This document shows positions 1-64,000 of a stretch of DNA of 64,000 nucleotides, in pieces (position 1 is the stretch's first letter; every line of letters begins with the position of its first letter). Made by a program: the position numbers and the translations under genes. The stretch is from NCBI GenBank assembly GCA_013180625.2, contig SNVD02011092.1, positions 372,001 through 436,000 on the forward strand, in the 5' to 3' direction. Source of the DNA: Boswellia sacra. Its lineage: Eukaryota; Streptophyta; Magnoliopsida; Sapindales; Burseraceae. The notes below the pieces were generated by a model. The model searched no databases, was not told where the DNA came from, and saw nothing but the letters and a program-made list of their open reading frames with translations.

Positions 1-345
1 TTGCTTTTGATTATTATTCGTTTTAATTATTGTTTTGCATTAAGTATGATTACACTTCGGGAAGACTCTTTTGGTGGGTCCTGTGTCATTATGATTGATT
101 TGATTTATTTTAATTATTTTGCTTTATTGTTTTTCTTTCGTGTTTCGACTTTTGATTTCATTTTTGTTTTGTTGCTTTGTTGCTTTGATTAGAATTAGCC
201 ATATTTGTGTTGTGCTTTCATTAAAAGCTTTAGGGTAAACTCAGAAGGAAGAAAAGAACATTTTTAAAAAGGGTTGAAGCGTGTAGATCATAGAGAAGAA
301 TGAACTCAAGATATTTTCGGTAATATCTTCACTCTTCTCTTTGTT

Positions 346-885
346 ACGGATAATGATAACATTCTTCACCAGCCCTTCACAAATGCTTCCCTTCACTCCC
401 TTAAAATGCTCTGGTAAAAATCTATAAAGCACGATTTAATAGACTTAGGATGTTTATGATTAAGGAAATGCCTGTGGACATCCGCTGGTTAATCGAAGCT
501 AAGATTAGATTAGCTGGCGAATCTGCAATTGATTTTATAGGATACATGCCTGGTCTAGGAAAAAGCACTCTTGCCAGAAAGTGACATGCTAAAAGGTTAT
601 AAGTCTGTTATAGGTGTGCTAGATGGAATTGCATCCAAAATTACCGTTCTTTGGGATTTGTGTGTAAAAATAGGGAAGATAAGCTATAGTTCATCAAGGA
701 TGGACTGAGTAAAGAGTCATTAGATAATATCGTACTGACTCTTGAGAATCATTCCTGTGGATTAGTGCAAAGAGTCATTAGACTATGTTGAACATCAACA
801 ACATAGTCTAGGGAATCTGACTTTAAACAGCCTTGTTTGCTAGTTTGTAAGAAAACTGGATGGGAAGCAAATCCTCGACTCATAG
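346..885 (+). pseudogene. ORF-X of element A (basic, cysteine-cluster accessory protein), degenerate
   Basis: This aligns with the ORF-X copies at 11590-12132 and 36188-36736. Recognisable stretches are MPVDIRWLIEAK, GKSTLARK, VCYRCARWNC and SLGF..NREDKL. The codon matching the start in B' reads ACG here. There is at least one frameshift near the start and several in-frame stops, including one inside the basic KRRA stretch and one after REDKL. The second half of the cysteine cluster has lost a cysteine (NYRS in place of NQxC). It cannot be functional. The family is discussed under the element C copy. Confidence 0.6.
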
Positions 886-1774
886 AAGGCGTTTAAGCCG
901 TTACTGGACGTAAAACCAAAGGAATATGTGAGCCATAATCACAACTATTTGTACATATTTGTTTTGTTTTTCAAGACTTTCATGTCAGTGTGATTTATTA
1001 TTGTTCTCATTGATTTTATCGTTCTTTTGATTTATTTTTCATACTGTTGTATTGTTTTTTCCTTTTATTTTATTAATAATTTTTTTCTTTCTTCTTTCTT
1101 TTCTCTCATTGTTTGTCATGTTATTATTGTTATTTAGTCGTTTTTTACTGTGTATCTTTTACTCTTGATAAATCACGTAGCTTTCCATAAGGTTAAAGTG
1201 GGAGATAAGTATGGAAAAGCAAACGCGTGCATCGATTAACCTCCCACCAAAAGCAGACTTCTTTATTTTAAATATGAGTAGGAGTAATAATTATGCATCG
1301 ACCAACCCCTATTGACAATTGTCCCCACGTTTTTCAAATGAAGGCTTCGATTATTCCCACCAAAAGTTAGATGCACATGTTTTAAGTATAGGAAAGCGGA
1401 TCGATTTATTTGTATGGTTGAGTCTTAATTGTTTATCAATCAACACCCACCTAATTTTCCACCTTCATCTGTCAATTTCAATAACTTTCATCTCTTTTTA
1501 GCTCCATGAATGCAACACCTCATGTACTAAAATAGCATACATAGGATAGGTGAGTGCGAAAAAAAAAAAAAAGAGAATGGAGAGAACACCTGTTCGAAGA
1601 TTTCATAAGATCTGTGTGTTTTGAGATCTAGCCTAGAAGAGATGGTGAGTTTGTGAGAGCAACAGATCACTTAGGTAGGGTATTAGCTGTTAAGAACATA
1701 AATGTCATATACGAGGGGGTTTAGCAATGGGTTAATGGGGTGTGCATTTACAACTGCAATCTTAAGAGGGAGTC

Positions 1775-3141
1775 TGATGAATACTTAAATATGTATGCTT
1801 AATGAGAGCTTAATTCATCATATTGTATTAATAGTGTCATTAAATTCCTCAATTTAATCATATTTGTAGTATTTACATCCTTGGAATTAACTTTCTCTTA
1901 ATTTCGGTTTTGATGTAGGTTAGGTAAAATGGGCATAACGTTCTATTTATAGATCAGAATGGTGCAAATCTTAATGTTTTGAAAAGCTGATTCAATTATC
2001 TACAAGATTTCATTTCAAAATATCATCAATTTCGGGCTCTTAGTGGTCCAAACTTGGGCTGGAAGTGAACCCATCTATAGTCTCGGCCCAGCTTGACCAG
2101 GCCTCAGTATTTGGACAGTATCTCTCAAAATACGTATCCAAATTGTAGAAATCAATATGTTCTAGAAAGCTGAAAGAAATGTCTACAACGTTTATGAAGT
2201 CATGTGATTAAAATGCTCAATATTTCAATGTCAAAATCGGTGGTCAAAGAGGTGCACCTAATGATCCCAATGGTCAAAGTTAGTTCACCTAACATTTGAC
2301 AACTATTCCTTTATAATTTGACAAGTTTGCCCCTGAATGTATCTATAAATAGAGGTGCCTTGTGACCCATGAGGGCATCGTGGCCTTTGCTGGGATCTTG
2401 TATTGTGTTTCTATCTTGTTTTAATGTTATTAATGAATTTTCTTTTTCTTGCATTTTGTGTTCTTTCTCTTATAATGTCTTGCTAATTTCTCTCTTGCTA
2501 AGGCGAAAGGGTGAAACCCTTAATATGAGATATGAGAGTAAGGATTCTCTAACCCTTAATATTTGCTTAATAATCATAATCTTATGTTGTTTGTATGATT
2601 TATATTTATTTTCTTAATCAATCTTGACACCACCCGTAAAGTGGAGGTCTTGATCCATGTTAGACAATCCTTGGCACATCAAATGCTTGGGTCCTTTCTG
2701 GATGTCGTATGGTTCTTTCTTACTGACATGAATCTAGTTAGGAACCTTGATTTGTTGTAGACATATAGAGATTGGCACATGGGATGCTTGAACCCATTTA
2801 CGAGAAGTGGTATAAATATTGGTAACGAAGCAATATAACTCATATAACTAAAATGGGTTGTTTATCCTTATTCGAAATATCAAGGGCGGATCCTCTAACC
2901 TTATCTCTCATTATCATTGTGTTAATTTCTCTTGTGTTATTCTCATTTATTGTCTAAGAACTTGTTCTTTAGTCATATTGTTGATATTATCTTGCCATCC
3001 CTTTGAATCATCTACATCATATTTGCTTACTTATAATTTGTAGCGCTAAAACCTCCTTCCTCGTGGATCGACCCCGGTCTTATCGGGTTTATTACTTCGA
3101 CACTCCTATACTTGGGAGACAATCCTTTTTCGGATGTGTCA
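1775..3141 (+). mobile_element. Solo LTR of the element B/C family inserted in the LOG pseudogene
   Basis: The 1367-bp sequence begins TGATGAATAC and ends GGATGTGTCA. It is the same LTR as at 19956-21347, 29228-30569 and 39044-40388. It is flanked by GAGTC (1770-1774) and GAGCC (3142-3146), a 5-bp target duplication with one later change. The LOG reading frame resumes immediately after it. No internal sequence of this family is attached, so it is a solo LTR left by LTR-LTR recombination. Confidence 0.9.
2344..2353 (+). promoter_or_regulatory. TATA box of the solo LTR
   Basis: TATAAATAGA occurs at the same place in the other LTRs of the family: 39615 in LTR2 of element C is identical, 29798 in LTR1 reads TATAAATTGA, and the copy near 20526 has decayed to TACAAATAGA. 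This is the likely promoter that starts the retrotransposon transcript. Confidence 0.55.
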
Positions 3142-3592
3142 GAGCCAAGTATTAGGTATTATTCCCACTCCCTTAGTTGTACAAAATATATATGGGAAAA
3201 CAGTTGGGGAGGAACTTAGAGTCACATCCATGCACGAACGCGTAGCTCGGTTGCTTGCTTATCCTGATGCGTTCATAGCTTTACTAGGTGGTTTTGGCAC
3301 ACTAGAAGACATTTTTCAGATAGCCTTGTGGTCCTAACTTAATATCCACCAAAAACCTATCGGGTTTTTAAATGTAAAAGTTTTCTTTAATAGTATCTTA
3401 TTTTTTTTAGATAAAGCTATGGAACAGAACTTCATTTCACAGTCGACACATAAAATCCTAGTCACTGCTTCAACTGCCAAGGATCTAATCAATCAATTAC
3501 AGGCATTCATTTTTGAACTTGATCCAGCAGCGACCCAAATAAACTGGCTCAATGGAAGTGATTAGAGGCGTGAACTGGATTTGACACTCTAA

Positions 3593-5098
3593 TTGTAATT
3601 AGCAATTCGGGTTTGAACTTCTTTATTTATGTTTTTATTTATTGTCTTTACTTGTTCGTGATTTTTTTTCTTTCTTGTTGCTCCTCTTCACTAGCATTCT
3701 AGTAAGCTAACTTGTTAGAGTGGCCGGTGAAGAATTTAAACATTCCCGAAGCGTATTTCGATTCTGCTATGTCCGATGTGGCAGAGTAGGGAATATAGTT
3801 TCATTTTTTTAACCCCATTCTAACTAGCTTGCATTAGGACTAACTTGTTTTGTAACAAACTAGTGTTTTGTTCGGGTTCTTCTTTTTTTTCAAGTGTTGT
3901 TTTCTTTTGAGTTTTGTAGGCCTATGATAAGAAAATGATTGAATTGATAATAGCTCTTGGAAAACGATAAATCATGCATAGATTTGTTTACTCAAACTGT
4001 TATTGATTTTGCTTTACTTATATTCCTTGAAAACATTGAGCATATTGCCATAATCACTGAGTTTTTCTTTTTTTTTTCTGCTTAGAGAAGGTTTATGCCA
4101 TTAAGTGTTCATAAGATTTCAGTGGACTTTAGAACCTACCTGATTGTCGCTTGAGGTAAAATTGAAGACTGTACAACATTAAGGAAATTATTTAGGCCAT
4201 CTTTTAATCGTTTGAGCTTTTCTAGCCAACGTACATATGAATTCGATCCCTAGTTTCCCCTTTTGTGCCTATATAAGCCTTTTTCTTTGATGTAACCCAC
4301 AAAAATTTCTCTTAACCCAAAAAAAAAAATTCAATTTCTCCAAACAGTTTATCCCTTACCTATGAGCACGTAGATCATTCAAGACTATATTTTGAGCTAT
4401 GCTATGATTTTGGGAAGTTGAGGGAGATTGGGAGGTGTAATGAGCATTGATAGTGAGTTAAAGAAAAAAACAAAAAAACAAAAAAAAAAGTTCAATTCTA
4501 CACCTTTGGGAATATTTGAAATAACTAAGTTTGGGGTGTAGATTCTTTTGTTTTATGTAAATAAATAGATTGAGTATTGTAAACAAGTTTGGGAGAGTTA
4601 TTGGGTGTGATTTACATAATGTGTTTGGGGGTTGAGCTTTGCATGATCCTGATTGATTTGTGTGCTTTTTGGGTGCTCTAAGCTATCATACCTTCACCTT
4701 AGCCAAACGTTACAAGCTGAATAAAGTCCTATTTGATCCTTATCATTGTATTTGTCTACATTAGTGGAGAGTGGCATGAAAAGCAAGCTTATGAAGTCCA
4801 TTATACTCAACTCTTAATAACCAAATTTGATTCACTTTTAAGCATAAACTGATCCGGGCAGTAATTGATGAAGTGTGAATGGCTTACATACACACACTTA
4901 AGGAATTGAGGTGAAGTGAAACTATTTTATGAACTTAAAATTCTGATCAGTGCTAGGTTTTGAAATTTTCCTTGAGTTATATTTTAATGCGATCTTTGAG
5001 GCCAATTTTTTCAACTTCAAGTGTGTTTTTTATTTTATTTTATTCTATTTTATTTTATTTTTGTGTGTTTTCTGCTTTGTTGTTTATCTCCTGCTTTT
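3593..5098 (+). other. 3' untranslated region of element A
   Basis: No gene is seen. The segment aligns in patches with 13208-14940 of element B' (for example the stretches near 4180-4260 and 14090-14160, and near 4880-4920 and 14740-14780). It is AT-rich with several A-runs. Confidence 0.55.
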
Positions 5099-5180
5099 GC
5101 TCGAGGACTAGCAAAACTCATGTTTGGGGGTATTTGATTTGCTCGAGGACTAGCAAAACTCATGTTTGGGGGTATTTGAT
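5099..5180 (+). repeat. Tandem duplication of the polypurine tract and LTR edge
   Basis: Two identical 40-bp units (5099-5138 and 5141-5180) are separated by TT. Each contains the G-rich tract TGTTTGGGGGTATT followed by TGAT, the first four bases of the LTR. Confidence 0.9.
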
Positions 5181-6337
5181 AAGTATAATTTTTATACATT
5201 ATTTTCATCTTTTATCTTAAGTCTTTTTTGTTTGTTTCCCTCTTTTTTGTGTTTGACTGACGAATTTTGTCAAAGTTTGTTTAAGCTGTAGGGCTGCTTA
5301 CTAATTTTTTATTCTTGAACTTCTGGTGGACGATTATGTCCTTCTCTTTTTATTATGTTGTCTGCCAAGCACCTGGGGGGAATCGATTAAAGCTAGTCCA
5401 TATGCTTATTTGTAAAAAAATGAAAAGGAAAAAAATACTTTTGGGTGGAATCCAATGGCTTTGTAATGAAGATGTTTCCTCTCTTGTCGGTGGGGATTGG
5501 AAACGGAGAAGAAAAAGGAAGAGAAGGGAAGAATTTGGGGGATTCGAACAGAGGGAAATAGAGAGTGAACAGAGCTAGATCTTTGGGGGAGATTCGAACT
5601 TGAAGAGGAATTGCTTACAAAGAAGAGGCAAAAACCAGACAGCCACCATCTTCATCATCAAAGATTCAACTCTCCATAGCTAGTTTCTTTTCTATCCCTA
5701 TTTTCTCTTATGTTTAAAAACATGTTTAGATATGTGTTGTTTGTAGTGTGTAATATGAACCAATTTCCATTTTCTAGGGTGAAGAAGTAGTCGCATTATG
5801 GTGTTTAATTTCTCTTGATTTTGGTTGATTGATATTTATTCCAATATTGTTGAGCAATTTAATTACATGCTTAATGCTTGTGATTTTCTGGCCAATTATT
5901 GTATGAATTGAGATGTGGATTGAGACTGAGAAGTGATGTCCACATTAGTCCGTAATTATCTTGCCATAAATCATGTGAGATGGAGACATGAATGTGATTT
6001 GTTCAATCTTGTATGATTTCTTGCTCTTATTGGGTATTAATAGTGAATTAGATGAGATAGAGATGTAATTCTAATATATTGATATACATTATTATTGCTT
6101 GAGAAATAATAATAATCAAATAAGTGAAATCGATTGGCAACAATTAGAATAAATATTGGTTAATTAAATCAGAGAAGTTAAATTGATTAATTTGGTGAAA
6201 TCGGATCCCTAGATATTTAATTATAAATTTCTTCTATCAAAAAGTTCGGTATTTAGTAGCAACAGTCCTTGTGGGACGATACTTTTATTCGCATTGTATT
6301 ACTTGTCCACGATATCATATACTTACGATTTTATGCA
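5177..6337 (+). mobile_element. 3' LTR of element A (second LTR family)
   Basis: It follows a G-rich polypurine tract, begins TGATAAGTAT and ends near TTTTATGCA; the right border is estimated from the similar LTR end at 25129. It differs from the LTRs of elements B and C. Parts recur at about 14940-15058 (element B') and, more diverged, at 24330-25129. Its length would be about 1.16 kb. Confidence 0.65.
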
Positions 6338-6624
6338 ATACCTTTTCAATAGCCGTAAAAAAGAAGAAAAAAAAGGTTTTCGTTAAACAGCCTCCAAATA
6401 GTCTTTCGTAAAATAATAATCATACTATCCATTCAGTAGTTGGACGATTCTAAATTTTAATTTGACGATGTTATTCAACAATTGTGTACTTAGAATCGAT
6501 GATGGTTCGACATAATTCCACGATGTTATTTGATGATAGCATACCTAAATTTGACAATTTGACGGACATTTGACAGTTCAACTAGAGTCATCGAATTGTC
6601 AAACACAACAAATGCAAGGAAAAC
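6338..6624. other. Intergenic sequence, nothing recognised
   Basis: AT-rich sequence right of the element A LTR. No open frame or element end is evident. Confidence 0.4.
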
Positions 6625-7030
6625 AAAAATCAGTTTGGATTTCAGTTTTGGTTTATGGCTTTTAGTTTGTTATGGGAGGAAGACGCAAGCACAACCAAAA
6701 TCAATTAAAATTACAATTAAAATTAGAAGGCATTAAAAAAGCACCTATGAGGAAGGAAGTTCTTTGTGGGAGAGATGAAATCAATTCTATCGAGTTGGTT
6801 CTAGTTTTCATTTTTGGTTTTCGGTTTTGGTTTGTTGTGGGTGGAAGACGCAAGCACAACCAAAATCAATTAAAATTAACAGGCCTTTTGGAGAGAGATG
6901 AAATAAATTCTGTCTTGGTTCCAGTGTTGATTTTTGGTTTTTGGTTTTGGTTTGTTATGGTTGGAAGAGGCAGGCCACAGAGGTTTTGTTTTTCGGATTT
7001 TGTTTTTGGTTTGTTCCAGTTTGTAATAGA
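6625..7030 (+). repeat. Imperfect tandem repeat (minisatellite-like), about three units
   Basis: Units of roughly 140-185 bp share GAGAGATGAAAT-AATTCT, a run rich in TTTTGGTTT, and GGAAGACGCAAGCACAACC. The repeats keep one frame open from 6672 to 7079 (135 codons), with repeated GRRKHNQNQLKL and hydrophobic FGFxFWFV blocks. No known family is recognised. The open frame is most simply explained by unit lengths divisible by three. Confidence 0.6.
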
Positions 7031-7111
7031 GAGAGTGGATAAAGATGCAGAGAGACGTAAGGTTAAAGAGAGATCGTGAGGAGAGGTAAGGGCAATATGA
7101 AAAATTCGCAC

Positions 7112-8737
7112 CTTAAAGGCTATGAGTATAAAAAATTAAAAAAATAAAGCTAGTTTAAAAATGGTCCCCCAAATGGAGCTAGATCTGAAAATTTCCCATT
7201 TATTTACTTATCATATTCACCTCTGATGGTCCCACTGCCTTAACAATTCAGTAGCATTTCAATTAGTGCAGTTTCATCGTCTGTATTCAATCAAAAACCA
7301 ACTTCATCTTTTATGCTAATTATTTGTTTATTTATTTTTATTTTAATTAGTTAATTTTTTATCTGAGATGTCTATAATGTCCTTACCCTTTTCAAATTTA
7401 AATAACCAATACAATATGAGGGGTGTCTATTGTACAATATTCGAACAATGGGGTGGTATCTATTGCACTATATTGGAGGCTCCATTTCAAATTCTTAAAA
7501 ATATACAAAAAAAAGTGTAAAAAATAAATCTTCAAATATCTTTAAATATCGGTAAGAATGCATGTATAAAATTTTAATTCTAAAAGTCAGACATTACTTT
7601 TTTCATTTTCAATAATATTTAAAATTTATCATATTAGCTAGAGATTAGATGACTATTTAATGATGATTTGGCTTAATCGATTACGCTACGAAATGTTAAA
7701 TATATAGGTTGCCTTTCCATGTCTTATATTTTGATTTTTGATTTTTTAAGTTTGATAAAGTCCTACATTGGAGGTATTCTTGCCTTCGCTTACAGATAAT
7801 AAATATTCATTTTAAAATATCTGTTACAATTGAATACGAAATAATTTAAATTTTATATCAAACGGTAATAACAATTTCGGCTAAACACCATCAAACAGAT
7901 ATATAGAAGTGAACTTGGGAAATGTTTCAAGTGGCTGTATGGTAAAAATTAGGGACTGGAATAAGTGCTTGTTGCCAAAATGCGTTTGGACTTGTTTCAC
8001 AGCGACTTAAGCCAAATTTTTGCTAAAATGTGCATAAATTTTATAAAGATTTCTTTAAATTAAAAAAAATACAATGCCCGTTAAACCTTTCCATATCATC
8101 GTATTATGTCAAAGAAAATTTTGTTAGGAATTCTTATTTTATCAATTAAATTTCTTAGAATTTTTTATTTTTCAAGAAAGTTAGGCATTAGTTGTTTTTT
8201 CTTTCTTTCTTTCTTCCTTTTTTTTTTTTTTTTTTTTTTTGCGTTGCATTGCATATCCATTTCATCATAGTGTTTCAATACAAGTTAAAAAAACATGTGT
8301 GTATATATATGTTGAGATTAAGATCCTTGAAGTTGACCGGCATAACTCAAGATCACAAAGAAATGTAGGAAGATAATAAAGAAACAAAACCGATGAAGAA
8401 TCAAGCAAGTAATTTAACACGAAAACTACTTTTTATTCTTATTATATATCCTTATCATAAATAGGCTCCGGATCATTCATTTGAGATTCTCAGAAATATA
8501 AAAAGAAACAAATCTTCAAAATATCTTGTAACAATTAAAAAATTTATAGAAGTGCGTTGCATGAATAAAATTTTGATTCCCAAACTCAAAGGATCATTTT
8601 AATGCATTAATTATGACATCAATCCCCTGGCCTCTTCGCTGCTTATAGGTAGATATGTTATTCTCCTCCAACATCTAACTCCTCGCATGATAAAAGAATT
8701 TGAGAGAAAAGGAACACACAAACACACGCACACAGAT
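7112..8737 (+). promoter_or_regulatory. Upstream region of the cysteine-rich peptide gene, with repeated host modules
   Basis: A block around GGCTCC-ATTTGAGATTCTTAG followed by an A-rich stretch that often reads TATAAAAAG occurs at about 7480, 8465, 26665 and 61867. A second block (near 8010 and 26845, shared core TAAAATGTGCATAAA/TAAAATGTCCATAAA) follows it in two cases. The 8491-8500 copy contains TATAAAAAG about 240 bp before the peptide start codon and is a possible promoter. A 24-base poly-T run lies at about 8217-8240. No other gene is seen. Confidence 0.4.
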
Positions 8738-8992
8738 ATGGCCATAAATGCTATGGTGATACTTCTAATGACAACCATCATGTTATACATACTTCCGACA
8801 GTCCTTATGCAATCAGATTGTTTAAATAGCTGTAGTGATCAATGCCGTTCAGCATGCGTTCCTTATGCATCAGCTATTTGCAGTCCAATCTGCAATAACA
8901 TATCAGTCAGTTGTGAAACTTGCCTAAATGCTGCTAGGACAACTTGCGCTAACAATTTTATCCAAGGTTGTGCAGTCAATTGTCAAGTGTAA
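8738..8992 (+). CDS. Small secreted cysteine-rich peptide, family not recognised
   Basis: The frame encodes 84 residues. The N-terminus is a typical signal peptide: MAINAMV, a hydrophobic run (VILLMTTIMLYILP) and small residues before the mature part. The mature region of about 58 residues has eleven cysteines with spacing C-x3-C-x3-C-x3-C-x7-C-x3-C-x6-C-x2-C-x7-C-x7-C-x3-C. An in-frame ATG lies 51 bases upstream, but it would put charged residues before the signal peptide, so the internal ATG (GATATGGCC) is preferred. The C-x3-C pairs recall hairpinin- or thionin-like defence peptides, yet the pattern fits none that I can name; the snakin/GASA double cysteine is absent. It is single-exon and intact. 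A diverged copy of its flanks (26641-27440) lacks this coding sequence. Confidence 0.6.
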   Translation: MAINAMVILLMTTIMLYILPTVLMQSDCLNSCSDQCRSACVPYASAICSPICNNISVSCETCLNAARTTCANNFIQGCAVNCQV

Positions 8993-9425
8993 AATCCACC
9001 TTTTTCGATTATATCTATGCGTGTTATGTATAAATCTTAGACTCTATAACATTATTTCATATTTTATTTTCTTTTTAATTTTCAGCTTCGTATTGGTTAT
9101 AGTCTTTCAATTTCGAGTTTCAAGGTATGGAAGAGAACTTGCTTCTACTAATTTTAGTAGTTTGTTATCTTTTTATTTTCTTTTTTAAAAGTTTTACTAA
9201 AGGTTTGTAAATAAATAAATAAAATAACAGTAATTCTTTCTTCTTTTTTAATATAGTATAGTAATGTTAATTAAGCAGATGAATTTAGAATATTGTAGAT
9301 CTATTTTCGATAATTTAAAATGGCGTTATGCATATGTTACGTAGAAATCATCATATCATGAAAAATGTTTTCATATGTTCTCAAATATTTTCTCCATATA
9401 TATATGAACATGAGATAAATAGAAA

Positions 9426-9438
9426 CACTACAAGAAAA
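9426..9438 (+). repeat. Left terminal inverted repeat of the CACTA element
   Basis: CACTACAAGAAAA matches the right end in inverted orientation over 13 bases. The subterminal region that follows holds repeated TTGGTCGC and AGCGAC motifs, the expected binding sites for a CACTA accessory protein. Confidence 0.9.
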
Positions 9439-10296
9439 TCACTCTTTAGCCAACCATAACTTAGCGACTAATATTGGTCGCTATAGGTGAAGATTGAGCC
9501 ACCACAAGTGGTCGCTAAATGCTGGTATTCCACTAGCAAATTTTCGTAGCCGATTTATGAGATTCAGCGACGACATTTGCATTGCCAAATATATAATTTG
9601 GTCGCTGAATATCCTTAATGGAGACCATATTTTCATATGGCAACAAACTTTTTGGTTGCTGATTGCGTAATTTAGCGACGAAAGTTAGTCGCTGTAGATA
9701 CATATTGGGCGACCACATTTGGTCGTTGGATGCTGACATTTGGCCACCAATATTTCGTAGCTGATTCATGATATACTATGATGACATATTAGTTGCTAAA
9801 TATACGAAATTTGGTCGCCAAATGTCCTAAACTTCCATACTTTTGGAGACGATATACTATATATAGAGACGAAGGATTTGGTTGCTGATTGTGCAATTTG
9901 GCGACCAATATTGGTCGCAGAAGGTCCAGTAAAATTGGCATTTTATGTAAATTGTTGGCCGTAGATTATACAAATTTGGTAGTGGAATGTTGAAGACAAG
10001 AAGCCTCTAATTTTTTGGCGATTATTACATTGATTGCTAAAAGTTTTGTATGACAAAGGATCATTGAATCAAATATATATATGATCCAAAAAATTGTAGC
10101 ACAAAAATCAAGTATTCATGTAAACTTGAAACAAAAGTAACAAAGAATCCTATCAGACAAAATATACATGACAAAAAAATTGTAACACAACAAATCCATG
10201 CCAATAGTAGGAAGGTAGTGATATCCATAACCAAAACAAATCCTATTACATAATTTTAATGCCGAAAACATAATAAGATGGTAGTGATGAAATTAA

Positions 10297-11039
10297 CTAT
10301 GGTGCTGGTGGTGATGATCTATGTGATGATGATGAAGCAAACTGACCAGGAGCCAAAGTCTGTAAATAAGTCTCAATTGATTGAAACTTAGCCTTCAAAT
10401 CGATTATCTCAGTTTGTTGTGTTTTTATCAAAGACTGTGCTTCAACCAACTCAGATTGGGTGGACTGTAGCTCAACTTGTTGTGTCTCTATCTTAGTGAG
10501 CAATTCTTGATGAATGATAGATGAAGTCATTGCGTGACCATGAGAACCTTGTTTATGCACTCCCAATCCTTTAACATATCCACATTTCTTTCCAAAGATT
10601 CTTTGAGACATCTCAACCTCACTATATTTTGTCTCCCCTTGAGCATTTGAATCCTCCAACTGACGTAACTCTTGCTACAAATTTAAAAACATAAATGGTG
10701 GATCAAATTGAAGAAATAAATATAAAATAGTAAAAGAATTAAAAAAATATAAATAGATTTACATATTTCTCCCGTGCAACATCATTAATCCATCATTTTT
10801 TTGTAGTGTGATGAGTAGATTGAAAAAGATCTGAAAAGCATTGTGTATATGTAAACAAATGTAAAAGAATTTGTTAAAGTATACATTTTGTAACGATAAT
10901 AATAACAAAAATTAGCTAGAAGTTAATAAACTAATCTTACCATAGAGTTATCTGAACGATGAGATGAAAAAGATTTGCACCCCCCGCGGTGATTGAAAGG
11001 GAGTTTTTCCCTATTTTTAGCATTAGTTTCACATTTTTC
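10297..11039 (-). pseudogene. CACTA transposase-related protein (plant Ptta/En/Spm family), 3' exons
   Basis: Three exons can be proposed on the minus strand: 11039-10941 (EKCETNAK, NREKLPFNHRGGCKSF), 10830-10763 (LFQSTHHTTKKWMINDVA) and 10674-10297 (QELRQLEDSN, IFGKKCGYVKGLG, then a coiled coil from about EIETQQVELQ and a Ser/Pro-rich end). GT and AG borders fit each intron. The motifs match the Ptta/En/Spm plant transposase family (Pfam Transposase_24), in which a basic NRxKLxxNHxxG motif and a C-terminal coiled coil are typical. The phase between the first two exons does not agree, so one indel is likely. A further acidic exon piece (EFDDEVVEQEVP) lies at about 11204-11240. The 5' part has been displaced by element B'. 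Confidence 0.7.
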
Positions 11040-11589
11040 CTAAATCATATATGTATACATAACATGTTAGTATCAAAAAGTTTACAGTAAAACAATTTGA
11101 AAATATTTCAACAGAGCTTCCTTTGTTTTAATAATAAATATCAAGTAACATGTAATACTATAAAATTGAGCACTTCTTAATAATCACAACATAAAGAATT
11201 ACTTGGAACCTCCTGTTCCACAACTTCATCATCAAACTCTCAAATATTTTTGAGTTCAAAATAGCATGCAAAGATAAATGAAAACAAATGAAATGTATTC
11301 CAAACTAAATGCAATTCACAAACTCATCATTATACTACATCTCATGTCAAGGATAAAACGTTGAACCTAACATAAATAATGACTTGTCGATTCCAGCCTC
11401 ACCGACTTTGATAGCCCTGCGAAGCACCAACTTTAGCAGCCTCGCTACTCGCCAAATCCAACAGTCCTTCCAAAAAGGGTAAACTCATAAGGAAGCAGAG
11501 AACACTTCCTAAAAGGGTCGAAGCTTGCAGATCAAAGAGAAAAACGAACTCAACATATTTTCGGTAATATCTTTCCTCTTCTCTTTGCT

Positions 11590-12132
11590 ATGGATAATGA
11601 AAACATTCTTTCAGCCCTTCAAAAACGCTTTCCATCACTCTCTCAAAATGCTTTGGTAAACATCTATAAAGCATGATTTAACAGACTTAGGATGTTGATG
11701 ATTAAGAAAATGCCTGTGGACATCCGCTGGTTAATCGAAGCTAAGGTTAGATTAGCTGGTGAATCTGAAATTGACTTTACAGCATACATGCCTAGTCTAG
11801 GAAAAAGCACTCTCGCCAAAAAGCGACGTGCTAAAAGGTTACAAGTCTGTTATAGGTGTGCTAGATGGAATTGTAACCAAAAATGTCATTCTTTAGGATT
11901 TGTGTCTAAAAATAGGGAAGATAAGTTATAGTTCATCAAAGATGGACTGAGTAAAGAATCGTTAGATAATATCTTACTGACTATTGAGAATCATTCTTGT
12001 GGATTAGTGCAAAGAGAACTAATGAAATTGTGGACACAATTCCGAATGGAATATCAACAATATAGTCCAGTAAATCTAACTCTAAATGATCCAGTTTGCC
12101 AGTTTGCAAGAAAACTGGATGGAAAGATGTGA
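11590..12132 (+). pseudogene. ORF-X of element B' (basic, cysteine-cluster accessory protein)
   Basis: A 180-codon frame starts at ATG and is broken by a TGA before the conserved RLRMLM segment and by a TAG after NREDKL. The central motif is complete: GKSTLAKKRRAKRL, then C-x2-C (VCYRCAR), N-C, K-C-H and SLGFVSKNREDK. The C-terminal part reads FIKDGLSKESLDNIL and LWTQFRMEYQQY. It is the best-preserved copy across the cysteine cluster. It lies 424 bp upstream of the LOG-like gene. Confidence 0.65.
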
Positions 12133-12556
12133 GCCACAATTATTCGTGAATTTTTCATATTATTGTTTCTCTCTTATGTTTTTTTTTATCACTATTTTTT
12201 TCTTTCTTCTTTCTTTTTTCCTCATTGTTTATCATGTTATTATTATTATTTAGTCATTTTTTATTGTGTATCTTTTAGTTTTGACAAACCACGTAGCGTT
12301 TCATAAATTCAACGTAGGAGATAAGTCAAACTTTTCATGCTTCACGTGGGAGACAAGTGTGACGGTTTTGTCAAACCCCGCCGAAAGCATATCTCATTTT
12401 TTCAAATCTTGGGGTGATAAATCTGCATCGAGCAACCCCCACCAAAATTATGTCCCCATGTGTCAAATTTGAGAGTTTTATAACCTGTCTTGCACTTGAA
12501 TAGCATAATACTTAATGTGCATCATTGTCTTACACAAGGTTATAACCCTTGTAGAA

Positions 12557-13207
12557 ATAGAGAAAACACCAATTCGATGATCCTGCAATATATGCATATT
12601 TTGCGGCTCGCAATTTGGTAAAAATGGAGAGTTTACAACAGCAGCTCTTGATCTTGGTAGGACATTAGCTGAGAGGGGTATTCATTTGATTTATGGCGGG
12701 GGTAGTCTTGGGTTAATGGGGTGTGTGTCAATAGCTACATCCCTAGGAGGGAGCAAAGTTCTCGGCATTATCCCTAAACCATTAGCTGTACGAGATATCG
12801 TAGGTAACACAATCGGGGAAGAGTTACAGGTCTCTAGCATGCATGAGCGTATTGCACATATGGTTGTTAAGTCCGATGCATTTATAGCTTTGCCTGGTGG
12901 CTATGGTACATTAGAGGAGATATTTCAAATCACCCCTTGGGCACAGCTAAACATCCATCGGAAACCCATTGGTTTGTTAAATATCAATAATTTTTTTGAT
13001 GGTTTGTTGTCCTTTATTGATCAAGCTGTAGAAAAAAATTTCATCTCACCTTCAGCGAGGCAAATCCTGGTTACAGCTTCAACTGCAGGCGAGTTAATTG
13101 ACAAACTATAAGAATTTGTCTATTCGCCTGATCCAATAATGGCTCAGGTAGATTGGTTTGGAGAAGGCAATAAAAGGCGTAGACTAGATTTAACACTCCA
13201 TCTGTAA
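12557..13207 (+). pseudogene. LOG-like gene captured by element B', nearly complete
   Basis: This copy has an uninterrupted frame from about 12590 (CIFCGSQFGKNGE) to KL at 13111 and then one stop before the tail (EFVYSPDP, RRRLDLTLHL). Seen in order: the FCGS loop, the YGGG-LGLMG nucleotide-binding turn, PKPLAVRDI, SMHERIAHM, the signature PGGYGTLEE and TPWAQLNIHRKPIGLLN. These are LOG-family landmarks (lysine-decarboxylase-like fold, cytokinin phosphoribohydrolase). The family's conserved MHxRK is MHERI here, so the lysine is missing. The position matching the start in A and C is ATA, and a TGA lies just before CIFCGS. It has no introns. Length without the tail is close to a normal LOG of about 215 residues. 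Confidence 0.8.
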
Positions 13208-14940
13208 TCTCTATCTACTGGTTTGCTTCGTTTTTGTTTGTTTTTTTTATTGTGTTTATTTGAGATTTTTCATGTCATTTCTTTTGAGATTTTTCAAGTT
13301 ATTTCTTTCGCCCCAGGTAATATTTTCTAATCTTGGCTTTTACAGTGGTGGCTTAAAAAGTTTTAGTCCTCTTGAAACGCATTATGGATCTCTTTAATCC
13401 ATAATGGCAGAATAAGGAGGCTAACTTTTAAACGTTTTAGACCCATTCTAACTGACTTGTTTTCATTTGCTGACTTGTTGAACTTTATTAGTTTATGAGT
13501 AAGTTTAGTTTTATGTAATTTAGAGTTGTTATGTGTTTTGTCTTTATCAGTTTCGATTCAAAAAGAGAAATTTGTGGAAAAAAACTTGAGAATGGCAGAA
13601 TATGGGGTTTCTTGAACCCTTGAAACGCATTCTCTTTAAATAAATCTGTAGTTTGTTTATTTCATGTTGTTTGAAGTGTCTTGTTTCTTGTTTTGTTCTT
13701 TCGTAATAAAGGTATATAGGCTGGAAACCTTAAGTCTGCAGGCTATTGGTCCTAAGGATTGTTGAAATATACAATTTTGACTCAGGTGTAACAACGCCAC
13801 GTACCTCTTTTCTTGCATTTTGTGGGTCAATGATAACACAATGTTGAATTAAGAATAACTCTTGGAAAATGATAGATGATGCACGGATTTGTATGCTTGA
13901 AATGTATATTGGTTTTTGCTTTACTTTTGATTCCTTGCACAACATTGAGCACCGAGCCATTATCACTTAGTTATTTGTTTACTTAGAGAAAGTTTATGTA
14001 ATTTAAGTGTTTCTTCAGATTTCAATGAATTCTAGAACTTGTTTGATGGTCACTCGAGGCGAAATCCTAGATTGTGCAACATTAGGGAAAAGATTTAGGC
14101 CATCTTTGGACCATTTGAGCCTTAATAGCCAACCTTGACTGACATTGCTCCCTAGTTACCTCTTTGAGCCTCTATAAGCATTTTTCTTTGTTAACTCACT
14201 AAAAGATTTCCTAACCTCAATTGATTTTTTTTTCCAAACAGTTTATCCCTTACCTATGAGCATCTAGATCATTCACGATTACATTTTGAGCTATGTTCTG
14301 GTTTTGAGAAGTTAGAGGAGGTTGGGTTGTGTCATGAGCAATGCAAGTGAGTTTTATTGTGTTTGTAAAAAAAAAAAAAAAAGAAAGAAAAAAAGCAATC
14401 TGTACTTATCTTCCACTTACTTAAATATTGAGGATAATGTGTTGTTTAAGTGTGGGGGAGGGGAGGTGTAGTAAAAAAACAAAAACAAAATGAAAAAAAA
14501 GAAAAAAGAGAAAAAAAGAAAAAAAAAAGAAGAAAAAGAAATCTATACCCTTGAGTGTTCTTAAAAAGAATGAAACAACAAAGTCCTACTTGATCCTTGG
14601 TGTTGTGCATGTCTACATTAGTGGAGAGTGACTTGAAAAGTAGGCCTATGAAGTTCATTTATACACACATATTCACTTTTAAATATGATTCATTTTTATG
14701 CATAAACTCATCCGGGTTACAAATGATTAGGTGAAAATGGCTCTACACACATACACTTGAGGAATTGAAGTGAAGCGAAACTAATATTTGAGATAAATTT
14801 TTTATCAAGTGCATTATTTTGAAGTTTTCCTTAGGTTATAATTAAGTACAATCTTTAAGGCCTATTTGCAAGTTGAAGCATTTGTGTGTTTTCCTTTGTT
14901 TCTCGAGTTTTGTTTTCCTTTGTTTCTCGAGTGTTGTTCT
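13208..14940 (+). other. 3' untranslated region of element B'
   Basis: No gene is seen. The segment contains two inverted repeats near 13380-13406 and 13588-13634 built on the shared motif CTTGAAACGCATT...AATGGCAGA, plus A-rich runs at about 14370-14395 and 14475-14535. Parts align with 3593-5098 of element A. Confidence 0.5.
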
Positions 14941-15058
14941 CCTTTTGCAAAAACTGGACAGTCATCATCTTCATTATCAAAGATTCAACTCTCCATAACT
15001 AGTTTTTCTTCTATCTCTATTTTCATTTATGTTTAAGACATGTTTATATTGTGTTCCT

Positions 15059-15212
15059 CTTGGAAAAAATGCTTCTAGAGTATGGGTGGATGATGTTAAA
15101 CAACCTTCAGCATCATTGTAGAGAACAAGTGCTGATATGGAAACAATAGAAGATGCTAGAGGAAGTTCAGTTGCTTGGCCAACTGAAGCAATCGTCATGA
15201 TAGATGACTGCT
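15059..15212 (+). pseudogene. CACTA-associated protein fragment
   Basis: A plus-strand reading gives PLGKNASRVWVDDV, TSADMETIEDARG and SVAWPTEAIVM with an in-frame stop between the first two. The pattern resembles the C-terminal domain found in some plant transposon-encoded proteins (RVWVD ... TIEDAVG-T-VAWP type). A possible donor-like GTAAG follows at about 15216. It lies at the junction between the retrotransposon fragment and the CACTA interior and is probably part of the CACTA coding region or of captured DNA. The family identity is tentative. Confidence 0.4.
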
Positions 15213-15849
15213 AATGTTGGTAAGTTTTCTATTCCCGGTTGTACTTCATTCTTTATATGTTAGTTGTATATAAAAGTGTCTAGAGACTATTTATGAAAGC
15301 AAGGTTCCCAAGTTTTAAAATAAAATTCAATCATAATTTTGTTTATAGTAAAATATAATCCTAGTTTTCTTATAATAATTTTGTCCTTTTCTCCAAACTT
15401 ATTATTCTAAGAATGCCTATTAAGGTATTATTTCTAATGAATTTTTCAAATGTTCTATAGAGTTGATGATAAGAAGTGGATGAAGGTTTATTGCCATAAA
15501 GTACCTTTTGGATATAGCCAATGCAATGTACATATGACATAGGTCTCATGGGAGTTGAAACAAAGAAGCTATCAAATTTTTTGGAACTCTAGCTTTTGAC
15601 TAGGATACAAGTTATTACGTTAAGCTCTTTGTTTAGATATCACTCTTTGGGAAAGATGGACTTTGATATGTAAACAAAGTTTAGTTGAATGTTGATTACG
15701 CACTTTCAATACTAGATTTATATGTGATGACTTCTACTTGAGCAATTCATGATATATATGAGTACGTGAATGTGCCTATTATGATTTATAAATATTTAAG
15801 AATTATTATGTACATATTGGTAAATAACATAAAATTTATAACTTTTAAG
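15213..15849 (+). other. CACTA interior, no intact gene
   Basis: Short coding-like stretches occur (for example near 15460-15530, KKWMKVYCHKVPFGY) but are broken by stops. No family is assigned. Confidence 0.35.
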
Positions 15850-16444
15850 AAATGATACATTATTATCATTGAAATGTCCAATTGTATTAAATCACAAATT
15901 TTACAATAACGAAGAATGCTATGAAATAAATTAAAAAAATTATATTATAACATTTTTTTAGTGTTATAAGATATATTTTATATATTATGAAGTCATGGAT
16001 ATGGTAGCAATTATAACATTCATATGCAAGCTGTGAATTTTATAGCATTCATCAATGTCATGTAAACATTGAAAATTGAAAATAAATTATAGCATTATGA
16101 AAACGCTAAGAATTTTATAACACTCATGAATGTTATGTAAACATTGGAAATTAAAAATAAATGATAGCATTATGAAAATGCTATAATTTTATAGCATTCA
16201 TGAATGTTATGTAAACATTGAATATTCAAAATAGATTATAGCATTTTGAGAAAGCTATAAATACAACTTATAGATAACATTTTTCAAGTGTTGTTACAGG
16301 TATATGAAATGCTATTGTTTTATAGCATTTTTTATGGATGCTATAGAGAAAGCATAGCATGGGAAGTTATAACATTCAGAAAATGCTATGAAAACCGTAC
16401 AACAACATTTATGGCATGTTATGAAATCCCACTTTTGTTGTAGT
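15850..16444 (-). repeat. Subterminal repeat array and end of a second CACTA-like element
   Basis: Three units of about 80 bp (starting near 16031, 16113 and 16192) share TTATAGCATTCATGAATGTT and ATGTAAACATTG, each with ATAGCATT...AATGCTAT inverted pairs. The array ends with TTTTGTTGTAGTG at 16432-16444, a typical CACTA-type terminus. No matching left end was found, so this is one end of an older or truncated element nested in the first. Confidence 0.55.
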
Positions 16445-17074
16445 GCAATTTTCCACTAAGATCCCATTTGGTCGCTATATATATTATTCTGCAACCATTT
16501 AAACGTGGTAGTTAAAGCTCTTGGGGTTCCTTACCATTTTATCGACCAAAATTTTGGTCGCAGAATGAAATTTTCTGCTACAATTCGACATGGTCACTGT
16601 ATGTGCCATTCTACGACCATTCATTATGGTAGCCAAATCACTTGGGAAAATAGATTTCCTTAACCTTTTAGCAACGAAAATGTTGGTCGCAGAATGAAAT
16701 TTTCCGCCACCATTTCTTTTAGTTGCTATGGATGACGTGACATCTAGCTACCACTTCTCTGGTGGCTAAATATGATTTTGGGACAATATCTCTTAACCTT
16801 TTCAGCGACCACAATTGGTCGCGAAAAGCTTCTTTCAGCTATGAAACATTCAATGGTCGCTAAAAGATAATTTTCCACCACTTGATTTTCTGCCACTAAA
16901 ATTGTTTTCGTCGCTAGATAAGGATATGGCGACGAAATATTGGTCGCTGAAAAAAATTTTTACTTCTCAGCTTTGGCCACCACCTTCAGCTACGAATATA
17001 TACTTTTGTCGCAGAATCAAACATATTGCTACCAATTTCCATCTGTCGTCGAAAATTTGGTCGCTAAAGGGTAG

Positions 17075-17087
17075 TTTTCTTGTAGTG
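17075..17087 (-). repeat. Right terminal inverted repeat of the CACTA element
   Basis: TTTTCTTGTAGTG is the exact inverse of the left end and is followed by the AAA target duplication. Confidence 0.9.
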
Positions 17088-17090
17088 AAA

Positions 17091-17580
17091 CTTGGTTTTG
17101 ATTTTCGCCACTTCTAAATTGCCTTGACTTCCCTTTTTTTTTTTGGCAGATTTTAAAAGGCTAAAAGATATCCAACCTCTAGGTGTCTGAGAATAAAACG
17201 CCTTCTCATGTATTGAGAGGATAAAAATTGGATATTTTGTGTGCACTATGCAGTTCGTGACAAATTGAATACTTTCAATTCCGAGGCATTATAACCTTTG
17301 GGGTTGACCAATTGTACTTTCTTACCATTCATTAGTAGTTCAAATATTGTGATCCTTTTTGTTTTGCGCTCTGTCCCTCTCTCTCTCTACTATTGTTCCT
17401 ATTCCAACTAATTATTTTCAATCAACAAGTATATCTTCTTTTAAGAGGAAAATTAGAGAATCAAATGCATGCAATATCTTGCGCAATAATCGTGTGAACA
17501 CACAAATATTTCTGCAATCGCAAATAAAAAAGTTAGAATATGAATGTTTATGTTGGTTACCCTGAACTATTACTGAAAAA
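17091..17580 (+). other. Continuation of the host locus right of the CACTA insertion
   Basis: The segment aligns with 26963-27430: the starts (AACTTGGTTTTGATTTTCGCC and AACTTGGTTTTACATTTGCC) and later stretches near 17280-17330 and 17460-17510 correspond in order. Together with 9270-9425 it forms the 3' flank of the cysteine-rich peptide gene. Confidence 0.6.
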
Positions 17581-17869
17581 ATATAAAAAGAACCCCCTAA
17601 TTACCTAACAGATAATCCAATATATAAAGATACTGAGAGAGTAACAATTAAAGGTTAAACAAAAAAACCAATTTTGTTCATCAACTATAACCATCAATTC
17701 AATGTAATAAAAATTTAGGGACCAAATTAACTTTCAGACTTTTCAGATTGCCTTTTAGCTTTGAATAAATATGCTATGCCTTGCTTAGCCATCAGTTCTT
17801 CCTTTTTTTGTTAAAACTATAATTATAATTAAATATGCTAATTTTTTTTTATGTCCCAGTTTCGACTCT
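17581..17869. other. Intergenic, nothing recognised
   Basis: AT-rich sequence without a supported feature. Confidence 0.35.
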
Positions 17870-18663
17870 CTTCCAAAGTGAACACTTCATCAATCACAAT
17901 AAACTTCAACAATGGCGAATCCAACATAATTAATTCATCATTAATTAAGGAAGTCAAACAATTCGGTAATTTTTTATTTTTTTGTAAAATAAGTGAAAAA
18001 TGGTAGTTGAATTTGATAAATTAAGTGAGAGAAAGTTGCTAGCTAGAAAATTTGAGTGTTGAAGCTGCTGGAGAATTTTATGGTGGTTGGACCATGGTGA
18101 AAGAATGAATAAAGAATAGAAGAGAAATTAGAGGCTAGAAGATGCAAGAAAATGGAGGAAGAAATTGATTTCCGTTCATGTGTAAAATTACAAAGGAAGG
18201 GGCCCTATTTATAGACATGAGAACCACCTCATGCCGCATCTTCGCCCCTCTGGCACTACCTTAGCTTGACGAGAACAAATTACAATTGGCCAAAATATTA
18301 GCCAATAAAATTCACACAACACAAAAGCTTAATAGCTCATGTTGCAAGAAAAGATTGACAAGTGGTCAAAAATCCATCGTGCAATTTACAACACTCCCGT
18401 TTTGATTCTACCATTTAAAATAATTGTAATTGACTTTATTAAGAAAAAAGACCCAGTATGACAAAAACCAAAGTAAAGAAATATAATTATACAATAAATT
18501 ATGAAGCGGTGTTGGACGTGCTTCTATTGCCCCATTAAAAACCTTGCCAGGAAACCCAATGGGACAAAACCTAGTTAAAGGAAAAAAGAGTACAATGCAC
18601 ATGTCTCTACAATGCTCCCTTTGATGACTAATCCCCCTGATCATGGTAGAAGAACTGTTAGTG
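17870..18663 (-). mobile_element. Copia-type LTR and adjoining internal 3' end
   Basis: On the minus strand, an internal 3' segment (18663-18394) ends in a polypurine tract AAACGGGAG, followed directly by TGTTGTAAATTGCACGATGG as the LTR start at 18393. A TATA box (CTATAAATAGGGCCCC) lies at about 18215-18200 in the LTR. The internal stretch with GTTTTGTCCCATTGGG and CTGGCAAGGTTTTTAATG is typical of plant Copia 3' regions. The far LTR border is uncertain; no coding domains remain. Confidence 0.55.
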
Positions 18664-19314
18664 AATTTTATTCACCAATTTATTGATCTTACAATTTAAA
18701 TTTTGATTAAATATTTAGTAAAATAAGGAGAAAATAATGTGGTGTTTTAGTTAGATGCAGATTCTTTTGAAAAGAAGTGGATTCCTAATAAAGGACATCA
18801 AATCTATAAGAAAACAGAGTTTAAAGAGGAAAATTTGAAGCTTTAAGTCATAGATGTGGCGCTTCCGCGCAACACAAGGTGGCACAGCAGTGCAATATCG
18901 AGTGATTTGTACATCATGCTACTAGTAACTTTGCACTCCCATGCAAGATAATTGGTGCCGCAGCGCGAAATCAAGAAATAGATACAACATCCAAACCAGA
19001 GAGATGGCGCTCCAGCGCCACCATACCTGCACTCCTAGCGAGCCCAGGATTCCTTTTTCAGCTTGGATTTGACTTCTTTCTTTGATAGAATATGAATTGA
19101 ATTCTTTCTTTGTTTTAATTAATATTAAACTAAATAACTTGATTTTAGATTTAATTCTATTTTCAGTTTTTACTTATAATTTTGCTTCATTTCATATTAG
19201 CAGTTGCATGCGAAACTTTGGAGGCAAGGACCTATTACTTTTGGATTGTGAGATAGAAAGAACCAGTCGAAAGAATAGAAAGGAAAAGCACGAGAAGTAC
19301 AAACAAACAATTGT
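18664..19314 (+). other. Leader/LTR remnant upstream of a Gypsy gag
   Basis: The stretch at 18855-19040 contains several GC-rich palindromic words such as TGGCGCTCCAGCGCCA and GCCGCAGCGCG that stand out in this AT-rich window. It probably belongs to the leader or LTR of the element whose gag follows. No gene is seen. Confidence 0.35.
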
Positions 19315-19955
19315 GATGGCTGACACTATGGAAGGAAATAGAGAAAGAGCTATGATTCGAGCAAATCCAAGACTCATAGACCACATCATCCCTATGGTGA
19401 CAGGAGTTCATCAAGCTATAAGGAAGCTAGCCATTCAAGCAAACAACTTTGAGATTAAGCCAGCTACTATGCAGATGATTCAACCATCTACATATCATGG
19501 ACTGCCTTATGAAGATCCTAATGCTTATCTTGCAAATTTTGTTGAAATTTGTGAAACATTCAAGTTTAATGGAGTCTCAAATGATTTTATTAGACTATGG
19601 TTGTTTCCTTTTTTATTAAAAGATAAAGCTAAAGGCTGGTTGAATTATTTGCCTGCAGATTCCATCACTATTTGGCAGGAGTTAACCACCAGAAATTTCT
19701 TGCAAAATTTTTTCCACCATCCAAGACAGTCAAGCTAAGAACGGAGATCTCTAACTTTGCGCAATATGAGTGAGAGTCTCTATATGATGCATGGGAAATA
19801 TTCAAGGAATTGTTTGGAAAATATGGTCATCACGGCTCAGCCAAATAGATGCAAGTCCAGACATTCTACAATGGTTGGGACAAACAACATGTACTTTCAT
19901 AGATGCAGCTTTTGGAGGTGCCTTTCAGAATAAAACACAAGATGAGGCATATGAC
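19315..19955 (+). pseudogene. Gag fragment of another Ty3/Gypsy element
   Basis: The frame from ATG (19315, MADTMEGNRER) to 19738 reads as retrotransposon Gag: PSTYHGLPYEDPNAYLANF, then FLLKDKAKGWLNYLP and WQELTTRNFLQNFF, the usual Athila/Tat-type capsid pattern (Pfam Retrotrans_gag). After 19738 it continues only by frameshift and through stops (SLYDAWE, FKELFGKYGHH). It is cut at 19955 by the LTR of element B. It is a different lineage from the Gag of elements B and C. Confidence 0.7.
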
Positions 19956-21347
19956 TGATGAACACTTAAATATGTATACTTAATAAGAGTTTAATTCATC
20001 ATATTGCATTAATAGTTTCATTAAATTCCTCAACTCAAGCATATTTGTAGCATTTGCATCTTTGGAATTAACTTTCTCTTAATTTTGGTTTTGTTACAGG
20101 TTCGGTAAAATGGGCATAACTTTCTATTTATAGATCAGAATGGTGCAAATCTTAATGTTTTAGAAAGCTGATTAACTTATCTACAAGATTACATTTCACA
20201 AGCATATCAAATTTGGGATCATAGTGGACCAAAAATGGGCTTGAAGTGAACCCATCTGTAGATTCGGCCCAACTTGACCATGCCTCAGTATTTTGACCAT
20301 ATCTCTCAAAATACATATCCAAATTGTATAAACCAAGATGTTATAAAAAGCTGAGAGAAATTTCTACGACTTTCATGAAGATGTGTTATTAAAATTCTTA
20401 ATAATTCAATATCAAAATTGGTGGTAAAAGTTAGTTCACTTAATTACCCCAATTGTCAAAGTTGGTGCATCCAATATTTGACAATTATTCCCTTGTAATT
20501 TTATAAGTTTGCCCCTGAATGTATCTACAAATAGAGGTGCCTTGTGACTCATTAGGGCATCTTGGCCTTGCCTGGAATATCTTAGCCTTGGCTGGGATCT
20601 TGTATTGTGTTTCTCTCTTGTGTTTTAATGTTATTAATGAATTTCCTTTTTCTTGCAATTTGTGTTATTTCTTTTATAATGTCTTTCTAATTTCTCTTTT
20701 GCTAAGGTGAAAGGGTGAAACCCTTGATATGGGAATAAGGATTCTCTAACCCTTTAATATGTGCTTAATAATCATAATCTTGTGTTGTTTATATGATTTA
20801 TATTCATCTCTCTAATCAATCTTGACACCACTCGTAAAGTAGAGGTCTTGATCTATTGTCGACAATCCTTGGCACATCAAATGCTTGGATCCTTTCTAGA
20901 TGTCGTATGGTTTTTACTTACCGACACAAATCTAGTTAGGAACCTTGATTTGTTGTAGACGTATTGTGATTGGCACATTGGATGCTTGAACCCATTTACA
21001 AGTAGTGGTATAAATATTGGTAACGAAACAAATATAATTCATATAACTAAAACAGGTTGTTTATCTTTATTTGAAATATCAAGGGCGGATCCCCTAACCT
21101 TAGCTCTTATTATTATTGTGTTAATTTCTCTTGTATTCTAATTATTCTCATTTATTGTTTAAGAACTTGTTATTTACTCATATTTGTTGATATTATCTTG
21201 CTATCCCTTTGAATCATCCATATTATATTTGCTTACTTATAGTTTGTAGCGCTTAAATCCCCTTCCTTGTGGATCGACCCCGATCTCACCGGGTTTATTA
21301 CTTCAACACTCCTATACTTGGGAGACAATCCTATTTCGGATTTGTCA
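19956..21347 (+). repeat. 5' LTR of element B
   Basis: It begins TGATGAACAC, ends GGATTTGTCA and is 1392 bp long. It is homologous to both LTRs of element C. The TATA box has decayed to TACAAATAGA (about 20526). Confidence 0.85.
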
Positions 21348-21353
21348 AGTTTT

Positions 21354-21371
21354 TGGCGTCGTTGCCGGGGA
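21354..21371 (+). promoter_or_regulatory. Primer binding site, tRNA-Asp type, element B
   Basis: TGGCGTCGTTGCCGGGGA, six bases after the LTR, matches the complement of the plant tRNA-Asp 3' end with one mismatch. It is where minus-strand DNA synthesis would start. Confidence 0.8.
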
Positions 21372-21534
21372 AGGTAAAATTTGGCGTACAAAATTGTAAG
21401 TATTTTCTTTTCCCATTTCTATTTTTATTTTTCTTGCATGTGTTCATCTTTTCGTTCTCTTTGCATTAGTTGGTAAATTGTTTGTAGCCAATCATTTTCT
21501 TTGAAAAACATACGCATACCCAACCAAGAACATA

Positions 21535-23341
21535 ATGGATTACACAAGAACTTGTGCACAATCATACAGAGTCTTCCCTCATGATGCAAAATATTTTAAC
21601 TATGAATCGGATTTCATTCAATTCTTACCCCACTTTCATGGCCTAGATGTTGAAAACCCATATTTGCACTTGAGAGAATTTGAAGACTTTTGTAACACAT
21701 ATAGTGACCTAAATTGTAGCATAAACAACTTTAGATTAAAGCTTTTTCCTTTTTCTCTAAAAGATAAAGCTAAAACATGGCTACAAAATCTTAGGTCAAG
21801 ATCCTTTAGCTCATGGGATGAAATGCAACAACAATTTCTTAAAGAATTCTTTCCTCCCAATAGAACAAATTCTCTCAAAAGAAAAATTGTCAGTTTCACT
21901 CAAAAACAAGGAGAGACCTTTTATCAATGTTGGGATAGGTATAAAGCATTGCTTAATACTTGTCCTCGTCATGGTTTGGAAACATGGGAACTAGTTCTAA
22001 CTTTCTATGAAGGTCTTACACATCAAGATAGTCAAATGGTAGAATTAATGTGTGATGGACAATTTGTAGATAAATACCCTGATGAAGCCATGGATTTCCT
22101 AGACTTATTAGCAAAAAAATGCCCAAAATTGGAATAATGTTGACACCTATGAGGTGCCAAGAACATCTAGTAGAGGCATTTATAACTTTAGGAAAAATCA
22201 TGATCTTTATGTCGAACTTGCATCCCTAGCTAAAAACATCGAGGATTTAGAAATGGGATCTATGCAAGAAAATTTCGGTCACACTCGTAATTCTAGTGAT
22301 CATCCAACGGATGATTGCCCAAATATGCCTACCTTTAGAAAAAGTCTCTATGACCTAACCAATGTTTTAAACACTTTCCAAAGGTCAAATCCTAATCCTT
22401 GCTCACAAAAGTTTGGATGGAAAAATCACTTGAATTTTGATTGGAGGAATGATAATCATGCACAATCTTACCAACCTCCCTTTCAATCATATCAAAATTT
22501 TCAAAATCCTCATGATCATGTATATGCCTCTCCTCCTAGAAATGACTTTGAAGAGACAATATATTCATTCATTACAAAGACAGAGGCTTTTAATAGTCAA
22601 ACTGCTCAGATTATAAAAAATTTGAATGATGCTGTTGAAGAACTTGCATTTGCACTCGGTATTCATGAGAAAGGTGAGTTTCCATCTCAACTCGAGCCAA
22701 ACCTCATTAATCCACATGTGAGTAATCCAAGTGGCCAATATCTAAATGAAGATTCGATAAGTACTCTTCATGATAGTAAGGTTGATCAAGAGTATGTTTT
22801 TAACCCTTATGAGAAAGATGATGAATCAATCTCAAGGGGTAACGAAGAGATTAATCAACCTATAATTAACAAGAAAAAGGCCAAATCCTCACTTATGCCC
22901 TCATGTCATCATGCAAATGAACTTAATCAATCTCTTGAAGTTAATGAATTTTTTGAGCATAATGAAAATGAGGAAGCTAATAGGACTAAAACTAATGTGG
23001 AAGACTATATCCAAAATGAGAATTTTTCAACTCCTTCAGAAATCGGGTTAACTAGTTCATTTGAACCAAGTATGCAACTAAAGCCTATTGCTTCTAAGGA
23101 AATTTCATTACTTAATTTTATACAGGTAAAGGAGATTAACAGTTGGGAGCCATGTTTCGAGAAAAGGCAGGAAAGAACATCCACACTCAAAAATACATGC
23201 CTTAAGGACAAACAAACTCAACTAGTGGTAATCTTTTCCACTTTTACAAATAAAGGAAAAAGAAAGGTACCATCTCAATGGCATATTTTTTGTCGTGGTA
23301 AATTACTTTCGAAGATATTCCTATATATTTTGCTCTTTTAA
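21535..23341 (+). pseudogene. Gag and N-terminal pol spacer of element B, one frameshift
   Basis: The first frame (21535-22137, 200 codons) is the Gag core: FHGLDVENPYLHLREFEDF, FPFSLKDKAKTWLQNL and WDRYKALLNTCPRHG, nearly the same as Gag of element C. A one-base shift near the A-run at 22110-22120 moves the frame, which then stays open to 23341 (RGIYNF, HPTDDCP, SFITKTEAFNSQTAQI). The zinc-knuckle cysteines of C (CNICNDDDHFTDDC) are partly lost here. Relative to C, the protease is missing near 22950 and all RT/RNase H/integrase is missing after about 23230. The long open frames suggest this copy decayed recently or was kept for Gag. Confidence 0.75.
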
Positions 23342-23460
23342 TCAAATTTTATTTGTTTATGCCATATTTTCATTTTCATTTTTATTTTTACCATTTCTAG
23401 TTTGTTTTTATTTTATGTGCTTTTATTTTAGTGTGTGTTTGTCTTTTATTTTCCGGTCAA

Positions 23461-23525
23461 GTGACGGATACAGTACTCCGTGACTTTTAAAGTCGGTTTT
23501 TCAGTTCCCTAAAAACTGTTGCTCA
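23461..23525 (+). promoter_or_regulatory. Conserved hairpin cluster of element B
   Basis: The motif ACTCCGTGACTTTTAAAGTC followed by GGTTTTTCAGTTCCC and TAAAAACTGTT is almost identical to 36083-36147 in element C. It can form GACTTT/AAAGTC and CAGTT/AACTG stems. It lies just after the gag/pol coding region. Confidence 0.65.
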
Positions 23526-24320
23526 CCTTGCATTCATTTTCTTTTATTTTCTCTCATTTTCTTCATAGTCTTGGGAATCTGACTCAAAACGACCATGTTT
23601 GCCAGTTTATAAGAAAACTGGATGGGAAGCATATCCTCAACTCATAGAAGTGTTTAAGCCGTTTCTGGACGTAAAACCAGAGGAAGATGTGAGCCACAGT
23701 CACAACTACCTATACGCATGCATGTGTGCCATCAATTTTAAATTTCTTGTCTTTTATTTTATTTGTAGCATTTTATTCTATGAGTCTTTCAGGTTGTCTC
23801 TCTTGAATAATAGAAGCTTCAGATAATGTCTCCTATACTTTATCTCTCTACATTTAAACATTGAGGACAATGTTTCATTTGGTTAGGGGGGAAGCATAGT
23901 AGACATAAGTGTGTCTTTAATTGCCTTTTTCTTGCAAAAAAAAAAAAAAAAAAAAAAAACCAGTTAGTTATTAGATTCAGAGTGCGGTGTAAGGAGTTCA
24001 AATCCTCTTGAGACGCATTCTAGGTCAGGAATGGTAGAGTAAAGAGGGCCAGTTTGAACTCTTGAAACACACTCTAACCAATTTGTCGTTTTATTTTTGC
24101 ATTTTTTAAGACTTATTTTAACTAACTTGATATTATTTAGTTTTGATTTTTGAATTTTATAACAACGAGGTCTTATTCATTTCACTTTGAATTATTCAAA
24201 TCTATGAACTCTCACAGCCTTATCACTTAATAAACAGTGTGCTTATATACTCATTAAGTAAGTATTCATAAACCTTTCTTCACACACATACATACCTTAA
24301 TGCATGATTGTGGGTGGCGA
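23526..24320 (+). other. 3' region of element B, lacking LOG
   Basis: The end of the ORF-X region is present (23578-23700, matching 36660-36790), and then sequence equivalent to 37730 onward of element C follows, so the LOG-like gene has been removed or was never present. A poly-A run lies at 23936-23960. The CTTGAGACGCATTC...AATGGTAGAG motif is at about 24010-24045. Confidence 0.6.
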
Positions 24321-24329
24321 AATGAAATG

Positions 24330-25129
24330 TTGAAGACTTATTTGTGTTATTTTCCTTTACATTATGAACTAAATCCCTTTTTCTAGTGTTAGGATGTAGC
24401 CAAGTTTGATACTCTATTATTTCAATTCAAAATATTGATGTTTATTCGATTTCTTGTTGAGTAAGTTATTCAAGTGTTAGGATGTAGCCAAGTTTGATAC
24501 TCTATTATTTCAATTCAAAATATTGATGTTTATTCAATTTCTTGTTGAGTAAGTTATTCAAGTGTTTAATGCTTACGATGGTCTAGCCAATTATTGCATG
24601 ATCTGAGATATAAATTAGAAATTTCATATTAGTTCTTGAGCAATTTACCATAAACTTACGTGAGACGTAAATATAATTGTGATTTGTGCAACCCTATATG
24701 ATTTTTTGTGCTTAAAGGATAATTATAGGTTGTAGATGAGGCAAGAATTCTATTCTCACTATAGTTATAACTTGTTATTGCTTGAAAAAGGATAACAAAT
24801 ACCTTAGAGAAATTGGTTGGCAACAAGGTTGGTATAACATTAATTAAATTGGATTGGATAATAAAGTGGACAACTTAGATTAAACCTGATACCCTATAGT
24901 TTAATACCATTCATTTTATCTTAATTTAATTTGAAATCCTATTTTTTTGCTTACTAGTTAAATTCAGTTAGTTATTTAGTTAATTACTTTAAATTCAATA
25001 ACTCTCATCAATTATTTAAATAAAATCATAGTTAAATTAAGTGTAGTAGTTAATAACCAATCCTTGTGGGAATGACAACTCACTCAACATATATTACTTG
25101 TTCAATTTCATATACTTGTGGTTCTTGCA
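24330..25129 (+). mobile_element. Truncated LTR related to the element A family
   Basis: From about 24560 the sequence follows the second half of the 5177-6337 LTR in order (GGCCAATTATTG-type block, TGTGGGA-type block near the end) and ends near TTCTTGCA at 25129. It contains an 88-bp tandem duplication at 24385-24560. Its left edge against element B is not a clean LTR start. Confidence 0.5.
24385..24560 (+). repeat. 88-bp tandem duplication
   Basis: Two copies (24385-24472 and 24473-24560) differ at a single base. They begin AGTGTTAGGATGTAGCC. Confidence 0.95.
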
Positions 25130-25149
25130 CGACAAGAACTTTTGTCAAG

Positions 25150-25950
25150 TTAGTTGCTTGTTAAGTCGTCACATATCGATCTTGTATACTAATTTCTCAA
25201 GTGTTTATGTCGGTAAAGTCTTGGTGAACAAATCTGCGAGATTGTCATTGGAACGTATCTATTTCATATCGATCTTTTGGCTTTCTTGAAGTTGATGCGT
25301 GTAGAAGAACTCATCTGCCTCCTTTGATGTATACTCCACTAACTTGATCAATACAAGTTGCTATCTTCATATGTGATTGTTGGAAAATCTATAGTAGAAC
25401 ATAACTTGCATGAACTCTGGATGTGTTGAATAACAGATCATAACCATATACATTCTCAGCTGGCCTTATGCAATGCAAGTATTTCAAAGTGGTTAGAAGA
25501 AGTAGCAACCAAACTTTGTTTAGTAGATCGCCATGAAATTGCGATCTTGGTATAAGTAAAACATATCTTGTTTGTGATTGAGCTTTATGGGAATAAAATA
25601 AATAGCTGGCATCAACATATCCAACTAAACTAGGATTTTTCGAAGGCTCATATGAAAAGAATAATTCCAAATAAGCAGTTCCCCAAAGATAATGAAAAAT
25701 TTGTTTGATTCCATTCCAATGTCGTCTAGTAGGTGCAAGAATAAATATTACTAACAAATTAACGGCAAATGCAATATAAGGTCTAGTACATTGTGCCGTT
25801 AATGTACCTATAATATTCAAATATGGTACTTCAAGACCAAGTAACTATTCATCATCCTCTTTAGGACGGAATGGATCCTTTTTAAGATCAAAGGATCTAA
25901 CAACCATTGCGGCACTCAGTGTATGAGTTTTATCTATATTAAACTATTTT
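25150..25950 (-). pseudogene. Copia-type RT/RNase H fragment
   Basis: Minus-strand translation gives DPFRPKEDDEELLG, then from 25820 TRPYIAFAVNLLVI, APTRRHWNGIKQIFHYLWGT, GYVDASYLF and KAQSQTRYVLL, and further down DNLADLFTKTLP. These are the standard landmarks at the end of Copia polyproteins (end of RT, RNase H, C-terminus). The YLANNTRPD-type motif and the RNase H active-site region are altered, and frameshifts separate the parts. No LTR is attached. Confidence 0.8.
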
Positions 25951-26640
25951 AAAACCTTTATTTTATATGTTGATTGATAAACAAATATGCTGTCAGATTT
26001 GTAAATAATAAAATATTTGTTGCTTTGAATCTCATCAGCCCCTGACCCCTCATGTCTCATACAATGTCATATTAGAATTGATAATAAAGGTTTATAAAGT
26101 AAATTAAAAAGAAAAAGTTGAATAGTTGTTAATTAAAAAAATTATCACATAATTTGGACTATTAGATTTATGTAACGTGCATAACATTATATGTTTCCAT
26201 TATACCTATTGCATTCGCACAATACCACCTGATATCGTGCAAAAGCACAATGTGTGATAGCATGGTGGTGTGTCATACATGTGTTGATCCTACAGGTGAC
26301 TGTTCTTTTTATCCCTTTAAATGTTTTCATTTTGTGAGGTTATATCTTAACTCTTCACAAGAATTGTTTTCAGCAATCAAGGAGTGAAAAAAATATCATT
26401 CTCTTCACATGCCTGCTAAAGATGAAAACATGGGTGTCTAAGTCTATTTGAACAATGTCGGTTGAAGTGTTGCATCTTCAATCTCACGGGGCCTATCCAA
26501 ATTAATTATTTTTCTCTTTAAATATATTATTAAAGCTTCGGCATAATATCTTTCAAGTCTATTTTTTTTCTAGCTATGTTAATACTTGAATATTATTATA
26601 TTAGTCACTGAAATACATTTATTAGTCATTATATGTTTTG

Positions 26641-27440
26641 AAGAAGCAAGAAGTAATAGTAGATCGTATTACAAGGTCCATTTGAGATTCTTAGACATCA
26701 AAAAGAAAAAATAAATAAAAAGATATCTTCAAAAATGTTTTCAAGTAGTGCATGTACAAATTTTTAACTCCAAAAGTCAAAGAGATTTTTCAATGCATAA
26801 GTTTTTTTCCGCTAATTAAATTTAACTTTGATTGATATGTTCATTACGGCATAATTTTTGTAAAATGTCCATAAATGGTTCCTTCTTAAATGAATTAAGA
26901 AAATTTTTGTCCTTAGAAATTTTCTTTGTAGGTTGCTTCTAAGATCTCATTCCATCATGAACATAAGAGAAATAGAAACTTGGTTTTACATTTGCCACTA
27001 CCAAATTGCCTCGATTTCCAATTATTTTGCATATTCTAAAATGTTAAAAGATATCAAGGCTCGAGGTTTCTTAGAACAAAATATCTCCTCTTTGTAAATT
27101 GTAGTGCCACAATAAAAACAAGGGAATTCGTGTGAAAAAAACGTAGCTTCTTTATGAACTGAATATTATCAGTTTTGAGGCCTGAATGATGTAACCGTTG
27201 GGCCTGACCAATTGGACTGTCTTTCTCTCATTAGTAAATTAAATATTCCAATAATTATACATGATTCATGATCTCTCATTAGCACAATAAACAGTACTTA
27301 TACACGTAGCATAGGCCAAAAAATAGAATTCTTTAATGTTCCTATGAATAAAATAATTGTGTTAATACAAAAGTTCCGCAATTAGAAAAAGAGTCGGATG
27401 CAATGCCTTGCACAATAATCGCACACAGAAGTTATATTTA
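26641..27440 (+). other. Diverged paralogue of the cysteine-rich peptide locus, gene missing
   Basis: The upstream module (26665-26790) matches 8465-8600 and the downstream module (26940-27430) matches 9400-9425 plus 17091-17520. The coding sequence between them in the first locus has no counterpart here; the spacing is only about 150 bp. It provides the empty CACTA target site (near 26961). Confidence 0.55.
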
Positions 27441-29207
27441 CAATGAAAAATAATAAAAAGACAGAAAATTCACCTTAGTTTGACTTAAATTTCCAAAAGT
27501 TAATAACAAAATAATAATAATAATAATAAATAAATAAATCTACTAATTAAAAAACATACAATACAATTACTCTATGGCACAATATTTATATTTGTGTTAT
27601 CTAACAAGTTGAGTCAGAGTATATAAAGTTATTATGATAGAGCAAAGATTAAAGCTTATATAAACGATATATTCTTTATTATAATATGATCTGATGGTTT
27701 GTTTAACATAATAAATATTAAAATATGGTTGATATAAAAAAAAATCCAATTTGACAATTTATCTAACCATATTTGCAATCAATATCCAAAAAATAAGACT
27801 TTGCTTTGAAATTTTCGCATGCTGGAAAACACTTAATTATATAATTTGAATATCTATCATAGGAAGTAGACAACTCATCAATTAATTTTTTTTTCTTTTC
27901 ATTACTCCAAGGCAGACCAAAGGAGAAAGGTATACGGATTCTAAATGATTTGAAGGCACATGGCACAAATATTATTGGCATAATTACGTCGAAGAATACC
28001 TTAGGATTTAATTGTCGTTATCATGTAAGCCTTGATAGTAAATCATGAAATAATAAACGGCAGTTAAAAGATCTAACCTCCACCACAGCTATGATATTAT
28101 GATCAAATGCCCAAAACAATTCAAATACAATTATTAATTTTTCTAGTACATATAAAAAGCTCAAATCTCATGCAATGATGAAAAACACAAGCTAATATTG
28201 TTAGAGTAGTGCTACTCTTATAAATTCTATATATAAATTTATGTATACAAATTGATGTAGCATAGTATCGGGCTCAGGATTTCATTAGAGAGGGGGTACC
28301 ATACATATATTAATATTTATAAATTATTATCAATCTTGATAAAAAGGTTTCTCAAAAGTAATATTTTAATGATTTTACTGTTTTTCTGTAGTTAATATAA
28401 ATAAACAAATAATAAAAAGAAAGATTATATAATATATAGTTTTATTAAACCTTATAAAAGAGTTAGTCATTATTGTTCCTTGGAATTTTTTGTATTTGTA
28501 CTCTTCTAGTAACAATGTATAGAATCAACTATATAATTTATATCAAACCAAATAATTAAGGTTAAAAAAATCTAAAAATCTATAGACAAATAAAATTTTT
28601 ATTAATTAAACATAATGTAAACTTGCATTGTTGGATGGATAAAAGGTCTGTATAGTTGTGTGCATAGTCTAAAACTAAGAGAGAGTTATAGCATTTAGGA
28701 TAAAAAGAATAGTAAAAACTTGACATTAGATTTTTTTTTTTTTATTTCTAAATAAGGGTTTTCAAGCAAATGTCTATGATAAGGGGGCCTTAAAGTCTTT
28801 TTCAAAATTTTGGGGGGCCCCGTACTATGTAGGTCTTCTTATGTGTGGTATTACTTATTTATGCATTCATCATCGCCATTCGTTAAATGAGTTGATTTTC
28901 TATACTTATTATTCTAATCATCTCATGATACATCCAATTCATATGCAACAGTTTGTAGAAAAAGTTTATAAAACTAGCATTATTTATCTTGTTAAATTAC
29001 AGAACTCAAAAGAATACACTCAACTCTCTTTTTATTCCTATTTTTGTTCTTTAATTGCTCTTTTTCCATTGAGAAGTGCTTAAAAAATGAGAATAAAGGG
29101 GAGTGTTATAAATTACGTTGTATTTGCACCACAAGTGAGACGTGTCAATACTAGGCCTAGACACAAATTTGATTTTGATGGGCCAATGGGTTAGTGCACA
29201 TTGATTG
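27441..29207. other. AT-rich intergenic region
   Basis: No gene is supported. Open frames at 27763-27981 (minus) and 28841-29083 (plus) have no recognised motif. Stretches near 28262-28300 and 28785-28815 (GGGGG-rich, GGGGGCCCCGTAC) look like remnants of small non-autonomous element ends. Confidence 0.35.
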
Positions 29208-29227
29208 GTTAAGCTAGTTGGGGGGTG

Positions 29228-30569
29228 TGATGAACACTTAAATATGTATATTTAATAAGAGTTTAGTTCATCATATTGCATTAATAGTGTCATTAAATTC
29301 CTCAACTTAAGCATATTTGTAGTCTTTGCATCTTTGGAATTAATTTCCTCTTAATTTTGGTTTTGTTACAGGTTCGGTAAAATAGGCATAACTCTCTATT
29401 TATAGAACAGAATGGTGCAAATCTTAATGTTTTGGAAAGCTAATTAATTATCTATAAGATTACATTTCACAAGCATCATCAAATTCGGGCTCTTAGTGGA
29501 CCAAAAATTGGGCTTGAAGTGAACCCATCTGTAGATTCAGCCTAGCTTGACCATGCCTCAATATTTTGACCGTATCTCTCAAAATACGTATCCAAATCAT
29601 ATGAATAAAGATGTTCTAGAAAGCTGAGAGAAATATCTATGACTTTCATGAAGACATGTGATTCAAATGCTCAATAATTCAATGTTAAAATCGGCGGTCA
29701 AAGTGGTGCACCTAATTATCCCAATTGTTAAAGTTAGTTCACCTAATATTTAACAACTATTCCTTTGTAATTTGACAAGTTTGACCCTGAATGTATCTAT
29801 AAATTGAAGTGCCTTGTGACCCATTAAGGCATCTTGGCCTTTGATCCCTTGTTATTGTGTTTTTCTCTCTTGTATTAATGAATTTCCTTTTTCTTATGAT
29901 TTGTATTATTTCTCTTATAATGTCTTTCTAATTTCTCTCTTACTAAGGTGAAAGGGTGAAACCTTTGATATGAGAGTAAGGATTCTCTAACCCTTTGATA
30001 TGTGCTTAATTGTCAAAATATTGTGTTGTTTATTTTATATGATTTATATTTATTTTCTTAATCAATCTTTACACCACTCGGAAAGTGGAGGTCTTGATCC
30101 ATTGTCGACAATCCTTGGCACATCAAATGCTTGGATGCTTTCTAGATGTCGTATGGTTCTTCCTTACCGACACGAATCTAGTTAGAAACCTTGATTTGTT
30201 GTAGACATATGATGATTGACACATTGGATGCTTGAACCCATTTACAAGAAGTGGTATAAATATTGGTAACGAAGCAAATATAATCCATATAACTAAAATG
30301 GGTTGTTTATCCTTATTTGAATTATCAAGGGCGGATCCCCTAACCTTAGCTATCATTATTATTGTGTTAATTTCTTTTACTTGCATATTTTAATTATTCT
30401 CATCTATTGTTGATATTATCTTGTCATATCTTTGAATCATCATGTCGTATTTGCTTAGCTTATAATTTGTAAAGCTAAAATCCCCTTCCTCGTGGATCGA
30501 CCTCGATCTCACCGGGTTTATTACTTCGACACTCCTATACTTGGGAAACAATCCTGTTCGAATGTGTCA
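29228..30569 (+). repeat. 5' LTR of element C
   Basis: It begins TGATGAACAC, ends GAATGTGTCA and is 1342 bp long. It pairs with 39044-40388. The TATA box region is TATAAATTGA at 29798. Confidence 0.9.
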
Positions 30570-30575
30570 AGTTTT

Positions 30576-30593
30576 TGGCGCCGTTGCCAGGGA
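30576..30593 (+). promoter_or_regulatory. Primer binding site, tRNA-Asp type, element C
   Basis: TGGCGCCGTTGCCAGGGA matches the complement of plant tRNA-Asp with one mismatch, six bases after the LTR. Confidence 0.85.
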
Positions 30594-30695
30594 AGGTAAA
30601 ATTTGGCATGCAAAATTGTAAGTATTCTCTTCTCTCATTTTAGATCTTAATTTTTTACTTTGTTGTGTGTTCATCTTTTCTTCTCTCTTTCTTGC

Positions 30696-31796
30696 ATGAA
30701 AATTTGGTCACGAATATCTAGTGGTAGACTTGTTAGAAAAACATCATCTTCCTTAGAAAACATGGCTGACAATCTAGTGGAAAGGTTCACGAATGAAGGG
30801 GACAACCGTTCCCAACAAAATGATCAAAACCAACGAAGAACCCTTAGATATTACATGAAGCCGGTAAGGACTAGTGCACCATCTTGTGTAGTTTCTCCTC
30901 CAGATTCAATCCATTTCAAGCCAAGTTTTGTTCGACTTCTACCCACCTTTCATGGCCTTGATGTGGAAAACCCATATTCGCACTTAAAACTCTTTGAAGA
31001 GGTATGTAATTCCTACACTGACCCAAATTGTAGCATAAACACCATTAGATTAGAGCTTTTTCCATTTTCTTTAAAAGATAAAGCTAGAACATGGGTACAA
31101 AATTTGACGTCGAATTCCATCAGTTCATGGGATGAGATGAAACAACAATTTTTGAAAAAAAATTTTCCTACCCATAGAACAAATTCTCTTAAAAGACAAA
31201 TTTCCGATTTCTCTCAAAACCAAGGGGAAACCCTTTACCAATATTGGGATAGGTATAAGGAACTACTTAATACCTATCCTCACCATGGTTTTGAAATTTG
31301 GAGAATAGTTGCACACTTCTATGAAGGGTTAACACCTCAAGATGGGCAACTAGTAGAATTAATGTGTAATAGAGAATTTAAAGAAAAAGACCCTGAGGAA
31401 GCACTTGACTACATAGATTCCTTGGCAGAAAAGGCACAAAATTGGGATACTGCTGGCACCTATAAGGTACCAAGCAAGGCCCCGACCTCGATATCCAATA
31501 GAGGCATTTACAACCTTAGGGATGACCATGACCTTCAAGCCAAATATGCATCCCTAGCTAGAAAAGTCGAGGCTTTAGAGATGAAAAAGAATGGTCAATT
31601 GAATTCTATTCAAGAAAATGTCTGTAACATTTGTAATGATGATGACCATTTTACTGATGATTGCCCAACTTTGCCTGCCTTTAGGGAATGTCTCCATGAA
31701 GAAGCCAATGCCTTGAACACTTTCAAAAGGCCAAATCACAATCCATACTCACACACCTTCAATCCCGGTTGGAGAAATCATCCAAATTTTAGTTGA
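30696..31796 (+). pseudogene. Gag of element C
   Basis: The frame starts at ATG (30696; a second ATG at 30762 begins MADNLVERF). The capsid core shows FHGLDVENPYSHLKLFEEV, FPFSLKDKARTWVQNL, QFLKKNFPTHRTNSLKRQI and WDRYKELLNTYPHHG. A zinc knuckle CNICNDDDHFTDDC (C-x2-C-x6-H-x4-C, wider than the usual x4) follows near residue 325. A TGA stop at 31794-31796 and a short indel near 31830 separate it from pol, which in the intact element would be the same polyprotein. Gag packages the element RNA in virus-like particles. Confidence 0.85.
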
Positions 31797-31909
31797 AAAA
31801 ATGACAATCATGCGCAATCTTCACAGTCCCTTTTCAAGCAAAACAAAATTTTCAAAATTCTCATGATCATGCATATGCTCCTCCTCCTAGGAATGATTTT
31901 GAAGAGACA

Positions 31910-34405
31910 TTGCATTCATTCATTACAAAGCAAGAGATTTTCAATAGTCAAACTGCTCAAACATTAGCAAATTTGTCAGACACTCTTGCAAAATTTGTAT
32001 CTATATTTAGCATCCAAGAGAAAGGAAAATTTCCTTCCCAAACATTGCAAAACCCCAAAGATCAATCTAACTCAAATCCAGGGAGTTCAAGTAACCATTA
32101 TTTTGACCATGCCAAATCAGTCATGACCCTTCGCAATGGTAAGGTTGTTGAAAAACACATTCCTGACCCTTATGAAAAAGAAGAAGTATCGATCTTTAAA
32201 GGGAAAGAAGAGGTTGTCAACCCAACACCTAGCAAAGAAGAAACCAAATCCTCATCTGTGCCTCCATTTCCTCAAGTATTAGCTACACAAAAGAAGCCAA
32301 CTCACAATTCTGAAATCTTTGAAATTTTTAAACAGGTAAAGGTCAACATTCCCTTGCTTAATGTGATCAAACAGGTACCTTCTTATGCAAAATTTTTGAA
32401 AGACTTGTGCACTGTGAAAAGGAAATTGAATGTGAAAAAGAATGCCTTTCTAGCCGAGCAAGTAAGTACTATTCTTCAAAGCAATAATACAGTGAAATAT
32501 AAGGATCCAGGTTGTCCTACAATTTCATGTGTTATTAGAGACCATAAAATTGAACAAGCTTTACTTGATATTGGTGCTAGTATGAATTTGCTTCCATACT
32601 CGGTTTTTCAAAAACTCAATCTAGGTGAGTTAAAACCGACTTCTGTGACTCTTTTGCTTGCTGATAGATTAATTAAAGTACCAAGAGGATTAGTAGAAGA
32701 TATATTAGTTCAAGTCGATAAATTCATTTACCCAGTGGATTTTATCGTCTTGGACACGCAACTAGTAGAAGTAAGCAATTCAATTCCTGTTATTTTAGGG
32801 CGTCCATTTCTAGCTACCTCTAATGCTTTGATTAATTGCAGGAATGGAGTCATGAAGCTATCATTTGGGAACATGACATTGGAACTTAATGTTTTCAATA
32901 TGTGCAAACAACCAAATGAAGAAGAAGATGAAATTGATGAGGCCAATGTAATTGAATCTATTGTGGAAGATCACATCCAAAAAGGGAGTTCTTCTAACCC
33001 TTTGAAAACTTGTCTAGTGAATTCATTAGAATCAAGTATGGAACTAGAGTCTGATCTTTCTTATTTATCTTCTTTATTGGATTGTGCACAGGTGATGGAA
33101 AAAGGCTCAAAATCAAGATTCGAAGAATTGGGGCAAATGAATGAAAGCAAGGAAGAGGAATCTCCCAAGTTAAAACTAAAGCCCTTACTTGAAGGACTGA
33201 AATATGCATATCTTGGGGAGAATCAGACATATCCGGTTGTAATTTCTTCATACCTCACATGCGAGCAACAAGGTAATTTGATAGAAGTGCTTAAAAGGCA
33301 TAAAAATGCAATTGGGTGGACTTTAAAAGATATAAAAGGCATTAACCCTTTAATTTGCACACATAGAATACATTTAGAGAAAAATGCCAAAACATCTCAA
33401 CAACCTCAAAAGAGATTAAATCCACACATGAAAGAGGTCATTAGGGCTAAAGTTCTCAAACTTCTTGATGTGAGAATTATCTATCCTATTTTTGATAGTA
33501 AGTGGGTAAGTCCTACACAAGTAGTACTAAAAAAATTTGGCATTACAGTTGTTAAAAATGAAAAGGGGGAATCATTGCCAACTCGTGTCTCATCTAGTTG
33601 GAGGATGTGCATTGATTATAGAAAATTAAATGCTGTCACTAGAAAAAACCATTTTCCCTTACCTTTCCTTGACCAACTTCTTGAAAGAGTAGCAGGACAC
33701 CCCTACTACTGCTTTCTTGATGGATACTCAGGCTATTATCAAATTCCCACTGCACTCGAAGACCAAGAAAATACCACATTCACGTGCCCCTTCGACACTT
33801 TTGCATTTAGGAGAATGCCTTTTGGACTTTGTAATGCCCCAGCCACTTTTCAAAGATGCATGTTAAGCATTTTCAATGATATGCTTGAGCATTGTTTAGA
33901 AGTTTTTATGGATGATTTAACTGTCTTTGGAAACTCTTTTGACAATTGTCTTGAAAACTTAGAAAAAGTCCTAAAAAGGTGTGTAGAAAAAGGTCTTATT
34001 TTGAATTGGAAAAAATGTCATTATATGGTCACTTCAGGAATTGTCTTAGGTCATGTAGTGTCTTCTAAAGGAATTGAAGTGGATAAAGCAAAAGTGGAAT
34101 TAATTTCCCATTTGCCTCCACCAAAAACAGTTAAAGAGGTTCGTTCATTCTTAGGGCATGCTGGATTTTATAGGAGGTTCATAAGAAATTTCAGTGCTAT
34201 ATCTAAACCTCTTTGTAACCTCTTAATAAAAGATACTTCCTTTGAATGGACTCAAGAATGTCAAAATGCCTTTGATACACTAATTGGACTTTTAACAACT
34301 GCTCCAATTATGCAATCTCCTGATTGGTCCTTGCCTTTTGAATTGATGTGTGATGCAAGTGACTATGCCATTGGTGCTGTCTTAGGACAAAAGAAAAGAA
34401 GGTAA
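31910..34405 (+). pseudogene. Pol of element C: protease, reverse transcriptase, start of RNase H
   Basis: The 831-codon frame contains a protease (LLDIGASMNLLPYSVF near residue 220, then VILGRPFLATSNALIN), a linker, and a Ty3/Gypsy RT (WRMCIDYRKLNAVTRK, FLDGYSGYYQI, MPFGLCNAPATFQR, VFMDDLTVFG with the catalytic DD). RNase H begins with [15 protein letters not shown]. The protease motif is D-I-G-A-S, as in Athila-type elements. A one-base insertion in an A-rich stretch at about 34395 ends the frame; RNase H continues in another frame. The RT order and FMDD motif place it in the Athila/Tat group. Confidence 0.9.
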
Positions 34406-36063
34406 GCCTTACGTAATATACTATACAAGTAGGACTTTAAATGATGCACAAATGAATTACGCAACAACTGAAAAAGAACTACTTGCAGTAGTATTTGCAT
34501 TGGACAAATTTCGATCGTATTTAATTGGTTCTCTAACAATTGTTTACACTGACCATGCAGCTATGAGATATTTAATGTCTAAACAGGATGAAAAACATAG
34601 ATTGATATGGTGGATCTTATTGCTCTAAGAATTCAACATCACAATAAAGGATAAGAGAGGAGCCGAAAATGTCGTTGCAGATCATCTTTCAAGACTAACG
34701 ACAGAGACATTAATTGAAACTTCACCTATCAATGATTCTTTTCCTGATGAATTATTATTTTCTGTTGCTACTGTACCTTGGTTTGCTAACATTGTAAATT
34801 TCCTTGCAACAAGAAAAATGCCACCTCATTGGAATGCTCAAGACAAAAGGAAATTTTTAAACGAGGTGAAAAATTTTTATTGGGATGACACATATCTGTT
34901 CAAATATTGTCCAAACCAAATAATAAGAAGATGCATACCTGACAATAAGGTAAGTAGTGCCATTAACTTTTGTCATTCTGAAGGATGTAGATGACATTTT
35001 TCATCTAGAAAAACAGCTGCTAAAATCTTACAATGTTGATTTTATTGGCCCACCTTATTTAAAGATGCACATGCATTTTGCAAAACGTGTGAAATTTGTC
35101 AAAAACTGGGATCCATTTCAAAAAGAAACATGATGCCTTTGAATCCCGTTCTTGTTGTTGAAATCTTTGACTGTTGGGGTATTGATTTTATGGGACCCTT
35201 TCCACCGTCATTTGGTTTTCTGTACATTCTTGTTGTAGTAGACTATGTTTCAAAATGGGTCGAGGCAATTCCATGTCGAAATAATGATCACAAAACAGTT
35301 GTCAAATTTTTGAAAGAAAATATCTTGAGTAGATTTGGAATTCCTCGAGCCATTATTAGTGATGGGGGTACACATTTTTGTAACAAACCATTCGAAACTT
35401 TAATGAAGAAATATGGAATAACCCATAAAATTTCTACACCTTATCACCCCGCAAACAAGTGGACAAGTTGAATTAGCTAATAGGGAGATCAAACAGATCT
35501 TAGAAAAAACGGTTAACCCAAATCGTAAAGATTGGTCTTTAAGACTTACTGATGCACTTTGGGCTTACCGAACTGCTTTTAAAATATCATTGGGAATGTC
35601 TCCTTATAGACTAGTTTATGGGAAACATTGTCGCTTGCCTGTGGAAATTGAGCATAAAGCTTATTAGGCAATTAAAACAATCAACACAAATTTGAATGAT
35701 GCTTGCAAGTTACGTAAACTCCAACTGAGTGAACTTGAAGAAATCAGGAATGAGGCTTATGAAAATTCTAAAATCTGCAAAGAAAAAATGAAGGTTTTTC
35801 ATGACAAATCCATTGTTAGAAAATCTTTTGAACCTTCCCAAAAAGTTCTTTTGTATGATTCAAGATTGCATTTGTTTCCTGGTAAACTTAGGTCTCGTTG
35901 GACTGGGCCTTCCATTGTTAAAAATGTTTTCCCTCATCGAGCAGTTGAAATTGAGAACCCAAAGAATGGTAATGTGTTTAAAGTTAATGGACAACGGTTA
36001 AAACCATTCTTTCAAAATTTTGATCAAAATGAAGAGTCCATTGCTTTAATCGATCCTTTTTAA
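34406..36063 (+). pseudogene. RNase H end and integrase of element C
   Basis: After the frameshift, RNase H continues ([49 protein letters not shown]). The integrase has a zinc-binding region near 34970-35110 broken by a stop and an indel, then a core open from 35130: [14 protein letters not shown] (first D), [13 protein letters not shown] (second D), and [14 protein letters not shown] after a frameshift near 35455 (the E). The C-terminal part (35692-36063) is open: [19 protein letters not shown] to [17 protein letters not shown]. No chromodomain is present. Confidence 0.85.
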
Positions 36064-36082
36064 GGATGGATTTTTTCCAATC

Positions 36083-36147
36083 AAGTGGCGGATACGGTAC
36101 TCCGTGACTTTTAAAGTCGGTTTTTCAGTTCCCTAAAAACTGTTTCT
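36083..36147 (+). promoter_or_regulatory. Conserved hairpin cluster between integrase and ORF-X
   Basis: CGGATACGGTACTCCG, GACTTTTAAAGTC and CAGTTCCCTAAAAACTG can form three consecutive small stems. The same 60-base stretch is kept in element B (23461-23525), where everything before it has been deleted to gag. A role in RNA structure or expression of the downstream genes is an inference. Confidence 0.6.
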
Positions 36148-36187
36148 CACATTGCATTCATTTTCTTTTCTTTTCTCGCATTTTTAC

Positions 36188-36736
36188 ATGGACACCATTC
36201 TCTCAAATCTGCGCAAACATTTTTCCTCCCTTCCTCAAAATTATTTGCTTAAAATTTACAAAGCTCGTGCTGAAAGACTAAGGATATTGATGTGTAAGGG
36301 TATGCCTGTTGAAGTAAGATGGTTAATTAAAGCCAAGGTTCGATTTTCTTATGAATTTTCAGATAATCTTTTTTCTCACATGCCAGGTATGGGAAAAAGC
36401 TCTTACGCCAAAAAGCGAAGAGTGCAAAAGTTACAAGTTTGTCCCAAATGTGCAAGATAGACTTGTAACCAGCGTTGCCGCTCCTTGGGATATTTGTCTA
36501 ATAATCGAGAGGATAAAATACAGTTCATCAAGAATGGACTGAGTAAGGAGTCTTTGGATGATATCTGAGTGACTCTTGAGACGCATTCTCGTGGACTTGT
36601 GCAACATGAAATTTTTAACTTATGGACACAATTCCGAGATGAGCAGGAACGCTATAGTCTTGGGAATCTGACTCAAAGCGACCCTGTTTGCCAGTTTATA
36701 AGAAAACTGGATGGGAAGCATATCCCCAACTCATAG
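36188..36736 (+). pseudogene. ORF-X of element C: basic cysteine-cluster protein resembling viral nucleic-acid-binding proteins
   Basis: One frame of 182 codons from ATG, with internal stops at codon 91 (TAG) and codon 127 (TGA). Visible parts: a helical N-terminus (MDTILSNLRKHFSSLPQNY), MPVEVRWLIKAKVRF, then GKSSYAKKRRVQKLQVC, C-x2-C, TCNQRC, SLGYLSNNREDKIQFI and KNGLSKESLDDI. A basic KKRR patch directly before a C-x2-C/C-x3-C cluster, followed by a short FI..G segment, is the layout of the cysteine-rich nucleic-acid-binding proteins of carlaviruses (Pfam Carla_C4); similarity is judged by eye. It is not a retroviral CCHC knuckle and not an Athila env. A and B' carry the same ORF before LOG. 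An alternative downstream frame stays open in part, so the exact C-terminus is uncertain. Confidence 0.6.
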
Positions 36737-37052
36737 AAGGTGTTTAAGCCGTTTCTGGACGTAAAACCAGAGGAAGATGTGAGCCACAGTCACAACTACC
36801 TTTACATATGCATGCGTGCCATCATTTTTGAATTTTAATACCTCATAGCTGTCATTTTTGAATTTGTATCTTTTGTTTGACTTATGGTGTCTTATTTCAT
36901 CATCTTTTGAATTTTTATGCATTATTGTCAACTTTTTTCAACAAACAACCGAGCTACCTAGTTAGATATCATCATTAGCATACCTTTTTGCACTCCATAA
37001 ATACCACATGTATTGTTCTCTTCTTCACACATAGTTAGAGAGTTGCATAGAC

Positions 37053-37702
37053 ATGGAGGGAACTTCAAAATGTCGAATCCAAAGGATATGTATATTCTGC
37101 GGATCTTGATCGGGTAAAAGTGAGGAGCTTGTAGAAGTAGCAAATTATCTTGGTAGGCTACTGGCTGAAAGAAAGATTCATGTGGTTTATGGGAAGGTAG
37201 CCTCAGGTTAATGGGTTGTGTGTCAACAGCTGCACATGTAGGAGGTAGTCAAGTTTTAGGAGTGATTCCTAAAGCTTTGGCTATAGAAAGCGTCGTTGGA
37301 AAAACGGTTGGGATAGAGTTATAGGTCTTCTCTATGTATGAACGCATGGCACATATGCTCATCAATTTAGATGCCTTTATTGCTTTACCAGGTGGCTTTG
37401 GTACTCTTGAATAAATTTTTCAAATCGCCTCTTGGGCCCAACTGAATCTCCATAAAAAACCCATAGGTTTGTTGAATGTCAAAAATTTCTTTGATCCTTT
37501 GATAAGTTTTGTTGATGCAGCTGTGGAACAAAATTTTATCCCTCATTCGGCGAGAAAGATCCTTGTTTCTGCCACTTCTACTGGCGAGTTGCTTGATAAA
37601 TTACAAGAAGTTGAGTATGAACCTGACCCAGCTAGTACTCAAATTAATTGGGCAGGAGGGCAAAACAAAAAGTGCAAATTGGATCTGAATCTCCGTTTGT
37701 AA
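37053..37702 (+). pseudogene. LOG-like cytokinin-activating gene captured by element C
   Basis: It starts at ATG (MEGTSKCRIQRICIFCGS) and ends with a tail DLNLRL and TAA, about 216 codons, the normal LOG length. LOG enzymes hydrolyse cytokinin nucleotide to free cytokinin and ribose 5-phosphate. Landmarks: FCGS, LMGCVSTAAHVGGSQVLG, PKALAIESVVGKTVG, MYERMAHM, PGGFGTLE, ASWAQLNLHKKPIGLLNV and HSARKILVSATSTGELLDKL. The family MHxRK reads MYERM. Breaks: a TGA after FCGS, a frameshift in the YGGG loop near 37193, TAG near 37322 and TAA near 37411. There are no introns. It lies about 315 bp after ORF-X on the transcript strand. Confidence 0.85.
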
Positions 37703-38715
37703 TGTTTTCTTGTGCTTTATTTTATTTTATTTTATGAGTCTTTTAGGTCATCTCTCTTGAATAACAGAAGCTTCAGGTAATGTCTCCTAAACTTTATCTC
37801 TCTACATTTAAACATTGAGGACAATGTTTCATTTAGTTGGGGCGGAAGAATAGTAGACATAAGTGTGTCTTGAATTTTCTTTTTCTTGCAAAAAAAAAAC
37901 AAAAAAAAACGAGTTAGTAATTAGATTCAGAGTGCAGTGTAAGCAGTTCAAATCCTCTTGAGACGCATTCTAGGTCATGAATGGCAGAGTAGGGAGGGCT
38001 AGTTTGAACTCTTGAAACACACTCTAACCAATTTGTCATTTTGTTTTGATTTTGCATTTTTTTGGACTCATTTTACTTAACTTAATGTTATTTAGTTTTG
38101 ATTTTTGAATTTTATAACAGGAAGGTCTTATTCATTTCACTTTGAATTATTCAAATCTATGAACTCTCACAACCTTATCATTTAATAAACTGTGTGCTTA
38201 TGTACTCGTTAAGCAAATATTCATGAACCTTTCTTCACACACACACATACCTTGATGCATGATTGTGGGTGGCGAAATGAAATATTACAATATTTGAGTT
38301 CTTTTGTTTTGTTTAGGATAACAACAAAAGGATGGGGAAAGTTTTAAAAAAACCAAAAAATAAAAAAATAAAAAGAGAGCAATTGTGGATAAGTTTGGTC
38401 TCGTAGCCTTCTTAATTTGAGCAATTAAGCTCAAGGGGTGCCTCAACACCTAATACTCTAAGACCAACTGGTTTGGGAGCTATTGGCCTAAAATTTGCTA
38501 CATGGATTAAGGAGAAAGCTTAATGAGATTGAATATTGCACTATCCACAAGTTTCTAAGCAAAAATAAAGCATCGGCAACTCGAGTCATTAAGCTCGTAG
38601 GGGTGTCTTAACACCTAATGCCCTAAGGCCAACTGGTCTGGGAGTCATTAGCCTAAGGCTCGCTACATGGGTTAAAGATGCATTCTTTCCAAAAAAAAAA
38701 GAGAAAAAGAAAGAG

Positions 38716-38752
<37 letters not shown>

Positions 38753-39028
38753 GAATGAATGCTCTTTACCTAAGGTTATTAGCCTTAACAACTATTAGAA
38801 TCGATATGGCTTATTTCTAATAAACCCCATAGTCATGTGTCAATTGAATACAAAAAGAAGGTTTGTTGATATCTTGACTGAAGGGTACATGAGTCATTTA
38901 AAAAAAATGGTTGAGAGTTTGTTTATTTGGATAAAATCAAGGAGAGTACAATAATGACTACCTTGGATGTAAAATTCTATAAATCACTTCTAAATAATAA
39001 CGCTTTAATTGCTAGGAACTAGCAATAA
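37703..39028 (+). other. 3' untranslated region of element C
   Basis: No gene is seen. The first 580 bp match element B (23740-24320). A two-unit repeat of about 100 bp lies at 38418-38511 and 38581-38675 (GAGCAATTAAGCTC and GAGTCATTAAGCTC starts), then a (TA)n microsatellite at 38718-38750. The CTTGAGACGCATTC...GAATGGCAGAG motif is at 37957-37990. Confidence 0.55.
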
Positions 39029-39043
39029 GCTGGTTGGGGGGTG
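39029..39043 (+). promoter_or_regulatory. Polypurine tract of element C
   Basis: GCTGGTTGGGGGGTG immediately precedes the right LTR and would prime plus-strand DNA synthesis. A near-identical copy (GCTAGTTGGGGGGTG) sits outside the left LTR at 29213-29227. Confidence 0.8.
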
Positions 39044-40388
39044 TGATGAACACTTAAATATGTATGTTTAATAAGAGTTTAGTTTATCATATTGCATTAA
39101 TAGTGTCATTAAATTTCTCAACTTAAGCATATTTGTAGTCTTTGCATCTTTAGAATTAACTTCCTTTTAATTTTGGTTTTGTTATAGGTTTGGTAAAATG
39201 GGCATAACTCTCTATTTATAGATTAGAATGGTGCAAATCTTAATGATTTAGAAAGATAATTAAGTTATCTACAAGATTACATTTCACAAGCATCATCAAA
39301 TTCGGGCTCTTAGTGGACCAAAAATTGGGCTTGAAGTGAACCCATCTGTAGATTCGGCCCAGCTTGACCATGCCTCAGTATTTTGATTGTATCTCTCAAA
39401 ATACGTATCTAAATTGTATGAATCAAGATGTTATAGAAAGCTGAGAGAAATATCTACGACTTTCATGAAGACATGTGATTCAAATGCTCAATAATTCAAT
39501 GTCAAAATTGGTGGTCAAAGTTGTACACCTAATGATCCCAATTGTCAAAGTTAGTTCACCTAATATTTGACAACTATTCCTTTGTAATTTGACAAGTTTG
39601 CCCCTAAATGTATCTATAAATAGAAGTTCCTTATGACCCATTAAGGCATCTTGGCCTTTGCTGGGATCTCTTGTTATTGTGTTTTTCTCTCTTGTATTAA
39701 TGAATTTCCTTTTTCTTATAATTTGTGTTCTTTCTCTTATAATGTCTTTCTAATTTCTCTCTTGCTAAGGTGAAAGGGTGAAACCTTTGATATGAGAGTG
39801 AGGATTCTCTAACCCTTTGATATGTGCTTAATTGTCATAATATTGTGTTGTTTATTTTATATGATTTATATTTATTTTCTTAATCAATCTTGACACCACT
39901 CGGAAAGTGGAGGTCTTGATCCATTGTCGACAATCTTTGGCACATCAAATGCTTGGATCCCTTCTAGATGTCGTATGGTTCTTCCTTACCGGCATGAATC
40001 TAGTTAGAAACCTTGATTTTTTGTAGACATATGATGATTGGCACATTGGATGCTTGAATCCATTTATAAGTAGTATAAATATTGGTAACGAAGCAAATAT
40101 AATTCATATAACTAAAATAGGTTGTTTATCCTTATTTGAATTATCAAGGGCGGATCCCCTAACCTTAGCTATCATTATTATTGTGTTAATTTCTTTTACT
40201 TGTGTATTTTAATTATTCTCATCTACTATTGATATTATCTTGTCATATCTTTGAATCATCATATCATACTTGCTTAGCTTATAATTTGTAGCGCTAAAAT
40301 CCCCTTTCTCGTGGATCGACCTCGGTCTCACCGAGTTTATTACTTCGACACTCCTATACTTGGGAGATAATCCTTTCCGGATGTGTCA
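39044..40388 (+). repeat. 3' LTR of element C
   Basis: It begins TGATGAACAC, ends CGGATGTGTCA and is 1345 bp long. The TATA box TATAAATAGA lies at 39615-39624. It is followed by the target duplication GTTAA. Confidence 0.9.
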
Positions 40389-40393
40389 GTTAA

Positions 40394-43300
40394 CCAGCAG
40401 AACCTTGCTTCAGTTGTATCGAATATTTGTCCTTCTTGGAAGTTCTTATCCAATGTCACTAAGTAAACTGCATGTAGAGTTTTGGTGTATTGAGATCCTA
40501 CTTTGTACAGTTTGAGTGATTTGCAGCTTTCTCCACAGTGGATCGCTTGTCAGGCTACCAGATTATTAGATGGAGTTTCTTTTGGTTTGATTTTTGTTTA
40601 TGGTTCTAACGATCCATGTGTTCGTCGAAAGTTGTAGGACTTTTTCAGAGCTCAGTCCATGGGTTTTAGTGACTTACCTTGGCTGGCATTGGGTGATTTC
40701 AATGCGATTATATGCTCTTCGGATAGAGTTGGTGGGGATCAGGCTTGGCATGGTTACATAGATGAGTTTGGTCAGTGTGTTCATGATGTAATGTTGATCA
40801 GGGTACTAGCTTTTGGGCTTCGGTATACTTGGCATAATGGGCAGCAGGGAGAGGGTATTAGTCTTAGGACTCTTGATTGGAGTTTTGGTAGCGTTTCATG
40901 GTTCTTGACTTGGCCAAGCACAACTTCTGAGGTTCTACCACGGGATGTTTCTGATCACAGTGCTATGGTCATCAGATTTGGAGATCAACGTAGGTAGACC
41001 TCCAGTCCTTTTAAATTTTTGAACTTTTTGGCTAACCGAGAGGATTTCTTAGAATTTTTTCAGAGAGAATGGTCTATGCCTGCGGACGAGCATCCTATGT
41101 TTCGAGTCACACAGAAATTGGGGTTGTTGAAACGTGAGTTTAAAACTTTGCATGCCAAGGATTCTAGCCACATCTCTAATAGGGTTATTGAGGCTAGTGC
41201 TCAGTGGGCTGCGGCTCAGGCTGCTCTAGATGAGAGCCCTTGCTTCCTAGATTGTATTTTGGTTGAGAGGGATTTTGCTAAGCAGTATTCCCAGTTATGT
41301 AGGGATGAGGAGGCTTTCTTTCGGCAAAGGTCAATGATCCAATGGCTCTCTTTGGGGGATCATAATACCAAGTTCTTTTACAAGTCTCTGATCCATAGAC
41401 AGGTTCGAAATCGGATTCATCAGCTTGAGGATCAGGATGGCACCATCGTTACAAATCGAGGTGACCTAGGTCATTTGGCTATAAGGTACTTTCAGAAATT
41501 GCTTACAGCTCCTTCTCCACCTTCTATTATAGATGCTTCTCGGTTTTTCTTTGGTAGAATTTATGAGGAGATGCTGCCTTCTTTGGTATGCCCTATTACT
41601 GATGATGAGATCAGGTCAGCTTTATTCTCGATTCCTGATGATAAAGCTCCAGAACCGGATGGGTACACCTCTCTTTTCTTTAAGAGGGCTTGGGACATTA
41701 TTAGTGTGGAGTTTAAGGCTATTGTGTGCTACTTCTTCGTGACTTGCCAGATGCCAAAATGTGTTAATGCCACTAGAATTGCCTTGGTCCCCAAGGTTGA
41801 GCCTCCGAGGACTATGAGTGACTTTCGACCAATCTCTTGTTGTAATGTACTCTACAAATGCATCTCTAAAGTGATTGTGAATTGGTTCAAAGCAATCTTA
41901 CTTGATGTTATTGAGAGTTCACAGTCTGCTTTTGTTCCAGGTCAGAGGATCTCTGATGCCATTCTTTTGATCAAGAGCTAATGCATAATTACCATCTTGG
42001 GTACACACCTCCCCGGTATGCTTTAAAGGTGGATATTCGGAAAGCTTTTGATACTGTTAGCTGGGATTTCATCCTTAGGGTTAAGGATGATCGGTATTCT
42101 AGAGTGTATGGTTCGCTGGATTGCGACATGCACGTCTTCTGCACATTTCTCAGTTGCTTTAAATGGAGAACTTCATGGTTTCTTTCCTACCTCCAAAGGT
42201 GTTCGATAGGGAGATCCGTTATCACCATACCGTTTCGTGTTGGCCACGGAGGGTTTGAGTGGTATTCTTTGGAAGGCTTCTCAGCCACCTGGTTTTCAAT
42301 ATCATTGGAGATGCCAACAGATTTCTCTTACTCATCTTTGTTTTGTAGATGATCTGATGGTTTTTTTGTAGGGCAGATGTGGGCTCTGTTAGGGTGGTTC
42401 GTGCTACTTTGCAAGAGTTTCTGGGCTCTGTTAAGGTGGTTCGTGCTGCTTTGCAAGAGTTTGCAAAGCTCTCTGGTTTAGTTACGAATCCGGCCAAGAG
42501 TCATGTCTTCTTTTTCGGAGTCAATGATGAGGACAGAATAGTGTTACAGATCATCTTGGGTTTTCAGGTGGGGAGTCTGCCGGTTAGATATTTGGGGGTG
42601 CCTCTGATTAGTACCAGATTGCGCCTTTCAGATTATGCTCCTTTGATAGAACGAATTCTATCGAGGGTCAGGTTATGGACTTCTGTTGTGCTGACTTATG
42701 CTGGCCGTCTCCAGTTGATTAGGTCTATACTATTTTCCATTCAGGTATATTGGTCTTCTATGTTCATATTACTGGCAACAGTGGTATTGAAGATTGAGGG
42801 TATTTTGGCTGCTTTCCTCTGGAAAAGGACCTCTTTGTCTCGTTCTAGGGTCAAAGTAGCTTGGGATTCGATTTGCTATCTGTTGAAAGAAGGGGGATTG
42901 CGAATTAAGCAAGTGAAGGAGTCGAATCATGCTGCTATTCTAAAGCATATTTGGAGGCTTCTTTCTGACAAGTCCTCCACTTGTTCTTCTTGGGTTCATA
43001 AAGTGCTCATTCGGGGTCGCTCGTTTTGGCAAGTTCAGGTTACTTCTAGAGCCTACTGGTCTTAGAGGAAGATTTTGCAAAGTCAGGATTAGTGTAGGGG
43101 TAATTTGTCTCATGTATTGGAGACGAACGTGATACCTTACTTTGGCAGGATTACTGGTTACCATCAGGGGCGCCTTTATGATTTGTTTTCTTTCAAGACT
43201 CTCTCTTCCACAGGTCTTCCCTCAGATGCAAAGGTCTCAACTGTTATTCAGGATGGGGATTGGGCTTTTCCTGATGGTGGATCGGTCCTTAGACGGATTT

Positions 43301-44202
43301 GGGACTCTATCAGCATCCGGCCTATGATAGAGATTCCTGACCATATTATTTGGAAGGGCCACACCTCTGGTGTTTTCTCCATTGCCTCAGCTTGGGAATT
43401 ATTACGAAGCAGGAGATTGGCAAACTCATTTCACCATCTTCTGTGGTTCCCTAGCCATGTTCCTAGACACTCATTTATTCTTTAGCTTGCGTCATTGCAT
43501 TGCCTTCGTACTATGGACCGACTACGACGTCATGGCTTGTTATCCTCTTCGGTTTGTGTTCTCTGTGCTTCAGCAAATGAGACTCACGAGCATCTTTTCT
43601 TTAGCTATCTTTTCTCGTCTTCTGTATGGGGGGATATTTCAGCTAAGACTCTCATTGTTTGGCCATCTTCTAGCTGGCTCTCTCTACTTCAATGGGCTTC
43701 TCTTCATCTTCAGAGCAAGAAGAATTTTGGGCATATCCTTGCACGGTTGGTCTTTTCTGCTACAATTTATTTTCTATGGTATGAGAGGAACAATCTTGCG
43801 CATCAACACCGTCATCGGACTCGTCGTCAGGTGATTGATGAGATTTTTGCCTTGGTTCGCTCTCACCTTCTAACCTTAGAGGCCAATTATGCGATCACTC
43901 CTCAGCTTTGTGCCATATGGAGCCTTCATCGTTAGTTTTGTTTCTTGGATTTTGTTTTGTTTGGGCAATTACGCCCCTTTGTTTTGTTATTTCATTGATG
44001 TTAGTTTCTTTGTGGTTGGTTCATGCCTAAGTTTTATTTGGAGCCTTTTGCTCTATGTTTTGGTTGTTTGTTTAGAGCCTTTGGGCTTTATTATTTCCTT
44101 TTGGACTTGTGAGTACTAGGTACTCTTATTGGGGTATGCCCCTTGTATCTTGTACAATATTTTTCCTTTTAATGTGAAATAGTAATTTTCCCAAAAAAAA
44201 AA
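40394..44202 (+). pseudogene. L1-type LINE, 5'-incomplete, with endonuclease, RT and zf-RVT regions
   Basis: The endonuclease end is at about 40640-40990 (LALGDFNAIICSSDRVGG, DVSDHSAMVI). RT follows from 41019: WLSLGDHNTKFFY, LVPKVEPPRTMSDFRPISCC, SQSAFVPGQRISDAIL, LKVDIRKAFDTVSWDF and an F-V-D-D active site at about 42340. Downstream is VRYLGVPLISTRL, a WKRTSLSR block and a zf-RVT-like region (43370-43935, CVLCASANETHEHLFF). Several frameshifts and stops break it. An A-run at 44193-44202 is the poly(A) tail. A 42-bp in-frame tandem duplication (42381-42464) adds 14 codons after the active site. The 5' part meets the target site of element C. Confidence 0.85.
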
Positions 44203-44474
44203 GGTATGTTTTCGGTCGATCCCTTGTGCTGAGTTTCGAACTTCCGGAGTTGAGAGCTGATCTTACATATGGGGAGAGATCGATTCGACTCATAGATCAC
44301 AAAGAGCATGGACTTCGGAAGAGGAATATACCATTGGTGAAAGTACTTTAGGGAAATCACTCCATAGAGGAAGCGACTTGGGAATTAAAAAAGGAGATGC
44401 GTACCAAATACCCCTTTCTATTCGAATGATCATGCTGAATTTCGGGGACAAAATTCTTTTAAGGGGGAGAGAGT
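44203..44474 (+). pseudogene. C-terminal integrase remnant of a chromovirus-type Gypsy element
   Basis: Translation gives ADLTYGERSIRLIDHKEHG, LRKRNIPLVKVL, then EEATWELKKEMRTKYPFLFE, the standard end of the integrase in Del/Tekay-like elements (WE-xx-EMR-x-YP-x-LF), with one stop before it. A purine tract AAGGGGGAGAGAG follows directly before the LTR. The LINE poly(A) tail abuts its left side, so the LINE probably inserted into this element. Confidence 0.75.
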
Positions 44475-47044
44475 TGTAATATCCTAAGTTTTTGTTATAT
44501 AAATTATACTGTATATTGTGAATACATGTGTAATTATATGTATTAATGTATTTGTGATGTATTGCAATGGTAGTGTAATAGATGAGAGATGATGGGCTTA
44601 GTGGAAATGAGGAAAGGAAAGGAGAACTAAATGAAAACTGTGCTTTATGTTATCTAATAAATAAGAAGAATTCTAGAATTTCTTCCATCCTTGCTCTCTA
44701 AACACACGTTCCAGCTTTTAACTCTCTCTAAGTTCTACACGTACACACACAAATTTACCAAGAATTCAAGCAAGGAAGTGGTAAGAACTCCTCTCTCCTT
44801 TAGAATTCTTATGATACTGTGTATGTATTCGCAAGAATTCTTTTGGGTTGTGATGTGAGTATGTGGATCGTTGTTTGCGCTGCTGGAAATTTGTGTGGAA
44901 ACATGAATTTGAATGAGTTTTGAATGCATCTAAGAAAGGAGAGCAAGATACAAGCCAAAAATGAGAGTTTAGTTCAATCCTGGAATTTGTGTTTACACTG
45001 AGCAGTGCATGTTTCAAAAATTATCAAAAATCAGGGGGATATTTTCTTACACTGAAATTTTTTTGGATGAAAATAGACATGTCCAGGAGTGTATAGAAAT
45101 TGGATTCACTCAAAATTTTGAAGTATGTGAATTGTAGTCAATTTTTGAACTTCTGGTATGGAATTGCACATTTCCCCTGTCTTAGAACAGAGTAGGGGAA
45201 AACGAATTTAGTTGAAGCTTTAAATCTTTGTAAAATTACCTGAATTTTTTTATGTAAGTTCTTCTATGTGTCAGATATAAGACTGTAAATTTCACTGAGA
45301 TTGATGCTCTGTATGAATTGTTATGAATTTTTAAAGTTGGCTTGATAAAATTGGAATTTTTAGTTTCCAAAATAGGACAGTTAGAAATAATTGTATTGAA
45401 ATGACTTAAACCCCTTAAAAAGCTATGATTTTTGGTATGATGGTGTGTATTTGTGTTATATACTAGCCTGTAAATTTTTGTAGCCATTTAAGTAGGATTG
45501 AAATTCCTACAAATTTTTAAGTTCATACTGCTCAGTGAAGTGAATACAATGGCAGAATTGTTGAGGTAAAGAATTTGGTTATTTTGAGTGACCAAATGAC
45601 CCCAATTGGCTCTAAAAATTTTAAGGAGACATGAGGAATGTGTGTAAAGATGTGTACGCAATTGTCTGAATTTTGGAATTAGACAATTGTTATTGTAAAT
45701 TGTTTGTCAAAGTAAGTATAGAAATAGAGTCAAAAATGGGAAATGTTTTACAAATGAATGGTGACCTAGAAAGAGATTTTTGTTTTATTTTTAGGTCAAT
45801 CACAAGCATCGAAAAACAGCTATACAAGGTAAGTAATCTAACTACTTTAAGGCCACAATAAATTGTGTACTGTATGTATGTGATTTTGTGGATTGTAACA
45901 CTGTTAATTGCTAGTACCTCGACGCTTGAATGTGAGATATTGTGACTGTTCTAGACAGTTGATATCGAGCTTCTATTATGTGTGACTGATTGTGAATGGT
46001 GAAACATGATTGGCATGCCAAGACCTAGGAAGTTTAGCTCTCATTGCTTGAGGGCAGGTCTAGACCATGTATTTTTTTCTAGACGAGATTCGGTAGCATG
46101 GGCCCGGTATCATCCGAATTGTCAGACTAGCCTCGAGCTATTTCAGGTGTAGGCATCTAAATGTATTTGCATTGTTCTATACTGTTCCATGGCTTGAGGG
46201 GAGGTCTGGCCCATGTGTTTCTCTAGAAGAGATTCGGTAGCATGGGCCCGATATCACCCGGATTGTCAGACTGGCCTTGAGCGTTCCGTACTGTCAAGGC
46301 TTGAGGGGAGGTCTGGACCACGTGTTTCTCTAGACGAGATTCGGTAGCATGGGTCCAGTGTCACCCAGATTGTCAGACTAGCCTTGAGCTATTATATGGC
46401 AACTGGCTGTGAAATAAAAAGTTCTACCTTGATTAGAGAGCCTTTTCCTCTATGTGACTTTAACTGATACTGTGGAAGCTTCCTCATTATGTTATTGTGA
46501 TTGTACATGAAAAGGCGATGAGTAGAGAAATGTGAACTCACTTATGTCAGATTGAATCGATCTACCAAGGTCTAGACAGAAAATTGGCGCGGGAGTGCAA
46601 ATGTAACCGAAGTGAACTTGGAGTATTTCTTCTTTAACAAGTTAGCTAATGCTTGTGTAGTTAGAAATGGATGGTTTCATACTGTGGACTGAATTATATT
46701 ATTATTATTTATTGCTGTATATTCACTTAGCTTGCTTACTGAGTTTTACTCATTGAAGTTGTTGTATGCCTTAGGTGAGCAATAGATTGAGTTTTTGGAT
46801 GGAGGACTTTTGGCATTATCGACAGAGTTCTCTTGGCGACCACAAACCGCTGCCTAGATTATCATAGCCATACTGTAGGAATTCTTTTGATTTTTGAATG
46901 TATTTATATACAGTGAAATGGTGTGGTTATGATTAGGAGCTCTGTTTTGTGTGATACTCATTAATTTTTGAAAGAAATAACATAGTTCATATTTAAATGA
47001 CTGTGTAAATACTATATTTTCTATGTCCAGTATGGGTTGTGACA
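44475..47044 (+). mobile_element. 3' LTR of the chromovirus-type Gypsy element
   Basis: It begins TGTAATATCC after the purine tract and is taken to end at GGTTGTGACA (47044), which would make it 2570 bp. Stretches at 45040-45240 align with 62560-62760 of the LTR at the right end of the window, supporting one family. It contains three tandem-like units of about 90 bp at 46046-46389. The right border is inferred from the TGT...ACA pairing. Confidence 0.65.
46046..46389 (+). repeat. Three imperfect repeats of about 90 bp in the LTR
   Basis: Units at 46046-46138, 46192-46282 and 46299-46389 share GCTTGAGGG-AGGTCT, GATTCGGTAGCATGGG and TTGTCAGACT.GCCT.GAGC. They are separated by short unrelated spacers. 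Confidence 0.9.
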
Positions 47045-50000
47045 TTGTTTGTTTTAACCACTTAAGTTTAAATCTGAATGGAATTAAGTGCTTTAAAAAA
47101 AGAAAAGAATTGTTTGTTTCCATGTCTAATAACTTATTTTTAGATAAAAATGTTTAAATTAAAAAAGTAAAAAATAATATTATTTTCTTTCTAAAACATC
47201 TGAATTATTGAAATAACATAATTACCCTTGAACAAACGAATGTTACAGACACAAATGAATTTGAAATATGTAGAAGACCTCTAACCGCCAAAAACTCACT
47301 GCCATCGCCTCGACAGCCACGATGGCGGTTTCGCCACCACGTCCCACCAAGGAACAACAACTCTAAGTCATGGCCGCCACTCTCTAAAATGTTGTCATCG
47401 GAGACAGTGACCGCCATCGATTCAAGCTGGGAACATGCATCGTCTGTTGCTCTTCAAATTAGCAAGAGGAGAAGAAAGAGCCAATGGGTAGGAAACGCGC
47501 AAAGAAGAGGCTTTGATTGAGAACATCGTCTTTTGCACTCTCCAAATCAACAAGAGCGGTGAGACAACAGCCGCCATTGATTAAAGCTATGAACATTCAA
47601 CACAGCGGAGGAGGCTACAAGAGCTTACAATAAGGCCGCCATTGATTTCTGCCTTTGAAAATATTTAAATAAAATAAATTTATTATAATATATTTATTTT
47701 TATCATAAATAATTTAAATTATTTAATTAAGAAAAAATATATTGGTAATCATGGTTTGGTTTTTAATAATATAATATATATATATATATATATTAGTTTT
47801 TAGTAAAGGATAAATTAGCCAAAATTAAAATAATATATTAACTTTTTCTAAAATGCATGCAAAATGAAAAACAAATATACTTTTATATTATATAAATTAA
47901 GTTCTAAAAAGTGTTAAGTGATGTAAACACGTAGGACTTTAATATGTTTCTTGTTTACGGGTATGCAAAGCTCATTCTTAGGTTGATGCGCTTCATATAC
48001 TTCTATTGTGAATTGATGTAACAGAACTTTTAACGGAGTTTAATTACTTTTTTTTACCTTTTTTCTTTCATTCGTGCTAAGTCCATTAGTTCCTGGAAGT
48101 GCATTAATTGTTTCCATGTTTAAGTCCTCTGACTTGGAGATGTTTCAAATATCTATAGATTGTTGATGTTTACGTACTTTTCTTGAAAGAGTACAAAATC
48201 TTCTTTCCTTTTCTTTTCTTTTCTTTTTCTCCTTTTTCAGTAAGTCATTAGCTTGTATTTGTTTTCAAAATTAGTTCTTAATAACCATTCATATCTTTGA
48301 TTTTATTTATTAAAAGTATTTATGTGCACGACTTAGAAAAGCAGTTGGAAGCAAATGTTAAGTGCAGGAACTGGATCTCATGCATGCTTATCGCTTGGCA
48401 CTTGTTTCAAAGTTTTTAATTTGTTTGTAATTTGAACAACTTTCGAACTTTTGTTAATATAGTTTGGTTGATTGTAAACAGGGACAGAGCTAGAATTTTG
48501 ATTTAGTGGAGGCAATGTCAAGTTATAGTAAGAATTCAAATGATCATAAATATGAACTTTTTTATATTAATTGATAATATTTCTAAGTCATAACATGCAT
48601 AGACATATGTTCATAATTTCATACCATAGTTATTTAGTTACCAATACCAATTTCACATGCATTTTTTGCTAGTTTAATTGGTCAAAAAATAAAACTATCA
48701 GAGTTTTGGATAGGTGAATATTATATTTGAATAGAAGATTTATTTTTTAATTAATAGAAAAATATGTCAAAAATAAAATAATCATATCAAATGATATAAT
48801 TCATCTTTCTTAAAATTTTTCTATCAACTTTGTAGAAGAAGTTAATCTTAATATATGTAATACAAGAAAATTGTAAAGAATCTTAACAAAATATTATTTA
48901 AAGAAATATTTTTTCAAAGATATGTTTTAAAGCTTTCAGAAGAAATTGTGAATTAATTAATTATTCATATATAAGAGTTCATAGAAAGCACGTGAAATGT
49001 TATATTGCATTTTATGAAATTTAAGATACTAAAGTTAAGATTGTGAAACTTCCATTCGATTAGACTTCCTTAGTTTCCTTTTATTATGTTTAATGTTAAC
49101 CTTTATTACATTTAATGTTATTGCAATATAACATGGTAGAGCGGCACAATAAGTACACTTTCATATGGGAAGCCAATCAATTAGCAGTGAATGCAATGTT
49201 TAGAATTGAATGGATTTAGCGGAGAAAAAAGTCAGTGGGGGCAACAACCCCCACTCGTCACTTAATGGCTTCGTCTTGTAAAGATGGTTGGAGGATATGA
49301 TGTTAATATATAAGTTGGCCTCTTGAAACAAAACTGAAATGATAGATACATATGTTCAAATATGCAGATGGTACAAATACAAAGTTTCAAACTAAATAAC
49401 AAGATTAAACTATGCAACCAAACAAGTTAGCAGTTGAAACTATCTTTTAGCAACTATATGTTTAGTTGCAGAAGTGAATATAAAATTTTCAACTAAAATA
49501 TTCCACACAAAAATGATTTTATGCTTCCCTTTTAAATTGTTCTGTAGTACAATTAGGAACTATTTTCACTTTAGGCTAGCATATCTGCAGTAGAAATTAT
49601 GCGCTTTTACTTGACTTTTTGTGAAACTACAGCAGAATTTTTTTTTTTATTTGCCTTTTTTTGTCTTTTCTATTTTACGCCTCCCACAGTTAATGGAATA
49701 TTACCACTTGCTGGACGAAGCAATATGAGTTAACTCTTTGATTGAATTCTTTGTGAGGCTAATGCTAACATTATCTGGTTGATGGATGGATTTGCTTTTC
49801 AATGCAGCATCATGGGCCATACAAGTAATAACGTACAAGTGGCTACTCAATTACACGTTGTTGCTTTAATTAATTATTATCCAATTTGTATTGCTACGTA
49901 CATGATATTATAACTGCTCTTTATAGGGGCAGTCCTTCATAAACATCATTCTTCGCAACAAGTTGACTGACGAAATTAAAGGCGTAGAATTAAATTAATT

Positions 50001-50900
50001 GACTAAATTAAATTTTATTATATTAATTTAGACTAAATTAAATTATATTATATTGATTAGCTATATTAATAAACTGCTTAAAGTTAAATTGAATAAATAA
50101 GTTAGAAAAGATTGGATCAAAGTATACAGATTAAAATTAATTAATTAAAAAACTGAATTACTTAATTAATTAAATTATTTTAAATTACTTAAAATTAATT
50201 TGATACTATAAACAAAGTTATCTAACTGAACTCTCCAAATAAAAATTAAATAATTAAACCAAGTAAATTTAATTAATCGAATTTAGTTCTAATAAATTTA
50301 AGTCAAGTAAATTAATTGAATTAATTAGTTAAATCAGTTATGTTTGTGATTTAAATTCAGTACATTAATAAAATAGTAAAAAATAGAGAAGATTAAATTA
50401 AACTAATAAATTTATTGAAATAGAATAAACTAATGATTATTATGATTGATAACGTATTACCAAAATGGTAACTTCTAATTAAACGATGCTTAAATATAAT
50501 AACCGCCATAAAAAATCACAACTTTAGACAAACTACAATATTGCTTTTCTTATTTTAATCTGAAATATGCTTTTTTTTTCTCCTTTCTTGAATAGGTTTT
50601 GGATGTTTCAAGTGCACACCAAAATGACGTCAATGTTGACTTCAAGGCAACAACAAATGGGAGAAGAATTAGGTATAAAGTTATTTATTATCGGTCAATA
50701 AAAAAATTTAAGTTTACGTCTTTGTTTTAAATTGTTGTTTAGAAACTTAGTAAGATAATAACTATTGCATTTTATTTGTGCAGGTTTTTTCACATGAAGA
50801 TTGGATGACCTTTTACTTTTAGATTGATTTTATCTTTTGTACTCTTATATGATGCAAATTTATAACTTATGATTTTATTTGTAGATTATGTATGGTTCAT
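47045..50900. other. AT-rich region without a supported gene
   Basis: A GC-richer patch at 47270-47640 (repeated GCCGCCATTGATT and CGCCA words) encodes no convincing protein. 48481-49270 may be a small non-autonomous element: it starts CAGGGACAGAGCTAGAATTT and ends near GTGGGGGCAACAACCCCC..TGGCTTCGTC, an imperfect inverted pair seen in many plant short elements. 49960-50460 is very AT-rich with TTAATTAA words. Confidence 0.35.
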
Positions 50901-51049
50901 GAATTTTGAACTAATATAATGTTTCACATCAGATATTTGCTTTATTCCCATTTTTTATATGCAATGAATTAGTTAAATAAGAAAAAAATATATACAAAAA
51001 GAAGGTTAAAAGAATGGATTTATGAAAATGAGAAAATTGAATGTCAAAA

Positions 51050-51412
51050 TCCCAAATTGAAAATGAAAAATCAAATAAAAGGTCTTTTACGGCAAGCGAA
51101 AAACCACAGTAAAAAGTCAAAAATTGGACAATCCCATGACAAATATTTATTGCAGGCTTGAACCTTCTATAACAGGGTTCAACCTTTTACTATAGGCCAA
51201 AAACTATAGTAAAAAGCCAAATTACTATTGTAGAATTAGACGACGATTGTTTGTGAAAGGCTACAAAACCAAGGTAAAAAGTCAAAATGACTTTTTTTGG
51301 CTCCATCTACTACGGCTGGCTAAATTCGTCGTAAGCCCATTGTAAAAGGCCTTTTACCGCAGTTTCGGCCCACCATAAAAAGCCATTTTTCTTGTTGTTG
51401 TGTGTCAATTGC
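51050..51412 (-). repeat. Subterminal repeats and end of another CACTA-like element
   Basis: Repeated words such as CTTTTAC-GCA, GTAAAAAG(T/C)CAAA and AAAAGGCCTTTTACCGCAG are clustered and face both ways, and the region ends TTTTTCTTGTTGTTGTG, which resembles a decayed CACTA terminus. No opposite end was found. Confidence 0.45.
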
Positions 51413-51545
51413 ATGATTAAAAAGATTTAGTTGTAACTCAATAATATCTTTCGCAACTAATTTTTTTTAGTCACAAAATTTACTTTTGCTTGTGGCATTA
51501 TACTCTGCAACCTCTCAATTAAGTTTCAATGACTCATAGGACCCT

Positions 51546-51927
51546 TGTCAGGATAAGTTTATACCTACTCATTAGGAAGTGGGGTTGTTGCAATTATAGT
51601 TGAATTGGTCACTGTAAATTATGGATTAGTTCCTCTATAATCCCTTAAGCAAGTGATGGTTAGTAGTGGTCCTACATTTATGGTTAAGTGGTTTGATGTA
51701 GTACCTATATAAAAGCTATTTCATATTGTTTAATCAGTAGAATGTTTCTAGTAGGGAATACTTTCATCATGGGGTACTTCTGTAGTGAAGTACATGCTGT
51801 TGCTTATTAAATAAAACATACAACACATCTGTTGAGTGTGTCGTAGTAAACTTCTGTTAAGTTATTCCTAACATACGACATCAAAATTCTGTCAGAGTGT
51901 ATAATAGTGGCATTTGAATTTTCAACA
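51546..51927 (+). repeat. Left LTR of the non-autonomous element
   Basis: It begins TGTCAGGATAAG and ends TTTTCAACA; 382 bp. It contains CCTATATAAA at about 51701, a likely TATA box. Confidence 0.85.
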
Positions 51928-51928
51928 G

Positions 51929-51941
51929 TGGTATCAGAGCC
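51929..51941 (+). promoter_or_regulatory. Primer binding site, initiator tRNA-Met type
   Basis: TGGTATCAGAGCC, one base after the LTR, is the usual primer site of plant Copia elements. Confidence 0.85.
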
Positions 51942-52933
51942 AGACCCAATTGCCTAATGTGATGAAAGTGTTGAGTCTCACATTGGAAGATCAGGGGAGG
52001 GTCTTGGGGTATATTCAGAGACAGATAAGAGAGTCACAAGAGGGGTAACTCTATTGATATGCAGAGCTTGAAGGGCAGAGGAGAGAGTTGCTGATTCCAA
52101 CGAAATAGGAGGGGTCTTGACGGTCAAAGTTCATCAGGACAGAAAACAAAGATTATGGACATGTCAAACATTGAATTGTGGTCATCTCAGTTTTATTGTG
52201 TTACAATATTTGCAATAGCAACAACAATAGAACTCAGTATGCTCTGTTAAGTTATCAACAATAGAAGGTCTTACGAGACTTGCAACAGAAAGTTATGGTT
52301 GTAGGTCTTCTAACATTCGAGTCTTACTCGAAAGATTTGTGAAGATTATGTTTTTAGCAAACAACATCGAGATGCTTTTGCAACAAGAAAGTCAGTAAAG
52401 TAGTTGAGAATAAAAAAAAAAGGTCTTAAGTATTGTGATAGAAAGTTAAATAAGGTAGCCGATGGAATATGGCATAGCTAGATCTTTGACCATAAAGGTG
52501 AAATTACTGTTATGAATTTGATAACCAATTTTTGTTCGGTGATCTGCAAGAGTGACAGATCAAGGAGACAGTCAAATGATCTACGAAGTGAGGTTAAAGG
52601 AGCTAGCCCAAGACAAATCATGGAAGCAGATGCATTCTCTTCAAGGTGTGGTTATGTAGATTAGACTTAAGCCAAGGTCTTTTGTAGATGCAATAATCTG
52701 CCGTGAAAGTGGACACTGCAGGCTGTAATGAGAAAGAAGACTTTAGAGTTGGTTGAGAAAACTCAAGAATAAACCGTGTTTTTTTATGGTAAAGTTAGCA
52801 TTGGTCTGTTTCACAAAATGTAATAGAAATATGTTTACAGAAAATAGTTAATGTTGGAGCATCCAATTTGATGGAGATTATGCGTATATTCGTTAAACTG
52901 AATTTTTTAAAATGTTCAGTTTAAGGGAGGGAA

Positions 52934-53330
52934 TGTTAGGATAAGTTTAGACCTATTCTTTAGGAAATGGGGTTGTTGCAATTATAGTTGAATTGGTCAC
53001 TACAAACTAGGGATTAGTTCATCTATAATCCCTCGAGTAAGTGGTGGTTAGTAGTGGTCCTACATTCATTGTTAAGTGGTTTGATGTAATACCTATATAA
53101 AGGCTATTTCATATTGTGTAATCTGTGGATTATTTCCTTAGTGGAATACTTCCATCATGGGTTACTTCTATAATGAAGTACGTGCTGTTGCTTATTAAAT
53201 AAAACATAAAGTTATTCGCCTCTGTTAACTGTGTCGTTGCAAACTTCTGTTAAGTTATTCATAACATACGATATCAAAATTCTGCAAATTACTATCAGAT
53301 TATATAACAGTGACATCTAAATTTCCAACA
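52934..53330 (+). repeat. Right LTR of the non-autonomous element
   Basis: It begins TGTTAGGATAAG and ends TTTCCAACA; 397 bp. It differs from the left LTR by scattered substitutions and small indels. Confidence 0.85.
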
Positions 53331-53451
53331 ACCCTACAATTTGCTTTATAATTCTTCATCAATAATTATGATGATTCATTAATGTTATAACATTTCATTA
53401 ATAGTATAAATCTTCATAAAAGTTATGGCTCTTAATTAAAAGTTTAATTAT

Positions 53452-53766
53452 TAAAATTCTTTTGTTCAAATTCCAAAGATAATAACACCTTTTTAATGTT
53501 TAATTATAACCTTCTAAGCGTCTCTTCCAAATAATTTAATATTATACAATCTATAACTATAAATGTATATTTATAACATGAAAAGCCTTGTGCCAGCGCT
53601 AACACTATATTTATATTAGTTAATAATTCCTTAGAAAGCCTAAGACCAAAAAAAAAAAAAAATACACCCAAGGTGGACAATCTTGATTTTATGAGTTGCG
53701 AACTTATCTTGAAGAATAACGAAGTGAAAATGTTTTTTAAAAAAAATAATAATTTGAAGATAAAAA
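53452..53766 (-). repeat. Terminal redundancy of the pararetrovirus, left copy
   Basis: It matches 61175-61509 in direct orientation apart from a deletion of about 20 bp near 53462 and a few substitutions. It corresponds to the viral leader. Confidence 0.9.
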
Positions 53767-53967
53767 AAATTCTATTTCTAGGGTTCTAATATGTTGTTCA
53801 ATAAATTCTAATTCATCATGAACAAATTTTCTTTGATCTTCACTTAAATATTTATAATTATTAGGTTGTAAATATTCATAAAATTCTTTTCATTGAATCC
53901 TACGAACTCTAATTTGTTGCCTAATTAAATGTTTTAATGTAGGATATTTACCAATCTTATAAGTCAT
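53737..53967 (-). pseudogene. Short leader ORF starting inside the primer binding site
   Basis: A 76-codon frame begins at an ATG that is part of the tRNA-Met primer site and ends at TAA inside the terminal repeat. One TGA at codon 26 interrupts it. Its second half reads KYLSEDQRKFVHDELEF, a charged helical stretch. No homologue is recognised. Because it lies in the leader it would be a short ORF upstream of ORF1 on the pregenomic RNA, but conservation in coding form is unproved. Confidence 0.4.
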
Positions 53968-53980
53968 GGCTCTGATACCA
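53965..53980 (-). promoter_or_regulatory. Initiator tRNA-Met primer binding site of the pararetrovirus
   Basis: On the minus strand TGGTATCAGAGCCATG matches the complement of the plant initiator tRNA-Met 3' end. It marks the numbering origin of caulimovirid genomes and the start of minus-strand DNA synthesis. Confidence 0.9.
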
Positions 53981-54152
53981 ATTTTGGAACAGGATCTAAA
54001 TAAAACATGCAAAATATTAAAACAAGTTTAAAACATGCAAATAAGTAAGATTAAAGGGAAATAACTTACTTGTTTAATGGAAGTAGAAAGATTGATGCTG
54101 GAATTAAAAGAAAATGTAAATTAGAGCAACACAAGATATGAATAAAACTGAT

Positions 54153-54158
54153 TTTATT
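54153..54158 (-). terminator. Poly(A) signal of the viral transcript
   Basis: AATAAA on the minus strand, about 80 bases downstream of the TATA box and upstream of the primer site, as expected for a terminally redundant pregenomic RNA. Confidence 0.6.
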
Positions 54159-54234
54159 GAAAGAGTTGAAAATACAAAAGAGAGAAGAACTTAGCTGGTA
54201 TTCAACTAATGATCTTCCTTTACAAACAAGAGTG

Positions 54235-54242
54235 CTTATATA
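54235..54242 (-). promoter_or_regulatory. TATA box of the pregenomic RNA promoter
   Basis: TATATAAG on the minus strand (context GTGCTATATAAGCACTC), in the intergenic region after ORF2, like the main promoter of other caulimovirids. Confidence 0.65.
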
Positions 54243-54476
54243 GCACTGAGATTCAGATTTGAAACCATTACAAATCCATAATAATTATTACTCACTATTT
54301 TCTTTTTGACTAAAGATAATACATCTGGAACATGATAAATCCTTTAATCATAATTATTACAACTTTTGACTATTTTAGATAAGATCATATAAACGTGGAT
54401 CCTTGAATAATGTGCTTATCTTGCTTTTCCACCGTTCTTCTAGATACTCTTGATAAAGTTGCTTGGATTTATCCCT

Positions 54477-55715
54477 TTATAAATCAAAGGGGTCTTGAGA
54501 AAATGGCCCACCATATGGATCTTGATCAGGATTCTCTAGAGTAGAGTCTGATGAGCTGTCTAAAATCTGTTGAATAATTGTTGCCATCAGTTGTTTGAGC
54601 TGTTCACTTTTTGACTTCTTCTTCTTGGAACTTTTTGATGAATTTGATTTTTCTTGAATTTGGACTTCTACTTTAGATGGAGTATTGGGCTTGATTGTTA
54701 ATTCTTTGGGCTTGGATTGTGATTGAATAGGCTTCTTCCCGGACTTGAGCCAATTTTGAATACTTTGGGCAGAACATCTTGAAATATCATATTTATCCCA
54801 CCACTTAATTCTGAATTCTCTAACTAAGGACAAATAACAATTTGAATAATAAGGTTCAATGGTATATGACCAAGATAGAATCCAAGGAATTTGGAAATCT
54901 ATATGAAAGCTAATTTGTTGAACATAAGACTGGTCTGGAGTAGTATGTTTTTTATAGTAAGGGAAAGATAATTGATTAATTTGGTATGGATAAATTGCTG
55001 GATTGGGTCCTAAATAATACCACCATTCTAGAAACCAAGATGGATTTTGACATCTATTATCAAAATGAATAAACCACGAATGATCAAAAATTCTAAGACA
55101 AAACATATTGAACCAGGCTTTTTGGTAATCAACATAATTGTAACCATTTGGTTCGTAGGGTATTGAAAACGAAACATTGGTCCAAATAGATTGAGTACCA
55201 AATTCTCTAGGAGTTTTGACTTTCTTAATTTTACAAGTTGAATAAGATATTTGGTCAGGATTTTTAGGGTCTTTATGATGGACTAATTCTACACTATCAG
55301 TATCAACTAAAATTAACTCATAAAATTGGCAATTTTTTGAAGGATTATCTGTAATACATTGACAATCTGGAAGGAATAATCTTTGAGTAAGGGATTTTAA
55401 TTCAGTTAACGGAACTGACTTGGTATGTTGAGTAACTTGAAGATGTTGACGTTGACTCTTGGTAACATAATTAGATTTTTTAGTAGATGAACCTATCTGG
55501 GTAGATGACCAAATGGCTACTTGAGTAGTGGGCTGGGTAGAAGACCCAGTTACTGCTTGAGAAAATGACAGAGGTGGATATTTAGCTAATGCTGAATAAG
55601 TATTTGCAATGGGGACTTGGCCTACACCTGCAACTTGAATAGATTGATTTGTTTTTGCCAAGACATAGTCACTGGCCTTCATTATCTTTTTGTCTGACAT
55701 TTTGAATATTCTCAT
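54477..55715 (-). CDS. ORF2 of the pararetrovirus, unknown function, open
   Basis: The frame runs without a stop for 412 codons from ATG (MRIFKMSDKK). It starts eight bases after the ORF1 stop; a GTG in the same frame overlaps that stop. The N-terminal 90 residues are Ser/Thr/Gln-rich, the middle is rich in Trp, Tyr and aromatic pairs (SWFLEWWYYLGPNPAIYPY), and the C-terminus has a lysine cluster (SSKKKKSKSEQLKQL), a helix and an acidic end. Some florendoviruses carry a second ORF of unknown role after RT, which fits. No enzyme or known domain is recognised. That it is open while ORF1 is broken may be chance. Confidence 0.7.
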   Translation of the reverse strand: MRIFKMSDKKIMKASDYVLAKTNQSIQVAGVGQVPIANTYSALAKYPPLSFSQAVTGSSTQPTTQVAIWSSTQIGSSTKKSNYVTKSQRQHLQVTQHTKSVPLTELKSLTQRLFLPDCQCITDNPSKNCQFYELILVDTDSVELVHHKDPKNPDQISYSTCKIKKVKTPREFGTQSIWTNVSFSIPYEPNGYNYVDYQKAWFNMFCLRIFDHSWFIHFDNRCQNPSWFLEWWYYLGPNPAIYPYQINQLSFPYYKKHTTPDQSYVQQISFHIDFQIPWILSWSYTIEPYYSNCYLSLVREFRIKWWDKYDISRCSAQSIQNWLKSGKKPIQSQSKPKELTIKPNTPSKVEVQIQEKSNSSKSSKKKKSKSEQLKQLMATIIQQILDSSSDSTLENPDQDPYGGPFSQDPFDL

Positions 55716-55723
55716 TGAGTGTT

Positions 55724-56400
55724 TCACTCTTTGATCCTGTCCTGTAGAAATTCTCTTGTTAAAAAATCTGGAATAGAATTATTTTCTCCTTTGATAAATT
55801 CAATTTCAAAATCAAATACTGATAAAATTGCTTGCCATCTTGCAAAAATTTGTTTAGAAACTAGGTTTTTAACATCTTTTTGCAAAACTTCTTTTGCAGA
55901 TTTGCAATCAATGCGAAGTAAAAATGTTTTATTGAATAAATCATCTTGAAATTTAGTGATGCATAAAACAAATGATAAAATTTCTTTTTTGATAGTTGAA
56001 TAATTCTTTTGTGCATTGAGCCATAATCCTGAGTGATACCTAACTAATTCTTCTTTACTTGATTCTGGTAGTTTTTGCTTAAGGATACCTCCATATCCTA
56101 TTTCAGAAGCATCTGTTTCTACAATCATAAAAGCATCAGGATGAGGTATACCTATGCATGGAAGTGTTTTGACATTTTCTTTTAAGATTTTAATTATTTT
56201 AGTATGTTATTCCATCCAAGGTAAAGGATTTTTTGTAAGTCTTTGATATAAAGGTTTGCATAATTTCCTAAGATTTGGAAAGAAATCTGAAACATAATTT
56301 AAAGATCCTAAGAATCTTCGTAATTGATTTTTATCATTAATTTCATCAGGAAATTTATTAGCAAACTCTATTGATCTTTGCACAGGTTTTATTGTCACTT
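55724..56400 (-). pseudogene. Pararetroviral RNase H and RT connection region
   Basis: RNase H is open from 56128: VETDASEIGYGGIL, NYSTIKKEILSFVLCI, LLRIDCKSAKEVL and DFLTREFLQD. The region before it (56398-56207) shows the RT thumb/connection pattern RRFLGSLNYVSDFFPNL and PLYQRLTKN. A stop near 56205 separates them. The end of this segment is the end of ORF1. Confidence 0.85.
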
Positions 56401-56935
56401 GATATATATCATATCCTAGGAATTTATTTTAGTTTGAAATAATTTCATTTTGGAGGCAGAGATTACTAAACCATTTTTCTTGACTATATAAAATAATGTT
56501 CTTAAATGCTTGAAATGTTGTTCTATAGCTTCGGAAAAGACTAATATGTCATCTATATAAACAATAATGAATTTTGTATAAGGGTTGAATATATCATTCA
56601 TTATATGTTGAAATTCAGATGGAGCATTTTTTAGACCAAATGGCATTACGTTCCATTCATAATGACCAAATGGTACTGTAAAGGCTATTTTATATCTATC
56701 TTGTTCAGCAATTTGAACTTGCCAAAATCCACTTTTCATATCAAATTTTGAAAATAATATTGCATCACAAAGTCTTTTAATTAAATCTCTTTTATTAGGA
56801 ATGGGATACCTAATCCATTGTAATACTTTGTTTAAAGGTTTATAATTGATTACTAATCTTGGAACTCCTCTTTCTATTTCAGGTTTTTTATTAACATAAA
56901 ATGCAGCACAACTCTAAGGGGATTTTGATTCTCTT
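56401..56935 (-). pseudogene. Pararetroviral reverse transcriptase
   Basis: Motifs in order: AAFYVNKKPEIERG and VINYKPLNKVL, FDMKSGFWQVQIAEQ, MPFGLKNAPSEFQ and the catalytic IVYIDDILVFS (Y-I-D-D). A TAG lies just before the first motif (56914) and another stop just after the thumb begins (56416). This is the caulimovirid RT order; it copies the viral RNA into DNA. Confidence 0.9.
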
Positions 56936-58122
56936 ATTATCTTTTTATTTAATAAATCTTTTATTTCTTCTTGACAGTGTTGTAATAATTCTTGATTCAT
57001 TTGTATGGGTCTAGCTTTTGTTGGAATTTGTTTTTCATTAAATTCTTTAATATATGGTAACGTGACTATATGTTTCTTTCTATCCCAAAATTGATTAGGT
57101 AAGTCTAAACATACCTCTTTTTTAAATTCATTTTCTATTTTTTCTATATTATCTTTAATATTAGACTTTTCTAATTGTTCTTCAATTCTTTTATATTTAA
57201 TTTCTTTTTGAAGATAAGTAATATGATTTTGTTTATTAATTATTAAATTTATTTGTTTAGTTATAGTATTTTGTTGCAATTGGTGAATTTCTCTAGTATC
57301 TATTGATGATAAAAATTTAAAACTTATTTTTATTCCCATAATTTCTGTATGAATTCCTTGATTATTAACTTTAAATGGATATATCTGTGTTAGGAATGGA
57401 GTACCTAAAATAATATTTTGACTGAGATTTTTTACTAATATAAATGTTGTTTTAAAACAATATCCTTGATTACATATTTTAACTTTTGATAATTTATAAG
57501 TAATTTCTAGATTCATTGCATTTGCACCTCTTAATTTTTCAGAAGTTAATTTTCTCATAATATTTTGTTGGAATAAGGCCTTCTCTAATACAATTTTGAT
57601 CAACTCCTGAATCTACTAAAGCAATTGCTTCTATTTGTAAAAAACTATCTATGTGTAATAATATTCCTATATACCATTTTTGATAATTAATTTTATCTAC
57701 TAATTGTACATAATCTTCTTCTATTCTTGAACTAGAAGCTTGATCATTTTTATTTTGAGATTCAAGTATGGTTAACCTTGTTTGTGTTTGCAGTTGTTCT
57801 AATTGTTGATTTTGAATTTTTTTTTAATTTCTTTTATTTGTTCTTTTAAATTTCTAATTTCCTGTTGTAATTTTTCAGTAGTAACTTGTTTAAATAAAGT
57901 TTGTGATGGGTACTTATCCCATATTTTGTTTAAACTAAATGTATCCGGAGTTATAATTTTACTTTCTTGTTCTAAAATTTCTTTTAATCTTATTAAATAT
58001 TCTCTTTTTATGGTAGGATCTTCAATTTTATCAATAATATCTAATAAAAATTGTTTATCAGTGTTTTTGGTAATTACATTAATTTGTTTACATTTGCATA
58101 TTCCTTCTGTACAACTTAAAGA
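56936..58122 (-). pseudogene. Pararetroviral spacer and aspartic protease
   Basis: The protease active site is D-S-G-V near 57620, followed after a frameshift by NIILGTPFLTQIYPF. Upstream (58122-57700) is a glutamine- and lysine-rich coiled-coil-like spacer with a poly-A run that probably carries another indel. The frame is open from 57603 to 56914. The protease matures the polyprotein in related viruses. Confidence 0.75.
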
Positions 58123-59205
58123 TTAATTACTTTCTGAAGTAGTATCAGTATCTTGAATATCTAAAATATCTTCTTCACTATTACTACTATTAGATTCTTG
58201 ACTAGATTGATCACTAAATAATAATTTATTGATTTTATTTTTTAATTCATCTTGATCATTTAAAAGTTCATTAACTTTGTTTTTCTTTTTACATTGTTTT
58301 GCCGTATGTCCAGGTTGTCTACAATTCCAACATACGAATTGTTTCTTTGAATAATTTTTCTTAGGTTTATATTTTTTCTTATTTTTCTTATAGTATTGAT
58401 TATCAAATTGATTTTTATAAAATTTCTTTGATTTTTTCTTATATTTCTTTGAATATGATGGTAGTTTAAGATTTTCATAACCATATTGTTCACAGAATGA
58501 TCCCATAGTTTTACCAAAACTTTCTATTTTTCTTTTCTCTTTTTGTGCTTGACATATTGCTAAGCCTTCTTTTTTAATAAAAGCAAATAATTGACCGTAT
58601 GTTATATTATCCCAAAGAATAGCATTTCCTCCTGTTATTTCTGTTAATTTGTTAACTACTTTTTCAGAAAAGAATTTTGGTAATCCTGCAATAAATCTCT
58701 CTTTCCAGAAAGGCTGATTGCAATCATTCCTTTTGAATATATTTGTTAAAAATACATCTTTATACCATCTAAAATCTCCTAATGTTGGACATCTAAGATT
58801 CGTTAAAATTATTTTTGAACTGGCCAATTCTTCTTTAGGACTTCGTATAAAATGCATTGATATCGTATATATTAATACTTCTACTGCATTTTGAATTTCT
58901 TGCATAGTTGTAAATCCATCTTCATCTTCTGCTTGGACTTTTTCTACATGATTAAGTATAATTTGTTGATTATTAAATCCTATACAATTATCCCACCAAT
59001 ATTTTAATGATCTAGTAAAACCTGCTACTAATAATTTTGCAGTTTCATGATCAGTTGTTTTATAAGCTTTATAAGCAGTAGATGCCATACCCATTTCTTG
59101 TAAAGTATTCATTATTTCATATTCTGATTTACCATCTATATTCCATTCATAAATTGAATCTCCTGAATATCTATTAGCAATAAATTGTTTTCTTTCTTCA
59201 TACAT
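58123..59205 (-). pseudogene. Pararetroviral coat protein region with zinc knuckle
   Basis: Open for 360 codons. The central region (ETAKLLVAGFTRSLKYWWDN; GDFRWYKDVFLTNIFKR; FWKERFIAGLPKFFSEKV) follows the capsid pattern of caulimovirids. A lysine/tyrosine-rich stretch leads to the zinc knuckle CWNCRQPGHTAKQC (C-x2-C-x4-H-x4-C), then an acidic serine-rich tail. It is in the same frame as the movement protein, with only point stops between. Confidence 0.85.
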
Positions 59206-60258
59206 TAAATCTGGTGGTGTAGGTCTTGGATAATATGTTCTCGTAGTAGCTTGTTTCCATTTATTCCTTTTAGTTATTTTATTTATTTCATCTATATCTT
59301 CAGAATTTGTAATGGATTGATTATCACTTTGTTGATTTTGATCTATTGTATTAATATTATTAGAGGTACTTGGTAATATTTTAAGTTTTTGATTAATTTG
59401 ATCAATTGAATCTACTTTAGGAAGTTTTACTGGTGGATTATTTGTCTGAACTGTTTTGAATAAAGAAGGTGATATATCTTGTGGGAATGTTACAGGTTGT
59501 TTTAATTTAATATTATCTATTTGATCTTCTATCCTCGTAACTTGTTTAGATACAGTATGTAATAATTGATTATGGAAATTATTTTGTTCATAAACTTTTT
59601 TAATGTCTCCTAAAGTTGCATTTTCATTATCTGGTTTGTTTGATCATTTTTTAAATGGGGTTGCTAAAATTTCTATTTCATTTGTTTTAATTTTTATTTG
59701 TTCTAAAGGTGGATGTATAGCTTGAATTATTCCATGTTGTGCAGTTTCTCATTTTTTAAATTCATTTGTTTGAACATTGACTTGTTGACTTTCACAAGGT
59801 AGTTTAATATTATGTTTTGATGCATACGTGGTAAACCATATAAAGAAAGGAATATTAATTTTTAATCTTTTCATTTCATTATACCATTCTTCTCTTATTT
59901 CTTCAGTTTTTTGCTTTGTAAATGTACTAAAATACCATTTTCTTTTAAAATTATTTTCTTCTTGTAGGAATTCATTTTTTGAATATTCTTTATTTATTTC
60001 AAAATCTTCTTGTTGAATAGTATTTATAGTTTGAAAATCTGATTGTGTGGGTGACATTGATGGAGATTGATTAACTGGTTCCGCTATAGGTGTTGTATAA
60101 TTTATTGAGAAGTTAGAATTATTATTTATTTCACTTGCTTGTGTACTCTTAATATTAAAACTACTAGATTTTGGTAATGAAAATGAACTTCTAGCAGATT
60201 TTATATCAGAATAACTTGATGAAGTTTCTCCTATTCTTAATGAATTAAATCTTAACAA
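59206..60258 (-). pseudogene. Pararetroviral spacer between movement and coat protein
   Basis: The frame is continuous with the flanking domains but has stops at 59749 and about 59644. It is Ser/Asn/Gln-rich with a conserved-looking patch KWYFSTFTKQKTEEIREEWY and FIWFTTYASKHNI, a motif seen in related plant pararetroviral polyproteins; its role is unknown. Confidence 0.65.
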
Positions 60259-60267
60259 TATTTTTAC

Positions 60268-61080
60268 TTATGGATTTTGAGTAATTTGTGCTATTTCTTT
60301 TTGAGCTATATTTCTAGGTGGTAATGGATTATCTATTATCCATACTTCTGGTATAGTAATTTCATTCCACTTTAATAATTTTGGAGTATAAGTTGATGTT
60401 GGAGTATTTTCTTCTGTTTCTACCGTTAATATTGTAGTTTCTCCTCTAGTATCTTGTAATCTACATCTTGGATTAAATTCTGAACTAGTTTGTTTAAAAT
60501 ATATTCTATAAAGTAATAAATATCCATGTCTATTTTGTGTAAAAATTGATTCTGGTAAATGAATATTTAATACTAATGTATCTAATATTGTTGGATCATG
60601 TAAACTTACTTGGAAATTTGGAGCACAATTAAAATATATAGCACAATTGCATAAATTTGATTGTACTACTCCTAATAGTGAGTCTTGAAATTTTAATAAT
60701 GTTTTATCTCTTAATAACATTAATACTGGGGAATCAATTCCAATTTTTGATAACGGTTTAATAGCTATTTGTATTAATCCAAAATGTATATAATTAAATC
60801 CTTTTTGTTTATATTCTTCTATTGCTAATTGACTTAGTAATCTTATTTCTTCAAATACATTTTGTAGAATTAAAGTTTCTTCATGTTCTTTTATTGAATA
60901 AGCAGTTTTAAAATCAAACGTTCCTATTTCATATATACTATTTGGTGGAATACTGGGTAATGTGTTTTTATTTAAACTTTGTTTAATATTAGTAATTTTT
61001 GTCATTATTTCTCTTGAACTAATTACTTTGGAATTTTTTCTAGACTTAGAATTTAGATATTTTCTAACAGTAGACGCCAT
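60268..61080 (-). pseudogene. Pararetroviral movement protein (30K superfamily)
   Basis: From ATG at 61080 (MASTVRKYLNS) it is open for 270 codons. The 30K-type core is visible: FNYIHFGLIQIAIKPL, DSPVLMLLRDKTLLKF, then CNCAIYFNCAPNFQVSL and LVLNIHLPE. Such proteins enlarge plasmodesmata so virus can pass between plant cells. It ends at a TAA that is in frame with the next domain, so it was probably the N-terminal part of the ORF1 polyprotein. Confidence 0.85.
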
Positions 61081-61174
61081 TTTCAAATTATTAATAACTT
61101 TCAAATTTTAGTATACAATTTTCTTAGGACAGGATGGCTACGGGAACACCTAAGCTTAGCAACGGCTTTACGCT

Positions 61175-61509
61175 TTAAAATTCTTTTAAAAGGGTGACAT
61201 CTTTTCGTTCAAATTCCAAAGCTAATAACACCTTTTTAATGTTTAATTATAACCTTCTAAGCGTCTCTTCCAAATAATTTAATATTATACAATTTATAAC
61301 TATAAATGTATATTTATAACATGAAAAGCCTTGTGGCAGCGCTAACACTATATTTATATTAGTTAATAATTCCCTAGAAAGCCTAAGACCAAAAAAAAAA
61401 AAAAAATACACCCAAGGTGGACAATCTTGATTTTATGAGTTGCGAACTTATCTTGAAGAATAGCGAAGTGAAAATGTTTTTTTAAAAAAATAATAATTTG
61501 AAGATAAAA
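61175..61509 (-). repeat. Terminal redundancy of the pararetrovirus, right copy
   Basis: Direct copy of 53452-53766. It is leader sequence upstream of the movement-protein region. Confidence 0.9.
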
Positions 61510-61937
61510 GAATTATATTCAAATTTTTGTATCATCGTTAATTGAGTTAAAATTTTTACAATGTATTTAAGTTCATAGGTTTTTCAGTGAGAATACAATT
61601 AATTACCATATCAAGTTCATGTGTTCAACAAACTATATTTATTTAATTTAACTAATTATATATCAGTTGTACAATCTTTACGTAACTAGGAGGGTAACGG
61701 TGCAGTTTCTATAATAGTGAGCTGGTCACATGCTATTAAAAATTATTATATATCTCGAAGAAGCAAGAAACGAAGAGTAGATCCTAAACATTAGGCTGGT
61801 CACATGCTATTAAAAATTATTATATATCTCGAAGAAGCAGGAAACGAAGAGTACATCCTGAATATTAGGCTCCATTGGAGATTCTTAGAAGTATAAAAAG
61901 AAAAAGACCTTTTGCATGCATTAATCATGACATGTTC
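61510..61937 (+). other. Host sequence with a 74-bp tandem duplication and promoter-like module
   Basis: Two units (61721-61794 and 61795-61868, GCTGGTCACATGCTATTAAA) differ at a few bases. They lead into the GGCTCCATTGGAGATTCTTAG and TATAAAAAG module shared with 8465, 26665 and 7480. The homology stops at the start of the following LTR, near GACATGTTC. Confidence 0.6.
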
Positions 61938-62011
61938 TGTGACAATCCAAATTTTAAGTAGGTTTACCTTATATGCATATTGTAAAAATATGTATTATTA
62001 ACATAATGAGG

Positions 62012-62063
<52 letters not shown>

Positions 62064-64000
62064 GAGAGGGATGAAATTAGATGAGAGATGGAAGGGTGTG
62101 AGTGAAAAGCTAAGAAAGTATGGGGGCTTAATTGAAATGCTTGTGTGATGTATATCTATAAAGCATGGGATAAGTCTAGAAAATTCATTTTTCTTCCCCC
62201 TTTCTCTTTGAACGTCCAGCACACTCTCTTCTCATTTTCTCTCAATTTTTGCCATGGAATCAAGAGGAGAGGAAGGAAACAAGAGTCCAAAAGGTAAAGA
62301 TTCACTCCTCTCTCTCTAACTCTAGCCATAACCATGCAATTGAGTGATGGTTTATTATTGTTTGTGATATTTCATGTTAGGTATTGCTGTAAATGGCTAG
62401 AAAAACATGAATTAGAGTGAATTATGGAAGAATTTAAAGATTTGATGATGCTAGGAAGCTAGAAGTAAAGTATGAGTATGAATCCTGCAAAGTTGTTTTT
62501 CTGAACAGTGCCAAGTCCGAAAATTCCTATAAATTCCATGGTTGTTTGCTGACTCTGAAATTTTATATGATAAACTAGACACCTCAAGGAGTTTATAGAA
62601 TTTTGAAACACTTGAAAATTCGTAGTTTGTGAATTGTAATGAATTTTTGAAGTTCTGGTTCGAAATTGTGAATTCCTCTGTTTTAAAACAGGGCAAGGAA
62701 AATGAACTCGATTTGAGGGCGCAAGTCTTTGTAAAATTTCTTGATTTTTAATATACAAACCCTTGGGTATGTTTTCTATTAGACTCTAAATTTTCATGGT
62801 TTTTGGAGTTGTGTATGAATTGTTATGATTTTTCAAATATGGACTTAAAGAACTGTGAATGTTAAGTTCCAGAACAGAGTATGTGAAATAAATTCCGTCT
62901 GACTGCCTTGAACTCCTTAGAAAATCATGATTTTGGTAGAATGACTCTTATATGTGCCTAGTTTTAGACTGGAAAGTTTGGTAGAGATTGGATTATTGTA
63001 GAATTTTATAAAATTCTTCAAAGTTGCACTGTTTAGTTGAAAGGTCTGCAGACAGATTTGCTGTGTGAATGAAATTAAGGATTTTCAAGGGGTATATGAC
63101 CTTATTTTGACTCAATAAAATTCATGGACATGTCTATTTGAGTTCCATGAAGTTTGGTGATGATTGGAAATGAATAACCTCTTATTATAATAATCCAACC
63201 AATATGTGTGTGTGATAGAGTTTAATAAATGATGTTATTGGTTGGTTGAATTGTTGTTAACCTATAACGGATTTAATGACTTCTAAATGGACAGTAATCA
63301 GTGTGTCATGACTATGGCAATGGTTACCAGAGAGGAAGGAGAAGAAGAAGAGTAAACTTTAAACAACTGCTTATCAAGAAATATATGAGAGCAAAATTAA
63401 GAGACGAGACTAACCAAGTAAGTAGCTAGACCCTTCTGAGGACACAATAGATGTTGATTTTTAATGAAATGTGTTTAATGATTGTGTTTGTGAATATATG
63501 TGAAATGTGTTGATGGAATGTGGATGGGGCCATGAATACATGGATCTTGATATAGGAAATGCTTTGATTAGGGTTTATAGTGATTTATGAAATGTGTGAT
63601 TTCACACACTTTGATGTGTATGTGATTGACATGTTGGTGTAACTTCTATGTGTGTGAGATATAGAAAAGTGAATGTGCCCTCATATATGTGAATTTGTTG
63701 TGATATGGCTTGAATAATATTGCCAATGAAACGATGTCTGTATATGAAGAATGAAATACATGCCAAACGTTCTAGGATACTAATTCCTCATGTGGATGGC
63801 ATGACAAATGAATGTCCATGAAATACCATGTGTATTAGAGTTTCATGAATATGTATGAGCGGAAAATGAATGAGACCAGTTATACATGGACATAGTTGTG
63901 CAACGATATGTTTGAAATATACCGAACAGTAATGGAAGGGCTGGCACTGATAAAGAAGTCAATAGATTTCTATGTGTGTAAGAATGATGCCAATGCGTGG
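61938..64000 (+). mobile_element. LTR of a chromovirus-type Gypsy element, running off the window
   Basis: It begins TGTGACAATCC and aligns in blocks with 44475-47044 (for example 62590-62740 with 45105-45240). An (AT)n microsatellite lies at 62017-62058. No coding domain is reached. It interrupts a copy of the host module, which gives its left border. Confidence 0.65.
62017..62058. repeat. (AT)n microsatellite
   Basis: About 21 uninterrupted AT dinucleotides near the start of the LTR. Confidence 0.95.

What the first reader, a model, noticed from the sequence alone, without database searches (positions are those of the whole stretch)
36064..37702. Retrotransposon with a two-gene accessory cassette: ORF-X plus a LOG cytokinin-activating gene
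Element C carries, between integrase and the 3' LTR, an ORF-X and a full-length intron-less LOG-like gene in the sense direction. Two other copies (346-3592 and 11590-13207) have the same two genes in the same order. Plant retrotransposons are known to pick up host genes, but a shared cassette in three copies suggests it became part of the element. Release of active cytokinin could favour cell division or delay senescence, which might help a mobile element; that is inference.
Basis: partly seen in the sequence, partly recalled or inferred. Interest (0 to 1): 0.9.

Follow-up and report, generated by a model that had tools for sequence, protein, structure and literature searches.

The report
Plant jumping gene carrying hormone gene
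A decayed plant retrotransposon family carries two extra genes, one resembling an RNA-virus nucleic-acid-binding protein and one copied from a plant hormone-activating enzyme, and both look as if selection kept them for a time; elements with the hormone gene were known, while the virus-like partner appears not to have been described.

Summary
Three loci carry ORF-X then an intron-less LONELY GUY (LOG) gene: A 346-3592, B 11590-13207, C 36188-37702. Only C is shown inside an LTR element with gag, RT, RNase H and integrase; its primer-binding site looks Athila-type (recalled). No copy in the window is intact. ORF-X matches Pfam Viral_NABP (B, 27.3 bits, E 4.4e-6) and Carla_C4 (B 23.0, C 25.3 bits), the cysteine-rich silencing suppressor/transcription regulator family of flexiviruses; a control shows part of the Carla_C4 score is mere basic-plus-Cys composition, so homology is likely, not proven. 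Both genes stay alignable between B and C where the spacer does not; dN/dS is 0.29-0.38 (ORF-X) and 0.19-0.24 (LOG). The three LOGs group against two Arabidopsis LOGs (bootstrap 100) and end in LDL[TN]L. A and B are 87% identical in ORF-X but 64% in LOG, so the modules recombined. LOG-type domains in Gypsy elements are already reported (Citrus, Populus); the virus-like partner and the constrained pair are the new part. Copy number, host and intact copies could not be checked: genome search did not complete.

The parts
29228..30569 (+). LTR at the 5' side of element C (TGATG...TGTCA); preceded by a PPT-like tract and followed by a PBS, so it also looks like the 3' LTR of the upstream element D
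   Evidence: 93.7% identical to 39044-40388
30576..30593 (+). primer-binding site TGGCGCCGTTGCCAGGGA, Athila/tRNA-Asp type (type recalled)
30660..31796 (+). gag
   Evidence: PF03732 5.1e-23
31910..34405 (+). reverse transcriptase and start of RNase H; protease only as a weak match below cut-off
   Evidence: PF00078 9.8e-29, PF17919 1.1e-14, PF13650 3.4e-4 (21.7 vs 24.3 bits)
34386..34625 (+). RNase H, rest
   Evidence: PF17917 1.5e-24
35040..35468 (+). integrase core
   Evidence: rve PF00665 2.7e-19, H2C2 2.8e-6
36188..36736 (+). ORF-X, copy C: ATG to TAG, 182 codons, two internal in-frame stops; basic motif + CX2CX4CX3C finger; Carla_C4/Viral_NABP-like
37053..37702 (+). LOG, copy C: ATG present, three in-frame stops, one frameshift near 37193, C-terminal LDLNLRL
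39033..39043 (+). PPT-like tract GTTGGGGGGTG
39044..40388 (+). 3' LTR of element C
11590..12132 (+). ORF-X, copy B: ATG to TGA, 180 codons, two internal in-frame stops; its end is shortened by a small deletion relative to A and C (read by eye)
   Evidence: PF05515 4.4e-6 on 11677-11928
12557..13207 (+). LOG, copy B: ATA at the start position, 176 open codons (12581-13108), then a stop and 31 codons ending LDLTLHL
346..885 (+). ORF-X, copy A (ACG at the start position, stops, indels; ends read by eye)
1577..3592 (+). LOG, copy A, split by a solo LTR
1775..3141 (+). solo LTR of the C/D family (85.5-86.3% identical) inserted in LOG copy A; flanks GAGTC/GAGCC
23449..24353 (+). element D: same 3' region without ORF-X core and without LOG

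Best explanation
This is the 3' accessory module of a Ty3/gypsy retrotransposon family, probably Athila lineage, now decayed in this window. Gene 1 (ORF-X) encodes a small basic zinc-finger nucleic-acid-binding protein that looks like the cysteine-rich protein (CRP) of carla-type RNA viruses. Gene 2 is a spliced LOG mRNA captured by the element. Shown here: anatomy, order, family matches, uninterrupted LOG reading frame in B, purifying selection on both, recombination between them. Inferred: both came in at the RNA level by template switching during reverse transcription; ORF-X dampens small-RNA silencing and/or acts as a nuclear regulator pushing cells to grow; LOG releases active cytokinin. 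Together they would keep the cell dividing and poorly silenced while the element transposes.
For: LOG family, with MHER and PGGYGTLEE kept in B. ORF-X above the curated cut-offs of Viral_NABP in B (27.3 vs 23) and of Carla_C4 in B (23.0) and C (24.8, or 25.3 when trimmed to the ATG) vs 20.9. B and C align over ORF-X (71.5%) and LOG (71.2%), while their 429- and 316-nt spacers share only one 33-nt match. dN/dS 0.29-0.38 and 0.19-0.24, bootstrap upper bounds 0.67 or less. The three LOGs group against AtLOG3, AtLOG8 and a bacterial LOG, bootstrap 100; 14 residues are common to A, B and C and differ from both Arabidopsis proteins, of which 10 also differ from the bacterial one. Flexivirus CRPs: silencing suppressors, one also a transcription factor causing hyperplasia (passages of PMC12172455; abstract and opening of PMC7588395).
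Against: No copy in the window is open and function is untested. Shuffles that keep Cys, Lys and Arg in place still match Carla_C4 in 2 of 10 (11.9 and 19.3 bits, below cut-off), so that match is partly composition. Neither half of the ORF-X B piece passes a cut-off alone, C is below the Viral_NABP cut-off (14.0-14.6 bits), and the A pieces match neither family. ORF-X finger spacing is shorter than in viral CRPs (recalled). Only two plant LOGs served for comparison, so separate captures from another host LOG clade are not excluded. LOG dS is near saturation. Codon-position bias is not significant for ORF-X A-B and A-C. A and B are not shown next to gag-pol.
Confidence: 0.55

Rival explanations
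1. LOG was captured more than once, or is a passenger: host LOG messages are copied into elements by chance, and the low dN/dS mainly records selection in host genes before capture.
For: LOG A, B and C are about as far from each other as B is from AtLOG3 (54-66% vs 58%). LOG of A and B differ far more than their ORF-X (64% vs 87% identity).
Against: Same place and order in all three copies; bootstrap 100 grouping, shared residues and the same LDL[TN]L tail. ORF-X beside it also has dN/dS below 1.
Confidence: 0.25
2. ORF-X is an unrelated plant or element zinc-finger protein whose basic stretch plus close cysteines mimics the viral profiles (convergence).
For: Shuffles keeping Cys/Lys/Arg reach 19.3 bits for Carla_C4; halves of the B piece score below cut-off, and a weak unrelated zinc-binding family (DUF4637) also appears there; no PDB relative.
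Against: B passes the cut-offs of both viral families and C that of one; Viral_NABP covers residues 12-83 of the B piece and was reported for 0 of 10 shuffles. The gag piece of the same element gave neither family at E up to 0.01.
Confidence: 0.35
3. The LOG product works not as an enzyme alone but as a targeted repressor: its C-terminal LDL[TN]L resembles the plant EAR repression motif (LxLxL, recalled) and could recruit co-repressors.
For: The tail is present in all three diverged copies, in A behind a stop.
Against: Host LOGs with such a tail may exist; not testable here. The catalytic motifs are kept as well, fully in B.
Confidence: 0.1

Closest known systems
Gypsy elements with a YgdH/LOG-like extra ORF (PMC9289625: Citrus sinensis, C. 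clementina, and without its filter Populus trichocarpa; it cites Steinbauerova et al. 2011, whose 'Athila-like, LOGL4' wording is recalled)
   Same: LOG-type gene as an extra ORF in plant Ty3/gypsy elements
   Different: The section read does not mention a partner gene, a virus-like domain or selection on the extra ORF; the 2011 paper was not read
Phalaenopsis Gypsy elements with an AlkB RNA demethylase (PMC9289625)
   Same: Ty3/gypsy element that fixed an extra enzyme ORF, proposed to bear on host surveillance
   Different: Different enzyme; here a hormone-activating enzyme plus a zinc-finger protein
Carlavirus/allexivirus/mandarivirus cysteine-rich proteins (Pfam Carla_C4, Viral_NABP; CVB p12, SPCFV NaBP)
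   Same: Basic motif before a cysteine finger; Pfam matches above cut-off; ORF-X 182 codons, mandarivirus CRPs 223 aa
   Different: Encoded in an LTR retrotransposon; shorter finger spacing (recalled); function untested
Plant LONELY GUY enzymes (At2g37210 and At5g11950; LOG3 and LOG8 are recalled names)
   Same: 58% and 50% identity (B), conserved MHER and PGGxGTLEE motifs in B
   Different: No introns in the frame, separate group in a six-sequence tree, C-terminal LDL[TN]L tail

Membership tests
Ty3/gypsy LTR retrotransposon (element C) | LTR - PBS - gag - RT/RH - INT - PPT - LTR in this order | tested here: met
   protease match below cut-off
Athila lineage | TGGCGCCGTTGCC-type PBS and long 3' region with extra ORFs (criteria recalled) | tested here: inconclusive
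   PBS and long 3' region present; no RT tree against reference lineages, and absence of a chromodomain was not specifically tested
LONELY GUY cytokinin riboside monophosphate phosphoribohydrolase | PF03641 domain with PGGxGTxxE motif and the Arg of MHxR | tested here: met
   met in B; in A PGG reads LGG, in C MHER reads MYER and a stop falls in the motif
LONELY GUY cytokinin riboside monophosphate phosphoribohydrolase | phosphoribohydrolase activity on cytokinin nucleotides | not testable with these tools
   needs an assay; NCBIfam equivalog CtkRMPhLog is below its cut-off (112.1 vs 300 bits) while TIGR00730 passes (173.8 vs 96.35)
Flexivirus CRP / Viral_NABP / Carla_C4 | score above the Pfam gathering threshold | tested here: met
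   PF05515 27.3 vs 23 (B), 14.0 (C, not met); PF01623 23.0 (B) and 24.8 (C) vs 20.9; C trimmed to its ATG 25.3; A pieces no match
Flexivirus CRP / Viral_NABP / Carla_C4 | match beyond basic + Cys composition | tested here: inconclusive
   Viral_NABP 0 of 10 shuffles, Carla_C4 in 2 of 10 up to 19.3 bits; no half of the B piece passes alone
Flexivirus CRP / Viral_NABP / Carla_C4 | RNA silencing suppression or nuclear transcription activity | not testable with these tools

The most novel reading that the evidence does not exclude
A plant LTR retrotransposon lineage took up, at the RNA level, a silencing-suppressor/transcription-factor gene related to RNA-virus CRPs and a host cytokinin-activating gene, and kept them as exchangeable modules of a two-part host-manipulation kit: one part blunts silencing and reprogrammes growth, the other makes active cytokinin to hold cells in division.
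Probability: 0.3. Interest if true: 0.88.

Novelty: new variant of a known kind. Interest (0 to 1): 0.6.

Why it matters
Extra ORFs occur in many plant retrotransposons, and their function is mostly unknown. If ORF-X is a CRP relative, the family links RNA-virus counter-defence to retrotransposons and makes a sharp prediction: the element acts on both silencing and hormone-driven division. The ORF-X/LOG mosaic also gives a natural test of whether accessory genes are selected as separate modules.

Tried and rejected
Searches that gave nothing: viral contigs with the ORF-X C piece (81 pattern matches) and the LOG B piece (5) gave no relative confirmed by tblastn; genome contigs with the ORF-X B piece (112 pattern matches) gave none. 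These collections are microbial and viral, so this says little. PHROGs gave no ORF-X match. PDB gave only weak ORF-X matches (E 0.08 and 1.6). NCBIfam gave ORF-X C one match far below its cut-off.

Considered and rejected: (a) ORF-X and LOG as chance open frames: rejected by stop counts and family matches. (b) LOG as an ordinary host gene beside a retrotransposon: rejected for C because it lies between integrase and the 3' LTR and recurs in order in A and B. (c) D as a LOG-less ancestor: less likely, because D also has no match to the RT and integrase pieces of C and lacks the ORF-X core, and in the 3' region D is 88-95% identical to C while A and B are about 72%; but D and C are only 72.6% identical in gag/protease, so D too may be a mosaic. 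(d) Element age from the LTR pair: not given, because the LTR at 29228 seems shared by two elements.

Papers: PMC9289625 outline, passages and its section on non-canonical domains; PMC7264820, PMC11728184 and PMC12172455 passages (PMC7264820 holds neither 'LOG' nor 'cytokinin'); PMC7588395 abstract and opening text; all others search listings only. Steinbauerova et al. 2011 and the CVB p12 Plant Cell paper were not read; ids tried and not held. That a CRP/Viral_NABP gene in a retrotransposon is not in print rests on the listings (titles and abstract starts, open-licence PMC only; listed full texts not read); it is no claim about other journals.

Full report
What is there. The window is plant DNA (judged from its gene content) rich in retroelements. 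Element C has LTRs at 29228-30569 and 39044-40388 (93.7% identical), a PBS TGGCGCCGTTGCCAGGGA and a PPT-like tract, gag and RT, RNase H and integrase. The protease match is below its cut-off. The order and the PBS (type recalled) fit the Athila lineage; no RT tree was made. The LTR at 29228 is preceded by a PPT-like tract and followed by a PBS, so two elements (D and C) seem to share it, and the LTR pair is not used for dating.

The cassette. In C, ORF-X (36188-36736) and LOG (37053-37702) follow integrase. B (11590-12132 and 12557-13207) and A (346-885 and 1577-3592) have the same pair. No copy is intact: ORF-X B and C each have two internal in-frame stops; ORF-X A has ACG at the start position, stops and indels; LOG C has three stops and a frameshift; LOG B has ATA at the start position, a stop before its open stretch and another near its end; LOG A is split by a solo LTR of the C/D family with flanks GAGTC/GAGCC. 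Stops are still far fewer than chance: ORF-X B 2 vs 13.5 expected, ORF-X C 2 vs 11.4, LOG B 2 vs 12.3 (each 0 of 1000 shuffles as low), later part of LOG C 2 vs 10.2 (1 of 1000). D, a relative of C, has no match to C's RT and integrase pieces and lacks the ORF-X core and LOG.

LOG. The B piece matches PF03641 (8.1e-38), TIGR00730 (173.8 bits) and At2g37210 (6.6e-64). It keeps MHER and PGGYGTLEE; A has LGG for PGG, and C has MYER and a stop in the motif. B runs through 176 codons without interruption; plant LOG genes have several introns (recalled), so it came through an mRNA. Over the core, B is 58% identical to At2g37210 and 66% to C. In a six-sequence tree A, B and C group together (bootstrap 100). 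At 15 alignment positions A, B and C agree against both Arabidopsis proteins; one is an alignment gap, and 4 of the other 14 equal the bacterial residue, so at most 10 are clearly derived. All three end in LDLTL or LDLNL, like an EAR motif (recalled); in A this lies behind a stop. Only two plant LOGs were available, so this does not prove a single capture.

ORF-X. The B piece 11677-11928 matches Viral_NABP PF05515 at 4.4e-6 (27.3 bits, cut-off 23) and Carla_C4 PF01623 at 8e-5 (23.0 bits, cut-off 20.9). The C piece matches Carla_C4 at 2.2e-5 (24.8 bits; 25.3 when trimmed to the ATG) but Viral_NABP only below cut-off (14.0, 14.6 bits). The A pieces, broken in the core, match neither; nor do the later ORF-X pieces of B and C. 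Control: ten shuffles that kept Cys, Lys and Arg in place gave Viral_NABP in 0 of 10, and Carla_C4 in 2 of 10 (11.9 and 19.3 bits, both below cut-off). The N-terminal half of the B piece matched nothing; the C-terminal part scored 17.5 bits for Viral_NABP and 17.2 for Carla_C4. In C, 26 residues around the basic motif and first cysteines give 24.6 bits for Carla_C4 on their own, that is nearly the whole score. So a CRP-like protein is the best name, with convergence as a live rival.

Selection. B and C align in ORF-X (71.5%) and LOG (71.2%), while their spacers share only one 33-nt match. Codon comparisons dropped stops and gapped codons: 14 (A-B), 18 (A-C) and 9 (B-C) of 181 codons for ORF-X; 11, 11 and 7 of 216 for LOG. 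Omega for ORF-X is 0.38 (A-B), 0.35 (A-C), 0.29 (B-C); for LOG 0.19, 0.19, 0.24. Upper bootstrap bounds are 0.67 or lower; replicates with saturated dS were entered as 0, which pulls the LOG bounds down. Codon-position bias is strong for LOG (p 5e-5 or less) and ORF-X B-C (p 5e-4), but not significant for ORF-X A-B (p 0.4) and A-C (p 0.08). LOG dS is near saturation (1.2-1.8), so LOG omega is rough.

Mosaic. ORF-X A-B identity is 86.6% (bootstrap 83.6-89.5), LOG A-B 63.9% (60.4-67.8). LOG or ORF-X was thus exchanged between element lineages, with the break probably in the spacer: the long A-B spacer match ends at 1210, a 29-nt match follows near 1281-1309, and LOG begins at 1577.

Mechanism. 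LOG releases active cytokinin bases from nucleotides (established knowledge). Flexivirus CRPs act as silencing suppressors, and CVB p12 also as a nuclear transcription factor causing hyperplasia (PMC12172455 passages; PMC7588395 abstract and opening). Inferred: the element used both to obtain dividing, weakly silenced cells. Nothing here tests this.

Prior work. PMC9289625 reports the YgdH/LOG domain in Gypsy consensuses of two Citrus species and, without its filter, Populus, in line with Steinbauerova et al. 2011 (not read; its attribution to Athila-like elements is recalled). Its section on extra domains names no Carla_C4 or NABP domain. The listings of searches show no paper whose title or abstract start places such a domain in a retrotransposon; those full texts were not read.

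Limits. 

Noticed in passing
53458-61519 (- strand): Endogenous caulimovirus-like element: movement protein (60268-61104), coat domain plus zinc knuckle (58123-59205), RNase H (55724-56128), with 320-bp direct repeats (96.6%) 7742 bp apart, as might be expected for slightly more than one turn of a circular genome. Described only.
   Followed up: partly
19956-40388: LTR-internal-LTR-internal-LTR arrangement: the LTR at 29228 has a PPT-like tract in front and a PBS behind and seems to serve both element D and element C; no matching target duplication at the outer ends. D and C are 72.6% identical in gag/protease but 88-95% in the 3' region, another sign of mosaicism.
   Followed up: partly
36980-37053: An ATAAATA stretch about 50 nt before the LOG start of copy C could be a TATA box of an internal promoter; not found in the A or B spacer by the same scan.
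   Followed up: no
41019-43485: Another degenerate reverse-transcriptase element on the + strand (RVT_1 just below cut-off; weak zf-RVT).
   Followed up: no
19082-19887: Gag-like fragments of a further gypsy element just upstream of the D LTR.
   Followed up: no
13112-13204, 37415-37699, 3563-3592: All three element LOGs end in LDLTL/LDLNL, an EAR-like LxLxL tail (name recalled); whether host LOGs have it could not be checked.
   Followed up: partly
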